A DNA stretch of 64,000 nucleotides. It comes from Tetraselmis striata. Taxonomy: Eukaryota; Chlorophyta; Chlorodendrophyceae; Chlorodendrales; Chlorodendraceae. Made by a program: the position numbers and the translations under genes. Of this stretch, positions 1 through 64,000 are shown one piece after another; within the stretch, counting starts at the first letter, position 1; the number at the start of each line of letters is the position of its first letter. The stretch is from the NCBI GenBank assembly GCA_006384855.1, contig VCJN01000285.1, positions 434,001 through 498,000 on the forward strand, written 5' to 3'. A model generated the notes under the pieces. It made no database searches, was not told the origin of the DNA, and saw only the letters and a program-made list of their open reading frames with translations.

Positions 1-46
1 AGGCAACTTCGCGTGCCGATGTCCGATCTGCCTGGTGCGCTGGCAG

Positions 47-3000
47 GTGCACGGCGTGGACAGCCGCCTGCCTGACTACGAGCAATTTGGCTACCACTCC
101 ACGCACTGGGCGGACTTTGTCGACTGGGCAGGTGGGCAGTCCCCCAACAAGTACACAGCGCATGATGAGTCGGCCAACGTGGACCCCTACGACAACAAGT
201 TGCTATTTGTCGGACGGCAATACGACCTCGGGCTCAACCATTCATCCGTCAACGGCGCGCTGCCCCTCTGCACCAACAATGACGCCCAGTGGGGGCCCTG
301 GGACATGGACGAGTCGCACTGCCCCTCTGCGGGCGCGCTCTGCGGCCCAAGTCGGACGGTGCTTGGGCCGCCCTGGGTGCCCGACCCTGGCACTCCAAGG
401 CCAAAGCCAGTGGTGCGCCCGCTGCTCCCCCTGTTGCTAGGCTATCCCACCGGGAGCACCGGCGGACACTGCTCTCTCCCGGCCGGGGCTAGCTGACACG
501 CGCGGTGTGCCGTGCACCGCAGCTCAAGGCGACGCGCGCCTGCATTGCCACTGACTGCGTGTGCGAGGAAGAGTTCGACTACGGCGTGGTGCAGTGCACG
601 CCCCCTATGGGCGAGGCGTACCAGTTTCTGCAGGGATGCGGCCTCCCAGCGGCGGTCATTCAGAGCCCCCAGGATGTGGAGTGAGCCCCTGCTCCCGGAT
701 CCTGTCTGGTGGTACACAAAACTGAGTCCTTTAGAGAAAGCACCGCGTTGCCGCTGCTGCCAATAGCCCACACAATGCTGCCCGCGGCGGCATTCCATCT
801 GAGTACCGGCGCAACGGGGCGGTTTCTATGATTCATTCGAACATGCATTGGGGATGAGATTTTGTGGAGGAGTATATCAGGTTGTGGCAGGGCGGTGCTG
901 CGGGCGGGGCCCAGGCGCGTTGGGACAGGCGGTGGGGTATTGGATTTCGGATTATTTCGCAACAAATAGGTTTAGTGCCCGGCTTGACCGCGCCCCGCTG
1001 GAGCGGGTGCCATCAATACCATATGGCCATCATGTGATACACTGTGGTAGCGCTGGCCCCAACAAGCTCGAGTCATCTTTATGTCGGCGTCGACAAGGGG
1101 GTGTTGGGTAGTCTTCTCCGCCCCGGCTGTCGTTCCCTGTGTGTCTCAGTGCTGTTGCTTTGAATCAGTGAGGATCCACCATCACGCCGGAGCCGCACGT
1201 CAGTCCGCCTCTAACGGTTTCTGTGCGGTTGTTTCCCGCCTGCGCCTGCAGCTGGCTGCAGAACAAGTGGCTGCGCTTCACGCCGCAGGACCCCATGGGC
1301 GAGTTCTACGACGTCTGCCAGATTGTCAACCGCCGGAGACCCATTGCATGGGGCGACAGGGAGATGGAGACTCTTGTCACGCAACCCTGGACCCACAACT
1401 TGAACTCTGCTGGCATTGAGGCTTCGGTGAGCGTCCCCTCACGGCTATCTATTCGTGTCATGCGGTGTGGCTGGTATAACAAGCGAGGCGGCATTATTCG
1501 TCCCAAAAGCACAAAGCTTGCCGCAGCACGGCCGCGCAGCATTATTAATGTACCCGGTAGTTCACATATGTAATACTCGTCGATGTATGAGGTATAATAT
1601 CATCGTAGTTATTGTATACTCGTATACATAGTACTCGTACTCGTACTCTAACCCGCCGACTAACCAGGATATTAGGATAAAAGTGCGGCATTTGTTTTAT
1701 TTGAAAATAATAGAAAAGACTAAAATATAGCACGTCGTGCTAATTTGGCTTTTCTTGAAAGAAAACTGACAGATGAATCTCAGTCGTATTGCGAATCGAT
1801 CTCGAACAGCACTACGGACATTCTTCGATTGGGTATTGCCCATTGTCCCGGAAAATGTTACAGGCATTGTTTTAAATACATAGCAATACAGGAATGCGAA
1901 CCGATGCACGGCAATGAGATTGCGTGAAGGACTACGCCTTGTATCGTGTCGTCGTCTATGATCTAAACGTGCTGGATTTCCTTCTGGATTTCTGTATGGA
2001 TTTCGTGAATGTTGCGTCTAGCACACGTAAGCAATCTAAACGTGTTTATGGGGTTTCCTAACAAAAAACCTACATGTTGAATCTGCCGGTGTGGCTGGCG
2101 CGAACAGGCCCCGGTAGCGGTACCGCCAGTATAATACTACAGGTAAATTACTCTGTTAATAAGCAACGGGTACCAGGAAAATTTCCGGTATCTTACGGTA
2201 TCGTAATAACGTAGAAGGGTGGCAAATTTAAATGTACGGCTGTGCACCGCCGATTCAAACTATCTGCCACCTACGCGCCGTACTTGTAATGGTCACACTG
2301 GTGCTGTGACTACGCCGCGGCGGTTGACGGCGCGCTGGGAGCTGCTCCGCTGCTTCCGATCATGTGCAGTGAAGCTTTTGTGTGGTCGCAGGGCAAGGTG
2401 TCCCTCAACGGCCGCTTCCACTTCTGGAGCAAGGTGCACGGCCGGATGATGCAGTATGATGTCGTTTATTTCTACGCCAACGGCCACATCGGCTTTGAGC
2501 CTCCGTCCCGCGGCACCACATTTCTGCCGGCGGTGCGCCCCGGCCTGGGGCACCCACCCCACTGCCTGTTCACACCTCGGCATGCTGGACTGCCAGCATG
2601 ACCCGGCCCGCTGACGGAATCGTGGGACGCTGTGGCACAGAGCGACGCGTACAGCGTGGAGGCGCACTTTTCTGAGGAGAAAGGCGCCGGCATCAGCGCG
2701 CTCTTCCATCCCATGCTCTTCTCCAGCTGCAACACGACGGGCGCGGAGGACTGCGGCGAGCTGCTGATCTCTCACGACCACGTTTTCAAGTCAGCCCCCC
2801 CCCCCCCCCCCCCCCCCCCGGCCTCTTTCCCTCTTTGCGAGTCAGTGCCTTTAGCCCTATTACCCTGATTAGCCCGCCACCGGGCATGGCACCCGATAGA
2901 GCCAGCCGACGGGGGCCATCGTGACAAAACCTCCGTGCCGACCAAGCCTCAGTAGGACTGCCTGTCGCGGGTATGAAAGAGAGCCCCATCAGCAGGGCTA

Positions 3001-3838
3001 GCTGGGGCGCAACAGTATCGTATAATTTCCAATAGTTTCCAATAATTTCCACTAGCCCATGGACAGTCCCCCACCCACGCCATGCGCAGTGCTTCCACTG
3101 AAGTGCCGGCGCAATGAGCTCCACACGGACCTGCTGACCCATCATGTGCAGTACTCCACGCTTTTGAGCGCAAGATGTCACGGGCGCTGCGCAGACCAGC
3201 GACCCCAGCCGGCAATGCGGGGCATCCGCTGGTATGATATCCTACACAACTAGGTCAGAAGCTCCAATCCCACAGCGCGCACACTGAGGATTGTGGGCGC
3301 CTGGCCGCTGCCCCGCAGGCGCTTTGTGCTAACATACCGCAACGTCATCTCCGCCTTCGCGCCGTCGGACCTGCCACAGTACCGCTCCACCTTTCAGGTG
3401 CGCCCGCCTACCCGCCCTGCTGCACCCGCCGCAGGGCGCTGAGCTTCTGCGCCCGCCGCGCGCGCTGCCCAAATACGCGGCGCAATGTGCCATCGTCGCG
3501 ATGTGCCACGGTCTTCAGATTTATGTACACGGTGCTCTTTGCTCCATCCTGCCCACCTGTGTGGCGTTTATTACCTGCGGCGGCGCTGACATCGCGGTGC
3601 GGGCGGGCAGGTTGTGCTGTGGCTGGAGGGCAGCGGCATGCCCGCTGGCACCTTCGACCTCATCTACTACAAGGTGTCCCAGCTGACGCAGGGCAACGCG
3701 GTGTACGGCTTCGCCAACGGGGAGCCCTACAGCCCGGCTTACGCTATTTCCCCGCGGAAGGCGGGCGCCGGGCAGACCTGCAACCAAGTGTTCCGGCCTC
3801 CTCAGCCTCGCTCTCCTACCCCTGCCACAGTGTTTTAG
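47..3838 (+). CDS. Gene A, 3' part: paralogue of the NIDO-like tail of gene B (7 exons, 5' end outside window)
   Basis: Seven exons were read at 47-376, 523-680, 1252-1426, 2392-2532, 2641-2789, 3319-3397 and 3611-3838 (stop TAG). All junctions are GT-AG, phases agree and the sum is 420 codons. Each exon has a counterpart in gene B on the other strand at about 60-80% identity, and junction positions match exactly. Exon 1 opens with VHGVDSRLPDYEQFGYHSTH. Exon 2 is Cys-rich (CIATDCVCEEEFDYG). Exons 4-7 give FYANGHIGFEPPSRG, GISALFHPMLF, RFVLTYRNVISAFAP and TFQVVLWLEG. That order resembles NIDO-like extracellular beta-sandwich domains (a known-family inference). By comparison with gene B, the upstream part lost off the window should be a subtilase and a membrane anchor. 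The intron at 2790-3318 has a 25-C tract. The last exon's C-terminal 20 residues differ from gene B, so the exact end is less sure. Confidence 0.72.
1972..2033 (+). mobile_element. 62-bp 5'-truncated LINE family B fragment with 11-bp target duplication
   Basis: The 62 bp are flanked by perfect 11-bp repeats ATCTAAACGTG at 1961-1971 and 2034-2044. The insert (ctggatttccttctggattt at its start, tctagcacacgtaagca at its end) matches the 3' end of the copies at 50119-50474 (+) and 39695-40670 (-). It lies in an intron of gene A. Confidence 0.75.
2795..2819 (+). repeat. Poly(C)25 in gene A intron
   Basis: A 25-nt C run begins six bases after the apparent donor at 2790. It matches the habit of gene B introns, which carry C runs on their own sense strand. 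Confidence 0.9.
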
Positions 3839-4342
3839 CTAGCTCCCAATCGGCGGGCCTCGCGGTTCCAGCAGCAAGGCAGACACCCCATCAGCCCGCG
3901 TGCCGCCCCGCTCTTCCTGGGGTACAATATAAGCAGGATCATCCAAGCACCGGCAGAGGGCATGAGGAAGCCGGACGACGTCCTCGACCGACTGGCACCC
4001 GCTCTTGCCGGCCTCCGATCAGTGACGCCAACATACCTCCCACCAGCGCTGCTCAACTCCCTGCCAAAACCGCGGATCGCGGAGGAGCGTCGGCCCAGGC
4101 GTAGCGGAAGCGCGTAGTGGCTCTTGTGCCCCGTTTGTTTCACATTAAGTATTTAACTATTTATTCCAGTATTCGCATATGCGCATTGCGAGGACCACGC
4201 AGGTGCGCGACTGACATGAGCAACCAACGGCGTGTGAGAGCACGTGAAGCGTCACTAACCAAGTTGCAGTATATTCTTTTCCACCTACATGGTACAGCTG
4301 CACCTGGCTTGCCCGGTGTGCCACGCCCATAACGATGCTACC
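3839..4342. other. Gene A 3' flank, no gene recognised
   Basis: Moderately GC-rich sequence turning AT-rich near 4140-4180. I see no coding exon with a counterpart in gene B and no repeat. It probably holds the gene A 3' UTR and polyadenylation region. Confidence 0.4.
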
Positions 4343-4623
4343 GAATGGACCGACGCCCAAACGGGTAGGGCAGACCTTTTGTGGTCATCAGTGCCGGATA
4401 TTTTGATGGCTGTGTTATTGTAAACAGCTATCCAACAGTGTTGGAAATCCCGTCACCGGCCTCCAATTAGTCCTGATTGAATGCTTTGGCATTTTGCTTG
4501 ATGACTACAACGGAGCGTCGCCTACTACCCAGGGCTTTCTGTAACTGGATTGCCTATTCGGCCGTCGTAGAGGCGCTGCAAGGGTTTCACTGGTGCCAGT
4601 CCTGTCCCGGGGGCGGGAAAAAA
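4343..4623 (+). mobile_element. LINE family C 3'-end fragment
   Basis: Starting at gaatggaccgacgcccaaac, this matches 51147-51415 (the end of the LINE C ORF and its 3' UTR) at roughly 85% identity, ending in a similar gtcctgtcccgg-G/A-rich tail with a run of A. No target duplication could be made out, so it is probably an older insertion. Confidence 0.65.
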
Positions 4624-5029
4624 ACGCCATCCTCACCGCAGACCTCATCTATCACTGGCTTCCTGATCCGACCGCAGAGCTTCCTCCGGGTAGTGACACG
4701 GGATGCCACAAGAGCGGGGACAATTCCGCACGGGCGGTGGCCCGGCAGCTGGCAAGGTCGCATCTTGCGGCAGAGAACGCCATTATGTTTCACTGGACTT
4801 CGCCGTTTAGTATGTTAAATGAGATCAAGGGGATGGCGCGCCGGCAGGGTCTGAAGCTGAAATGGAAATTGAATCTGTTGCAACTTTATTCCGGGTGTGA
4901 AAATTATTATGACGAGTACGATATACTCCTGGCTAGTACGACGGGTACAATGACTACGAGTACTAGTACGACGTGTGCCTGAGACTACATGGGAGTATGT
5001 GTGTGCGATGTAATGCTGTCGTGTGGCAA

Positions 5030-6360
5030 GCGTTGTGCTGATGTCGCCTTGATTGTTGCACCGGGCAAACCATGCCAGCTGTCTTACGGCGGCCGCAGCG
5101 CGTAGACCCCAGCCCTCTAAATGCTAAGGGATGATTGGAGCTCATTAATTAACTCATTTTAAAGTCATCCTGTCGCAGTCCGTGACGTTGTCTTCGTACA
5201 TTCTTGTTGCGCAATTGCAACATATCGTACGCGTCGCACCGCACGTTATTGCCCGTGACTTCGGTCGGCGCTTGGACGACTTCGTGTATTGGCAGACGCT
5301 CGGCTAGGCAGCTACTACGCAACACGCGCGCCGTAGGATTGTGAGACAAAACGTCTGAATGGTGTGTGGCAGTGGTCAAGCTAGTGATTATTTACCTGCG
5401 AGAGCACATGCTGATTATGACCACATAAGGTGGCAGCAGGCGGAGATATTTGTAATTTGTTACAACTGCATTCCCAAGCGAATCAGACCAGCTGTCTCAC
5501 GGCCCAGCTGCACGAACCCGCATAGGGTCGGCCGTAGCATGCAGCCCTCTAATGACCAAGGGATTGGAGCTCAATAACTACTCTTTTTGAAGTCATCCGA
5601 CCGCAGTCCTTGACATTGTCTTCATTGTGCGCTCGTGTTGCGCAACCCCGATATATCGTACATATTCATACGTCGCAGAGCACAGTGTTGTCCCGCACGT
5701 CGGCGCTTGGACAACTCCGAATATCGACAAACGCTCGGCAATGCAACTGATGGTGCGCAACATGCGCGCGCCATGAGATTGTGAGGAAATACGTGAGGAT
5801 GTTGTGTGGCGGTAGCCAAGTATAAGTGATTTTATACTTGCGTGAACACATGCTGATTACTGTTGAATAATGTGGCAGCAGGCGGAGAGACAATGGTCGA
5901 TTAAAAATTCGTTACAACTGCATTCCCAAGCGAACCAGCCAACTGTCTCACGGCCCGGCTGCACGAACCCGCATAGGGTCGGCCGTAGCATGCAGCCCTC
6001 TAATGGCCAAGGGATTGGAGCTCATTAACTCATTTTGAAGTCATTTGACCGCAGTCCCTGACACTGTTTTCATTATGCGATCGTGTTGCGCAAATGCAGC
6101 ATGTCGTACATTCATACGTCGCACAGCACAATATTGTCCCGCACTTGCTGCAATGACTTCGGTCGGCGCTCCGACGACTCCGAATATCGACAAACGCTCG
6201 GCTGTGCAATTGATGGTGCGCGACATGCTCGCGCCGTGAGGTTGTGAGGAAATACGCGTGGATGATGTGGCTGTAGCCAAGCAAGTGATTATATGCATGC
6301 GTGAGCACATGCTGATTATGACCAAATAATATGGCAGCAGACGGGGATGCATTTGTTGAT
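5030..6360. repeat. Diverged tandem repeat, unit about 430-450 bp, about three copies
   Basis: The phrase ccctctaa..aagggattggagctca recurs at 5113, 5545 and 5996, and a long unit follows each time: gcagtcc.tgac, gttgcgcaa, cgtcgcac, tcggtcggcgct, acaaacgctcggc, tgctgattatgacc, ggcagcaggcgga. Spacings are about 432 and 451 bp. The third unit stops near 6360, and a piece of the unit end precedes the first. No ORF persists between copies, so it is treated as satellite-like DNA between the convergent genes. Confidence 0.75.
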
Positions 6361-7109
6361 GAATATGGCTGCTGCTGTGGAATTGCTGGGCACAATTCCT
6401 GCGTAAATAGGGCTACTCTCATGGCCTGAGCTATCGTTCCATCGTCGTGCAACCGCGACAAGTAGCCTCGCGCGGTCTACTTAGCATGCGAACCAGTGCA
6501 CTGCATTGTTGTAGGCTATGCTGCCACCCCGCCCTTCTTGATGGTGGGACCGATCGACTGACCGTCTTTATTGAGATGTTCACGGGTAGGGAGAAGGATC
6601 TATTTTGCCGTTTTGCCACTTAGCCCATGCATGGCCACCGACGAGTCACGACCGCGTAATTGTCGGGCCTACGCTTAGGTAGCTCGCAGCTAGCAGCTAG
6701 CAGCGATCTATGCGTTGATGTATCATTTGATGTCGGCTGTAACGGATGAGAGCAAGGATATTAGAGCGGATGGAGGATTAGGCGGCCGCACCAAGGCACA
6801 TACAGTCATCAACGGGCGGTAATGCTACTGAGCTGTGGCGCACTCACAATAATATTGTGACAATTACTCGAGTACGTTAGAATACGAATTGATACCAGTT
6901 CTATGTTTACGAGTACTAGTATTGGTACATGGACCATATCAAAAATGCTGCCATGTGGCAAGAGTCATTCTTTCGCGACAAATGTCCCCTCGATTGTTAC
7001 AATATGAAGTAAATTGACAGTTGAATCAGCGATGCGTCGATTTTTCAGAAAATTTTAAAAGAACGGGTTCTATATCACTGGCCTACAGTTCCATGAAGTG
7101 CATTGCCGG
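6361..7109. other. Intergenic, nothing recognised
   Basis: No coding similarity between reading frames, no large repeat. Short low-complexity pieces (agctcgcagctagcagctagcagcg near 6680) only. Confidence 0.4.
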
Positions 7110-7405
7110 CGCTTTGAAGTACCAGCGGCGAGCGTTTGCATTGCCAGCGCTTTGAAGTACCCGAGTTTTTTTCCATTACCAACAGCGAGTAGCGAGTACC
7201 AGTACCAGTACCAGTACTTTTCTAATTCTGGGGAACTGCCCTTTTTGTAATTCACACCAGTACCAGTACGAGCAGTACCAGCAGTACCAGCAGCGAGTAG
7301 CGAGTACCAGTACCAGCAGCGAGCGTTCGCATTGCCAGCGCTTTGAAGTACCAGAGTTTGTTTTCCCATTACCAGCAGCGAGTAGCGAGTACCAGTACTC
7401 ATAGC
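7110..7405. repeat. ACCAGT / GCAGCGAGTAGCGAGT microsatellite-minisatellite block
   Basis: A composite array of taccag hexamers and longer words: gcattgccagcgctttgaagtacc at 7139 and 7329, and cagcgagtagcgagtaccag at 7186, 7290 and 7375. It is interrupted by a 38-bp LINE A tail at 7218-7255. Confidence 0.85.
7218..7255 (+). mobile_element. 38-bp LINE family A tail inserted in the ACCAGT array
   Basis: The 38 bp starting ttttctaattctggggaact are identical to the 3' terminal 38 bp of the LINE copy ending at 45190. They are flanked by accagtaccagtac at 7204-7217 and 7256-7269, though the repeat context makes the exact duplication length ambiguous. This is an extreme 5' truncation. Confidence 0.8.
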
Positions 7406-7449
7406 CTCTCAACCGTGAGATCGTAATCGGACGGCTGTGTAATTAAGGA

Positions 7450-7489
7450 CCGTGGGCGGGCGGGTGGGCGGGTGGGTGGGTGGGTGGAT
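7450..7489 (+). repeat. (GGGC/GGGT)n G-rich tract
   Basis: About ten consecutive GGG blocks separated by single C or T (gggcgggcgggtgggcgggt and on). This is strong G-quadruplex potential on the + strand. There is no associated gene. Confidence 0.85.
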
Positions 7490-9147
7490 TATAGTACATA
7501 GTAGTACATTCCAGTAGATAAGCGCTTTCTTTAGTCATGCACCTATAGGCCCGATCCGCTGCACTATACGGGTACCCGTACGGCAATAAAGCTCACCGCC
7601 GAAAAATCGACGCTTCGCTGGATAAACTGCGTATGGCTTCATTTAAATCGCCATCAATGTTTTCTACATACTATGCCTACCGATTAATTGATGGCTTTTC
7701 TCACTGATAACTCGCATTATTCAACCTACCCTGGTGGCCCTGTGCCATGAATCCAACAACATCCGAAGATCGTCGTTCGGAAATCTCGCCGGTGGATTAC
7801 GCGGGTGGCTGGGCGGGCGGGCGATTTTGTGGAACGATCGCTCGCGCAACCACATCGAATGCCACGCCGCGCGCGCCGCCACGCAACAACGAAGCGCATT
7901 TAGCGCGAATGAATAGCAAAGGACCAGAGTTCGCGTTGACTAGTAGCAAGACAACTGATCGATATTTTAATTTGACAGAGCAGGAGAATTCGTCGATTAA
8001 CATTTGTCTTGCTGGTTGTTTGTCCGTAGCTTGGCTGTCCCCTGGCGCGCGCGGCGGATAATCGGACATGAAGTGCCCCCCCTCATATCTATCAGGAGGG
8101 CCGGGTTCACAGTATCATACATAGATGCACGAAGAGTACCTCGTCGCCTTGGTGGCGCACAATACTATAAGAACAACCTGTCATGATGATATCGTTATGC
8201 GATATCATTCAGCATGACGATTTATTCTCGCCGCGTGCTTTCGTCGATCCTAGCAAAGAACTTTAATCAAACACACATTGTCATAGTGTTCAAGACTCAT
8301 CCGTAGTTGTACGATGACGCTGGCGCTTGCCACATCCGGGCTGATGATCCATGCGCGGCGAGCGTGACCCAACATGATCTTGTCTGTGACTGTTGCCAGT
8401 GTGCTACAGGTGCCCAGCGACATGTTGTGTGAGTGAAGCTGCGTAGGTTGTACGGCGGATAGTCCTGCGCAGCTGCAGTGCTGCAACCGCTCATGCTGCC
8501 AAACGCTGCGCTTTGATGCGCAGAAAAATCACTCGCTCCGAAAACATTCACGGTGAATCAATGTTAAATTGACACCTTGCCATGGCGCAATTACGATTTA
8601 TGTCTAGTGTGAGTTACATTACGTGCATAAATGCAAACTCATTTTTGCGGGCGGTATTCTTCTAACTGTGTCACTCTATCCATCTGTCGCGCGCGAGGGT
8701 TGGGATACGGGAAAAGAGCGTGCAGGGGGAGGGAGAGTGGGATTGCAGCGGAATAGTAACATGATGGTGTAGCTAGAGCGTTAGTTGCTGAGTGTTTCGG
8801 TAGTCCAGTCAAGTACGGATTGACAACAACCAACACTTAGCATCACCACCCCCCGCATTCTGCTGTTGCGCCCTTGTCGCGTACCAATAAACGCTTTAGG
8901 GGACAGAGCCGCCACATATGTGCTTGTAAGAAAGTCGGATTTGCGTATTTTACTATTTTATGCAACAATCGCTCCGATACCAAATCCTCCCGCCTTGGGA
9001 CAACAGTGGCCGCTTCTCGGCACAGTGAACTAGCGAAGAATGACATCGCGGTATAAGCCTGCGCTACATATGTGCGAGTCAAGAGCATAGTTGTACGAGC
9101 ACGTGGTACGGTGATGGGCGATTTGTGGGGCGCGCAGATAACACCGA
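7490..9147. other. Intergenic, nothing recognised
   Basis: ORFs of up to about 100 codons exist on both strands (for example 7747-8061 +), but they show no recognisable motif, repeat or splice context. I do not call a gene. Confidence 0.35.
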
Positions 9148-9328
9148 TAGAGAGAGAGGGAGGGAGAGAGCGACAAACGGAGAGGAGGGGGGGGGGGGGC
9201 GCCGGGAGGGGCGGTAGTTTATATGTTTCTGCCGCCAGGGGGCGGGGGGGAGCGGGGGGGGGGGGGGGGGGCAGCAGATGAATCGCGTAACTACAATGAA
9301 TCGGTGATGAATCGCGTAACTACAATGA
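9148..9328. repeat. Purine/poly(G) tract and a 23-bp tandem pair
   Basis: GA-rich sequence leads into G runs at 9187-9199 and 9247-9271. The sequence gatgaatcgcgtaactacaa then occurs twice, at about 9278 and 9306 (28-bp period). Confidence 0.75.
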
Positions 9329-11371
9329 GTTGCAAGTTGCAGTTGCTTGGCGTCTTCGCAGTTCATTCACCAAAAGTAAAAACGTCATCATCAGTGCTCG
9401 CGCTTTTGCTGCGCTCTTGTCGCACAAGTAAGAACCGGACGCGCCCCCTTACAACAAAGTTAAGGAAGTTACATAATACAACATTCGTAACACACACGAC
9501 ATTTTAGTAAATTACGCTGCTATTTCAAATATAGCAATTTCAAATAACCTCCAATAAGCTGCAGCGCCACATAACTCATCCACCGCCTGCCCTGGGCCGC
9601 AGTCTAGTGGTCAACACAGCGCCGGTTGACAGTACGGCGCAGTCAAGCAAAATGTGCGAGTATGCACGCGATGGAATTATTGATGTGTGGCAACAATAGG
9701 TGCGCCCGCACGAGTAGGTACACAATAGAGAGGGCATTTTGGTTGTTTGCTTCAAAGCACCTTTCAATAAGTACCATCTTAACACGTGGGTTGGTGCCCA
9801 TGATTAAGTCCGTGACGTGCCGCTGCGCATACACAGACCATTGGATGGTGGAATGGCCATGGATGGGACCGGGGGTTAGCAAACAGAGCAAAGGGGCTAG
9901 GGTGGTTGTAGGTTGGGTGGGGGCATGTAAGCGTGCTGGACCACTGTATGTTATGTATTGATACCATTGCTCGGCGACTACAGTGTTGCCTTTGTTTAGC
10001 AACCGTTCAATTCAACCGGTAATCTATAGCGGATCGTGGATTGCTCAGAAAATTCTGAAAGAATATAAAAAGTCACCCACGCGAGGAAGTCATGGTCGGA
10101 TGCGATAATCTCGTGGGCTTCCGGTAACGTTGAGGTTCATTTTCGTCCCTAAACGTACAATACGTGGTTATTTTGTGGAAAATAACATGACGCGCATTGC
10201 AACAAGTGGCCACATAATGGGCGGGATCTTTACGGCGCATGCGTCACAATACCCAATACCTGTGATGAGGCAGTGTTTTGGATGTAGTTTACTTGCACGC
10301 GAACCACTCACACTTGGTTCGTGCCCCCCTCGCTTTAGCGATTGATATGGGCGCCACGCTTCATTATCCCCCTTTTCGAAGCCTTATTTCCACCATCATT
10401 GACCAGGCAATAAAGGCGGCCACGCCATTCTGGTGCCACTAGGCCCATGATAACGCGCTACGGGCACATATCCATGCACTTCTATAAAAAGGCTCCGCCA
10501 TACAGCAAGGAGGCCGCCAGACCCCTCTCATGTTTGAGCATGCAACGATTACAACAAGAATTGTGGCATGAATTTGCTCCAAAACCAGTGGGATCGATAG
10601 GTAGGGCTTGCTGTGAGCCCCGAATGGCCTTATTTTAGTGCCATACATGCTTTGCCGATAGTTCCCATAGCAAGGGGGACGTGGTAAAAAATCGGCGCCA
10701 AGCATGGCCCATGGCTACGTATAGGTATGGATGTCGCACTTTGGGGTTTTGCAGCGCTGTCGCCACACACACTATTTTGGAACTAAAATAAAATAATTGA
10801 TACACCCGCGGCACGATCGAGTTTACTGCGCTATCACAGCATCTGACGCAAGGCGCACTAGCCTTGCAACATGATGCACGCGCGCACGGCCTCAATGTAA
10901 CCATCTATGGGAGTTTTGCTTGAATCCGTAAACCCCATACTTATGTGGAGAGGTGTAAGAGCCTGACACAATGCTTGGTGATCAGTCAACTAGAAACGGG
11001 CGGCGCTGTAAACAACATCCTGCTGAATTTGGTGTTTTTTGTTATTCCAAGTGAAGAGAGCACCGCTGCATGCAGCCATTTTGGTCAGTGCCGGTCTCAT
11101 AGTCTACAAGATCAATGATACCAGCCATTGCTTATTAATTATTACAGCAGCAACATTGCCATATTGCAAGCAATACTAGCCATCCCCGGGGCTGCTCTCA
11201 TCAGCGCCCCCGGTTCGGTGCATACTGCCAGCACGTTTGTCCTGGCCGCCTGCTGCCCGGAGATACAGCGGCGAGGGGCTCCCCGAGATCAAGACGCTGC
11301 TGCCTTCCCGGGGGCTTTTCTATGTCTCACCAATGTGAGCATAACAAACACCGACGTTAACGCGATGCCGG
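9329..11371. other. Intergenic between convergent genes A and B, nothing recognised
   Basis: Mixed-composition sequence without a recognisable exon, repeat family or structured element. It includes the presumed 3' UTR of gene B just left of 11372. Confidence 0.35.
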
Positions 11372-13134
11372 TTACCGCGCTCCGGTGGCCCGGCAGGTCT
11401 GCGCGGCGCTCTGCCGCGGGGAAATGACGTACGCTGGGTTGTAGGGCTCCCCATTGGCAACGCCGTACACCGCATTGCCCTGCGCCAGCTGGGACACCTT
11501 GTAGTAGATGAGGTCGAAGGTGCCGGCGGGGTGCGCGCTCCCCTCCAGCCACAGCACAATCTGTCCGCGCGCGACAGCAGGCGCACCGCAACGTCAGCTC
11601 CGCCGCACAGCAGAGCGTTATGATGTGGCAGGTCAAAGGCGGAGGCGTTGCTGAAAGACCGGAGAGGATGGCACTGAAACCGGCTGTTGTAAGCACAGTG
11701 GTGTCGTGAGTATCCAAACCTCCGTTTAATATGTTTACCAACTTATCATTATTATTATCACCTCATTATATATTTACCGCATTATTAACATTATCATTAT
11801 TATGATATGTCTACCACCTTGCAGGTGTATAGCTACGGGAGCATGTGCATTGGGTGGTGGCTAAATGGAGAGGCATTCCGGCGGGTACGTGGTATAGCTC
11901 GTCAGTGCGAGGTGGGAACGGTGGTGCGGGGCAGGGGCGGGGGCAGGCGCGCCTGGAAGGTGGAGCGGTACTCCGGCTGGTCAAAGGGCGCAAAGGCGGA
12001 GATGACGTTGAGGTAGGACAGCACAAAGCGCCTGCGGGGTGCACGAGGAGTCATCAGCACCGCCCACAATCACGCACTGAACTTTATTGGCGGTGTCTAC
12101 CAGGGCGGCTGCCGGCAGACCTGTTCGTGCCGTAGCTAGCGCCTCCCGCTGCAAAGAGTAGAACCTTAATGAGGACCAAACACTGCACCTCTTGCCCCAT
12201 GCAACGACTAGAATATAGTACCGTAGAATTGAACAGTTCCCGGCCACCAATTTGTTTTTTACACCTTCGCGTCGGAGTCATTGCCGTGCTGTATTCTGAC
12301 GTTTTCCTCCGTTACAACACATCTCCCTTTTCGCGAAGGGGGGGGGGGGGGGCGTTTTTTTTCCGCAGACCGTTTGTGTTTGTACTACGGTAGTCAAATG
12401 GCATACACTTGCCCGACGCACCCCGGCCTGTAAGGCAATGGGGGAGATACACCGGACGAGCTGCTGTGGACTTTGATGATATTCCTATATGTATTGGGGG
12501 GGCGGAACGCTCATTGCGCAGTTGGAGCGGCAGTGTGTGTCGGGGGTGAACGTTTATACGAGCGATCAGCGTGCGAGACGAGACGAGACGACCCGTACAT
12601 TATTGTAGCCGAGCATCGCGGCACTCGCACGCCGCCGCGCTCATTCATATCCACAGCATAACAACAACGACACATACCGCCACCCTCCGAGGGGGTGGAC
12701 ACAACAGCAGCAATGGCACGCTTTGGCGGGCGCTCACTTTGTCTTGTGATCATGGTAGATGCGCAGCTCGCCGCAGTCCTCCGCGCCAGTGTGCCGGCAG
12801 CCGGAGAAGCTCATGGGGTGGAAGAGCGCGCTGATGCCGGCGCCCTTCTCCGCGGAAAAGTGAGCCTCCAGGCTATAGGCATCGCTCTGCGCGGCACCGG
12901 TCGGATTGTCAGCGACCTCACTCGCAGGGGCTGAGGACGAGCGGGGAGGCGGTGGGAGCGGCAGGTGTGTGGGACTGGGGCCGTGGGGCGCACCGCCGGC
13001 AGGAAGGCGGTGCCGCCCGAGGGAGGCACAAAGCCGATGTGCCCGTTGGCGTAGAAGAACACGGCGTCGTACGGCATCATCCGGCCCAGCCGCTGGCTCC
13101 AAAAGTGGAAGCGTCCGTTGAGGGACGCCTTGCC
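11372..13134 (-). other. NIDO-like beta-sandwich region of gene B
   Basis: Four exons give GKASLNGRFHFWSQ, FFYANGHIGFVPPSGG, GAGISALFHPMSF, RFVLSYLNVISAFAP, TFQIVLWLEG and GNAVYGVANGEPYNP. The order (F..YD..f.YaNG.I.F, then ISALF, then RFV..Y.NV, then TFQ.vL...G) matches the pattern I know from NIDO-type extracellular domains and related bacterial sandwiches. This is a pattern-level match only. The CAG|GCGCGC junction at 11952 is a GC donor, whereas gene A has CAG|GTGCGC at the same place. Confidence 0.55.
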
Positions 13135-16100
13135 CTGCGGGTCAGAGGCGATCATCAAACACACGTCACGCGTCCACCTCTCCTGCTCCGACGACGCCTG
13201 CGGGAGCCCTACTGCTATGATAAGAACCTTTCTTGTCATTAGACTCAAGTTGGGCTTGCACACAACCTACTACAATAAGAGCATTTCATATGTTCTGCAA
13301 TAGTTTCGTCCACATCTGACCTCTGGACTTAAGCAGGTTCTTACTCGCAGAGTTCTGATCCCTTCGCCGTCCCCCGTGGAAGTTCATGTGCAGAGGCGGC
13401 CCAAGTGGTACGGTCATTAATTGCGCCGATAGTCAATGCACCGAATAATCATTACGACATTTATTACAGTAAACGTTTATAATACACATTGCCACAAGAG
13501 GGTGAGTCCAGACTGTTTAATATGTTGTTGGTCCACATCTACCGGGTATGGCAGATGTGTGTGCGAGTTGCTGCTATGCATCAGTGCTGGCATCCGTTTG
13601 TCAGCAGCCGTGCATCGCTCCCCTGGCACGGCGTGGCTTAGCTTCTCGGGGGGGGGGGGGGGGGGGGGATGGTACGGGCGCTCACTGCGCCGCGGACGTT
13701 GGAGCTGAACATGTGCGTCGCGCTCTGCACGTTGTCCAGGATCTGGCAGCTTGACGCGATGGGGCGCGGCTCGTTGTGTACCTGGCAGACGTCGTAGAAC
13801 TCGCCGGTGGAGTCCTGCGGCGTGAAGCGCAGCCATTTATCCTGCAGCCAACTGAAAGGCACAATTGCGCGAGGGTCAGTCGTCCGGCACTACAGCACTG
13901 TTACGGGGTCACCCTAGTATAGTATGGTAAGTATAGTATATTGTAATATGTTATAGCAAGCGCAGTTGGTACAGTAAATTTAGTGTGTAAAGATAGTGTA
14001 TTAAGCTTTCAGGTTGCTTGACAGTAGCATGCCTAACCCTGTTGGCTGATAGCTAGATGAGATACGAAGTTGCTGGATGCCGGATATACTTCTCCGCGCG
14101 GTCTTCTGCTCCAATGCCATTGCACAGGCGAGCGACACCAATGGATGGTTTTGCCGCTCGGATAAGATATTATGAAGACAAACAAAGCATATTTTAAAAA
14201 GTGCACAGAAAAAAACGCACTTTTTGCTTTCCAAAATCAATTCATGATACCGTATAAAACATAGCTATCAGATTTCTTTCAAGAAAATAGCAAAGTATCA
14301 AAACATTTAATACTCTATTTCTATTCTAGTTGCCGAGCTTGTATCCTAATAAACTGGTTAGACCCGCCCATCCCTCTCCCCTGCCGCGTCGGCAGCACAT
14401 GCCATACAGTCGCTAGAAATCCGCCTAATCCCCCTCTCTCCCGCAACGCACATCAGCACGCCGGGCTTGCTTCCCGTCACGACAGGCGGCGCAATGGTCA
14501 TTATTTCGGACACTCCTCCAGAGTGACCCAACCCCGGCATTGGCATGGAAAGTAGCAATCCCGCAAAGCTAGGAGGCTTTTTGTCGAATGGGTTCCCCTC
14601 ACATGGGGATGAGCTGGGTGAGGTGAGGGGGGAGCGAGAGGGGAGGGGGGGGGGGGGGGGGGGGGGGGGCTTACTCCACGTGCTGGCGCGTGCGGAGGAC
14701 GGCCGCGGACAGGCCGCACCCCTGCAGAAACTCGTACTCTTCGCCAGCGGGCGCCTTGCACAGCAGCACGCCGTAGTCGTATTCCTCCGTGCACACGCAT
14801 GTGGTGGCATTGCAGGCGCGCGTGCGCTTGAGCTGCGGGGCGGGGCGCGCAGCCGGTGTCAGCCTCCCCTCGCGCAGGACAGATGGCAAGCTTTGCTTTG
14901 TGCTAGGGGCTGGGGTTGGACGACATTCCAAAGATGTTGGCGGACGTACCGCATTAAGGTTTGCCGAACTGGGGTATGACTTAAGACACCTTTTAAGCAT
15001 GCTGCCTTGACTAACTACTAAAGCCTCTATGTCATCGTCGCAATACACGTATGAATTCTCAGCAACGGACGGGAAACTCGGGGGATAATGCCTTTGACAC
15101 TGCAGCCGACAATGCCGTCGTGTCAACGGCAAAGCGCGTGTGGTGGTTTCCTTTTTAACAGCGGACACCAAAAATACTGCACCTAGTTTTGAGCATCCGA
15201 CATGTCTTGCGAGCCAGGAATGAGCGCATCGACGTGTCTCAGGGTTGAGCAAGAATAAGTAGTCGTCAGATCTGAAGTTAAGCCCCCAGCCGGAGGTGGA
15301 CGGACGGAACGGGACGTTCCCTGAAGACAGGACAGGGACGGTAGACATGTGTCGTAATTTTGGTGCATGTTGGTCCCCGCACAGACACCCCTGCGCCTCA
15401 ACCCAATGGGAGGGACAAGCACGGGAATTGGCCATGCACAGCAAGAACCGCATGCCTGCGGAAGGGTTTTGGGGCGCACCACGGGGCTCGGCAGCACAGT
15501 GCCGGGCGCATCCACCCATGGCGGGTGAAGCACCGTCTCGCTGGACCCGCAGAGCGCCGCCGCCCTGGGGCAGTGCGACGCGTCCAGGTCCCAGGCCCCC
15601 CACTGGGTGTCGTCGTCGGGGCGGCAGAGGGGCAGCGTGCCGTTGGTGGACGACAGGTCCAGTCCGAGGTCGTTGTGCCCGATGAAGAGCAGCTTGTTGT
15701 CGTAGGGGTCCACGTTGGCCGACTCGTCATTCGCATTGTACCCGTCATGCTGGTCCTCCGCCCAGTCGACAAAGTCCGCCCAGTGCGTCGAGTGGTAGCC
15801 AAACTGCTTGTAGTCCGCCAGGCGGCTGTCCACGCCGTGCACCTGCCCGCGCCAGGGAGAGCGAATGAGTGCTTTTTGGCGGACCACCGAAACGGAAATA
15901 CCGTGCCTTTCGCGTGGTGTATCATAATGCATGTCGAGATAAAGTTGTTGGTTCAAATAATGAAAGAGTTCAGGATTTTTGTCTCGTCATTATGCAAGGT
16001 GTGACAATATCGATGTCGATAAACGCTACAGTACGTGGACGATGTTAGGACAGGTACAAATAACATATGTTTTAACACGCTGCCGTTCTGCATTTAAGGC

Positions 16101-19100
16101 CCATGTCGCCTCGATTTTTACAGAGGTCATAAACAATAACGACATACGGAACCCAAGGCAGGTTTATTGCTGTATGTGTTTGCATACATGCTGATATTCA
16201 CCTGTGTGCAATGGATGTATGCGGGCATAGTAATAGTGGGGCGAGGTGACTGGTCGGGGTAGGTCCGAGGGGGACGATATTTGCGGGCGCCGTTACCATG
16301 CCGGAGGACGCCAGGTTGGTGATGAAGCGCGCCGCAGACCTGGGCGTCGCCTGCGGGTGCGCCTGTGCCGGCCAAAAGGAAAGGGAACGAGCACACAGTC
16401 ACCGCATGGCAGTCTTGCCGCCATCCCCTGCATCAGACCCGACACGCAGCAGCAACTCGGCAGCATGGCTTGCCGCAGGGCGGTCGAGGGTTTCCATCCC
16501 GGGTCGGAGCGTAGGCCGTGGCAATATGCGTGCGTCGTGCGCGGCTGGGCGCACCTGCAGGAAGAGAGCCACCGCGCCGGTGACGAAGGGCGCCGCCTGA
16601 CTGGTGCCGCTCATGTACAGAAAGCCGTTGTTCGAGAGGTGGGAGGCGGAGCGGATGCCGTTGCCTGGCGCGTAGATCTGTACGCAGGCGCCCCAGTTGG
16701 AATAGATCGACTGCGCACAGGCGGCGGGCGGGAGGGACAACCCGGGGGGGGGGGGGGGGGGGCATCAGAGCAGCGAGTTTCGATCACAAGACAGCGCGGC
16801 CTCGAGCGCTGCCTCCAGTCTTGCGCAGCCGGTCACGTGAGCAATGACCATATCGGACGCATCATCATCATCATAGCCCGTGTGGGTGCGGCCAGATCAG
16901 ATTGTGGGCGCGTAGGCTTTGGCGCCCTGGGACCTCTTTTTAAAAAATGAGATACTAATGCATTGTTCTAAACCCGAGCAAGCACCCCAGTTTTGTCGGA
17001 TGAGGACCGGGCCATGCGGGTTTGCATGAAGTCTAAATTAACGAACGGGACATCTCGGACATATGGGACATCTGTGCTGACCCAGCAGTCATGCGGCGCT
17101 GCGACACGGGTGAGCGAATCGTCTCCAAGTATCGAGTCCAAATAGCATTCATAGGATACAATCCATATATCCTACACAAGACAAGACACGGCTCCGACAC
17201 TTCGTCGCAATCGAGTGCGGAAAACGAATCCGCCAAACCGCACGCATTCGCACCAAATAAGCAGTTGCTCAGGCGAGCCTTGTACCACGCAGGACTTGGA
17301 CCGCCCCGTCCCGGGCCTCCCAACACGCACGCGCTCGACGCCGCCGCCGCTCACCTTGCTGTCGTCCATGCTGGTGGCGCCCACGGTGATGGCGTTGATC
17401 TGCGTGGCCGGCGAGTGCTGGCACGCGTCGTCGTCGTTGTTGCCCGCGGCAGCCACGACGACGACGCCCGCCTTGTGTAGCTCGTTCACAGCGTTCTCCC
17501 AGATCTCGCTCTTGCGGCTGACGACGGACAGGTTGACGACTGCGCGCGGGGCCGGTCGGCCTGCTTCGGCTTCGCTAGCCTTGAGCTGCGCTCAGCCACC
17601 GATAACAACGCCGCCGCACAGCTTGCCGCATCAGGACCGCGTCAACCGGCATCAGCACTGTTGTAGTAACGCAAGCCTGGGAAATGTATCTCGTATCTCG
17701 TAGCTGCGGCCGTGTTCCTCCAAATGATATGCGAATTTCGATTTCATATCTTTGTGGAGTTTGCGCAAGATGGGAAATTTGAAATACTCGTACAGCATAG
17801 CGCACAACTACTCGGAGCTCGGTTTTGCGCGGGGTCTGTGCGTGCGTGCTGGTATCACAAAAATCTAGCTGTTCAGGTAAAGACCGGGCCGAAAGACACT
17901 GCAATATTGACCCGTCAATGGGTCATAAATGTTTTGTCCTTTTAAAATAAATTCGTCCCTTTCGCATTCCTATCCTGGCGGGCGGTATTAAACTACTCAT
18001 CTATTATTGTCACCGATTCATATACCTTACCACAAAAATAAATGCCCTCACTTCGCGATGACTGCTCCTCACCTGACCGCGTACTTGTTGCCTAATCATA
18101 TCTGTCCACGAGTACCAGCGTGCGGGCAGGGCGTAATACATTCCGGTATTGGGCGGAGTACACTAGCACAAAGGAATGATAGCAGTCATCGCCCGACTGC
18201 CGCCAGGCAACATGCAAGCCTCGCTAACACTGGACACCGGAAAGGGGGGGGGGGGGGGTTTGAGCGATGGGGCGCACCTCGTTGTAGTGGCGGAGCACCC
18301 ACTGCAGGCCGTTGAAGGCGCTGGACCCGTGCACTGACGTGACAAACTTGTTGTTGCGGTTGAGCACCTTCACGGCGTGGATGATGCAGCCCGGCGCGAC
18401 GCCCACCGTCCTGCCTGTGGAGCGGGGTGTGGCGGTGCGCGGTCTCATTGCGCGACCACCAGACAGACTATCCCCGTCCAAGAGAGCCACCCTAGCCACG
18501 GCGCGATGCCGGCCGTGCGTGGGGCATGATTGGTTGCCCAAGCAGGAGGGGGTTACCCACCTGCCACGATGGCAGCCACATGCGTGCCATGGCCCTGGTC
18601 GTCCGCGGCATTGGATGAGTGGTCGATGGCGTTGAAGGACCTGCCGCTCCTGCGGGTGCAGGGAGTAGGGGTCAAAGGGGAAACACTCTGAATATGCTGC
18701 ACATTTCTTGGGGGCGGGCGCCTAACTACAACCATGTAAACTATGCCACACCACAGTGTATTTGCATATTGGCACGCTGCTCCCTGTCATATGATGGGCG
18801 CAGAAATACAGTCTGGGATTCGTATACTACTGTGGCCTGATACATGAAAATATATTCTGTGTGGCTGGGCATTGTCTGTTGTGCATATATTTGATCGCGC
18901 ATAATCCCACATTGCGAAGTGGAAACGCTAGTCTGGAGCTGTATGTGCGGGAGTTTGGCCGCCGGCGTCCGTAAGTGGGATAAGGGGGGCGCTCCACCTG
19001 CCGCGGAACTCCGTGTGGTCAAGGTTCACCCCGGTGTCCACGATGTAGCAGTGCACGCCGCGGCCCTTGAGCGCCTGGTTGTCATCCGCGGGGTTGTAGC

Positions 19101-22100
19101 TCTCGTTGTAGGCGCCTAGCTCGCGGCTGCGGGGCCGCATCAACACGTTGCGGGGTCATGTCAGCGCGGGCCGTCACAGTTGCACGGTCATAACGGAGTG
19201 ACAGGCCTAACCGCTACCCCACTTTTGCTCTGCTACATGGTCGTGTTTCTGACCCCCTTCGAGCAGGAAAACCTTCATGTATATGGACATCTACTAGAAC
19301 GGTGTCGGTGCCGTTGCGGATATAAAGACACTGCGAATAAGGACATGCACTACCTGCAAGAGGTCAAATGTACGCGCAACACTATAGCGAAATTAAAGCA
19401 AATTTCTGATAAGTTGCATGCAAGCTGAACTATAAGAGGCTTATTATCAGGGTTTGTATTGTTGCGTCGGCCCCGTACATATACCGCGAATATCATCATA
19501 TCACGGAATCTCAGATTTGCTGATGCAAAACAAATCGTATCTTTTGTCATTTGGGATTCACAGAAAATAATTACGATGGTATGGGCATGGGAGTTACACA
19601 TAAAAGCGGGGGGGGGGGGGGGGGGGGGGCATGAACAGTCTCGCGTGCCTGTTGCGGATGCGGTCCAGGCCCCACGGTCCATCGTCGTACTCGAGCTGCG
19701 GGAGATTGTGGCCAATGTCCTCCTGCAGCACCTGCATACAGTGCCGCACGTTGCAGCGCTCCAGGCGGCGGCCTGCCTGCGTCTCAATCATGCAGTGCGG
19801 CTCCTCCTTGCCCGGCACGTGGCGGCACGACGAGCACGCCTGGTTCACGCGGAAGCGGTTGGCGGGCGGGGCCATGCATTCCTCCGGCAGGTAGGAAACG
19901 TTGTACTGCTGGATCTCTTCCGGCGCCCAGGGCTTGCACCACCCATAGAGCTCCATGCCGTTGCTGTTGGTGTATGTCACGGTGCTCTCGTTGCCTCTGC
20001 AGCGAGCAAGACACCAGCAGGTCGTGAGGGGAATATGGCATCCTGGCAGCACTAAGATCGCCCAACCACCAGGTGGTCTGCGCTGTCGCCGTGGCGCTGC
20101 CTGGCATCCACGGAGCAAAGTGCGGTATGCACGGCGCCGCTTGACACTTGGGGATCGGCTGACAACTCGCGCAGACGGTACGCGTAATAATGATAGCAAA
20201 CTTTTATCTTGAATCAACACCTGCTGCAGTGCAAATAGCTCGGTTTTGACCCGTACCATTTGATTGAGTTCACGGGTTCAAAAAGCAAGAATCTATTTTG
20301 CATGATTGGGCTGGAAATTGCGTGCTATATTTCCAGATACATTTCCAGATTTGCATTGTGTTCTCTCTTTGCAAAGGTGTTATAAACAATAATAGCAAGT
20401 AGCAAGACAAAAGCAGGTAGGGTACGGGTAGAGTTGGCTGAGAGCTCACCGGTACATGCGCCCGCTGAAGTAGCAGGACGTGGAGCCGTGGATCATGTTG
20501 TCCAGGTACCAGTCCAAGCCGCCCGCGGCCTCCTGCTTGAGCGCGCGTCCCTCACGGGGCGCCACCGCCCGCCGGGCGCCCAGGCGCGCCGCGTGCAGCT
20601 CCTCCAGGGCGGCCCGCCGCCTCAGGGCGGCGCTCAGCATGCGCCCCTTGTGCGTGGAGAAGACGGCCTCCCGCAGCTGCGCGGCCGCGGCGGCGTACGG
20701 GTGAGCGCACCACCGCCGACCGCCGCGGCTCATTGCTGAAGTTTCCTTATCTATATACTTTTTAGGAGCTATGCACAGGACGGGGGCCGGTGCGCCGGTA
20801 AGAACCTTGATTATTACAAGCCTGCAATTGGGCGTGACGGCAACCTTTCATAATATTTGCTATAGTTCCGCTATGGTTTCGTCTAGTTGTTAAGACAGGG
20901 CTGGTTTGTGTTTGCATTGTTCGTAGAACCGCCTGGGCACCCGTTGCTATGGCTACACCTTGGCAAGCACTGCGCCTGCTGCAAATGTGACTACGACATC
21001 ACTGCATTCGCACTTAATTGCGACTTGTGATTTTAAAGTAAAACTTCTGGAAGCGGAACTGCTTAATATTTAATGAATTGAAACGTTTTCGACACCAACA
21101 CGGTCATAGCGAGGAAGCCGCGGCTGAGCAGCCGTCGTGGCTATTATTTCATGGGGATGGTAATGCCTTGTGGCAAGCCACGCTCAGCTGTGGCGACAGG
21201 CCCTGGACGGGGCTGCCACGGGGAGGGCGGTGTGGTTGGGAGCGGGGCCGTACCTGCCGGCGCCGGGTGGCATGCCCCTCCACATGAGCCTCCTGCCCCT
21301 CGTCCCCAGTGTGCAGGCCCCACCGATTGACGGAGGGGCCGCTGCCTGCAAATATCTTTGAGATCTGGGCGATGCCTGCGCAGCCGGCAGGGTGAGGCGG
21401 AGTTGGCATGCCACCAGGGAAAGGGTGGGGAGCGCTTTGTTGCACAGAACACATTGCACTGTATTATGGTGGCTGCTATCAGCACCGTATACATATGTTA
21501 ACAAACACACTGCGGAAGTTGTTATCTTATGCTGTGGGTAATTGTGTGAGTCCCGGGCCAAACAATTGACACACCACAAACTCGGAAAGCAATATGGTAG
21601 GCGTCGTTTCTTGAGGGCAATCCTCACCGTATTTGTTGTTGGATAGCAGCATGTCTTGGTCCCCGAGCATGTCATTCAGGTCGTCCTCGCGGATGGTGAT
21701 CTGGAACTGGTTGAAGGCGACTGCTTCCTAACAGCCGTGGCAGCACAAGCGAAGTTGGGGGGGGGGGGGGGGGGGGGGGGATGTCAGCTCCACCGCGCAG
21801 CCAGTGCGTATTACGTCAGCGCGAACAGTGCCATGTGCGAGCGCAATAATATATATACATACACACACACACGCACACACACATATATGGACCATTATGT
21901 GTAAATGCACGTAGCTGCATGTGTGTTGTTCTGTGGCTGCCACACCAAGTTGGAGTCTAATTGAGCCGTCTGCTTGAGCCCACAGGTAACATTACGACAT
22001 CTGTAGGCGAGCAGACGGGGCTGTTGCGCGCCGGAACGGGGCCCCGCACCTCCCGGCTGCAGACGGTTGTCGTCTCATTCACGCGGCAGGCGCACATGCC

Positions 22101-24305
22101 GTTGTACCGCACCACCAAGACGCCGCAAAACTCCAGGTAGCGGTCATCGTTGAACGTGGCGTCGGCGGTTGCGTGGTTGAGCAGCACCATCCAGGCCGTG
22201 GGCTCGCTGCGCACGAGGCTGCTCTTCGGGTCCGCTTTGCTGCACAACCCGGCCACCATGGGGAGGGAGGGAGGGCGGCCACGGGCTCAACGTTGTTGGT
22301 TGCTTGCATAGCATCAAGCGCGCAAGGACCGGGCAATGTCATGAACACAAGAGTACCGCCACATTGATACGTCGTGCTGGTACGAGTCGGCCATACATTT
22401 CGTCGCTGGTGTCCTCCACGGGCAGCCGCAGCAGCGCCGCCGCCGCCGCCGCGCCCGCCTGCTTGGCGTCCACCTCACGGAAGGCCTCCACCGTGTTGGC
22501 TGTGCCGCTGGCGGGCTCCTCCGTCAGCTTGTATGCGCGCGTGTTGGTGAATTGCTCCAGCGAGCCGCCGTAAGGCTTGAGCTCATCCTTGGAGCTGTAG
22601 ACCTGCAGAGGGGGGACAGGGCGAGGGGGAGGGGGGGGTGGCATCAGGCACTCGGCAGATGGCAAGAAGGCTCTTGTGAGAAATACGAACTTCTTTGCTC
22701 AGTGCATGTACGGCATTGAGCAAAGCACATCTGCCAACGCACCTACAGTGGCATGCATACATGTCATGCCAGTGCGGCGTGAGAGGTTATCTCTCAACAT
22801 TTTACATGTGCATGGCCCCTCGGGACGGCCTTACCGTGATCATATCCACCACCATCTTTCCGATCTCGTCGTCCTCGGCCGCGCTCAGGGAGGCACCGGG
22901 GTTGCGCTCCCAGCTGTTGAAGCTGAACTCCGGTAGCGCCTCCACCCGCAGCTTCACGGCGTAGCCCAGTTGCACACTGCCCAGCCGCGCCCAGGTGTCC
23001 TCAATCTACCAGGGTTCCCCAACCAGAGAAGGCGCCAGGTGGGGGGAAGGGGGGGGAGGGGGAAATATGGCACGCGCGTCAGGGGCAGAGGCAGTGCACA
23101 ATGAACGTCTCAGGGTGGTGAGTGACCCTCCCTGGACAACATCACAACATCAGGCAGGCCGGTCCGCCGGTAAGTCGACGGCGCCCACCCTCATGAAGTC
23201 CACCGGGAAGGTGACGTTGTGCTCCTTCCGGGTCGACCGGTCAGACAGCACCACCGTCATCATCTCAGGCTTCATTGCCAGCAGGTCAGGCTGCCCAATA
23301 CTCGTGCCATGCCGGCCTCGTATCTTGTTGTAGCAGTCTGCATCCGCAACAAACTGAAGCGCAAGGGGAACCACGTGAGATGCGACCATGACCCCCCCTA
23401 CACCCCTTCCATCTTCCTCAACCCCCGCCCATTCAACCTCAACATGTTGCGGTATTTTGCATGCTTGCCCCTAAACTTGGTTTACCCCCCCCCCCCCCCC
23501 CCCTCCATTGAAGAGAGCATAACTGCATATATCAGAATATAACACGAATATAAAACGAAACTTCCGATAAGATGGCGCAACACAATGTACTATTTTTGTG
23601 ACCCACGACCCCGGTTAAACGGCACAGGTGTGCCGACGCGCCCTGCTCGTACCAGGAATGCGTCGGTAACCTTGCCGGTGGCAACGACGTTGTTGGTCTC
23701 CTTGTTCCTCATAACGCCATCATTGGCGAGCTTGTAGTCCTGTTGGACGCGCAGGCAGCAGGCGTCTCAGCAGGATGGCAAAGGGCGGTGAGACAGGAGG
23801 GGTATCGAGGGCCGTGGATTGCCGCCACCACACCAACCTGCGTCAGGTTGGTGACGGCCACCGTGAGGCCGGCGTTGAGCCCCAGCGCGCACAGAATGAG
23901 GATAACCAGGCCCACCACTGTGCGTCCTGCCATCTTGAGCTTCCTCTGCGCGTTCTTGTACATCGCGCACGCCTGCATGCAGAGCCACAGAGTCATCCGA
24001 CAGTCATCAGGAATGCAGTCCGGCTAGCTTACCCGCAGGTGATTGCAGTGCCCCCTCGGGACTCGGCACTAATGTCATCTATCCCATGCAGCACCTGATT
24101 GCATTTGCTGGTGGGCTGCATGGGCTATTGCTGTGCACTATTGGCACTATCCATCAGACTGGAGAAGCAGCTGCGTGCCATCGATGTTGCATGTGTATGT
24201 GTGTGTGGGCGTGGGGGGGGGGGGGGGGGGGGGGGGGGGGCGGAGTTGGAGGTACATGGCCACCGCCATCGCGGTATAACCGCGCAACGGGTGAGGAACG
24301 ACCGG

Positions 24306-24340
<35 letters not shown>

Positions 24341-24874
24341 GGGTTGGTGGAGGTCCGTCCCGCCAGCACGCACCCGCGCAACCTCGTCCGCGCTGACCGT
24401 GCCGTCGCCGTCCTGGTCGAATATCTTGAGGTCCTCTCGGATGGCCTCCGGGAAAGAACTCAGGTCGTACTTCATGTCGCGACGGTCCATGTGCGCCACG
24501 GCGGCGATTAGCTCCTCGACGTCGATATGCCCGTCGCCGTTGGCGTCCAGCGCCTCCAGCTTCTGGCGGATGGCCACCGGAAGCTGCTCAAGGTTGATGC
24601 CCTGCAGCGCGGGGTGCGCGCTCGCCAGCGTCTTGAAGCGCGCCACAGCACCCAGTGGCCGCGTCGGCCACTTACTAGCGCCGCCCGCGGGCGACACCGT
24701 CAGCTCCACGCCCGCCTCCCCGCCGTTGCCCATCGTTGCGCGCGGCGCCTTGCCGTCTCGAGGCAGCGACAGCGAGCGCAGGCTGCTGCCGGACGACATC
24801 GCGGACGAGGCGGGCGACTGCCGCAGAGCCGCCACCGCCCGGTTGGCGAGCAGCGCCGCGCCACCGTCTTCCAT
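11372..24874 (-). CDS. Gene B: EF-hand / transmembrane / subtilisin-like protease / NIDO-like protein (about 24 exons)
   Basis: Exons, 5' to 3': 24874-24374, 23972-23838, 23739-23653, 23353-23189, 23005-22835, 22602-22397, 22239-22050, 21727-21628, 21345-21254, 20676-20450, 19996-19649, 19126-18998, 18649-18561, 18414-18278, 17585-17355, 16710-16555, 16350-16297, 15842-15516, 14832-14675, 13851-13686, 13134-12994, 12886-12738, 12031-11953 and 11560-11372 (stop TAA). Phases agree at every junction, giving about 1,408 residues. Domains in order: paired EF-hands (residues ~108-165), one hydrophobic span (~185-207), an unassigned extracellular region, Cys-rich pro-region, S8 subtilase with D, H, N and S present, and the tail shared with gene B's inverted partner, gene A. 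A type II membrane topology with a cytosolic calcium sensor and outside protease is inferred. The ATG at 24874 is the first in-frame ATG; an upstream exon could be joined at the acceptor near 24940. Two donors appear to be GC. Splitting into two genes is possible but the unbroken phase argues against it. Confidence 0.7.
16297..19996 (-). other. Proteinase K-like subtilase (S8) domain of gene B with its Cys-rich pro-region
   Basis: Seven exons (19996-19649, 19126-18998, 18649-18561, 18414-18278, 17585-17355, 16710-16555, 16350-16297) give the full catalytic core. Seen in order: a Cys-rich lead-in ending in GPWGLDRI (the conserved start of mature proteinase K-like enzymes), YIVDTGVNLDHTEFRGR (catalytic Asp), DDQGHGTHVAAIVAG (His), AVVNLSVVSR, VVVVAAAGNNDDD (oxyanion Asn), SNWGACVQIYAPG and MSGTSQAAPFVTGAVA (Ser). 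All four key residues are present, so an active endopeptidase is expected. The junction after GLDRI appears to use a GC donor (CAG|GCACGC), which keeps phase. Confidence 0.85.
23838..23972 (-). other. Transmembrane exon of gene B
   Basis: This 45-codon exon holds a basic stretch (KNAQRKLKMAGR) followed by a hydrophobic run (TVVGLVILILCALGLNAGL) and then TVAVTNLTQ. Positive charge before the span favours a cytosolic N-terminus. I recall algal EF-hand proteins with the same order of EF-hands, one span and a GLTVAV.. stretch, but I cannot cite a family here. Confidence 0.8.
24213..24339 (+). repeat. Two long poly(G) runs (poly(C) on the gene B sense strand)
   Basis: Runs of about 28 and 29 G lie in the gene B intron 23973-24373. 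Similar runs sit in gene B introns near 12339, 13651, 14646, 16743, 18246, 19608 and 21757. Confidence 0.85.
24374..24660 (-). other. EF-hand pair of gene B
   Basis: Two calcium-binding loops are visible: LDANGDGHIDVEEL near 24511-24552 and FDQDGDGTVSADEV near 24380-24421. Both have Asp at loop positions 1, 3 or 5, the central Gly, and Glu/Asp-Glu at the end, so both should bind calcium. The helices between them (IAAVAHMDRRDMKYDLSSFP) suit a paired EF-hand lobe. The pair lies upstream of the membrane span, so on the cytosolic side if the protein is type II. The Ser/Arg-rich 100 residues before it look disordered. Confidence 0.85.
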
Positions 24875-24940
24875 GTCGCGGTCCAACGGGCCGAACGGCA
24901 CGACTTTGCCGGCCCGACTCCTGCGAGCGGGCACCGACAG

Positions 24941-26295
24941 CTGGGAGGTGAGACTCCAAGTAGGAGCTATCCCTGCCCGCCGCGCTTCCGGGGCAGGGAG
25001 GCCGCGCTCTTGGAGGGAAGGGGGGTGTACGACCCTAACGGAAGCGGGGGTTCCGACGCGCAACCGAGTTCGTCGTGGTACCTGTACGCGAGTAAAACTG
25101 CCGCTCTCACCCCCAGTACGGTGATAAGGTAATCCTTACTACACTAGTACCGGTGCGCACCGTACGCACCTACGCCGGCGCTGCCAAGGAAAGGGAGCCT
25201 ATATGGCCCCTGGACACAATGCAACGCCGCCACTTGCTTGCGACCGAGTGATCGCGTGCTGCTGTTAAGCTACGTGAGCCGCCCGCCGGCGGCTCGCCGC
25301 TGCATGCAGTACGGGTAGAATATAGCCGATTCCATCAGCTGCTTGCGTGGGCGCACCACGCACTGTCCCTAGTCGCTACTACCCTGTACCGCCGCCTGTA
25401 ACCTGTCACCGTTACCAGTACCAGGTACCTGTACTCGTGCACGAACCGAGCGGTAAAGTTAACAGCTGTCACTCGTAAAACCAACAGCTGCCTCATACGC
25501 GGGGAGGCGCGCAGCCCGCCAGTTGACGATGTTGCAGCAGTCCGTTACGGGGCGAGGGCGGAGCACACCACCGGAGGTGGGCCTAGCTGCGCGACTTCAA
25601 GCAGCAGAAGGCGACTCACATTGCGCCTGGGGCGGTGCTGAGGCAGCCACGGTGCGCCCCACAGCGCGCGCACCAGGAACCTGCTGGAGCTGCTGCTCTC
25701 CCTACTCGCCCTGTGCCAGTAAGTGCACTCGCACGCGGCCGTGTTTGCTGTCAGCCAATGTCGCAACCGCCCTGTCGCGTTCACAGACCAGAGCGCAGAC
25801 CCGTTTCCATGGCAACTGTGCGCAGCTTCTCCTGCTCCTACCGAAGGCTGTAGGGTGGAGGTTTTACTTCTACTGGCGAACGACCGTTCCGCCCGATACC
25901 TACTCGTACCGGTACCGATACCTGCGCGAGACGGTGCACGGTCCCGCCGCGTGACTACAGGTAGTCGCTACAGGGTAGCGACAAGCGCCTACGTAGTGTA
26001 CGAGAACTAATCCTGTAAATTGGCGGGCGACAGATAGCGACGAATCATTGCCGATTTGCCGGTACATACAATCCAGCGAAGCGTCGATTGTTCGATCAGT
26101 ACAGGTACCAATGGTACGCGTCGCTTTATTGCCGTACGGGTACCCGGGTGCGAGTATCGGGGCATCGTCGGTTTCAAAGGGAGGGGGCTATGTATTTGCC
26201 TAAAAGGCGCCTTGGCTGGGGTTACGGTATTTTTTCTAGAGCAGGAGCCTGACGGCAAGGCGCAAGAACAGAAAGTATCACGAAGTGAGGGAGGG
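24941..26295. other. Gene B upstream region, no second gene recognised
   Basis: An acceptor-like tcccag precedes the open frame at 24940, so a 5' exon or UTR of gene B may lie here. The stretch 25130-26030 is rich in GTACC/GGTACC words. A 143-codon ORF at 25523-25954 (+) has no recognisable motif and is not called. Confidence 0.35.
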
Positions 26296-26625
26296 TGACA
26301 CGGACACTGCTCGCCACATGGTAGGCGGGGCGCGAAGATGGAAGATGGGGACAGCGGATAGGCCGGCAGTGTTTATAAGAATTCTACTTCGAGTGTGGCC
26401 GACTCACAGCTAGCGTCGTTCTGGAGTAGACCGTGCTCGTGTGAACGGTAGTTTTCCTCGGTCATTTGTATGTGTGTTGAAGGTTTGAAGCACACCGGTA
26501 CTACCGCGGTCTTAGTACGATGTGTAGCTGCGTGCGTTGCATGCGCGCCACATTTCTGTAGCGTGTCGCAGGCGAACTCGCGCAGCGCGCGCCAGGCGGA
26601 AGGAAACCCCAGCTAATGGCGGTAA
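26296..26625. repeat. Left copy of a ~300-bp direct repeat flanking the DIRS-like element
   Basis: It matches 38571-38865 in the same orientation at about 80%: shared words include ggcggggcgcgaagatggaa, ttctacttcgag, ggtagttttcct and taccgcggtcttagtacgat. It directly abuts the end of the DIRS-like coding remnant (26634), so it is probably a terminal repeat of that element. Confidence 0.65.
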
Positions 26626-26633
26626 TAAACATT

Positions 26634-27219
26634 TTAAAGGGAGGGGGTTGTGTAGTTTGCCGACGAGCTCGATCTTGGGGCACGACGCAAGAGGGCGCCG
26701 GACGGCCCGAGGGGCAGACGAGGGGCGGTCAAGAAGCCGGGGCCGGGCACCACGCCCGGAGGGGGGAGCCGAAAGGCAACCGCGGGCCACTTGGGAGGAC
26801 CGACGCCGTCGCGCACGCCGAGGCGGCCGGGCGCGAAGAGGTCCGGGGAGGGCGGGAAAACAACCACTTCGGATGCCATTTCCGAGAGGCGGTGGTGCCA
26901 GCTCCGGTCGGGCCAGTAGGGCACGATGACGGTGGCCGCTGCGCCGGAGGTGTGGAGTTTGATGACGAGGCGGTCGTCGATGAGGCCCCAAGGAGGCTTG
27001 CACCAGTTGTGCTCGCGACGCCACGCGCCGTCGGAAAGGCGCAGGCTGTCGGTAGCCTCGCTGCAAGTAGAGTCGCGCCAGCGGGATTTGTAGCGCAAGA
27101 GCCGCGCGTTCTCCATTGTAGCGAAGCGGTCGATGGTGTGACGCCCCCAGGTATTGTCGAGGTGGTTGACGTGGCGTAGGTTGAAGCCCAGTCATCGTAG
27201 TTGATTTCGCGGCTGAGGC
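26634..27219 (-). pseudogene. DIRS-like retroelement pol, C-terminal part (RNase H side)
   Basis: The minus-strand reading gives INYDDWA, GRHTIDRFATMENARLLRYK, HNWCKPPWGLIDDRLV, ATVIVPYWPDRSWHHRLSEM and PDLFAPGRLG. This is the characteristic post-RNase H block of DIRS/Ngaro-type tyrosine-recombinase retroelements (family knowledge). It continues 36395-37990: the two halves are separated by the CACTA-type element 27223-36391, with the 3-bp duplication TGT at 27220-27222 and 36392-36394. A frame shift around 27120-27180 shows decay. Confidence 0.75.
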
Positions 27220-27480
27220 TGTCACTGTGAGATTCAGATGTGACGTAAATGTGCCCTACTGGTGACGAACGACGACATACGGGGACGATACGGGACGGAC
27301 GAGGGACGTGGATTTCATACCCAGTAGCGACGACTATCGCGCGCGACCTGTAAAGTACTATATGAATTTCTCGTTTCCATAATTTCATCAAATTGATATG
27401 CGCACGCGGGCTCGCGTGTCGCCCTCCGACGCGGAGCACCCGGGCTAAGTACAGGCGGATGTACGCACTCATTGCACATC

Positions 27481-27542
27481 GCCGCACATCGCTGACCGCA
27501 CATCGCTGACCGCTGACCCCGCGGTGTGCCGCGATGTGCGGC
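27481..27542. repeat. Subterminal hairpin of CACTA element 1
   Basis: Perfect 12-bp arms gccgcacatcgc (27481-27492) and gcgatgtgcggc (27531-27542) enclose a loop of tandem cgctgacc words. Related cgccgcacac decamers occur near the other end (34740-34785). Subterminal repeats of this sort usually bind transposase in CACTA elements (inference). Confidence 0.6.
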
Positions 27543-27825
27543 ACGACGGGCGGAGGTGTGGGCGGATGTAGGTGGTACGGTAGGTGGTAGGCGGTAGGTG
27601 GTGTTCGTAGGTGCGCGTTTTAATGCAGCCGCCCTAACTGCTGATGATTGTGTAACGCCCCAGCACGCGCATGAAGTATGGGGTCGCCTCACGGTCACCG
27701 CCGCTCACCGTTGAATCAAGCGCGGACAGCCGCGCACTCGCATCTGTGTTGCCTGCCGGTGGTGGGTTACATCCACCCCAACTCTCAACCCCCCCCCCCC
27801 CCGCCCCTCGCGCGCGGCAGCAGGC

Positions 27826-30173
27826 ATGCCGGCAAAGGGATGGATAGCGAGTGTGTCGAAGGATGGCGTGTACTCATGCAAGCACTGCCGGGGCAACGTG
27901 ACGGGCACTTGTGAGAAGATGGCGCGAGAGCGGCACTTCCTAAAATTCCCGAACTGTAGCCACTCGTTGAAGCGTGCGGCTAAGTTGCGCCGCAAGGCCG
28001 CCTTATCACAAGCAGCAGCAGCAGGGGCGGCAGCAGCAGCAGCAACAACAACAGGGGCGGCAGCAGGAGTAGCTGCAGCCGTCGGAAACGGCCCGCCGGC
28101 GCCGGTCTCGGACGACGGCGGCTCGAAGGTGGACGATGTGATGGGCGTGGGGGAGGACCCCGTTGGCGAAGACGGTATGGACATCGACGCGCCTGCGTGG
28201 CCGCCGGCGGGCGTGGAACCCGCGATGAGGGCGTGATATGGAAAGGCGATTCCGGCGACTTCTACATGAAGGTCATCGCCAAGAAGTTCCGGGGAGTATG
28301 GCACTACGGCGAGATAACCGGCGTCGTTACCGAGTGGGTGTTGGAGGACTACGGCGGGGCGACCCAGTGGCGCGCTGTTTTCGAGGACGGGGGCATTGTG
28401 GGCCTTCTGCGTTCAGAGGTGAGTGGGCCCGGCCTGCGTGCTGGTGGCACCACTCAACTGCGGTTGTATGGAATCACACGCACCCGCCCGGTCGGCGTGG
28501 CAGGTTGTGGAGGCTATGACGGCTGCCCAGGAGCACCCCCCTGTGGATGCGGACGGGGAGGCTCGCTTGGTAACCGTCCATGAAGGCGATGACTTGTCCA
28601 GTGAATCACGCACCTTGCCCGGCGTGCGGTCAACACAACCCGGCTGGCGGAGGCCAAGCAGAACACTGGCTGCCATGGCGTGTGCCATGTGCATGTGGTC
28701 CGGGGCTATGTTAGCATGGTCAACCTCTTCCCCCTCGCGCCGTTCCACCTGTTTTTTTTTGGCTTGGGAAGGGACTTCTGGAGGAAATTTGTCACCGTGC
28801 AGGGCCACATTGGATTCCGAGCTATGAAGCAGGAAGACCGGCGCCAGGCTTTAGTCCCGATACCCAGCAACTTTGAACGCGGGTTGCGCCCTTCGTTTGC
28901 AGTGTCCAAGAATCGAAAGGTAAACCCCTCCCCCCCCCCCCCCCCCCGGGCGTGGGCGTGGGCGTGGGCGTGACGGCATTCCCCTCCATGACTGCAGGGT
29001 CAGGCAAGGTGACGGTGCAGCCCGGCTGGGTCATGGAGGACTGCTTGCACCACATGGAAACGTTTTCCATTCTTAACGCCGGTCCGCTCCTCGAGGAGGC
29101 CCGGGTGAAGGCGATCATGCCCGAGAAGGAGCTCGCGTCCCCAGCGGTGGTGCGTTCGGTGTCACGACTGGCGGTGCTTGGGCACATGTACAAGCGCCTG
29201 CAAGGAGCTGCGTGGTTCGTCACGCGGTGGGGTTTGCAGAATGTGGTGACGGAGGAGGACGGCCCCGAGCGCAAGGCGCAGGTGGACGCGCTCACTAGGG
29301 AGGGGAGGACTCGATACCCAGCGCGGCGCCAAGGCGCGGCGGCCGGGGCAGCGCGGCGCCAAGGCGCGGCGGCCGGGGCAGCGCGGCGCCAAGGCGCGGC
29401 GGCCGGGGCAGCGCGGCGCCAAGGCGCGGCGGCCGGGGCAGCGCGGCGCCAAGGCGCGGCGGCCGGGGCAGCGCGGCGCCAAGGCGCGGCGGCCGGGGCA
29501 GCGCGGCGCCAAGGCGCGGCGGCCGGGGCAGCGCGGCGCCAAGGCGCGGCGGCCGGGGCAGCGCGGCGCCAAGGCGCGGCGGCCGGGGCAGCGCGGCGCC
29601 AAGGCGCGGCGGCCGGGGCAGCGCGGCGCCAAGGCGCGGCGGCCGGGGCAGCGCGGCGCCAACGCGCGGCGGCCGGGGCAGCGCGGCGCCAAGGCGCGGC
29701 GGCCGGGGCAGCGCGGCGCCAACGCGCGGCGGCCGGGGCAGCGCGGCGCCAACGCGCGGCGGCCGGGGCAGCGCGGCGCCAACGCGCGGCGGCCGGGGCA
29801 GCGCGGCGCCAAGGCGCGGCGGCCGGGGCAGCGCGGCGCCAAGGCGCGGCGGCCGGGGCAGCGCGGCGCCAACGCGCGGCGGCCGGGGCAGCGCGGCGCC
29901 AACGCGCGGCGGCCGGGGCAGCGCGGCGCCAAGGCGCGGCGGCCGGGGCAGCGCGGCGCCAAGGCGCGGCGGCCGGGGCAGCGCGGCGCCAACGCGCGGC
30001 GGCCGGGGCAGCGCGGCGCCAACGCGCGGCGGCCGGGGCAGCGCGGCGCCAAGGCGCGGCGGCCGGGGCAGCGCGGCGCCAAGGCGCGGCGGCCGGGGCA
30101 GCGCGGCGCCAAGGCGCGGCGGCCGGGGCAGCGCGGCGCCAACGCGCGGCGGCCGGGGCAGCGCGGCGCCAAG
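27826..30173 (+). CDS. Transposon 1 gene: zinc-finger/Tudor-like protein with a repeat-encoded tail (spliced, model approximate)
   Basis: The start ATG at 27826 opens MPAKGWIASVSKDGVYSCKH, a C-x2-C then H/C cluster (CKHC..FLKFPNCSH) like the BED-type fingers of transposon proteins, followed by Lys/Arg- and Ala-rich sequence. A frame change near 28.2 kb leads to FYMKVIAKKFRGVWHYGEIT and QWRAVFEDGGIVGLLRSE, the alternating beta pattern of Tudor/agenet-like domains (F.G.w.GeI....W...FEDG). A clear donor follows at 28419 and an acceptor at 28503. Further coding pieces run to about 28919, then after a poly(C) intron from about 29006 (VTVQPGWVMEDCLHHMETF). The frame then enters the 30-bp minisatellite as ARRQGAAAGA decamers. 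Exact exons and whether the minisatellite is translated are unsure. Confidence 0.5.
29321..30173. repeat. 30-bp GC-rich minisatellite, 28 units plus a 13-bp partial
   Basis: The unit is gcgcggcgccaaggcgcggc followed by ggccggggca. Units differ only at one base (aaGgcg or aaCgcg). The order of that base is G x11, C, G, CCC, GG, CC, GG, CC, GGG, C, so the later units show a four-unit (120-bp) higher-order pattern. Because 30 is a multiple of three, several frames on both strands stay open; those ORFs are not evidence of coding. A 28/30-identical unit occurs three times, inverted, in CACTA element 2 (57951-58040). Confidence 0.95.
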
Positions 30174-30583
30174 ACAGCGCATACAGCGGAATCGGCGGAA
30201 AGGGATGCATTACAAGTTGTGGACGGCAGGCGCTGAAAACTATGCGGTCATGCCGCAACAACCCCAGCACTGGCTTCTGGATACCTCTGATATGGCTGGC
30301 GGCGGCGGGCTGCGGGATGCAGGGCCGCATGACTGAGGTGGCGGTGCTGGTGAGCTCGGAGAGTCTGCATGCGGCGGAGGCGGCGCAGCCGCATAGGCAC
30401 TAGACAATGCTCTGAAGCGAGCCCCAATTGTCTGCCCAGCGCCTGCCCCAATGTAACGCACCAGCTTGGCAGCAATTGGCAGCTCTTTTGCCCCCCCTCC
30501 ACCCCACAGACACACTACCAATACCAGTTTCTCATCCCGGCGGGCAGTTGATGCGTATACCCAGGCTTGTGCGTACGCGGTGC

Positions 30584-31080
30584 GGGGGGGGGGGGGGGGG
30601 GGGAATCACTATAGCTAAGCTAGTGATGTGAGATATGAGTGCAGCAACAGATATTGTGCAAGATATAATACGATGGCATGCAAGCGGGTCCCCGCTCTTC
30701 CACAATCATTGGCCCTGCTCCCTCTTGCCCCGCCCCCGGTGCCCTTTAGCTGCTCTCAGCATCACGAGTGGGATGGGCGGGGCAGCGGTTGCTACCGAGT
30801 GAGGCGTAGCATCGTTTGCAGTAGCAACGCAGCCTTTCCGGTGTGACGCCGCCTGGATGTAACCTAGCAGTACGCGCAAAGTGCAAGTGCAAGCTGTTGA
30901 TGGCGGGGATCCCGCGCGGGGGGGGGGGGGGGGGGGGGCAGCGGCTGTGGGATAGGCGCGGCAGCGGTTGCTACAGAGTGAGGCGTCGCATCGTTTGCAG
31001 TAGCAACGCAGCCTTTCCGGTTGCATAGTGTGACGCAGCCTGGATGTAACCCAGCAGTACGCGCAAAGTGCAAGTGTTAC
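30584..31080. repeat. Poly(G) runs and a ~110-bp direct duplication
   Basis: The segment beginning agcggttgctac and running through ggcgt.gcatcgtttgcagt, agcaacgcagcctttccggt and cagtacgcgcaaagtgcaag occurs at about 30783-30890 and 30964-31076. G runs lie at 30584-30603 and 30919-30938. Confidence 0.8.
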
Positions 31081-31118
31081 ACGCCCGTGTGCCCCACCCA
31101 ATGACATTGCGCCCGACC

Positions 31119-31748
31119 TCACTGACGGCATGTCTCGCTCTCCTTCAGCTCCTGGGCCGTCCGCCGCCTCACCCTGCGCACCCCACCAGCCGCGCGTGCC
31201 TTCTCGGAAGCCTCACACACGGCGGCGCGAGTCGCGTCGTGGAACGCGTCCCTGACATGGCGGAACTCCGCCCTCTTCGTGGCCGTGGTCGGGCAGGGGA
31301 CTGCCCGCTGATGGGTCGCCATGCATGGGTACTTGGGGCCGCACAAAGCCGGGGTGCCGTCGCAGCAACACTCCCAGTCCGTCCGTTGGCCGCAGTCCAC
31401 GCATGACGGGCGTCCGGCCAGGACACGCACATGATAGTGCATGTGGCCGCCTCCCCCCACTGCTCGTAGTGCTCCGGTCAACATGGCGACGAGCAAGTCG
31501 GCATGTCCCGCAGGTGGCTGCGGGGCGGGTGGCGCGAGCGCAGCCTCGCTCGCCTCGACAAACCCCTCAGCCCGATCAGTCGCCTCGACCACGGCCTCCT
31601 CCGCCTCCTGACGCGGCGCACCAGGCGCATCATCGTCGCCTGGCAGGGCGTCCCCCCCCGCAACGGCGCCGTCGGCGGTGGCCGACGCCGTCGTGGCGGG
31701 GTGTTGTGAGGAGGTGGCCCTAGACATAGGTGGGGCCGGCACCGCCAT
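31119..31748 (-). CDS. Transposon 1 minus-strand ORF with Cys-rich zinc-binding motif
   Basis: About 209 codons from the ATG at 31748. The first 90 residues are Ala/Glu/Asp-rich and probably disordered. Then comes SCVDCGQRTDWECCCDG and ALCGPKYPCMATHQ, a C-x2-C...C..C...C.....C...H series like the zinc-binding C-terminal clusters of several transposases. The end is basic (GGVRRVRRRTAQELK). It is convergent with the gene at 27826. It may be one exon of a larger gene starting further right. No catalytic core seen. Confidence 0.5.
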   Translation of the reverse strand: MAVPAPPMSRATSSQHPATTASATADGAVAGGDALPGDDDAPGAPRQEAEEAVVEATDRAEGFVEASEAALAPPAPQPPAGHADLLVAMLTGALRAVGGGGHMHYHVRVLAGRPSCVDCGQRTDWECCCDGTPALCGPKYPCMATHQRAVPCPTTATKRAEFRHVRDAFHDATRAAVCEASEKARAAGGVRRVRRRTAQELKESETCRQ

Positions 31749-31850
31749 GTGTTGCTCCACATGCGGTGCGGTTCCTGACGCGACAGCTCCGTCGCACCAG
31801 TACCGGCGCCGGCACCCCACGCACGCCTGCTGGGCTTACCACCAACCGGC

Positions 31851-32351
31851 ATGTTTCCTTTGGGAGGCGGTTCATCCGCGTCGGAGGTGAGCGGCGGTGC
31901 CTGTGTGGGTGTGGATACTGCCCGGCCATTAGGGCTCCCGCCGCCTGTCGCTCCGCCGACCCACGCCGCGGCGTGTGCTGCGCCCCGCATAGTCGCCTCG
32001 AATATAATATACATGACGCGGGGACGGGGGGGGATTCGTGCGTTTCGTATGTCGGCGGAAAGGCGTGCGAAGCTGCGGCTGGCGAAGGTGGTGGAAGTAA
32101 GCGTGGCGGCGTCGGCGGCGTATTACCGTGCGTGCATGCGTGCGCAACCCCGCGGCAGCAAGCGCCGGACTCGGCGTGTGCCAGCGGCAGAGCTGCGAAG
32201 CCATGGACACGGTACGGGATGCCAAGTCTGGCTAAGTAACTGCCGAGGCTGGCGGCTTAACCCCCATGTCCGGCGGTTGAGGGACGGAAAGTGCGTAGAA
32301 GTTGATCGGGAAAGCGGGCATATAAGCCTGGCTGTGCTAGGTTCCTATTAA
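31851..32351 (+). CDS. Transposon 1 plus-strand ORF, function not recognised
   Basis: A 166-codon frame whose second half (from the ATG near 32050, MSAERRAKLRLAKVVEV) is basic and helical. An AT-rich patch aatataatatac at 31999-32010 could be a promoter element for that inner start. No domain recognised, and chance openness in GC-rich DNA is possible. Confidence 0.25.
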   Translation: MFPLGGGSSASEVSGGACVGVDTARPLGLPPPVAPPTHAAACAAPRIVASNIIYMTRGRGGIRAFRMSAERRAKLRLAKVVEVSVAASAAYYRACMRAQPRGSKRRTRRVPAAELRSHGHGTGCQVWLSNCRGWRLNPHVRRLRDGKCVEVDRESGHISLAVLGSY

Positions 32352-32481
32352 GTAATGGCGGTTTGTGCTAAGTAATTCGTAGGGGTAGACCATGCAGCGC
32401 AGGTAGGGGGCGGTATAAATGAGGCCGGGCACATATACTGCTCCACGAAACGACACTGTCGCACGTGTAGTTGAATAGACG

Positions 32482-32636
32482 CCCCCCCCCCCCCCCCCCC
32501 CCCGCCGGGTCGGCCCGCCGGGTCGGCCCGCCGACCCGCCACGGCATGTAATATTTGTCATGCATCGCCGGGGTATGTGTGAGTGGATGCCCCGCCGCCA
32601 CATCCCCCACCCCCCCCCCCCCCCCCCCCCCCCCCC
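32482..32636 (+). repeat. Two poly(C) tracts with inverted gggtcggcccgcc words
   Basis: C runs of about 21 and 27 nt at 32482-32502 and 32610-32636. Between them gccgggtcggcccgccgggt is followed by its near complement gccgacccgcc. Confidence 0.85.
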
Positions 32637-32740
32637 ATTTACACTTGTGCACTCATTAAGTTTGGGCTGGTTTCGGAGCAGTACATGTACGTATGTATAT
32701 ACATACAATGGAACGTAGGACCTGCGCGGAAAGAGGCGGG

Positions 32741-34640
32741 GCTGGCGGAGTGCGTTGGGGGTGCGTAGAGTAGCGTGTTGGTGAGATTCGGGGTGCATCG
32801 GACGCCGGATGCCCATCCACCCAGCGTAAAAGACGCCTACGTAATATTCACACTATATATATTCACACGCAAATGTGTGAAAACCGGACATTCCGTGCCG
32901 GATGGGTGGGAATACGGCGTCCGATGCAGCCAAAACCCCAGCAACACGCTATTCTGTGCACCGCCAATGCACTCCGCCAGCACCGCCTCATTCTCTGTCG
33001 ATTTCGAAAACGCCTTCACATTACCCACCGCTAATTGCAATTGCCACCGTGTAATGTTGTCACGATGTGCGCACACAACAACACTTACTACCGGTTCCGA
33101 CGCGGATGGAGGCGAGGCTTGCGGAGTGCGTTGGGGGTGCGTAGAGTAGCGTGCTGCAAATAATTGGGGTGCATCGGACGCCGGATGCCCACCCACCCGG
33201 CGTAAAAGACGCGTAATATTCACACTGCTTTATTAACACACAAATGTGTGAGAACCGGACATTCCGTGCCGGATGGGTGGGAATACGGCGTCCGATGCAG
33301 CCAAAACCCCAGCAACACGCTATTCTGTGCACCGCCAATGCACTCCGCCAGCACCGCCTCATTCTCTGTCGATTTCGAAAACGCCTTCACATTACCCACC
33401 GCTAATTGCAATTGCCACCGTGTAATGTTGTCACGATGTGCGCACACAACAACACTTACTACCGGTTCCGACGCGGATGGAGGCGAGGCTTGCGGAGTGC
33501 GTTGGGGGTGCGTAGAGTAGCGTGCTGCAAATAATTGGGGTGCATCGGACGCCGGATGCCCACCCACCCGGCGTAAAAGACGCGTAATATTCACACTGCT
33601 TTATTAACACACAAATGTGTGAGAACCGGACATTCCGTGCCGGATGGGTGGGAATACGGCGTCCGATGCAGCCAAAACCCCAGCAACACGCTATTCTGTG
33701 CACCGCCAATGCACTCCGCCAGCACCGCCACATTCTCTGTCGATTTCGAAAACGCCTTCACATTATCCACCGCTAATTGCAATTGCCACCGTGTAATGTT
33801 GTCACTTTGTGCGCACACAACAACACTTACTACCGGTTCCGACGCGGATGGAGGCGAGGCTTGCGGAGTGCGTTGGGGGTGCGTAGAGTAGCGTGCTGCA
33901 AATAATTGGGGTGCATCGGACGCCGGATGCCCACCCACCCGGCGTAAAAGACGCGTAATATTCACACTTTATTAACACACAAATGTGTGAGAACCGGACA
34001 TTCCGTGCCGGATGGGTGGGAATACGGCGTCCGATGCAGCCAAAACCCCAGCAACACGCTATTCTGTGCACCGCCAATGCACTCCGCCAGCACCGCCACA
34101 TTCTCTGTCGATTTCGAAAACGCCTTCACATTATCCACCGCTAATTGCAATTGCCACCGTGTAATGTTGTCACGATGTGCGCACACAACAACACTTACTA
34201 CCGGTTCCGACGCGGATGGAGGCGAGGCTTGCGGAGTGCGTTGGGGGTGCGTAGAGTAGCGTGCTGCAAATAATTGGGGTGCATCGGACGCCGGATGCCC
34301 ATCCACCCGGCGTAAAAGACGCGTAATATTCACACTGCTTTATTAACACACAAATGTGTGAGAACCGGACATTCCGTGCCGGATGGGTGGGAATACGGCG
34401 TCCGATGCAGCCAAAACCCCAGCAACACGCTATTCTATGCACCGCCAATGCACTCCGCCAGCACCGCCTCATTCTCTGTCGATTTCGAAAACGCCTTCAC
34501 ATTATCCACCGCTAATAATTGCAATTGCCACCGTGTAATGTTGTCACGATGTGCGCACACAACAACACTTACTACCGGTTCCGACGCGGATGGAGGCGAG
34601 GCTTGCGGAGTGCACTTGCGGTGCACAGACTAGCGGGAGA
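32741..34640. repeat. 371-bp satellite, five tandem units
   Basis: Units repeat at 371, 371, 368 and 371 bp (the phrase gaaccggacattccgtgcc recurs at about 33251, 33622, 33990 and 34361, with gaaaaccgg near 32879) at over 95% identity inside the array; the first and last units are more diverged. Each junction carries ~32-bp imperfect inverted arms, for example 33171-33202 (gcatcggacgccggatgccc..) and 33266-33298 (..gaatacggcgtccgatgc), around a short cacacaAAtgtgtg palindrome. Unit length is not a multiple of three, so the 90-124-codon ORFs repeated in it are not taken as genes. Confidence 0.93.
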
Positions 34641-34739
34641 CTAGACCCATTGTCGCTTATTTACAAGCACGGGCGGTGCTGCCAGACCTGATCGTCTACG
34701 GCCGATATAATATTCACACTATATTAACATCGGTGCACA

Positions 34740-34785
34740 CCGCCGCACACCGCCGCACACCGCCGCACACCGCCGCACAACGCTG
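34740..34785. repeat. cgccgcacac decamer array
   Basis: About four to five tandem copies of cgccgcacac, related to the subterminal words at 27478-27545. Confidence 0.85.
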
Positions 34786-35073
34786 CGCGCGCACATTCGT
34801 CGCACACATTATCCCGGATTCACTCGCCGTATCCATTACGCCGTGCTACTTCAACAATAAACATTGCGAAATTACACCGACACAATGCCGCACCGACTAG
34901 CTCTTGACAATACGTGCATATAAATAGTAGTGGCGCGTTGCTCCTCGCCTCCGATGTGTCGTTGACTGCTGCGGAAGGCGGTCGTCGACTGGGTGTTAGT
35001 TTCTCCACCTCGGCCGCCCCCCCCCCCCCCCCCCCCCCGCCCCCCCCCCCCGCCCTTCACCGCTCACAGCGCC

Positions 35074-35662
35074 ATGGCCGACCTCGCCCCCCCGGGCAAA
35101 AGTGGGCGGCGAGCCTTGTTGTCTCGCGTGTCCGCGCCGCCGGCATCGAGGAGGACGAGAAAGACATGAGGAAACGCGTGACAAGGTGGGCGCGCAACAA
35201 AACACTCCATCCTCCGCATTAGCACGCACCCACTCGTGGCTAACTTGTGCCGCGCGCAGGTTCGTCCGGGAGCGCCGTAAGGCCCACCTCAACGCCAAGG
35301 CTTCCACAGTGCCAGCGGCGCAACTCGTGGTGGCCGAGGAGGCCGCATCCTCAGCCGCTTAAAGGCGAAACGATTGTGGCTTGTTGTGGGTGTCTGCGCA
35401 CAGGGGGCGTCCCGACGCGAAGGTAAGGAAGCTCATGGCGGCGTCGTCGACGGCACAGCCTCCCGGGGTGGTGAAGACACTGACGGATGACAAGAAGCGG
35501 AAGAGGCCAGTGAAGAAGCGCCGAGGTAAGAAACTGACGGTCGCGGAGTCGGAGGCGGAGTCGGAGGCGCAGGCGGAGGCGGAGGCGGAGGCGGAGGCGG
35601 AGGCAGCGAGATCGTCGAAGCGGAGGGTCCCCCGGGCACGCAAGAACAAGAACAAGCAGTAG
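35074..35662 (+). CDS. Transposon 1 gene near the right end with basic, AE-repeat tail (spliced, partial model)
   Basis: Three coding pieces: about 35074-35187 (AAGIEEDEKDMRKRVTR before a GT donor), about 35263-35361 (FVRERRKAHLNAKASTVPAA) and about 35403-35662 after a cacag acceptor. The last gives KKRKRPVKKRRGKKLTVAES, an EAEAEAEAEA run, then SSKRRVPRARKNKNKQ and stop. The strong nuclear-localisation-like basic clusters suit a DNA-binding transposon accessory protein (inference). The frame of the first piece is ambiguous, and the acceptor upstream is preceded by a long poly(C) tract. Confidence 0.4.
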
Positions 35663-35675
35663 CCCCCGCCCCCTT

Positions 35676-35790
35676 ACCCCCCCCCCCCCCCCCCCACCCC
35701 CAGGCGGGAGCGGCTGGCGGCGAGGGGGGGCGGGGGGGGGGCGGGGCGGGCGTGGTCCCCCCCCCCCCGCACCCCCCCCCCCCCCCCCGG
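35676..35790. repeat. Adjacent poly(C) and poly(G) runs
   Basis: C runs (35680-35696, 35759-35768, 35773-35788) sit around a G-rich block (35725-35748), so the strands could pair within themselves. Confidence 0.85.
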
Positions 35791-36086
35791 CGGGCCACAT
35801 TCCCCGATGGCAGCTGTCGCGAATATTGTAATTCAATTATTCTTCGGCAAACCGCTGCCTGCCCCCGCCCTCCCCCTCGCGAATAATTATGTAACGTGAG
35901 CACTCTTTGGCAAAACATGGCAGCCAAACCGCCCATCTGATGACCTTTGATCGGACGGCTGGCAGGCCCGTTCAGCAGTACTAGCTATAATGTACACAAA
36001 ATTCCCCACTTTGGCCAAAAAGTACGGCTGAGATTTGCGCTCCCATGTACTAATAGTCGTACTTATCCACAGGACCACTGTCCATC

Positions 36087-36180
36087 GTGCCCGGGTACCG
36101 GGTACCGGGTACTATGATACCCGGTACCGGCTCAATAAATACATCGCGTACTACCCGGTACTGCACGGACAACCTTGTAC
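36087..36180. repeat. Subterminal GGTACC-rich repeats of CACTA element 1
   Basis: cccgggtaccgggtaccggg and the reverse-oriented tacccggtaccgg lie within 300 bp of the right end, forming several overlapping palindromes. Confidence 0.6.
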
Positions 36181-36394
36181 CTTGTACGTCAGTGCCATGT
36201 AACATTTTACCGGGCTCGTACGGCTACCAGAATGATGACAAAAAGGATTTATCGCCCGCCGGCAATAACGCCGGATGTACTCGCACGTAACTGGATGGAC
36301 GTGCCGCCACCAGCAGCAGCCTTCACGGATAAATAATAGTCGCTAGTAGTAGTGCTTCGTCACCTGTATGTCACATCTGAATCTCACAGTGTGT

Positions 36395-37990
36395 CATCCT
36401 TGATGTTCGCCGTGGTCTTGATGTAGCGCGCACGGATGGAGATGTCGTTGTTGTCAAGGGTGAACCATAACTTTCGTATCTCGGTCATTTGCAGAGGGAG
36501 TGAGAGGTGAGGTTGGCGAGGATGTGGACTACCCCATGTTGTCCTCGTGGAGCAACACATGTCGATCTCGCGGCTCCGAGAGGAAGGTGAGCACGGTGTA
36601 CCGAACTGCCTTGAGAGCTCCTTGTAGTTGACGTGCATATCTCGCGGTCGTCGTCGTACCATGGTCGCGGTCGCGGTCGCCGCGTGCGTCGGTGCTCTCG
36701 TTGTGAACGGCGCCCCACCCGTGCGTCGCCGGAGCTGTCCGCATGCATGTAGGCTGTCTCGACAGGTTTGTAGATGGAGCAGTCGTTGCTTTAGCCAGGG
36801 ACCGCAACCCACCACTCGAGGTCGCGCATGAGCTGGTGCGTCATCTTGACGCGCCCGCTCAACGAGTCCTTCGTGCGGAGCACGTCGTGCATCTCACGGA
36901 GGTAGAACCGCGCCGGCTTGATGGCGAGAAACATGAACTGGGCGCGACCTTCCAGGGACGAGAGCTCTCGCACAGCCAGCCATCGCTTGTCGCGCTTAGC
37001 ACGGCGGATGAGGCCGAGGGCTGTAGAAGCGAGTGACTCGATTTTCCGATGGGGGCCCCGAATCATGCCTTTATTCTGCGAGTCGAGCTCCATGCCGAGG
37101 TGCTCAGGTCGTTGCACCGGCTCCCACTAGCCCTCATTGTCGGGGTGTCGGTTGAGGCCTAGCTTCCCTAGCAAGGATGTGAGGCGGTCGCGCACAGCGT
37201 AGGCCTACGCTCGACTGGATGCGAAAAACATGTAGTTCTCCATGTAGGGGAGCATGCGGCAGCCGCGGAAGTGGCTGCGTAGCGCCAAGCGTCGTCCCGT
37301 GCTGAGCTTGGACCGGCGCAGCCCGTTGGAGGTTACTGAGAAGTCGGGGCGTCGCAGGTGACGGTTGAACGCGGCAGTGAGGGAGCAGAAGTAGGTAATT
37401 AAACCTTAAGCTCTAGCCCATGGGGAGTCTCGCCATCCGATAGAGCTTGCCTGGGTAGTCGACGGTGATGGAGGCAATGCCGACGCGTAGAAGCCGTCAT
37501 GTAGGTCCATGGGGAGCATGTAGTCGCCGGGTCGAGCCAAATGACGTAGCCGGGTGAGGGCCTCGAAACTCAGGTCCCGCTCCTCACATTACCGGTTGAG
37601 GGGTCTTCCATCGATGATGAGCCACCACTTGTTGACACCCGGCGTAGGGACGAGGAAGAGCCGAGAGACCTACCGCGGGCAATGGCCCTCCTACCACGCT
37701 CCGCTAGCCAGGAAGCGAGCCAGCTCGCCGTCCATGAAGCGTAGTTGATCGGGCGTAGCGTCCTCCATCGAGACACCTTGGTGAATGGAGCCGGGCGGCC
37801 CGTCTTTGAGCGGGATGCGCACGCCGTTGCGGATCATGTCGACGACCTTGCGGCCGGCGCCGATGTCCGCCAAAGGTTCCAGTTGCGTCGCACCCGGCGG
37901 TGACGCATGTAGTCAGAATCGGGAGTGCACGAGTCGGGACGCGGGCCGGAGGGCGCATGGCCGTGTGTTTGGCGTGTAGGTGCTCGCCGT
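36395..37990 (-). pseudogene. DIRS-like retroelement reverse transcriptase/RNase H (degenerate)
   Basis: Minus-strand reading, N to C: GVRIPLKDGPPGSIHQGVSM and LRFMDGELARFLASGAW (37.87-37.70 kb), LFLVPTPGVNKWWLIIDGRP (~37.65), GDYMLPMDLHDGFYA, LPYMENYMFFASS (~37.24), EHLGMELDSQ (~37.1), RAQFMFLAIKPARFYLREMH, and the RNase H block LLHEDNMGVVHILANLTSHS ending ARYIKTTANIKDD. This is the typical series of DIRS/Ngaro-type pol. Several in-frame stops occur (for example after GRPLNR and after FFASSRA), and the catalytic YxDD is YMEN, so the enzyme is dead. It is interrupted at 36394 by CACTA element 1 and resumes at 27219. Confidence 0.85.
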
Positions 37991-38374
37991 CACTTAAGGG
38001 CCACATCGACCGCCTTAGGCCGCGTACCCCGCTGCGCGTCGAGGCAAAAGTAGCTGACAAGAGGGGGCGGCTCGCTCGGTCACGGTAAACGAGTCGGCCA
38101 CAGACCGGACACGGAATCGCAACCAGTGTCGGGGTAGGAAATTGCATCGTCGGGTTAGCCAACTAGGTCGAGGCGCCGAGCAATCGGCGCCAAGATGGGG
38201 CGTGCCATTTAGGCGAGGGCACGTAGATGGGGCTACTAGTACCACCAAGCCGCGCAACAAGCGCGGTCGGAATGGGGGGCTCGGAAGGAGAAGAGGGAGG
38301 CGCGACGCAGTAGCGCTTGCCTTTCGAAGATGCGATTTGAAGTCGGATGGTGTCAGTCAAGGCGGTAACCAGGC

Positions 38375-38475
38375 GCCTTCTTGGTTACCGCCTTGGTTAC
38401 CTCCTAGGCGGTAACCAAGAAGGCGGTACCCTTCTTGGGTACCGCCTTCTATTCGCACCCAAGAAGGCGGTACCA
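38375..38475. repeat. Cluster of overlapping palindromes (ggtaacc / ggtacc with aaggcggt)
   Basis: Perfect 18-bp arms gccttcttggttaccgcc (38375-38392) and ggcggtaaccaagaaggc (38407-38424). The second arm overlaps a further pair agaaggcggtaccc / gggtaccgccttct, and aagaaggcggtacc recurs at 38461. Confidence 0.9.
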
Positions 38476-38570
38476 GCGGTCGGATGACGGCGGGTCTTCA
38501 CACGCGGGCCCAGCGTGCGGGAAAGCCAAAGCGTCTTGCACGGGACGAACCCGCGAGCATCGACGCGGCC

Positions 38571-38865
38571 CACCACATGGTGGGCGGGGCGCGAAGATGG
38601 AAGGTGGGGACAACAAATACCTCGCTAGTTTGATAAAGATTCTACTTCGAGTTGGGTCGACTCACAACGTCGTGCTGGAGTTGACCGTGGTCGTTTGTAC
38701 GGTAGTTTTCCTAGGTCATTGTTGGGGGTATCGGAAGCTCACCCGTACTACCGCGGTCTTAGTACGATGTGTAGCTGCGTGCGTTGCATGCGCGCCATAT
38801 TTGTGTCGGGTGTCGCAGATGAACGCGCGCAGCGCGCGTCAGGTGCCGGAAGGAAACCCCAACCA
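38571..38865. repeat. Right copy of the ~300-bp direct repeat flanking the DIRS-like element
   Basis: Direct counterpart of 26296-26625. Its first ~40 bp (ccacatggtgggcggggcgc..) also recur inverted at 39437-39490, giving mixed direct and inverted terminal repeats as expected for DIRS/PAT-type elements. Confidence 0.65.
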
Positions 38866-39642
38866 ATTACGAGTTTAAAGGCTGTAGTAAAATATCTTCG
38901 TGCCTCGCTCGTCGCAGAGCGGGGGAAGGCCCGAAAGTTGCATCGCAAGCTCGGAGACACGGAAGCGCGCAGTGGGCAGCTAGTTTTGGCCTTTTCCGCG
39001 GAGGATAGTCGGTGGCGGAAGATGTATCGCACGATGCGCGGCAGGCACCAGCGGATGCGCACTAAGTTTCTCGCCCTGCTACAACAACGCACGCGCGAGG
39101 AGGAGCACGACAACGACGGTAGTGACGAAGGGGAGGATGTCGAGGAGGAGCGACATGCCGAGCAACAACACAAGTCAGCCGCGTATCGGACGCTTGCTCA
39201 CTTTCGCCAAGGTAGTCGCCGACGCAGGCGACACGCCAATCTACGTGGCGCGCATGCGACGCTCGGAGCTACATGTCCTACCCAGCACGAGCATGGACCG
39301 ATGTACTACGGGCGTGCTACAGTACCCAAATTAGACGTTGAAAACTGCCGTGACAACGAGCACGGTCAACTGCAGCACATCAATGTGAGTCGACCCCGCT
39401 CACATGGTAGTTTTCTATTAAAAACTAGCGGCTCTCTACTGCCTCCATGTTCCATCTTCGCGCCCCGCCTACCATGTGGCGGGTCGCGCCCCCCCCCCCC
39501 CCCCCCCCCTCACTTCGTGCTTTGTGTTCTTGCGGGTTGCTGCCGATGGGCTCTTGCCCTAGAAAACACTATAACCCAAGCCCATGCGCCTATTAAGCAA
39601 AATACACAGCCCTCTCCCTCTGCTGCTGAAATTTGGAGTTAA
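38767..39642 (+). CDS. ORF with coiled-coil-like basic region, function not recognised
   Basis: From the ATG at 38767 the frame stays open about 290 codons. Residues ~40-120 (KAVVKYLRASLVAERGKARK, DSRWRKMYRTMRGRHQRMRT) look like a basic coiled coil, followed by an acidic stretch (EEEHDNDGSDEGEDVEEERH). The end runs through the inverted repeat 39437-39490 and a poly(C) tract, so true coding probably stops earlier. A gag-like role for the neighbouring retroelement is conceivable but unsupported. Confidence 0.3.
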   Translation: MCSCVRCMRAIFVSGVADERAQRASGAGRKPQPITSLKAVVKYLRASLVAERGKARKLHRKLGDTEARSGQLVLAFSAEDSRWRKMYRTMRGRHQRMRTKFLALLQQRTREEEHDNDGSDEGEDVEEERHAEQQHKSAAYRTLAHFRQGSRRRRRHANLRGAHATLGATCPTQHEHGPMYYGRATVPKLDVENCRDNEHGQLQHINVSRPRSHGSFLLKTSGSLLPPCSIFAPRLPCGGSRPPPPPPPHFVLCVLAGCCRWALALENTITQAHAPIKQNTQPSPSAAEIWS

Positions 39643-39694
39643 TAGTATATAGACTACTGCTTAAGGCCTAAGCCCAACGGGCATACTTGGTAAT

Positions 39695-40670
39695 GATTAC
39701 ATGTACTAGCTGCAAAATTCAAGAAATCCATGCAGAAATCCAGAAGAAAATCCAGCTACGGGCCACAAGAGGCGGGAACCGCCATGACAGCCACCGATCA
39801 GGCATCGCCACCAGCCAGCCTGCGCTCCACGCAATAGGGACGCTCTCCCCAGCACACAATTCCGGGCCACTCCAATAGCGGCACTAGGCCGAGTGTGATG
39901 TGAAGGCGCCGACAGGAAAGGGGCTTCGAAGTAGAGGTCTCGCAGCAAGGAGCGGAAGTGGGGGGGTCCAACCCAGAACGGGGCGCCACGGGCGTGCAAC
40001 AGACCCAGCGCAAAATCTGCCGCCAGCTCGGTCGCGTCCCCTTCCGCCAAACGTAGAACGCCTTCCACAGCACAACATCCCGGGCCACTCCAATAGCAGC
40101 ACTAGGCCGAATGTGATGTGGAGGCGCCAACAAGACAGGAAGGGAGAGAGTGCTCAACGAGTAGGGAATGGAGAGCCGACCGGGCCATCAACGACGTAAG
40201 ACGCTGGTGTCCAGTGCGCGTTGTTCCGCCCAGCGCCAAATCCGCCGCCGACTCGGTCGCGTCCCCTTCCGCCGAACGTAGAACTCCCTTCCCAGCACAA
40301 CATCCCGGGCCACTCCAATAGCGGCACTAGGCCGAATGTGATGTGGAGGCGCCGACATGCATGACAGGAAGGGAGAGGGTGCTCAAAGAACAGCGAACGG
40401 GGACTTGACCGGACCAGCAACGACGTAAGACGCCGGTGTCCAGCGCGCGTTATTCCGCCCAGCGCCAAATCCGCCGCCACCTCGGCCGCGTCCCCTTTTG
40501 CCGAACGTAGAACTCCCTTCCCAGCACAACATCCCGGGCCACTCCAATAGCGGCACTAGGCCGAATGTGATGTGGAGGCGCCGACATGACAGGAAGGGAG
40601 AGGGTGCTCAAAGAACAGCGAACGGGGACTTGACCGGACCAGCAACGACCGCACCGGACCGAACCGGACC
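39695..40670 (-). mobile_element. LINE family B copy, 976 bp, with internal ~225-bp tandem repeats
   Basis: Flanked by perfect 14-bp repeats gcatacttggtaat (39681-39694 and 40671-40684). The 3' end (reverse strand) is ctagtacatgtaatc-like and lies at 39695; the first ~330 bp match 50119-50474 inverted at about 90%. The interior repeats the phrase gggccactccaatagcggca at about 39862, 40079, 40306 and 40536 (periods about 217, 227, 230). No recognisable protein. It was probably copied by target-primed reverse transcription. Confidence 0.85.
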
Positions 40671-40740
40671 GCATACTTGGTAATAGCAGGGGTAATAGTA
40701 CTGCTATACTGTATGTATACTGCACTGTACCGTATCTCAA

Positions 40741-40817
40741 CAGAACTAAATACTGTACGTATTTAGTTCTGCTTGTAGTGCGCTTTTGTGAAAGCCCTTA
40801 TGTAATAAAATAATTAA
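40741..40817 (+). mobile_element. 77-bp hairpin-headed insertion with 12-bp target duplication
   Basis: Flanked by accgtatctcaa at 40729-40740 and 40818-40829. It begins with a perfect 13-bp-arm hairpin cagaactaaatac/gtatttagttctg (40741-40771, loop tgtac) and ends A-rich (taataaaataattaa). It looks like a short retroposed RNA. Confidence 0.7.
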
Positions 40818-40964
40818 ACCGTATCTCAAAGGGAGGTCGGTAGGCATGGAGGATTAGCCAAAAACGTGCTCAGGCTTAGTTCCACGGAAAGGGCGGGGTA
40901 CTTGCGGCAAACATCCACAAAAAGGGGGAGGGTTGTGCAGGCAAGAGGCCAGCACAAAACTAAG

Positions 40965-42883
40965 AGAGTGGTCTAGTCTAGCGGATGATGATGGTTTTAT
41001 ATGATTTGATGGGTCCGGAAGTGACCGATGTTCTCGCCGTGGGCGGCACGCAAAGTGCTAAAGCACCAGTATTGTGCTGACCCCCTCATACCCTAGGTGC
41101 AGGGAGGGGAAAAGGAAACCCCAAGAATACAGCTCTAAACATTTCAAAGACAAGTAGGTATGGAGGATTAGCCAGCTCGGTCTTCAGGGCCGCGGAGGAG
41201 GCGGGGGCGCTGCCGAGAAGGCTGTGAAGGACCACATGGGGGGAGAGCAACCGAACAGAAGCGCGGCGGCGCGGTTAGGAAGCGTCGTCCGGTCGATGTA
41301 GTCGTTGATTATTGCAGAGTTGCGGGTCCGACCGCCCATGTGGCGGATTTTCTCCAGGGACACGCCTGCCACATTTGCGCGAGACGCCGCGCGCACGCTT
41401 TCCTAAGGAGTGCGATGAGGTCCACACATGGCTCCTTCGGGGGGGGGGGGGGGGGGGGGGGGGGCTCGATTGATGCGGTCGACGGTCCGCCTGAGCCAGT
41501 CGCCAAGGGTGTTGGAGGCGTTCCATGTGAGGGGCGGGGTAGCCATGTCGCCAGGGAGCGCCCACACTCGGCCCGGTTGCTTGGCGGATGGGGGGCCGCC
41601 GGAACGCTGCGTCGCGGTAAGCGATGAAGCGGCGGACACGGTCTCTCCACGCGGGCACGGCGCTGGCAGGGATTTGGAGTAGGGGCTTGAACGCGTCTCG
41701 ACGCTTGCGATGTCCTCCTTTCTCGCGGTTGACGAAGAGGGTGATGTTGTGGTTGTCCATGGCCATGTCGCGGAGTCGGCAGGAGACGCTGGACTTGCCA
41801 CATGAGTAAGCATAAATGTTGAGCATACCGCGGCGCCCTCGCGGAGGATGGTGCCGTAGCCGGGGGTGGTCATGGGGAGGTTAGCAAGGTCGTCGAGGAT
41901 GTCGGTGATGACATCACATGGAAGGGGTGCGCGCCGCACCTCCTCGCTAGTCTTGAGTTGACGGATTTGAAGTGCTCGCTTCATGTCGCCGATGGCTGGG
42001 CCGGTGGCCGGGGCGTCATCCCAACCGGTGTGACGAAGGAAGGTGTTGATGGCCGAGAAGCAAGGTTGCAGAGAGCCGGCACCGATGGTGCCGGGCTCTG
42101 CAATCTATGCGAGGTAGCGGACATAGGTATACTCGGTGCAGTCTAGGGCGGGGAGATGCCTTCCTCGTCGATGCAAAACTCGGCGAAGAGACGAATCTTG
42201 CCTTCGCAGTTGTAGGTGATGGCTGTAAGCGAGGTGGTCAGCAGATCGAGCACCTTGGCCGCGTCCCACTCGTCTGTGCCAGAGGGTCTCGATGCTACCT
42301 CGCATGAGTTGCCTCGCTCCAGGGAGCCTTTGCTTTGGCGTCGGCGATGAAGTAGGTAGGAGGCTTCGTTGTGCGGCAAACACGCCGGAACGCGCCGTAC
42401 GATGCGGTTGGGTCTAAGGGTGGCGCTCGCCGCGTGGTGTTGACAGGACCAGGGGCGGCACGAACAAGCTGAAGCCATGACGGCATGGTACTGAAGCCGA
42501 TGACCTCTTAGCGAACGTCGCGTGAGTAACGGGCTCGTCTAACTGCCCGTGAGAGGCCTCTGCGGTGACGGCGGGCGAACGAAGAGGGTTCGCGCGGCAG
42601 GTCGGGGAGGCCGCGCCAGAAAGGGCGAGTCGGTGTAGACTCGTAAGAGGTCCAGTCTAGCGGACGATGATGGTTTTATAAGATTTGATGGGTACGGGGG
42701 TGACCGCTGTTCTCGCCGTGGGCAGCACGCAAAGTGCCGCCGTACATCGGCTGTTCAGTGCTATAGCACCAGTGCCAAAGCACTACCGGTGCTAAAGCAC
42801 GAGTACTGTGCTGACCCCCGCATACCATACTATAGGTGCAGGGAGGGGAAAAGGAAACCCCAAGAACACAGCTCTAAACATAA
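40965..42883 (-). mobile_element. Tyrosine-recombinase unit between ~190-240-bp direct repeats
   Basis: 40965-41154 and 42645-42883 share ggtc.agtctagcgga.gatgatggttttat, ttctcgccgtgggc, ctgacccc and tgcagggaggggaaaaggaa in the same order; the right copy has a ~50-bp insertion of caaagcac words. The recombinase remnant lies between. A second short repeat, tggaggattagcca, is found at 40847 and 41163. This layout fits a piece of a YR retroelement with split direct repeats. Confidence 0.6.
41184..42480 (-). pseudogene. Tyrosine recombinase of a DIRS/Ngaro-type element (frameshifted)
   Basis: Read across frames N to C: LTTSLTAITYNCEGKIRLFA and EFCIDEEGISPPLDCTEYTY (~42.25-42.13 kb, the SAM-like core-binding domain), TIGAGSLQPCFSAINTFLRH, MKRALQIRQLKTSEEVRRAP (~41.98), DMAMDNHNITLFVNREKGGH, QIPASAVP, RRFIAYRDAAFRRP, WNASNTLGDWLRRTVDRINR (~41.5), WTSSHSLGK and VSLEKIRHMGG..INDYIDR (~41.33-41.28). 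The C-terminal His and Tyr of the catalytic set are visible. The usual H-x-L-R-K appears as HSLGK and several frameshifts occur, so it is inactive. A poly(G) insertion (41441-41464) splits the domain. Confidence 0.75.
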
Positions 42884-42928
42884 TGCCCAGGCGTAATGCC
42901 CTTAACCCGCCAGCACCTCGAGTGCATT

Positions 42929-43247
42929 GTGTAAGGATACCGCGCAAAACGCACCAGGCACTGGGTACCCACATGGGGATTTGTGTGGTACATATCCTTA
43001 CACTCCACCCCCCCCCCCCATAGGATGGAGCACCTCCTCCAACAACGTTTCGGCTTGGATTCGGTGGCGATCCGCATTGGCCGGGTCGTCCAACATTGCT
43101 GGATATCATAACATATTATATGTTTCTCCGCGGGAACGAACCCGGATCCGATGCGTGCGTAGAAGCACCAACTGTAGGGATACCGCGCAAAACGCACCAG
43201 GCACTGGGTACCCACATGGGGATTTGTGTGGTACATGTCCTTACAAT
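42929..43247. repeat. Two copies of a ~76-bp self-complementary element
   Basis: Copies at about 42930-43005 and 43172-43246 share ggataccgcgcaaaacgcac, caggcactgggtacccacat and ggggatttgtgtggtacat. The ends are inverted (tgtaaggata / tatccttaca in the first copy), with an inner pair gtacccaca / tgtgtggtac. It may be a tiny MITE or a structured RNA gene. Confidence 0.65.
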
Positions 43248-43272
43248 TGGGTCTGTCCCTACCGGTATACCT

Positions 43273-45190
43273 CCGCGCGGCAAGGCGGAGGAGCTACGAG
43301 AGGAGGTGGACGCTAGCTTGAGCAAGCTTCTGTCTGCCAAGCCCAGCCGTCGGTACACCCACGCCTTGCATCACCACGCATGGGCCCTGCTCTAGCATTG
43401 CATGCAACACAAGGCGGGGTATTGGCTCCGCAATTGTCTTCCGTCCGAGGTGGAGGCCTTTGCGGAGGCGGTGGATGCCACCATCCTCGCGGCGGTCAAA
43501 CGGGTGCTAGGGGTCTCTTTTGATCCCTCCACGTACGGCACCGACACCAATCCGGTGGTCACCGATTTCTTGGCGGAGCTTTTGCACGACCCCGACCCCA
43601 TGGCAGCGGAGGTGGCTACCTTGAGCGAGGATGCAGTGGCCAGGGCGCGCAGCAGGCTTCACCTCCCCACTCGATTGAAGGGAGCTGGCATCCGCCGCAT
43701 GGCTACCGTTCGTGATGCCGCCTTCATCGGCTGCATGAACGCCATCCTCCCAAGGTTCCTGACTAGGAACTCCGGCACCAACACCCCCACCCCTGGTTTC
43801 TTCGACCCACAGCTCGGGTCCGTACTTGGCCGAGGCAGCTTCAACGCAACTTCTTCCGCCCGCCAGTATGACCACTTCCTCAACGATGCTCATGGGTCGG
43901 ACAGCTACGCCGCGGAGATGCGCGAGGCGTGGGGCCGCCTCCAAGCGGCTACTGCTGGCCATCTCGGCGACGCAGATGCACGCCAGATGGAGCGGGAAGT
44001 GGAGGCTGCGTCGGGCTCGCAAAAGGAGCTGACGGCATTTCTAGACCATGCCAACAACTCTCGGCTTCGAAATGAGGTGTGCGCTCTCCCTGCCACATGT
44101 AGGGAACGGATCTTGTTCAACCAGCTCGACGCGGCGTCAGGCATGTGGACATTGGCCATCCCCACCGCGCGGACAGCCATGACTCCGCATGAGCTGCGGG
44201 AGGTCGCTGCCGGGTACTTCTTTCTGCCTAGCCCGTGCTTGGCCCCGGTGGTTGGGTGCCAGATTATTCTGCCCTCGACGGAGCACAACCCCGTCATTGT
44301 TGATCTATACGGCGACGCGCTCATGAACCTCCCGGCGCCTGGAGACGCTCACTGGCGTGTACAGCACGACGCTATCGCAGATGCCTTCCGCGATCACTGT
44401 GTTCACGACCTAGGTATCGCGGTACGGCGGGAGGTGGATGACTTGTTCCAGCAGGCAGTGCCTCTCGGCAACACCGTACCCCGGGATGAACTGAAGGACC
44501 TAGTGCCGGACGCAGAGCTCTCCCTTCCGGCGTTCAACGTCGTGACCGGGGGCTATGATCCCCGGAGCTTGAAGTCCACGCTACTAGAGCTCAAGACTAT
44601 GCGGTACGGGGTCAAGTACACTTCAGTGCCCCGGGCCACAGCTGTGGATCGGTTTGAGCGCTCCCTGTTGGGCGACATACAACGGGGGTTGGCTGCGCGG
44701 GACGCGGCGTGGCACAACACAGAGCCCGGACAGAAGGGCCCTCTTCGAGACATCCTGGATATGTCGGAGTACACGGGCATGGTCTTCGGCACAGTGGGTG
44801 AGGTGAGCAAGGGGGTGCACCGCACAGTGCGTGGTATCGCATGCTTGGCTGCAGACCGGGGTGCCCTCTCATCGCGGGGCACTCGGTGCATCACCCGGGC
44901 TCACCAGGAGGCCTTGCTCGCAAGAGATTTCCTCGGGGTCCTGAGCTTGGTGGCCGCTCGAGAGCGTGCTCGCTGCCTCATCAGACGGCGCAGATTCGTC
45001 TCCCATCCCGTTGCTGAAGCTGCACAGCACGTCCGAGGATCACCTACACACACATGTGCTCGCGTGGCCCGGACTCTGAACCGTGTGCGCATCACTCATC
45101 CATCCCGCTTTATGCGGGATGCGGGCCGCTTTTAGGCGGCTTGCTGTGTTGATTTTCTAATTCTGGGGAACTGCCCTTTTTGTAATTCAC
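43273..45190 (+). mobile_element. LINE family A copy 1, 5'-truncated, 1,918 bp
   Basis: Flanked by perfect 12-bp repeats accggtatacct (43261-43272 and 45191-45202). It starts inside coding sequence (cgcggcaaggcggaggagct) and ends ctgccctttttgtaattcac. Two other insertions share this 3' end (7218-7255 and 51814-62128). Loss of the 5' part and a duplication of this length are typical of target-primed reverse transcription. Confidence 0.85.
43402..45135 (+). CDS. LINE family A pol, post-RT C-terminal region (577 codons open)
   Basis: The frame begins upstream in the element (KAEELREEVDASLSKLLSAK at 43282) but a TAG at 43393-43395 interrupts it; the second copy has AAG there. From the ATG at 43402 it runs to a stop at 45135. 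The RT catalytic domain itself is absent. The helical region (YTHALHHHAWALL*HCMQHK, ARSRLHLPTRLKGAGIRRMA, VRDAAFIGCMNAILPRF) resembles the stretch that follows RT in retrotransposon pol proteins of algae and protists, usually beginning PLGS..fV..yl as in copy 2 (VPLGSPEYVQAYM). The remaining 400 residues are not assigned. It is not expected to be functional alone. Confidence 0.6.
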   Translation: MQHKAGYWLRNCLPSEVEAFAEAVDATILAAVKRVLGVSFDPSTYGTDTNPVVTDFLAELLHDPDPMAAEVATLSEDAVARARSRLHLPTRLKGAGIRRMATVRDAAFIGCMNAILPRFLTRNSGTNTPTPGFFDPQLGSVLGRGSFNATSSARQYDHFLNDAHGSDSYAAEMREAWGRLQAATAGHLGDADARQMEREVEAASGSQKELTAFLDHANNSRLRNEVCALPATCRERILFNQLDAASGMWTLAIPTARTAMTPHELREVAAGYFFLPSPCLAPVVGCQIILPSTEHNPVIVDLYGDALMNLPAPGDAHWRVQHDAIADAFRDHCVHDLGIAVRREVDDLFQQAVPLGNTVPRDELKDLVPDAELSLPAFNVVTGGYDPRSLKSTLLELKTMRYGVKYTSVPRATAVDRFERSLLGDIQRGLAARDAAWHNTEPGQKGPLRDILDMSEYTGMVFGTVGEVSKGVHRTVRGIACLAADRGALSSRGTRCITRAHQEALLARDFLGVLSLVAARERARCLIRRRRFVSHPVAEAAQHVRGSPTHTCARVARTLNRVRITHPSRFMRDAGRF

Positions 45191-45475
45191 ACCGGTATAC
45201 CTGTAGTCTGTCGCTGTTATTTCTGTGAAACGCCAGCATGTGCAGTGCCCAGGCGGAACAACACTGCTGCACGTATGGCAAAACTCCTGTCACGAACATA
45301 ATCCTTACAAGCTGCCAGGCATTTCAGCCTTGGCGGCCCTGTCATGCTCAAGGGGAGCATACGGCCAGCGGTGCAGGGGGGGGTTCTCTAGACTTCACCT
45401 CCGAACCCCTGAGGCGCCCGGGGACACCGCCGGCAGCAGCTCAAGGCGGGAGCTGATCTCGGCAACGAGACGACC

Positions 45476-45515
45476 AGGCTAGGCTAGGCTAGGCTAGGCT
45501 AGGCTAGGCTAGGCT
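45476..45515. repeat. (AGGCT)8
   Basis: Eight perfect pentamers of aggct. Confidence 0.97.
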
Positions 45516-45841
45516 TTGGCGCCGCCGGTGGAGCGCAGCCATACGGGGGCAGAAAAACAGCGGGAAAACGCAAATACGGCCAGTCGCGTGTTGCGTGGCT
45601 ATGTAAGGGACTCGGCGAATATAATGCATTTCGAAGCGGATGGAAGGCGCGCTCTGAGCGGTTGCCAAGTTTTCATGCACCACATTGTATCCAAGCATCC
45701 ATGTGTTAGAATTTCGAGCTGTAAACACAGCGTGGGAACCGACATGTAAGTGCAACACCGCAAGTCGCGAGAGCATCAGCGCCTTGCACTTTCAGGGGCA
45801 CATTTTTCAGCAGCATGCTGGGCTACGATCGTGCCCTGCGC

Positions 45842-48800
45842 TCAGCGTGGCGGCCGTTCCCGGCTCATCAACCGCTGGAACTGCGCCAGCGCCTTGTCGT
45901 GGGCTACCTGCGTCTTGAGCACTCCGAACGCAGCCTCGCGCAGCTCCGGGCTCACGTCCGGCGACAACACCGTCCGCCGCGCTGCGTCGTGCACTCCTTC
46001 CTGACTGGAGAGCGCCGCACTCGCATCCGCCTCCGCCTCCGCTTCCTGCTTCTCCCGCCGAGTAGACGCTACCCTGAGCGGCGGCGACGACACCGAATCG
46101 TACACGGAGGACGGGAGCTTGCCGCCGGCACCCGCCAGGGCATTGCCACTCGGCACTGGTGGCGAGAGCTCGGGCGCAGCAATATGGCTGGCATCCGCTG
46201 TCGTCAACTCTTGTACATGCTGCTGCTCCGCTGAAGCCAACTCCGCGCTGATGCAGCTGGGGATCGATATGGGCGTCGAGCTGTGGTCCTCCATGGCAGG
46301 GTGAGTTGATGCTAGTCTATCCATCGCCGCCGTGGCAGCACCGCAGTCCTCGATTTCCTCTCGAGTGATCACGTCGGCCTCCTGTAAGGAAGGCATGCCA
46401 CCATGCAAGGGAGCCTCAGGCCGGCTGCCATGCAATAGATTGCGACGCAATCCCCTCCATGCCTATCAACGGTGGCATCACAGCACCAGAGCAGTGCTCA
46501 ACTTGGCCCCGTGTGCCATCAAGGCCGTCATGCGACGGTGTATGCTAGACCCAGATTCCGAATACCTGTGACATTAAATTGGATTCGCGAGGCGCAAGAT
46601 CAATGAACTGTTATGCAAGACCGAGTCCAGATACCCTGATGTGTCTACGGGGGGGAGGAAGGGGGGGTCACAGGCAAATATGTATAGCAAACCCACAGGG
46701 AAATTACTGTATCAGCGGTAGCATTACTGCTCTTGGGGTTTAGACAGGTGCTCCATTCAGTCCCAGTTGATGCGATGGCTGTCAGGCATTAGGCACGTGC
46801 GAGGTCCACTGCCTGTACGGGTCATTGAGCAGATAGGCGGTGCGCTGCACGGCCGAGTGGGGCAGCTGGCAGCACCCAGCAGAGGGATCGGCCAGCGTAC
46901 CATCGCCGGAGGGGAGCAGCGCGTCGGGATGCGGGCCACATGGGCGACGACATGCTTGGGAAGGTGCCGCCGCCGGGGGGCTGCCTCGGGCGTCTCGCAC
47001 GGCATGGGGCTCCAGTGCCCATTGGAGAGGGCCGCGGGTGGCGGCAATGCGCGGCGCTCGCGCATGTCCTGCGCCTGCCTTTGCACCTTGCTGGCGCTGT
47101 AACTGAGCAGCCGCAGAGCGGGGGATGGGACTCCCTGCCGCATGCAGGCATCGTTAGATCTAACTACCTTTGACACACGATTGGCTCCGCGGGTCACAAA
47201 ACAACAATGAATTGCGTGGCGCCATTGCGTCAGACATTCCCAGCTGCTTTCGTGCTTTATTCTGATATTCATACTGATGTATTGATATGTATGTAGACAT
47301 CTATCTAAAGAAATGTAGAGACATAATCAAAAAACAGATAGTGGACTGTAAATTAAATTATATACCTGTCTACTCGTCTAGTATGCGCGTGCCAAATTCA
47401 GTTCGCGCGTACTCATTTCGCTAAAAGTATCAGCCCGGAAGCCTCGGCTAAATACGGTCACAGCCTAGCTCAGGAGAGGTCCTCTGGGACCTAAACTGTC
47501 ACATAAGTATCGGGGAAGGTGAGCCAGTGCCGTATGTGGCAATGCAAGGCACACTCTGCCACCATGACCATCACAGTACATTATGTCTTTTCTGTAAGGC
47601 CCATTTAGTGAACACAACCCAGTATCTCCCAGTGGAAAAGGATACGGCACCGGCGGTTCTGGCACTACAAAGGGCACATAAGGGGCTGTGTTCCTACTGG
47701 GTCTCGCTGATCATAGTGCTGGTACGAGTGAGGTACTGCAATCTAAGCTCGGGTTGTCCGATAATGGCAGAAAATTCAAAATAATTCAAATTTCAGGTAC
47801 GATTACATCGCCTCCACCAGTGGAAAGTAAACGTACAGTTGCTTCTGAACCTTCATAAGTATGTCCTCTATTAACACATATTTGCGTCATTCATGATGGA
47901 ACGAGGTTTCACGGGTAGTTACTTGACGTGCGCGCGAAGACCACTCTTTAGGATGCGCGTACAAGGGGGTCGTCCCGGCGGGCAGATATACTGAAAACTC
48001 ATATGTATAAATTGCTTTACAGTGATATATAAAAGATGGTGATACCAATATATGCAGAGACATATTTGAGTCCACAGATATCTACAATCATCTGCACTTC
48101 ACGAGCGGGCTAAAAACAATGAATTACCCACAGTGTGGTCACGGCAAAAGACCATCTCCCCCCCCCCCCCCCCCCCCCAAAGCGCGCGTTGACACACGGC
48201 ACAGACCAGGAGGCCTCACCCCATGCGGGCTTACCGCTGGGGGGCTGGTGGCCAGGCCAGGCTCCAGCGGGTGTGTCCAGCCGGGTCTCGGCACGTCCAC
48301 GGGCGTCAGGATGGTCTCGTACGGCGTGGCTGGGGGAGGGGTGCGCTCGGTGCAGGGCCGGGGCGGAGCCTCCCGCACGTCCTGAGCTGCCGTCATGGCC
48401 TGAAGGAGCGGCAGCCACCAGCTCAGCAGCCCACAGCCTACGGTCCGTTCACGGGGTTTAGGGTGCAACGCTTTTTTCATTGATGAGATTATCCTCCAAG
48501 TGTATTTTCGGATTGATATTTTTCATACCGCTTTGATCCTTTGTTGCGGACGTTCAACCTTGAAGGTTTAGCTACGGTTTCTTCTGGAATTGTGCAATGT
48601 GTTATTAGTATTAAAATAAAAACTCATCGTAAATAATTGTACATTCCAACGACGCAAAGTGACAAGATAGCTGTACAGCATCCGCCTCATAACTAGAAAT
48701 GCACAATAGGGGAGCTCCAAAAGCTGTTTATTTGCTTTGGTCATTTAGTCGATTTTGTTTGGTCACCCTGTGTGAAGGCAAGAATCGAAAGGTTGAATTT

Positions 48801-49607
48801 GATCATAGTACTGAAGGGATTATACAATTTTTTGATCGAATATGCCGTTGCGCTGGAAAATGATCGTAATTTTCGCGTGGCAGGTGGTGTGTCGGCGACG
48901 GTGGGCCGTCCAGCGCGTACCTCTGCCAGCTGCTTGCTGATGAGGCTCCGGCAGTCGCCCGTCTGCGCGGGATGCGCCTCGCATATAGCCACCGCCCTGG
49001 GTGGTGCCAAGAGTCCTCATGCTGTACGCCAACAGTCCTCATGCGTGCTGTGCGTTAAGTGTGGACAGGCGCAGCTAGCTAGCTCGCAAATTGCTTGCCA
49101 GTGATAACATGGAGACTATCCCAAGTTGTCCTCTCCCCCACCTGAGGTACAGCTTAACGGCCTCGTTGGGGCGATCGGTTATGCAGAGATGCACCGCCAG
49201 GTGCATCAGCGGCTTGAGCAGCTCCGGGTTGTTGCGCCCCAGCTTGCGCTCCCCCAGCTGCACATTCTTGCGCAGCAGCTGCTCCCCCTGCACAACGTAA
49301 CCCTGCAGCAGCCCGGTTTCACCAGCTCAATCACACCTCCCATGTCGCACGGTGAGCTAAGCAGAGCATTCGACCGACACAGCTTCAGGGAAACTCGGCC
49401 TCCTACTGATAGAAACGAGACCCTTGCGTGTAATTCCCTGCATCCAGGCGGGCGCTGCTTACCTGTTCGAGGAGAACGTCCGCCTTGAGCGCGACGGCGC
49501 TGATGGCGGCGGCCACCTCCATCGCGCGCGGCCTGCTCTGCATCTCCACCAGACCGAGCGCCGAGAGCGCGCACGTGTGCATCGCCTTGCTCTCTGGGCG
49601 CATCATC
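45842..49607 (-). CDS. TPR (kinesin light chain-like repeat) protein, 3' six exons
   Basis: Exons: 49607-49463, 49302-49142, 48996-48921, 48399-48235, 47134-46901 and 46381-45842 (stop TGA). All have GT-AG signals, and phases fit for 440 codons. The first three make TPR helices: MHTCALSALGLVEMQSRPRA, QLLRKNVQLGERKLGRNNPE, LLKPLMHLAVHLCITDRPNE, AVKLYLRAVAICEAHP and CRSLISKQLAE. The helix pairs with LxxLA..L and A..ly. are the TPR signature, closest in feel to kinesin light chain-like arrays. The rest is Pro/Ala/Glu-rich and probably disordered (REEIEDCGAATAAMDRLAST), ending in a short helical stretch. A 5' exon ending in phase 2 is required; a candidate lies near 49860-49930 (SEREPLDSLSAMTTH). 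The TE cluster at 50119 limits how far it extends nearby. Role likely protein-protein scaffolding. Confidence 0.7.
47135..48234. other. Intron of the TPR gene
   Basis: 1.1 kb, AT-rich in the middle, with a poly(C) run at 48158-48178 on the + strand (poly(G) in the sense strand, unlike gene B). Nothing else recognised. Confidence 0.55.
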
Positions 49608-50118
49608 CTGCGGGATAGTAGGAGGGGGGGGGGGGGGGGGAGAACCGTGTACGGCAGTATGAGAGAGCTTGGCATATTGGGGCGTGCGCGGGTATGGGAT
49701 GCAGCCTGCTGCTGTGCATGCGAGCGGGGCGTCACCTGCGGAAAGGCGGCTCAGGCCGACATGCTTGCGAGGGCATTTCGACGATAAGTAGACACGTCTA
49801 CACAAACGTTCATGCACAGGCAGAGACGCACACACGAGCTCGCTGTCGAGACATGGGTTGTCATGGCCGAGAGGCTGTCGAGGGGCTCGCGCTCCGAGGA
49901 GTACACCCACCCGCTCCCTGTCTCTGGCTGGCTTGGCGCTCGCCAGCCCCAACAACAGTACAGCAGTTTACGCAACTGTCTTGACGTACCACCGTTCCAC
50001 CGTACCAGTGCTGCGTGTACGACGGGTGAACCATCATCAGGGTACATGTAGATAAAGACAACACATGGCGCGCGGGCATTTATTCGTCCTTTGCTCTGAA
50101 GAGACGGATTTTACATTA

Positions 50119-50474
50119 TAACATAAACGGGACGCGACAGGGCTGGCGGCGGATTTGGCACTGGGTCTGTTGCACGCCCGTGGCGCCCCGTTCTGGGTTG
50201 GACCCCCCACTTCCGCTCCTTGCTGCGAGACCTCTAATTCGAAGCCCCTTTCCTGTCGGCGCCTTCACATCACATTCGGCCTAGTGCCGCTATTGGAGTG
50301 GCCCAGGATTGTGTGCTGGGGAGAGCGTCCCTACTGCGTGGAGCGGCGGCTGGCTGGTGGCGATGCCTGATCGGTGGCTGTCATGGCGGTTCCCGCCTCT
50401 TGTGGCCCCGTAGCTGGATTTTCATCTGGATTTCTGCTTGGATTTCTTGAATTTTGCAGCTAGCACATGTAATC
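50119..50474 (+). mobile_element. LINE family B copy, 356 bp
   Basis: Flanked by attttacatta (50108-50118 and 50475-50485). About 90% identical to the reverse of 39695-40020, ending gcagctagcacatgtaatc. The ctggatttt..ctggatttct triplet near the 3' end is shared with 1972-2033. Confidence 0.85.
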
Positions 50475-50499
50475 ATTTTACATTAACATGTGCGCACTC

Positions 50500-51419
50500 G
50501 TAGGGCTAGCTGAGGGGGCGCACCTTCCACTTGAGTGGAGGTCACTAGCCGCGCGCGATGCCGCTAAACTAGTAAAGGCATCGGTGTGGGCGCGTTACGA
50601 ATCGTCGGCATCGTTAGCACGCAATAACACCTGGGGTATATATGTCCAGGCGTCCTATGCGGCAAACCCGTTGCCACAGTACGGTGTGGGTATCCCCGCG
50701 GGGGTTGTGGCCGGGTTGCTCATTATGATACAATTACGCACCCGAGTATTTCCCACTGCCCGCCGATTGGCCCGGATTCATGCCATGCCTGAGCGGTTCC
50801 TTGAACACTGCCCTGCATGTGGCGGAGGTGAATCTGAGACTATCGAACATATGTTGGTGGAGTGCCCGCGGTGGGGGTATCACCGTCATAATTTTGGGTT
50901 GTTAGTTCCAGAGTTCAGGGATTTTATTAGTAGTCAGGGTATTGCGTCAACACCTGAGGACTTAACTGCCTTTATTTTGGGCGGGGTCCCCCCCTTCCTT
51001 CACGGCGCCCTGGATTTTACTGGGAATGGGAAATTTTTCCAGCTATGGCGTCGGGCCCTCCCTCACAGCATTGCCTTTTTTGTTGCACATGTATCGCACT
51101 CCCGAAATGCTTTGCTCCGCGGGTTGGGGCTTGCCCCAACTCGCATTACTCGAATAATGGGCCGACGGCCAAACGGGTAGGGCGGACCTTTCGTGGTCAG
51201 TGCCGGGTATTTTGATGGCAGTGTTTTAGACGGTAATCCAACAGTGTTGGAAATTCCGTCACTAACCTCTAATTAGTCTTGCAGAATGCTTCGGCAATTT
51301 GCTTCATGACTATAAAGGAGCGTCGCCTACCCAGGGGTTTCCGTAACTGGATTGCTGCCAAAACGGCCGTCGTAGAGACGCTGCAAGGGGGCCAGTCCTG
51401 TCCCGGAGGCGAAAAACAA
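50500..51419 (+). mobile_element. LINE family C copy, 5'-truncated, 920 bp
   Basis: Flanked by atgtgcgcactc (50488-50499 and 51420-51431) and ending in an A-rich tail (ggcgaaaaacaa). The open frame to the TAG at 51180 encodes a helical region, then FPTARRLARIHAMPERFLEH and CPACGGGESETIEHMLVECP, the C-x2-C...H-x4-C zinc knuckle found after RT in many LINE proteins. A ~240-bp 3' UTR follows. The only ATG in front (50488) lies in the target duplication, so it is not a real start. Confidence 0.85.
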
Positions 51420-51431
51420 ATGTGCGCACTC

Positions 51432-51800
51432 ATTTATAAAAGCAGAACGAATAAAAGCAACTCTGAGACGTTGCGATTTATTTATACCTTATTTGTTTGC
51501 TCCTCTAAATAGTCGCTATGCGTTGCCAAAAACCGTTATTTTCATCGTTCGCGGAAGCACTGGCGGACGTACGACGATGCTATTATAACACGAATATTGA
51601 CCGCCTTGCACCATCGCTCATGTTTAGATTACAAATATATGCTTACTGTAGCGCGGTTGTTTATTACCGGATCCGTAGCGGCGGCTGCCCAGGGGTTTTG
51701 GAAGGGAGGTTGTCAGTTTTTAAAGGGGCTGGTTGGCACATACACCAGCTGACATCACAAGTACCAGTAGCTTGTGCCAGTACCAGTACCAATACCAATA
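51432..51800. other. Unique spacer and ACCAGT microsatellite
   Basis: Nothing recognised up to about 51760; then taccagt/ccaata hexamers lead into the LINE A insertion. Confidence 0.5.
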
Positions 51801-51813
51801 CCAGTACCAGTAT

Positions 51814-52655
51814 CACCTACGGTCCTCAGCGGTCCTCAACGTGCCGCTTGGATCGCCAGAGTATGTGCAGGCGTACATGCGCGGCAAGGCGGAGGAGCTA
51901 CGAGAGGAGGTGGACGCTAGCTTGAGCAAGCTCTTATCGGCCAAGCCCAGCCGTCGGTACACCCACGCCCTGCATCACCACGCATGGGCCCTGCTCAAGC
52001 ATTGCATGCAACACAAGGCGGGGTATTGGCTCCGCAATTGTCTTGCTTCCGTCCGAGGTGGAGGCCTTTGCGGAGGCGGTGGATGCCACCGTCCTCGCGG
52101 CGGTCAAGCGGGTGCTAGGGGTTTCTTTTGATCCCTCCACGTATGCCACCGACACCAATCCGGTGGTCACCGATTTCCTGGCGGAGCTTTTGCACGACCC
52201 CGACCCCATGGCAGCGGAGGTGGCTACCTTGAGCGAGGATGCAGTGACCAGGGCGCGCAGCAGGCTTCACCTCCCCATTCGGTTGAAGGGAGCTGGCATC
52301 CGCCGCATGGCTACCCTTCGTGATGCCGCCTTTAAGGCTGCATGAACGCCATCCTCCCAAGGTTCCTGACTAGAAACTCCGGCACCAACACCCCCACCCC
52401 TGGTTTCTTTGACCCACAGCTCGGGTCCGTACTTGGCCGAGGCAGGTTCAACGCAACTTCTTCCGCTCGCCGGTATGACCTGGCACTTCCTCAACGATGC
52501 TCATGGGTCGGACAGCTACGCCGCCGAGATGCGCAAGGCGTGGGGCCGCCTCCAAGCGGCTACTGCTGGCCATCTTGGCGACGCAGATGCGCGCGTGATG
52601 GAACGGGAAGTGGAGGCTGCGTCGGGCTCGCAAAAGGAGCTGACGGCATTTCTAG
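51814..52655 (+). mobile_element. LINE family A copy 2, left part
   Basis: Preceded by ccagtaccagtat at 51801-51813 and followed after the far end by the same 13 bp at 62129-62141. The frame opens VPLGSPEYVQAYMRGKAEEL and follows copy 1 at about 95%. Small indels break it (52040-52050, 52340, 52480). It stops at 52655, where CACTA element 2 begins, and resumes at 60779. Confidence 0.85.
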
Positions 52656-53150
52656 CACTAGCCTCCCAGACTGTCCCGGAATTATACTGTAATGGCATGT
52701 AATCGCGATTTTTTCACGGAATGGGCTTGTAATCGCTGTATATACCGTGTAATCGCCACTTTTCTGCTAGACTCGGTAGTCGCAATGACGAAGTCCCCGG
52801 CGGGCCCGCCTTCCGTAATTTATACCAGTACCATGTCGTGCCGTCCCCGTAGTACATTGGGCCTGCATCGCGCCTCGCGTGGTTAGCCGTATTCTTTGGG
52901 ACTCCCGCCACGCTGTACTTTAACGCCTCACAATACAAGCTCCGTGACGACTCGCAACGGACACTTTACTACCATGCATCTCACCCGCGTCGCAGCGCCA
53001 GTGACTAGCCCCTACCAACCCCCGCCGCTGCGAGCCGCCGGCTCCGAGTAGTGGTGTGCCATCGGGCATCGCAAATCCAAGCGCCATATTCCTGAGGGCA
53101 AGGAGGGCTAGACGCTTTCCGAGGGGACTTGGGTAGAGGTGACCAAGAAA

Positions 53151-53972
53151 ATGCGATGCTGCGCGTGTGGCGCCTGCTTCACGAAGACTCGGTTCTACGA
53201 CACACACAGATGGGCATGCGCCCAGTCGCCCCCGTCCACCGCCGCGCCTGTCGCAGCCGGTGATGATGGCGCTTTGCGGTAGCTGCTGCACTGTACGGCC
53301 GTCACCCCTCTGCTCCGTCCGGACCCGGTCAGACCGAAATGCGGGGCGAGCCGCCGGGTGCATCGATACCGTCGCCGCCGCCGCCATCGCCCCCGCCGCC
53401 TCTCCGCCGCTCTCGTCTCCCCGGAACGAATCAGCGAGCCTCGCACCCGGCGGTCGGAGGGGAGGGGCGTTCGGTGTCATCTGATGGTGGCCTGGCAGCA
53501 AGCATGGCAGCGCAGGAGATGAATGCCGAACTTCACGTGGGCGCTATTATAACCAAGACGTTCGGGACGCGGGGGACCTTTCTCGGCCAGGTAGTCTCCC
53601 CCTCCCCCCCGTGTTCCACCTGCCATATATATAGCCCCACCGCCGACATGTGACAGCCACCCGTGTGTATCATCCAACACCCAGGTCGTCGGCTAGAGAT
53701 GGGATAACGAGGACGCAGATCCGGCTGATAGGGAGCTGATGATGAAGGTGATTTACGACGATGGCGAGTCGGAAGAGCTAACTGAGTCGAAGATACAAAC
53801 GCTATACCCGACGACAGAGCAGCTGAGCGATTTCAGTCGCAGGTTACCTCAAGGCGCCATTGGCGCCCTTCCGGCGTGCGCCCCTTGCGCACCCACCGAC
53901 GGTGGCTTCGGGGGGGTCCTTAGATATTCGCTAAGGGGTGAGGGTATCGCACTGGGCACGTGTAAACTATGA
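53151..53972 (+). CDS. Transposon 2 gene: zinc-finger plus Tudor-like protein (spliced, approximate)
   Basis: The ATG at 53151 opens MRCCACGACFTKTRFYDTHR, a C-x2-C...H...C finger. A later exon (from about 53503, ending at the donor 53591) reads LHVGAIITKTFGTRGTFLGQ. After an acceptor at 53695 the next exon gives RWDNEDADPADRELMMKVIY and DDGESEELTESKIQTLYP. F-G-x-x-x-F-x-G-x-V followed by V-x-Y-D-D-G-E-x-E-E-L is the Tudor/PTM-type pattern often tied to chromatin or transposon proteins. It corresponds in order to the element 1 gene at 27826. A further acidic piece (LLDADSDAEGIVAGVVEGNP, 54050-54110) may be the next exon, before the LTR insertion. Confidence 0.5.
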
Positions 53973-54376
53973 TTTGCTGTGCTTCATCCTTACTACACGC
54001 GCATTCGTTTAGATGCTTGCGCGCATATGTGCACCTTGCATGAGCTACGCCAGCTTCTCGACGCCGATAGCGACGCCGAAGGCATTGTCGCGGGGGTTGT
54101 GGAAGGCAACCCCTCTGACGACAGCCGCAGCGACAGCGACGGCGAGAGACGCTGTTGCGAGGTATGACCTCAATACCGGGACATCAGCCGCCATGAAGCA
54201 AGGCGCCTCAGCCGCCCCCGCCAACTGAGCGGCCTGCGCAGAGGCGCTGGATAAGTACTGTCAAGGAATTGGCAAACTGGAGCTTGAGCCGGCATGGAAG
54301 CGCGCATATGAAATGGAGCTCGACCCTCATAACATCAAGTGAACCCCCCCCCCCCCCCCCCCCCGGACCCATGCCC

Positions 54377-55191
54377 TGTTACAGCCCCCTTAGGACTTAG
54401 GCCGAATAATCGTCTAGCCATAGATAGTCCTAAAGCAGGAGCTGAGTCGAGGGCCCATTGGATCGTTATTCCACACGGCCAGGAATAATGAGCAGAGATT
54501 TGGAAAAAGGGATTCTTACTATACCGGAATGCCGGTAACCTGGGTGACTGGCCCGGCGGTGGTTTTGCCGGCCTATTTATAGTCGCTGGTTTCCGTCATT
54601 CCGTGCGTTGTGTACCGATCCAATTTCCGCCACTTGTGCTGCGTGTAACTACTAGACTCATACTAAAATCGACGTGTCCGGTCCTAATCCGCGGCCCGTC
54701 GCTATTTTAGTCATACACTACTAAGTACAGACACGGTTCCTAGCACCTTCGTCTGTCCGCAGCACAGTGATATAATATCTGACTACTATTGCTATAGCAA
54801 GTGCTATAGCATTCTAGATAGTTCTAGTAGGCTCTAGTACCTACTACTAATACTCACCAAGGCAGCGCTCCATCTAACGCTTGGTATCATCATCCCCTAG
54901 CAGGTGACACCATAGCGTACGACAATCGCGCTCCTGCTGGTACGCAGGCGTAAGTACAGGTTACTCGCACCCCATGTGGGTACTCGTAATACTGTCCTGC
55001 ACTACTAGTCGCTCGTACTGACGCCTCGTCGTCCTCGTACCAGTACTTCGCCTTCACTTGTACTCGCACTCGCAATGCTCATACTCGTACTTCGCTTGGC
55101 TTGTACTCGTTCTCGTCCGCCTCAGTCGCCAGTTCTTCGCTCCTTCGTCGGCTCCCGCAGTACAAAGTACAGCAGTGTAGAGTACATAACA
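54377..55191. repeat. Left LTR (815 bp)
   Basis: See the enclosing element. Rich in gtactcg/ctcgtac words (54960-55090) and a ctatagcaagtgctatag palindrome near 54791. Confidence 0.92.
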
Positions 55192-56987
55192 CTCTCACCC
55201 TGTTAATGAACAGCGGCCGCGCTGTTCGCCAGTACGTTCAGCAGAACTCGGTCGTCGTTGTAGAGTCGCGTAGCCAGAATATGTACAGATATGTACAGTG
55301 GTGACACCCGTCACAGAGGCAGTCCCTTTGGAAAAAAAAATCCTCATAGTCGAGCATCATCTGGTGGTGCAGCAAGTTGCAGCAAATCGCCACCAATGGC
55401 ACCGATAGGTGTCGTTCGGTGGGTAGCCACAGAAATGCAGCATTCTTCGAGCTCAGCCTCGTCGCGTCGGACTGTCGCAAGTCCCTTTTGACTCGTCCGT
55501 GTGCGCCATCGCCCTCATGTTGCCATCGGAACGCACACTCGCGTAGTTGTGGTCAAAGATCTCATACCAAAGGCTCTTGCGTCGCAGTTCGCCGAGTCAG
55601 CAGGCTCGCATCTTCTCAGCGGTGTCGGCATCGGCTCGAAGCGCTTCGGTGTCGCTCATCGCTTAGCAGTAAGTCGTCGCTGCTCGCGATGTCGTCGGTG
55701 CGTCACATGTTGCACTCGTGCCCGCAGTCGCTCACTCGCTGAACCGTAGTCGCATGTCGTCCACGGATTTTTCTCTCAACTCGATCTCGGTCAAAGCTCG
55801 TAGCAGGGCTGGTAGAGGGAATCATCGGCCAGTACCTTACAGTACTTCCGCAAGTAGATAGCCGTCCCATACCGGATACCTCCTCGCCATTTGTACTCGT
55901 AGTCGATTACTCATCGCAGCAGTACAATATCTCCGTCCCATACCGGTGATACTGTTTTTGGTTCTGATGCAGTGAGTCGTAGACATACTCGTGCAAATAT
56001 CCCCTGTTTTTCCTGTATTTTGCACTCTTGGCCTCCACAGTAGTAGATTCGTAGTCGCTGCTTCGGTATCTCCTACTGTGGTACGACGCGCTTCGTTCGG
56101 TACCGTACAGCATACAGCATGTACAGGCAGGAAACGCGCCGAGTCTCGGTCGCCTCTCCGCAGCTCCCATCGCGCCATCTTCGCGTTGGCCGTCGTCGAG
56201 TCTTCTTACTTGGCAGCAGGCAGCAGGGTCTCCTCCGCCATACCGCATCATGTCGAGAGAAATGCGCGCGTCCGGACAATGAGCCGTGGTCACCCAGGAT
56301 TTTCACCTGACGGCATATGTCATAAATCTCGCAGCGCTCCCCTCGAATCTGAGTCTTCAGCTGTGTTGTACTCGCGTACGAAATTAATCGTACCAGCACC
56401 TCATGGTTGTACCGGTAACCACAGCTGTTCTGTCTTCTTCGTCTTCTGAGTTCGATTTTCATGTGGCAGGTTCATTCTTCATCGCAGAAAAAAAAAAAAT
56501 CTGCGGTTCTTCTTGTTCGCTATACCAGCTCGTTACCAGTAGTCGCTACTGTGCCGATAACGGCTGATACAGGTCGGTTATGGTTGATGTCGCGCCATCG
56601 CCAACTCGCGTCGTCGGAACTGTAGCTGGGGTCGCGAGTCGCACGTTGCTCCGCCCTCATGGCTTCGCAGCTTGCAGCGTCATCGTTACACATCTCAGAT
56701 CGAACGTTCGGCTGCTCCTTGGTACTCGCAATCTTCGTCCCTTCGCTAGTTCATAATTTCGCTCGCTCGTTGTCGCATCCTCCTCATCGTCGCTACATCG
56801 TTCTCGCCACGTCGAACTTGACTCCATCTATCAAAGCCGGTGCGCATCCTCGGTGGGCGTCCCCGCCATAGGATCCTTGACATCTGAAGTCTTCTTCTGT
56901 CCCTATCCCGCCTCTCGCTCTCGTCGCTATGCCGCTTCTCTTGTGGAATCCGGAACCATGTGCTCCGGTCACCGCTCCGAAACCAAG

Positions 56988-57802
56988 TGTTACAGCCCCC
57001 TTAGGACTTAGGCCGAATAATCGTCTAGCCATAGATAGTCCTAAAGCAGGAGCTGAGTCGAGGGCCCATTGGATCGTTATTCCACACGGCCAGGAATAAT
57101 GAGCAGAGATTTGGAAAAAGGGATTCTTACTATACCGGAATGCCGGTAACCTGGGTGACTGGCCCGGCGGTGGTTTTGCCGGCCTATTTATAGTCGCTGG
57201 TTTCCGTCATTCCGTGCGTTGTGTACCGATCCAATTTCCGCCACTTGTGCTGCGTGTAACTACTAGACTCATACTAAAATCGACGTGTCCGGTCCTAATC
57301 CGCGGCCCGTCGCTATTTTAGTCATACACTACTAAGTACAGACACGGTTCCTAGCACCTTCGTCTGTCCGCAGCACAGTGATATAATATCTGACTACTAT
57401 TGCTATAGCAAGTGCTATAGCATTCTAGATAGTTCTAGTAGGCTCTAGTACCTACTACTAATACTCACCAAGGCAGCGCTCCATCTAACGCTTGGTATCA
57501 TCATCCCCTAGCAGGTGACACCATAGCGTACGACAATCGCGCTCCTGCTGGTACGCAGGCGTAAGTACAGGTTACTCGCACCCCATGTGGGTACTCGTAA
57601 TACTGTCCTGCACTACTAGTCGCTCGTACTGACGCCTCGTCGTCCTCGTACCAGTACTTCGCCTTCACTTGTACTCGCACTCGCAATGCTCATACTCGTA
57701 CTTCGCTTGGCTTGTACTCGTTCTCGTCCGCCTCAGTCGCCAGTTCTTCGCTCCTTCGTCGGCTCCCGCAGTACAAAGTACAGCAGTGTAGAGTACATAA
57801 CA
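56988..57802. repeat. Right LTR (815 bp)
   Basis: Identical partner of 54377-55191 at a constant offset of 2,611 bp. The repeated 61-codon minus-strand ORFs in both are just LTR sequence. Confidence 0.92.
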
Positions 57803-57950
57803 TGCCCCCTCTCTACCCCCATTTAATCATAACCTGAACTCAGGTCATAGGTCAGAATCTTAACGCAACATGTTCCGGGTATATACGCAACTTTCTGCTA
57901 CCATATGTGAACCGCCTAATGCGTTCCCTGTTGCGCGTTGCTACCCTGTT

Positions 57951-58040
57951 GCGCGTTGGCGCCCCGCTGCCTCGGCCGCGGCGCGTTGGCGCCCCGCTGC
58001 CCCGGCCGCGGCGCGTTGGCGCCCCGCTGCCCCGGCCGCG
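57951..58040. repeat. Three units of the 30-bp minisatellite (inverted relative to 29321-30173)
   Basis: Units of gcgcgttggcgccccgctgc followed by cccggccgcg; 28 of 30 bases match the reversed aaCgcg variant of the element 1 array. Confidence 0.9.
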
Positions 58041-58296
58041 CTAGCAATGGAAATGCGGTTTGTGAAATCGACGGACATGAGTCGATTCAACTCTTATCTG
58101 CGGTCGAAATTGATATGTTATGATCGTTGATTATGATTAATGAGGTTGCTGGCTGCACTACCCCGCAGGTACAACCTGTATCACCAGTGCAAGACATGAG
58201 CGCATCTTCTTGATAAAGGCACCCCCCCCCCCCCGCCACGCCTGACTCCAAACTGCCTACATAGTGTCGCCTTGCTGAGTTCTGGTACACACATAC

Positions 58297-58785
58297 ATGC
58301 AGGTTGTGCATAAGAAGCCCGAGACATGCCTGTGGTGTGTAGACACAATACATGAGACGAGCAGTGGGTGTCAACTTATGAATACGGCAAGCATGCCGTT
58401 CTGCGAGACAGGCGTGCCAAGGTGGAGCAGGATGATAACCATATGTATGTTGGGGGATTGCAGTACTTCCTGGAGGTGACCCCCACCAGCCCTTCGCTGC
58501 CGGACCTCATCCTCGCTGTGTGCCGACTGCATGCAGTTGAGCGCATGGCAATAGGGTCCCCCCTTGGCACTGGTGATTGGCAGAGCAACGCGCCCTTTGG
58601 CCAAACATTTGCAGAGGCATCCCGCCTTCCCTGTCTCGCTGAAGCACATCGGGGAGAAACCGTGCTACTTCTATGCTGATCCGGATATAGTGACAGGCCA
58701 GCACTTACTCAAGTTTGGCATGTCCTCACAGGATGTGGGGCAGTATGTGTGGTGCACATACAACACAATGACCTTGAACTGCTAG
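58297..58785 (+). CDS. Transposon 2 coding segment, not recognised
   Basis: Sense-looking pieces in shifting frames: TYEYGKHAVLRDRRAKVEQD and NHMYVGGLQYFLEVTPTSPS (58373-58500), then FPVSLKHIGEKPCYFYADPD and LLKFGMSSQDVGQYVWCTYN (58627-58780). The frame step near 58620 suggests an intron or an indel. I cannot name a family. Confidence 0.35.
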
Positions 58786-59074
58786 CTGAATTTCCGTATA
58801 GCTTGTAAACGTAATCGATCAAACTTATGCTGCCCAGCAATGCCGCGCAGCGCCCTGGCTCCGCTGATGCCCTGCGCACCCACCGCCCAAATAAACCTAG
58901 CCCCCTTTGCAATCTGAATCCACGGCGGTTTTTAAACAGCCCCTGCTGGCAGTCTGCTGGGTACAAGGGAGTGCAAAGAGAGGTGATACAGTTGGGACAA
59001 TCACAGGGGTAAGGCTTGCCGGACTGTTACACAATCCTAAAATTACAGCACTTCTGCGTGCTGCTACTCGCTGC

Positions 59075-59527
59075 TTACCTTGTACTTTCCCCGCTATGGA
59101 TAACCAGTAGCTCCCACCTTGGCAAGGGGGGGAGGGGGTCGGGCAAGGCAGCAGGAGGCGTCACAAGATCGCCTCGTTTGAACTTAGGCACGTATGGTCG
59201 CCTACTCCATGTGTCCTCTCGAACCCGCCGAAGTTTTTCGAAGCTTGTGTGCTCTTGGAGGGGCAGCCAAGCCTTGGACCACGCGCGGCTCACAGTCCTT
59301 CGAGGGAGCCATTCCTTTAGGGCGCCAAACACTACGGGGAAGCTGTTAGCGGCCTTTTCCTGAATGTTCGCCCACACGTCCTCAGGTAGATCGTCCCACG
59401 GGCAGTGCAGCACCTCGCCGGGTACGGGCGCGGGGGCTGACGTTTCCTCCACCGACTCGTCGGGTTCGGCTCCGGGGGCTGCCCCTTTCGCCACGGGCTG
59501 TGGCTTCACTTCCGGGGCTGCATCCAT
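59075..59527 (-). CDS. Transposon 2 minus-strand ORF, possibly F-box-like
   Basis: 150 codons from an ATG at 59527. An acidic/Pro-rich start (PDESVEETSAPAPVPGEVLH) leads to CPWDDLPEDVWANIQEKAAN and RRTVSRAWSKAWLPLQEHTS, which loosely resembles an F-box helix set (LP.dvw..I....R.vSraW). It then continues RRPYVPKFKRGDLVTPP. The resemblance is weak. It lies antisense between plus-strand genes, as 31119-31748 does in element 1. Confidence 0.45.
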   Translation of the reverse strand: MDAAPEVKPQPVAKGAAPGAEPDESVEETSAPAPVPGEVLHCPWDDLPEDVWANIQEKAANSFPVVFGALKEWLPRRTVSRAWSKAWLPLQEHTSFEKLRRVREDTWSRRPYVPKFKRGDLVTPPAALPDPLPPLPRWELLVIHSGESTR

Positions 59528-60133
59528 CCTATCGCGCGCAGTTGGGCAGTACGAAACATGTTGTTATGACCTACTACCCCACCGTCGGCAGCCCAGACGT
59601 ATAATCAGCCGTTTGTCTGACTGTTTGGGCTTGTGCAGTAGACACGTGCAGTCGATTTAGAAGCGGAGTACGCCAGATTACGCGACCATTCCCTGTTAAG
59701 GGTTAGCTACGGCCGATTTGCGGTTCTGTCGCAATTGTGTGTCAAATCTGTCCTCATGTAAACGCAAAATACGGGATATATACGGGACATTAGGCGATGA
59801 TTACACAGCAAGCCGGAGTGCGCCAACAGCGGAGCGCGATGAGGTCTTCTGGGCGCGCGGCGCCGGACTTGGTGTTTTTTTAATAAGCAGCCGCGCTACG
59901 CCCGCCTGACGCACACTCGCACCCGCAGACCGCACTCGCATACCGCACTCGCAGAGCGCGGTTAAGAACGCCTCCGCCGACGGTCCATCCCATGCTCTCA
60001 CTACGAGCCGGAGGCTCCAGTTCACCCTGAAAGGTACACTGAGTCGGCGAGTGGCTGACATGACTGCGTGGAGGATTTGAATTGCACAGGCGTTGACCGC
60101 CCCGTGCCGCGTTTTGTTGTTTGCTCCTGCAGC

Positions 60134-60491
60134 TAAGGACAAGGCGGTGCTGTCGGCTGTCTTTGACGAATGCTGGCCGCGCGACAATCAGACAGGGATC
60201 CCTTACCCTCTGAAGAAGACGCACAGGTTTCCCATCGCCGCGCCCCCGTACACCGAGCGGATCTGCTACACTACCTACAACGTCGGCGAGGGCAGTAGCC
60301 CGGAGCCCCCGGCCAAGAAGGCCAAGCAGCCCGCCAAGCCGGCGGCTGGAGGGCTGGTCCAGGGCCGGGGTGGTGCCGGGGCCAGGGCGGGCGGTGGGTC
60401 GCGGGCCGGCCGCCGGGCCGCCGTAGCCGCTGCGGCCACCCGCGAGCAGCAGGCCGGCCGCCGAGGCGGTCCCAGTCAAAACCGGATGTAA
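60134..60491 (+). CDS. Transposon 2 terminal exon with basic, Gly/Ala/Arg tail
   Basis: After an acceptor ttgctcctgcag at 60133 the frame reads KDKAVLSAVFDECWPRDNQT, YPLKKTHRFPIAAPPYTERI, CYTTYNVGEG and then a basic tail (AKKAKQPAKPAAGG, GGSRAGRRAAVAAA) to the stop at 60491. Upstream exons are not resolved (59720-60000 has candidates). Its position near the right end and NLS-like tail parallel 35403-35662 in element 1. Confidence 0.45.
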
Positions 60492-60778
60492 ATAATTTAT
60501 TCCGCCCGCCCACTGCCGCGCGCCCGCCCACTAGCACTGCCGCGCGCGCGCTATCGAGGATTAGGCCAGAGCGCATCGAGATTGTCGGGCTTCACGGGGC
60601 AGATGTAAAAATAGTCCGCGTTGGATGCAGCGTCGCGAGGACGTGTGATATGCGCCTGATGCAGTTTATTACGACTACGTCACGGAATGACTACAGACAC
60701 GTGTCATACTACTGGTAAGATTACAATATAAATACAGGGTATTACATTGTAATTACGAGACAGGCTGGGAGCCTAGTG

Positions 60779-62128
60779 AGACCATGCCAACAACTCTCGG
60801 CTTCGAAATGAGGTGTGCGCTCTCCCTGTCACATGTAGGGAATGGATCTTGTTCAACCAGCTCGACGCGGCGTAAGGCATGTGGACAGTGGCCATCCCCA
60901 CCGCGCGGACGGTCATGTCTCCGCATGAGCTGCGGGAGGTCGCTGCCGGGTACTTCTTTCTGCCTAGCCCGTGCTTGGCCCCGGTGGTTGGGAGCCACAT
61001 CATTCTGCCCTCGACGGAGCACAACCCCGTCACTGTTGACCTATACGGCGACGCGCTCATGAATCTCCCGGTGCATGGAGACGCTCATTGGCGTGTACAG
61101 CACGACGCTATCGCAGATGCCTTCCGCGATCACTGTGTTCACGACCTAGGTATCGCTATACGGCGGGAGGTGGATGACTTGTTCCAGCAAGCAGTGCCTC
61201 TAGGCAACACCGTACCCAGGGATGAACTCAAGGACCTAGTGCCGGACGCAGAGCTCTCCCTTCCGGCGTTCAACATCGTGACCGGGAGCTGTGATCCCCG
61301 GAGCTTGAAGTCTACGCTGCTGGAGTTCAAGACTATGCGGTACGGCGTCAAGTACACTGCAGTGCCCCGGGCCACAGCTGTGGATCGGTTTGAGCGCTCC
61401 TTGTTGGGCGACATACAACGGGGGTTGGCAGGGCGGGATGCGGCGTGGCACAACACGGAGCCCGGACACAAGGGTCCTCTTCGAGACATCCTGGATATGT
61501 CGGAGTACACGGGCATGCATGGTCTTCGGCACAGTGGGTGAGGTGAGCAAGGGGGTGCGCCGCACAGTGCGTGGTATCGCATGCTTGGCTGCGGATCGGG
61601 GTGCCCTCTCATCGCGGGGCACTCGGTGCACCACCCGGGCTCACTAGGAGGCCTTGCTCGCAAGAGATTTCCTCGGGGTCCTGAGCTTGGTGGCCGCTCG
61701 AGAGCGCACTCGCTGCCTCATCAGACGGCGCAAATTCGTCTGCCATCCCGTTGCTGAAGCTGCACAGCACGTCCGACGATCACCCACACACACACGTGCG
61801 CGCGTGGCCCGGACTCTGAACCGTTTGCGCATCACTCATCCATCCCGCCTCATGCGGATGCGGGCCGCTTTTAGGCGGCTTGATGTGTTGATTTTCTAGT
61901 ACTACTTTTAGCAGTAGGTGGATTTGTTACTGCCCTTTTTGTAATTCACACCAGTATCACCCACACACACACGTGCACGCGTGGCCCGGACTCTGAACCG
62001 TTTGCGCATCACTCATCCATCCCGCCTCATGCGGGATGCGGGCCGCTTTTAGGCGGCTTGATGTGTTGATTTTCTAGTATTACTTTTAGCAGTAGGTGGA
62101 TTTGTTACTGCCCTTTTTGTAATTCACG
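60779..62128 (+). mobile_element. LINE family A copy 2, right part, with duplicated 3' end
   Basis: Resumes at agaccatgccaacaactctc and follows copy 1 (44044 on) at about 95%: TARTVMSPHELREVAAGYFF, NTVPRDELKDLVPDAELSLP. A 4-bp insertion at about 61516 (gggcatgcatgg) and other changes break the frame. The last ~175 bp are doubled: the block from cacccacacacacacgtg to tttttgtaattcac occurs at 61779-61952 and 61957-62127, with a variant tail (tactacttttagcagtaggt). Confidence 0.85.
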
Positions 62129-62141
62129 CCAGTACCAGTAT

Positions 62142-63659
62142 AGTAGCTAGTGCTAGCACCAGCACCAGCACCATCCATAATTCCTTAATACAGGAATTAA
62201 GGATGATTACCCTGTAGGTATTTCAAAAAGCTGTTGCAAGAAGCTGACAAGTAGCGCTAGCAACCATCGACAGTGTCCACTCGATTGTGGCATCCGTCTG
62301 GAATTAATCACACTCTATTGCAGTCGATGGGATTTCCGCAATTAGAATTAGAATTGTCGCAGGAAAAAGAGAAATGGGGTGGTGATGGTAAACTGTCGGC
62401 GCCGCACTGCATACTATCGCCTAACAGACTCTTAGGCATGTGGTCTTATGTACGTGTCCTGGCCTCTAAGTCTCTGTCTAAGACTTGCTGACTCTTGGCC
62501 TCGGTTCCTATGACTCCAGTAGAAGTACGTCTCACAGTGCCATCGGCCCTATTGGCCGGCACTACACACGCGTGCGAGTTGCTTGGTTACTCGGCGTGAC
62601 AGAGGTGTGTGTGTGTGTGGTCGATCGACGCGAAATACGTCAAGCACTCCTCACCCTGTGCCGCACGACATGCCTCTCGCGAATGGACTACGAGTGCCCG
62701 CACGCGCGCATATGCGTACGCGTACGGTATCACGACACGACTCGACGACGACGACGCGCAGTACCGACTGCTCGCATATGGCAACAAGCAAGCCACTGCT
62801 GATCAGGCACGTTCGGTACGCTAATCGGTCGGTCGGTCGGTCGGTCGACAAGTCCAGGCAGTCGGTACGACGGGTTCACAGGAGGTAAAAGCAAGACGGG
62901 CGTCACGACGCAAACAACACAGGTGTAACCGCGACTCACCACCGTTGCTTGCTGCGCGATATCACTCGCAGCTCGACAGCAGGTTGTACTGCCCTTGATG
63001 GACAGCAATAGACGAGGCACGTGCAGGTGTGATGTGCACAGAGTCGAGGTGTTTGTGGTGTAGTAGCGTGGTTACAAGATGGGTGGGATGAGACGTTTGG
63101 AAAGCCAAAGAGTGGGCGGGCAGCGCGCCGACAGGATGCTAAAGCATCCCGCGGGCGCGCGAGCCGACTAAGCCCCTAGGCCTTCCCACGCGCTATTGGT
63201 CTGCACGGGCGCCGTGGTTGGCGGTAGTTAGCCGTTGGTACGGGCCCTAGGTCTGTCGGTGGTTCTAGGTGTGAGAGCTGAGCGACAGACAGTTGGTCGT
63301 TGCGCCATGGGTGACTGCTCGCTTGGACATCAGGCATACACATACAACGCAGTACTGCAAGTACTAAAATTGATACCCGTATGACAGGCGACGAGTATTC
63401 GCCGGTATGCCAAGTAAGCAAGTCCCTGTACGCGCGCATGCGTACGCTGAAACGTTGTACGCTGTGACAATTGTCGCAGGAAAAGAGAAATGGGGTGGTG
63501 ATGGTAAACTGTCGGCGCCGCACTGCATACTCCCCCCCACTCAACTCCACAGGTGTTGAGTCCAAGACGGAAGTGCGCGGCTGGCGACATGAAGAAAAGA
63601 CGATGATGACTGATGATTTGAAGATGGCTTGTAGGGTGGCAGCATATTATGCTGCAGCG
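62142..63659. repeat. Spacer with a 64-bp direct repeat and short tandem repeats
   Basis: aattgtcgcaggaaaa(a)gag, aaatggggtggtgatggtaa and actgtcggcgccgcactgca recur at 62353-62417 and 63470-63533. A cggt tetramer run lies at 62825-62848 and a gatgctaaagcatc palindrome at 63135. No gene recognised. The direct repeats may border an old element. Confidence 0.55.
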
Positions 63660-64000
63660 TCAGCGGCGTAGTGGCGGCGCGCAGTCCGGGCATAGCCACT
63701 CCTCGCCAGGATGTAACTCTGCCTTGGCGCACGCCACATGCCACATGGCTTGGCACTTGTCACAGATGAGTCGTGGGGCTGCAATGCTGTCGCTGCCACA
63801 ACCTTTGCATGCTGGCATGCCGCGGCCGTACCGCGCCGGCACAAGGTTGGACAAGTGGCACGGCGCGCAGTTGTCCATGTGCACTTGAATCTCGTTGCCA
63901 TCGGATCCGGACAAACGCAGCCATCCGGACTCCAAGATCTCCACAACACGCAGGATGGTGCGGGCGGTACGGACGTCCAGGGTGTTGAGCGGGGGCTGCG
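63660..64000 (-). CDS. PHD-finger protein C-terminus (5' part outside window)
   Basis: Open from the window edge to the stop at 63660: LNTLDVRTARTILRVVEILE, SGWLRLSGSDGNEIQVHMDN, then CKGCG..LICDKCQAMWHVAC..EEWLCPDC. The C-x2-C, C-x2-C-x4-H-x2-C, W-x-C-x2-C order is a complete PHD finger (C4HC3) at the extreme C-terminus (ends PPLRR). The preceding VHMDNCAPCHL recalls pol proteins of some algal and protist retroelements, so this may be retroelement rather than host coding. Either reading is possible. Confidence 0.65.
   Translation of the reverse strand, partial: QPPLNTLDVRTARTILRVVEILESGWLRLSGSDGNEIQVHMDNCAPCHLSNLVPARYGRGMPACKGCGSDSIAAPRLICDKCQAMWHVACAKAELHPGEEWLCPDCAPPLRR

What the first reader, a model, noticed from the sequence alone, without database searches (positions are those of the whole stretch)
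11372..24874. A single 24-exon gene joins EF-hands, a membrane span, a complete subtilase and a NIDO-like tail
Seen: every splice junction I assigned keeps phase from the EF-hand exon to the stop, and the protease has D, H, N and S in place. Known: EF-hands sense calcium, S8 subtilases are secreted endopeptidases, and NIDO-type sandwiches occur in extracellular matrix proteins. Inferred: a type II membrane protein with a cytosolic calcium sensor and an external protease tethered to, or released with, an adhesive domain. I do not know a described protein with this order.
Basis: partly seen in the sequence, partly recalled or inferred. Interest (0 to 1): 0.82.

Follow-up and report, generated by a model that had tools for sequence, protein, structure and literature searches.

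The report
Membrane-anchored algal protease with calcium sensor
A green alga carries a small family of genes for a cell-surface protease that has a calcium-sensing tail inside the cell and a protein-cutting enzyme with an adhesion-like end outside it, an arrangement I found no description of.

Summary
Confirmed. On the minus strand of 24874-11372 lies one 24-exon gene (1,427 residues in my comparative model): an EF-hand pair, one membrane span, an ectodomain, a kringle-like Cys-rich segment, a complete proteinase-K-type subtilase and a NIDO-like tail. The decisive evidence is comparative. The same genome (224 Mb, a green alga by its rbcL) has four more genes with this order; one, B, lies beside it in convergent orientation, its 3' half inside this window. 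Intron positions and phases match the focal gene at 21, 17, 9 and 13 of 23 places in B, C, D and E, against about 0.5 by chance, including introns that join the membrane side to the protease; so the two-gene reading fails. All five genes keep the D, H, N and S positions and both EF loops. The family tail is homologous to NIDO-like domains of the same genome (hhalign 98.6%, E 1e-15), although no family member passes Pfam's cut-off. Type II subtilases are already known in Chlamydomonas (sporangin/VLE1 and others). The EF-hand cytosolic part and the kringle-like and NIDO-like modules are the new features. Calcium control of the protease is inference: a similar EF-loop and membrane cassette also sits on other ectodomains here.

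The parts
11372..24874 (-). whole coding span, 24 exons, 1,427 residues in the comparative model
   Evidence: start Met uncertain (24874 or 24733)
24374..24874 (-). exon 1: N-terminal tail and EF-hand pair (loops about 24547-24512 and 24418-24383)
   Evidence: Pfam EF-hand_1 two stretches, E 3.9e-11; loop residues 1, 3, 5 and 12 kept in all five genes (read by eye)
23838..23972 (-). exon 2: transmembrane span (about 23915-23847), basic residues on its N side
   Evidence: hydropathy 2.49 over 19 residues; dN/dS 0.05 against gene B for residues 168-241
20677..23739 (-). exons 3-9 and intron 9: ectodomain of unknown fold, ending in the basic stretch RRRQ
   Evidence: no Pfam hit above cut-off and no NCBIfam hit; aligned in order in genes B-E
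19738..20490 (-). exons 10-11: kringle-like Cys-rich segment just before the protease
   Evidence: hhalign against own-genome kringles 59.8%, E 8.8e-5, control pairs about 1% or less; Pfam cut-off not met
15750..19680 (-). exons 11-18: subtilase; Asp 19038-19036, His 18591-18589, Asn 17441-17439, Ser 16602-16600
   Evidence: Pfam PF00082 E 1.1e-35; PDB best 8c4z E 6.4e-48 over residues 765-1026 of the 1,476-residue draft
13686..15749 (-). exons 18-20: linker and Cys-rich region, only weakly TSP1-like
   Evidence: hhalign against own-genome TSP1 20%, E 0.0011
11372..13134 (-). exons 21-24: NIDO-like tail
   Evidence: family profile against own-genome NIDO-like domains, hhalign 98.6%, E 1e-15, 118 columns
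47..3781 (+). 3' half (exons 18-24) of convergent paralogue B; the rest lies upstream of the window (L009); its stop codon was not determined

Best explanation
This is a type II (N-inside) membrane protein of a green alga, one of five related genes in its genome. Shown by sequence: two canonical EF-hand loops sit before a membrane span with basic residues on the N side, so they face the cytosol if the positive-inside rule holds. The outside part is an ectodomain, a kringle-like Cys-rich segment, a complete proteinase-K-type subtilase and a NIDO-like sandwich. Inferred: it is made as a membrane-held zymogen, is cut in the basic stretch between membrane and protease, and the protease leaves with its NIDO-like tail, or stays on the surface or on shed vesicles, to cut extracellular-matrix or cell-covering proteins, as sporangin/VLE1 does in Chlamydomonas. 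Inferred with less confidence: cytosolic calcium acting through the EF-hands controls where or when the protein is delivered or released, rather than catalysis itself.
For: Same order in five genes. Shared intron positions and phases: B 21, C 17, D 9 (its near-copy D2 10), E 13 of 23, random about 0.5. dN/dS of focal gene against B 0.40 overall, 0.05 in TM and stalk, 0.26 EF, 0.38 S8, 0.35 tail. D, H, N and S in all five genes (E's Ser). Strongest span with basic N flank in all five. NIDO-like homology. Precedent: 6 of 21 C. reinhardtii S8 proteins predicted type II, VLE1 presumed released by cleavage (PMC6313938); all four subtilisins identified in mating ectosomes are type II (PMC6919629, passages); proteinase-K homologues occur in green algae (PMC6713707, passages).
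Against: No transcript, proteomic or localisation data. A similar EF-loop and TM cassette occurs on ectodomains without a subtilase match (C1901, C757 twice, C47), so it may have nothing specific to do with proteolysis. No Pfam prodomain was found. The kringle-like call is only suggestive. The N-terminal tail (dN/dS 0.68) and the Cys-rich region (0.64) are only loosely constrained. Second, weaker hydrophobic peaks were seen in A (1.52) and D (1.42), in the protease core, and in E (1.87), in its tail. The basic stretch RRRQ is kept in A, B and C but is weaker in D and E. VLE1's core is reported closest to PC7, unlike this one.
Confidence: 0.62

Rival explanations
1. The EF-hand and membrane cassette is a general type II anchor of this alga, used for delivery of many ectodomains; it has no specific coupling to the protease.
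For: A similar EF-loop, TM and stalk pattern precedes other ectodomains in C1901, two genes on C757 and C47, the last with an LNR/Notch domain.
Against: Those cassettes have a weaker EF part: the two C757 genes score below Pfam cut-offs, and C1901 and C47 have no EF-hand hit, whereas all five protease genes keep two canonical loops (read).
Confidence: 0.4
2. Two neighbouring genes (an EF-hand/TM protein and a secreted subtilase) were joined by the reader.
For: No cDNA was available; exon 11 evolves fast (pN/pS 0.89).
Against: The same order occurs in five genes. Intron 10, phase 2, joining the two halves, is shared by A-D, and intron 11, phase 2, by A, C, D and E, with B's within 2 residues. 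Gene C aligns exons 9 and 10 as one exon.
Confidence: 0.03
3. The protein sits the other way round (EF-hands outside or in the lumen), where they bind calcium structurally, as in some extracellular EF-hand proteins.
For: Topology is a prediction from charge and hydropathy only.
Against: Basic residues flank the N side of the span in all five genes, no signal peptide was seen by eye (no predictor was run), and the subtilase would then be cytosolic although it carries conserved cysteines.
Confidence: 0.08
4. It is a pseudoprotease or a largely adhesive receptor; catalysis has been lost.
For: No activity data; the S8 domain and Cys-rich exons evolve faster than the TM and stalk.
Against: All four catalytic positions are kept in all five genes.
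Confidence: 0.06

Closest known systems
Sporangin / vegetative lytic enzyme VLE1 and the other type II S8 proteins of Chlamydomonas reinhardtii (e.g. Cre17.g708400, TM 451-473, S8 767-1163)
   Same: Type II membrane anchor before an S8 protease in a green alga; VLE1 digests the mother wall and rides on ciliary ectosomes (PMC6313938, section 13 read, section 16 and Table 1 as passages; PMC6919629, passages).
   Different: VLE1 has 36 residues before its span and a catalytic core reported closest to PC7; the focal core's best solved relatives are proteinase-K-like. The word EF-hand does not occur in the main text of PMC6313938. I could not compare sequences.
Proteinase K / aqualysin / PCSK9 kind of subtilase
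   Same: Aligned over the whole catalytic domain, including the PWGLDRI entry and a matched Cys pair.
   Different: Those are soluble with no EF-hand or membrane anchor (recalled); the focal gene adds kringle-like and NIDO-like modules.
NIDO (nidogen-like) domain, PF06119
   Same: NG-turn plus FQ-strand pattern; hhalign 98.6% against own-genome NIDO-like domains, one of which scores 40.3 bits.
   Different: Focal tail has no Pfam hit and the best family member, D, reaches 17.3 bits against a cut-off of 25; two invariant extra cysteines and insertions.

Membership tests
Peptidase family S8 (subtilase) | Asp/His/Ser triad with oxyanion Asn in the S8 fold | tested here: met
   Pfam PF00082 E 1.1e-35, 123.8 bits over cut-off 21.8; PDB alignments
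Peptidase family S8 (subtilase) | proteolytic activity | not testable with these tools
   needs expression and assay
Proteinase-K-like S8A clade | closest relatives are proteinase K / aqualysin rather than kexin / furin | tested here: inconclusive
   the best rows are proteinase-K-like enzymes and PCSK9 (whose full name contains kexin; that it is proteinase-K-type is recalled); no furin among the 60 rows shown of 277; no tree was built
EF-hand | 12-residue loop with ligands at 1, 3, 5 and 12 | tested here: met
   two loops, Pfam above cut-off; kept in five genes (read by eye)
EF-hand | calcium binding | not testable with these tools
   needs a binding assay
Type II algal S8 (sporangin/VLE kind) | no signal peptide, single N-terminal span, S8 outside | tested here: met
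   hydropathy and charge only; no signal-peptide or topology predictor was available; weaker peaks inside the protease core of A and D and in the tail of E
Type II algal S8 (sporangin/VLE kind) | orthology to VLE1 / PC7-like core | not tested
   no eukaryotic protein collection available
NIDO (PF06119) | passes the Pfam gathering score | tested here: not met
   focal tail no hit; best member 17.3 bits, cut-off 25
NIDO (PF06119) | homology to recognised NIDO domains by profile | tested here: met
   hhalign 98.6%, E 1e-15 against A6; 4 of 5 A6 members hit NIDO at E<=1, best 4.4e-10
Kringle (PF00051) | passes the Pfam gathering score | tested here: not met
   of five segments only E's hits, 12.8 bits, cut-off 34.3
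TSP1 (PF00090) | profile homology | tested here: inconclusive
   hhalign 20%, E 0.0011; four genes aligned, D left out

The most novel reading that the evidence does not exclude
An inside-out calcium-gated ectoprotease: a cytosolic calcium signal read by the EF-hand pair drives clustering, delivery or shedding of a surface zymogen, so that the cell turns an intracellular Ca2+ signal directly into cutting of its own covering, with the NIDO-like tail keeping the freed protease on the matrix.
Probability: 0.2. Interest if true: 0.75.

Novelty: new variant of a known kind. Interest (0 to 1): 0.52.

Why it matters
[quoted passage not shown] A family that carries its own predicted cytosolic calcium sensor gives a concrete, testable candidate link between calcium signals and matrix proteolysis. 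It also shows how a green alga has assembled kringle-like and NIDO-like modules, which I know best from animal matrix and blood proteins (recalled), around a protease.

Tried and rejected
Two-gene reading: rejected on shared introns and five-fold recurrence. A fragment alignment meant to feed a better prediction misaligned. Viral-contig scans with the tail and the N-terminal module matched 3 and 8 stretches by pattern, none confirmed as a relative. A profile search of PDB with the tail gave three hits at E 0.92-1.2; the single-sequence search with D's tail listed 12 rows, the best being designed repeat proteins 'Cake' over about 30 residues with no stretch passing on its own, which I take as spurious. 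A link between poly-C runs and splice donors was not clear (donor-like motif within 60 bases upstream of 12 of 129 runs, downstream of 7; the antisense motif 11 and 4). TSP1 reading of the region after the protease: weak, not claimed. Paper searches for the architecture. I saw listings only: 15 of 34 papers, 10 of 133, all of the 1 and 2, none held. No title or abstract start among them names a protein with this order; most subscription papers are not in that library.

Full report
What is there. The feature lies on the minus strand. Reading exons downward from 24874, a chain of 24 exons reaches a stop at 11372 with compatible phases at every junction. Because I chose the junctions for compatibility, this alone proves little. 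After comparison with the neighbouring paralogue the model is 1,427 residues, with 21 GT-AG and 2 GC-AG introns. One of the two GC-AG introns (exon 23 to 24) is supported independently: gene B has a GT donor at the same place, and gene D has no intron there and reads straight through STFQIVL.

Domains. Pfam gives two EF-hands (EF-hand_1 E 3.9e-11) and Peptidase_S8 (E 1.1e-35) (on draft pieces). One strongly hydrophobic span, about residues 187-209 (peak 2.49), has basic residues on its N side; the strongest span of each of the five genes does. Weaker peaks occur in the protease core of A (1.52) and D (1.42) and in the tail of E (1.87). The best solved relatives of the protease are an extracellular serine proteinase (8c4z, E 6.4e-48), aqualysin, proteinase K and PCSK9, aligned over most or all of the catalytic domain (60 of 277 rows shown). 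Asp781, His814, Asn916 and Ser981 occupy the catalytic places. The ectodomain between membrane and protease has no Pfam hit above cut-off and no NCBIfam hit.

One gene, not two. The window is part of a 224 Mb assembly, contig C221 434001-498000. An S8 search of that genome returned 70 matches, and a search with the N-terminal half returned 25. I fetched places where both occurred and some with one only and compared the whole model with 14 stretches. B (C221 about 427.1-437.8 kb, plus strand, convergent with the focal gene), C (C221 about 329-320 kb, minus), D (C1713, with a near-identical copy D2 on C491) and E (C2518) each carry EF-hand, TM, S8 and tail in order; where tblastn missed a part (such as C's TM exon, D's ectodomain and E's NIDO part) the spliced alignment placed it. 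Of the other nine stretches, C1406 and C1901 gave only N-terminal matches, C203, C1850, C1035, C2445 and C803 only protease matches, and C2161 and C603 none. A later search suggests that C1406 is a second copy of E, cut by its contig end. The two introns that join the membrane half to the protease half are phase 2: intron 10 is shared by A-D and intron 11 by A, C, D and E, with B's within two residues. Gene C aligns exons 9 and 10 as one exon. A phase-2 intron at one place in several genes is not expected between two genes. Identity of aligned residues to the focal protein is 982/1405 (B), 525/1307 (C), 393/1225 (D) and 423/1286 (E); the last figures include forced stretches, and E's alignment lost the segment with the catalytic Ser, which is present in the DNA. 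dN/dS of focal gene against B is 0.40 overall, 0.68 in the N-terminal tail, 0.26 in the EF part, 0.05 in TM and stalk, 0.40 in the ectodomain, 0.64 in the Cys-rich region, 0.38 in S8, 0.45 after it and 0.35 in the tail. By exon, pN/pS is 0.07-0.61 in 23 of 24 exons and 0.89 in exon 11.

The tail is NIDO-like. The focal tail alone has no Pfam hit. Gene D's tail scores at best 17.3 bits to NIDO, below the cut-off of 25; 2 of 5 family members hit NIDO at E<=1. The same genome has other NIDO-like domains: four places at E 0.014-0.019 each, over the cut-off (27.4-38.8 bits) only together with their neighbours in the frame. Of five such domains aligned, 4 hit NIDO at E<=1, and the one listed individually scores 40.3 bits. 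Profile against profile, the family tail matches them at 98.6%, E 1e-15, over 118 columns; control pairs gave 0.1-1.0%. A structure prediction of D's tail failed (mean pLDDT 32.7), so the fold itself is not shown.

Just before the protease all five genes have a Cys-rich segment with twelve invariant columns, five of them Cys, one Trp, ending in HC. Against kringles of the same genome hhalign gives 59.8%, E 8.8e-5. Pfam's cut-off is not met: of five segments only E's hits, at 12.8 bits, cut-off 34.3. I call it kringle-like and suggestive. The stretch after the protease is only weakly TSP1-like (20%).

The EF-hand cassette is reused. A search with D's N-terminal module and reading of the loci showed a similar EF-loop, membrane and stalk pattern at the start of other genes: C1901 followed by Cys-rich repeats, two genes on C757, and one on C47 with an LNR/Notch domain. 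A further match on C426 was not followed. Their EF-hands score below Pfam cut-offs (C757) or not at all (C1901, C47). None of these contigs has a match in the S8 list. This weakens the idea that the sensor is specific to the protease. The tail, by contrast, was found only in family members in the two tail searches of this genome (21 and 5 matches); those searches also missed gene E, so distant copies elsewhere are not excluded.

Organism. The genome's rbcL encodes a green-type RuBisCO large subunit (that it is chlorophyte-like is my reading of the sequence from memory). I did not name the species.

How it most likely works. In Chlamydomonas, 6 of 21 S8 proteins are predicted type II; VLE1/sporangin is stored as a proenzyme, presumably freed from its span by cleavage, and digests the mother wall (PMC6313938, section 13 read whole, others as passages). 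All four subtilisin-type proteases identified in mating ectosomes are type II (PMC6919629, passages). Sporangin is inhibited by EDTA (PMC8643629, passages). Proteinase-K homologues occur in green algae (PMC6713707, passages). By analogy the focal protein is a surface-held zymogen whose protease acts on the cell covering or matrix, alone or after release with its NIDO-like tail. The cytosolic EF-hands would most likely tune delivery or release. The type II pattern and intact catalytic residues are shown by sequence; zymogen state, cleavage, substrate and calcium control are inferred.

Novelty. Seven searches of the paper library showed no title or abstract start naming a protein with this order; I saw only part of the longer lists, the library lacks most subscription journals, and no eukaryotic protein database was available, so unpublished annotations of the same order in other algae are quite possible. 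It is a new variant of a known kind, the algal type II subtilases.

Noticed in passing
window 47-3781 (+), continuing upstream in L009: The 3' half of paralogue B, convergent with the focal gene; its catalytic Ser (in L009) is in GSSQ rather than GTSQ. B lacks a Met where the focal gene has its first Met; a Met is shared at focal residue 48.
   Followed up: yes
window 11372-24874 and 1-3790: 10 of 11 runs of 12 or more G or C inside the focal gene and B's part are poly-C on the sense strand, although the window as a whole has 15 G and 16 C runs. A general link to splice donors was not clear.
   Followed up: partly
window 29319-30173 and 32725-34613: Tandem arrays: a 30-base unit in 28.5 copies (98% matches) and a 371-base unit in 5.1 copies (97%).
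   Followed up: no
window 50473-51177 (+): ORF with a sub-threshold zf-RVT match (19.7 bits, cut-off 27.5), possibly a retroelement remnant.
   Followed up: no
C553 about 46.8-49.7 kb and C832 about 93.9-96.9 kb of G000: Another S8 match is followed about 1.6 kb downstream by an array of TSP1 repeats, on two contigs: possibly a second kind of mosaic subtilase.
   Followed up: partly
G000 C1713/C491, C2518/C1406: Near-identical loci on two contigs (the D tails are 100% identical over 288 residues) suggest that both haplotypes are in the assembly; several other S8 matches also come in pairs of equal score.
   Followed up: no
L032 7934-9214 (-), L033 6990-7709 (-), L034 3118-3657 (+), L019 about 6745-7281 (-): Other genes starting with an EF-loop, membrane span and stalk cassette but with different ectodomains; L032 has an LNR/Notch domain.
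   Followed up: partly
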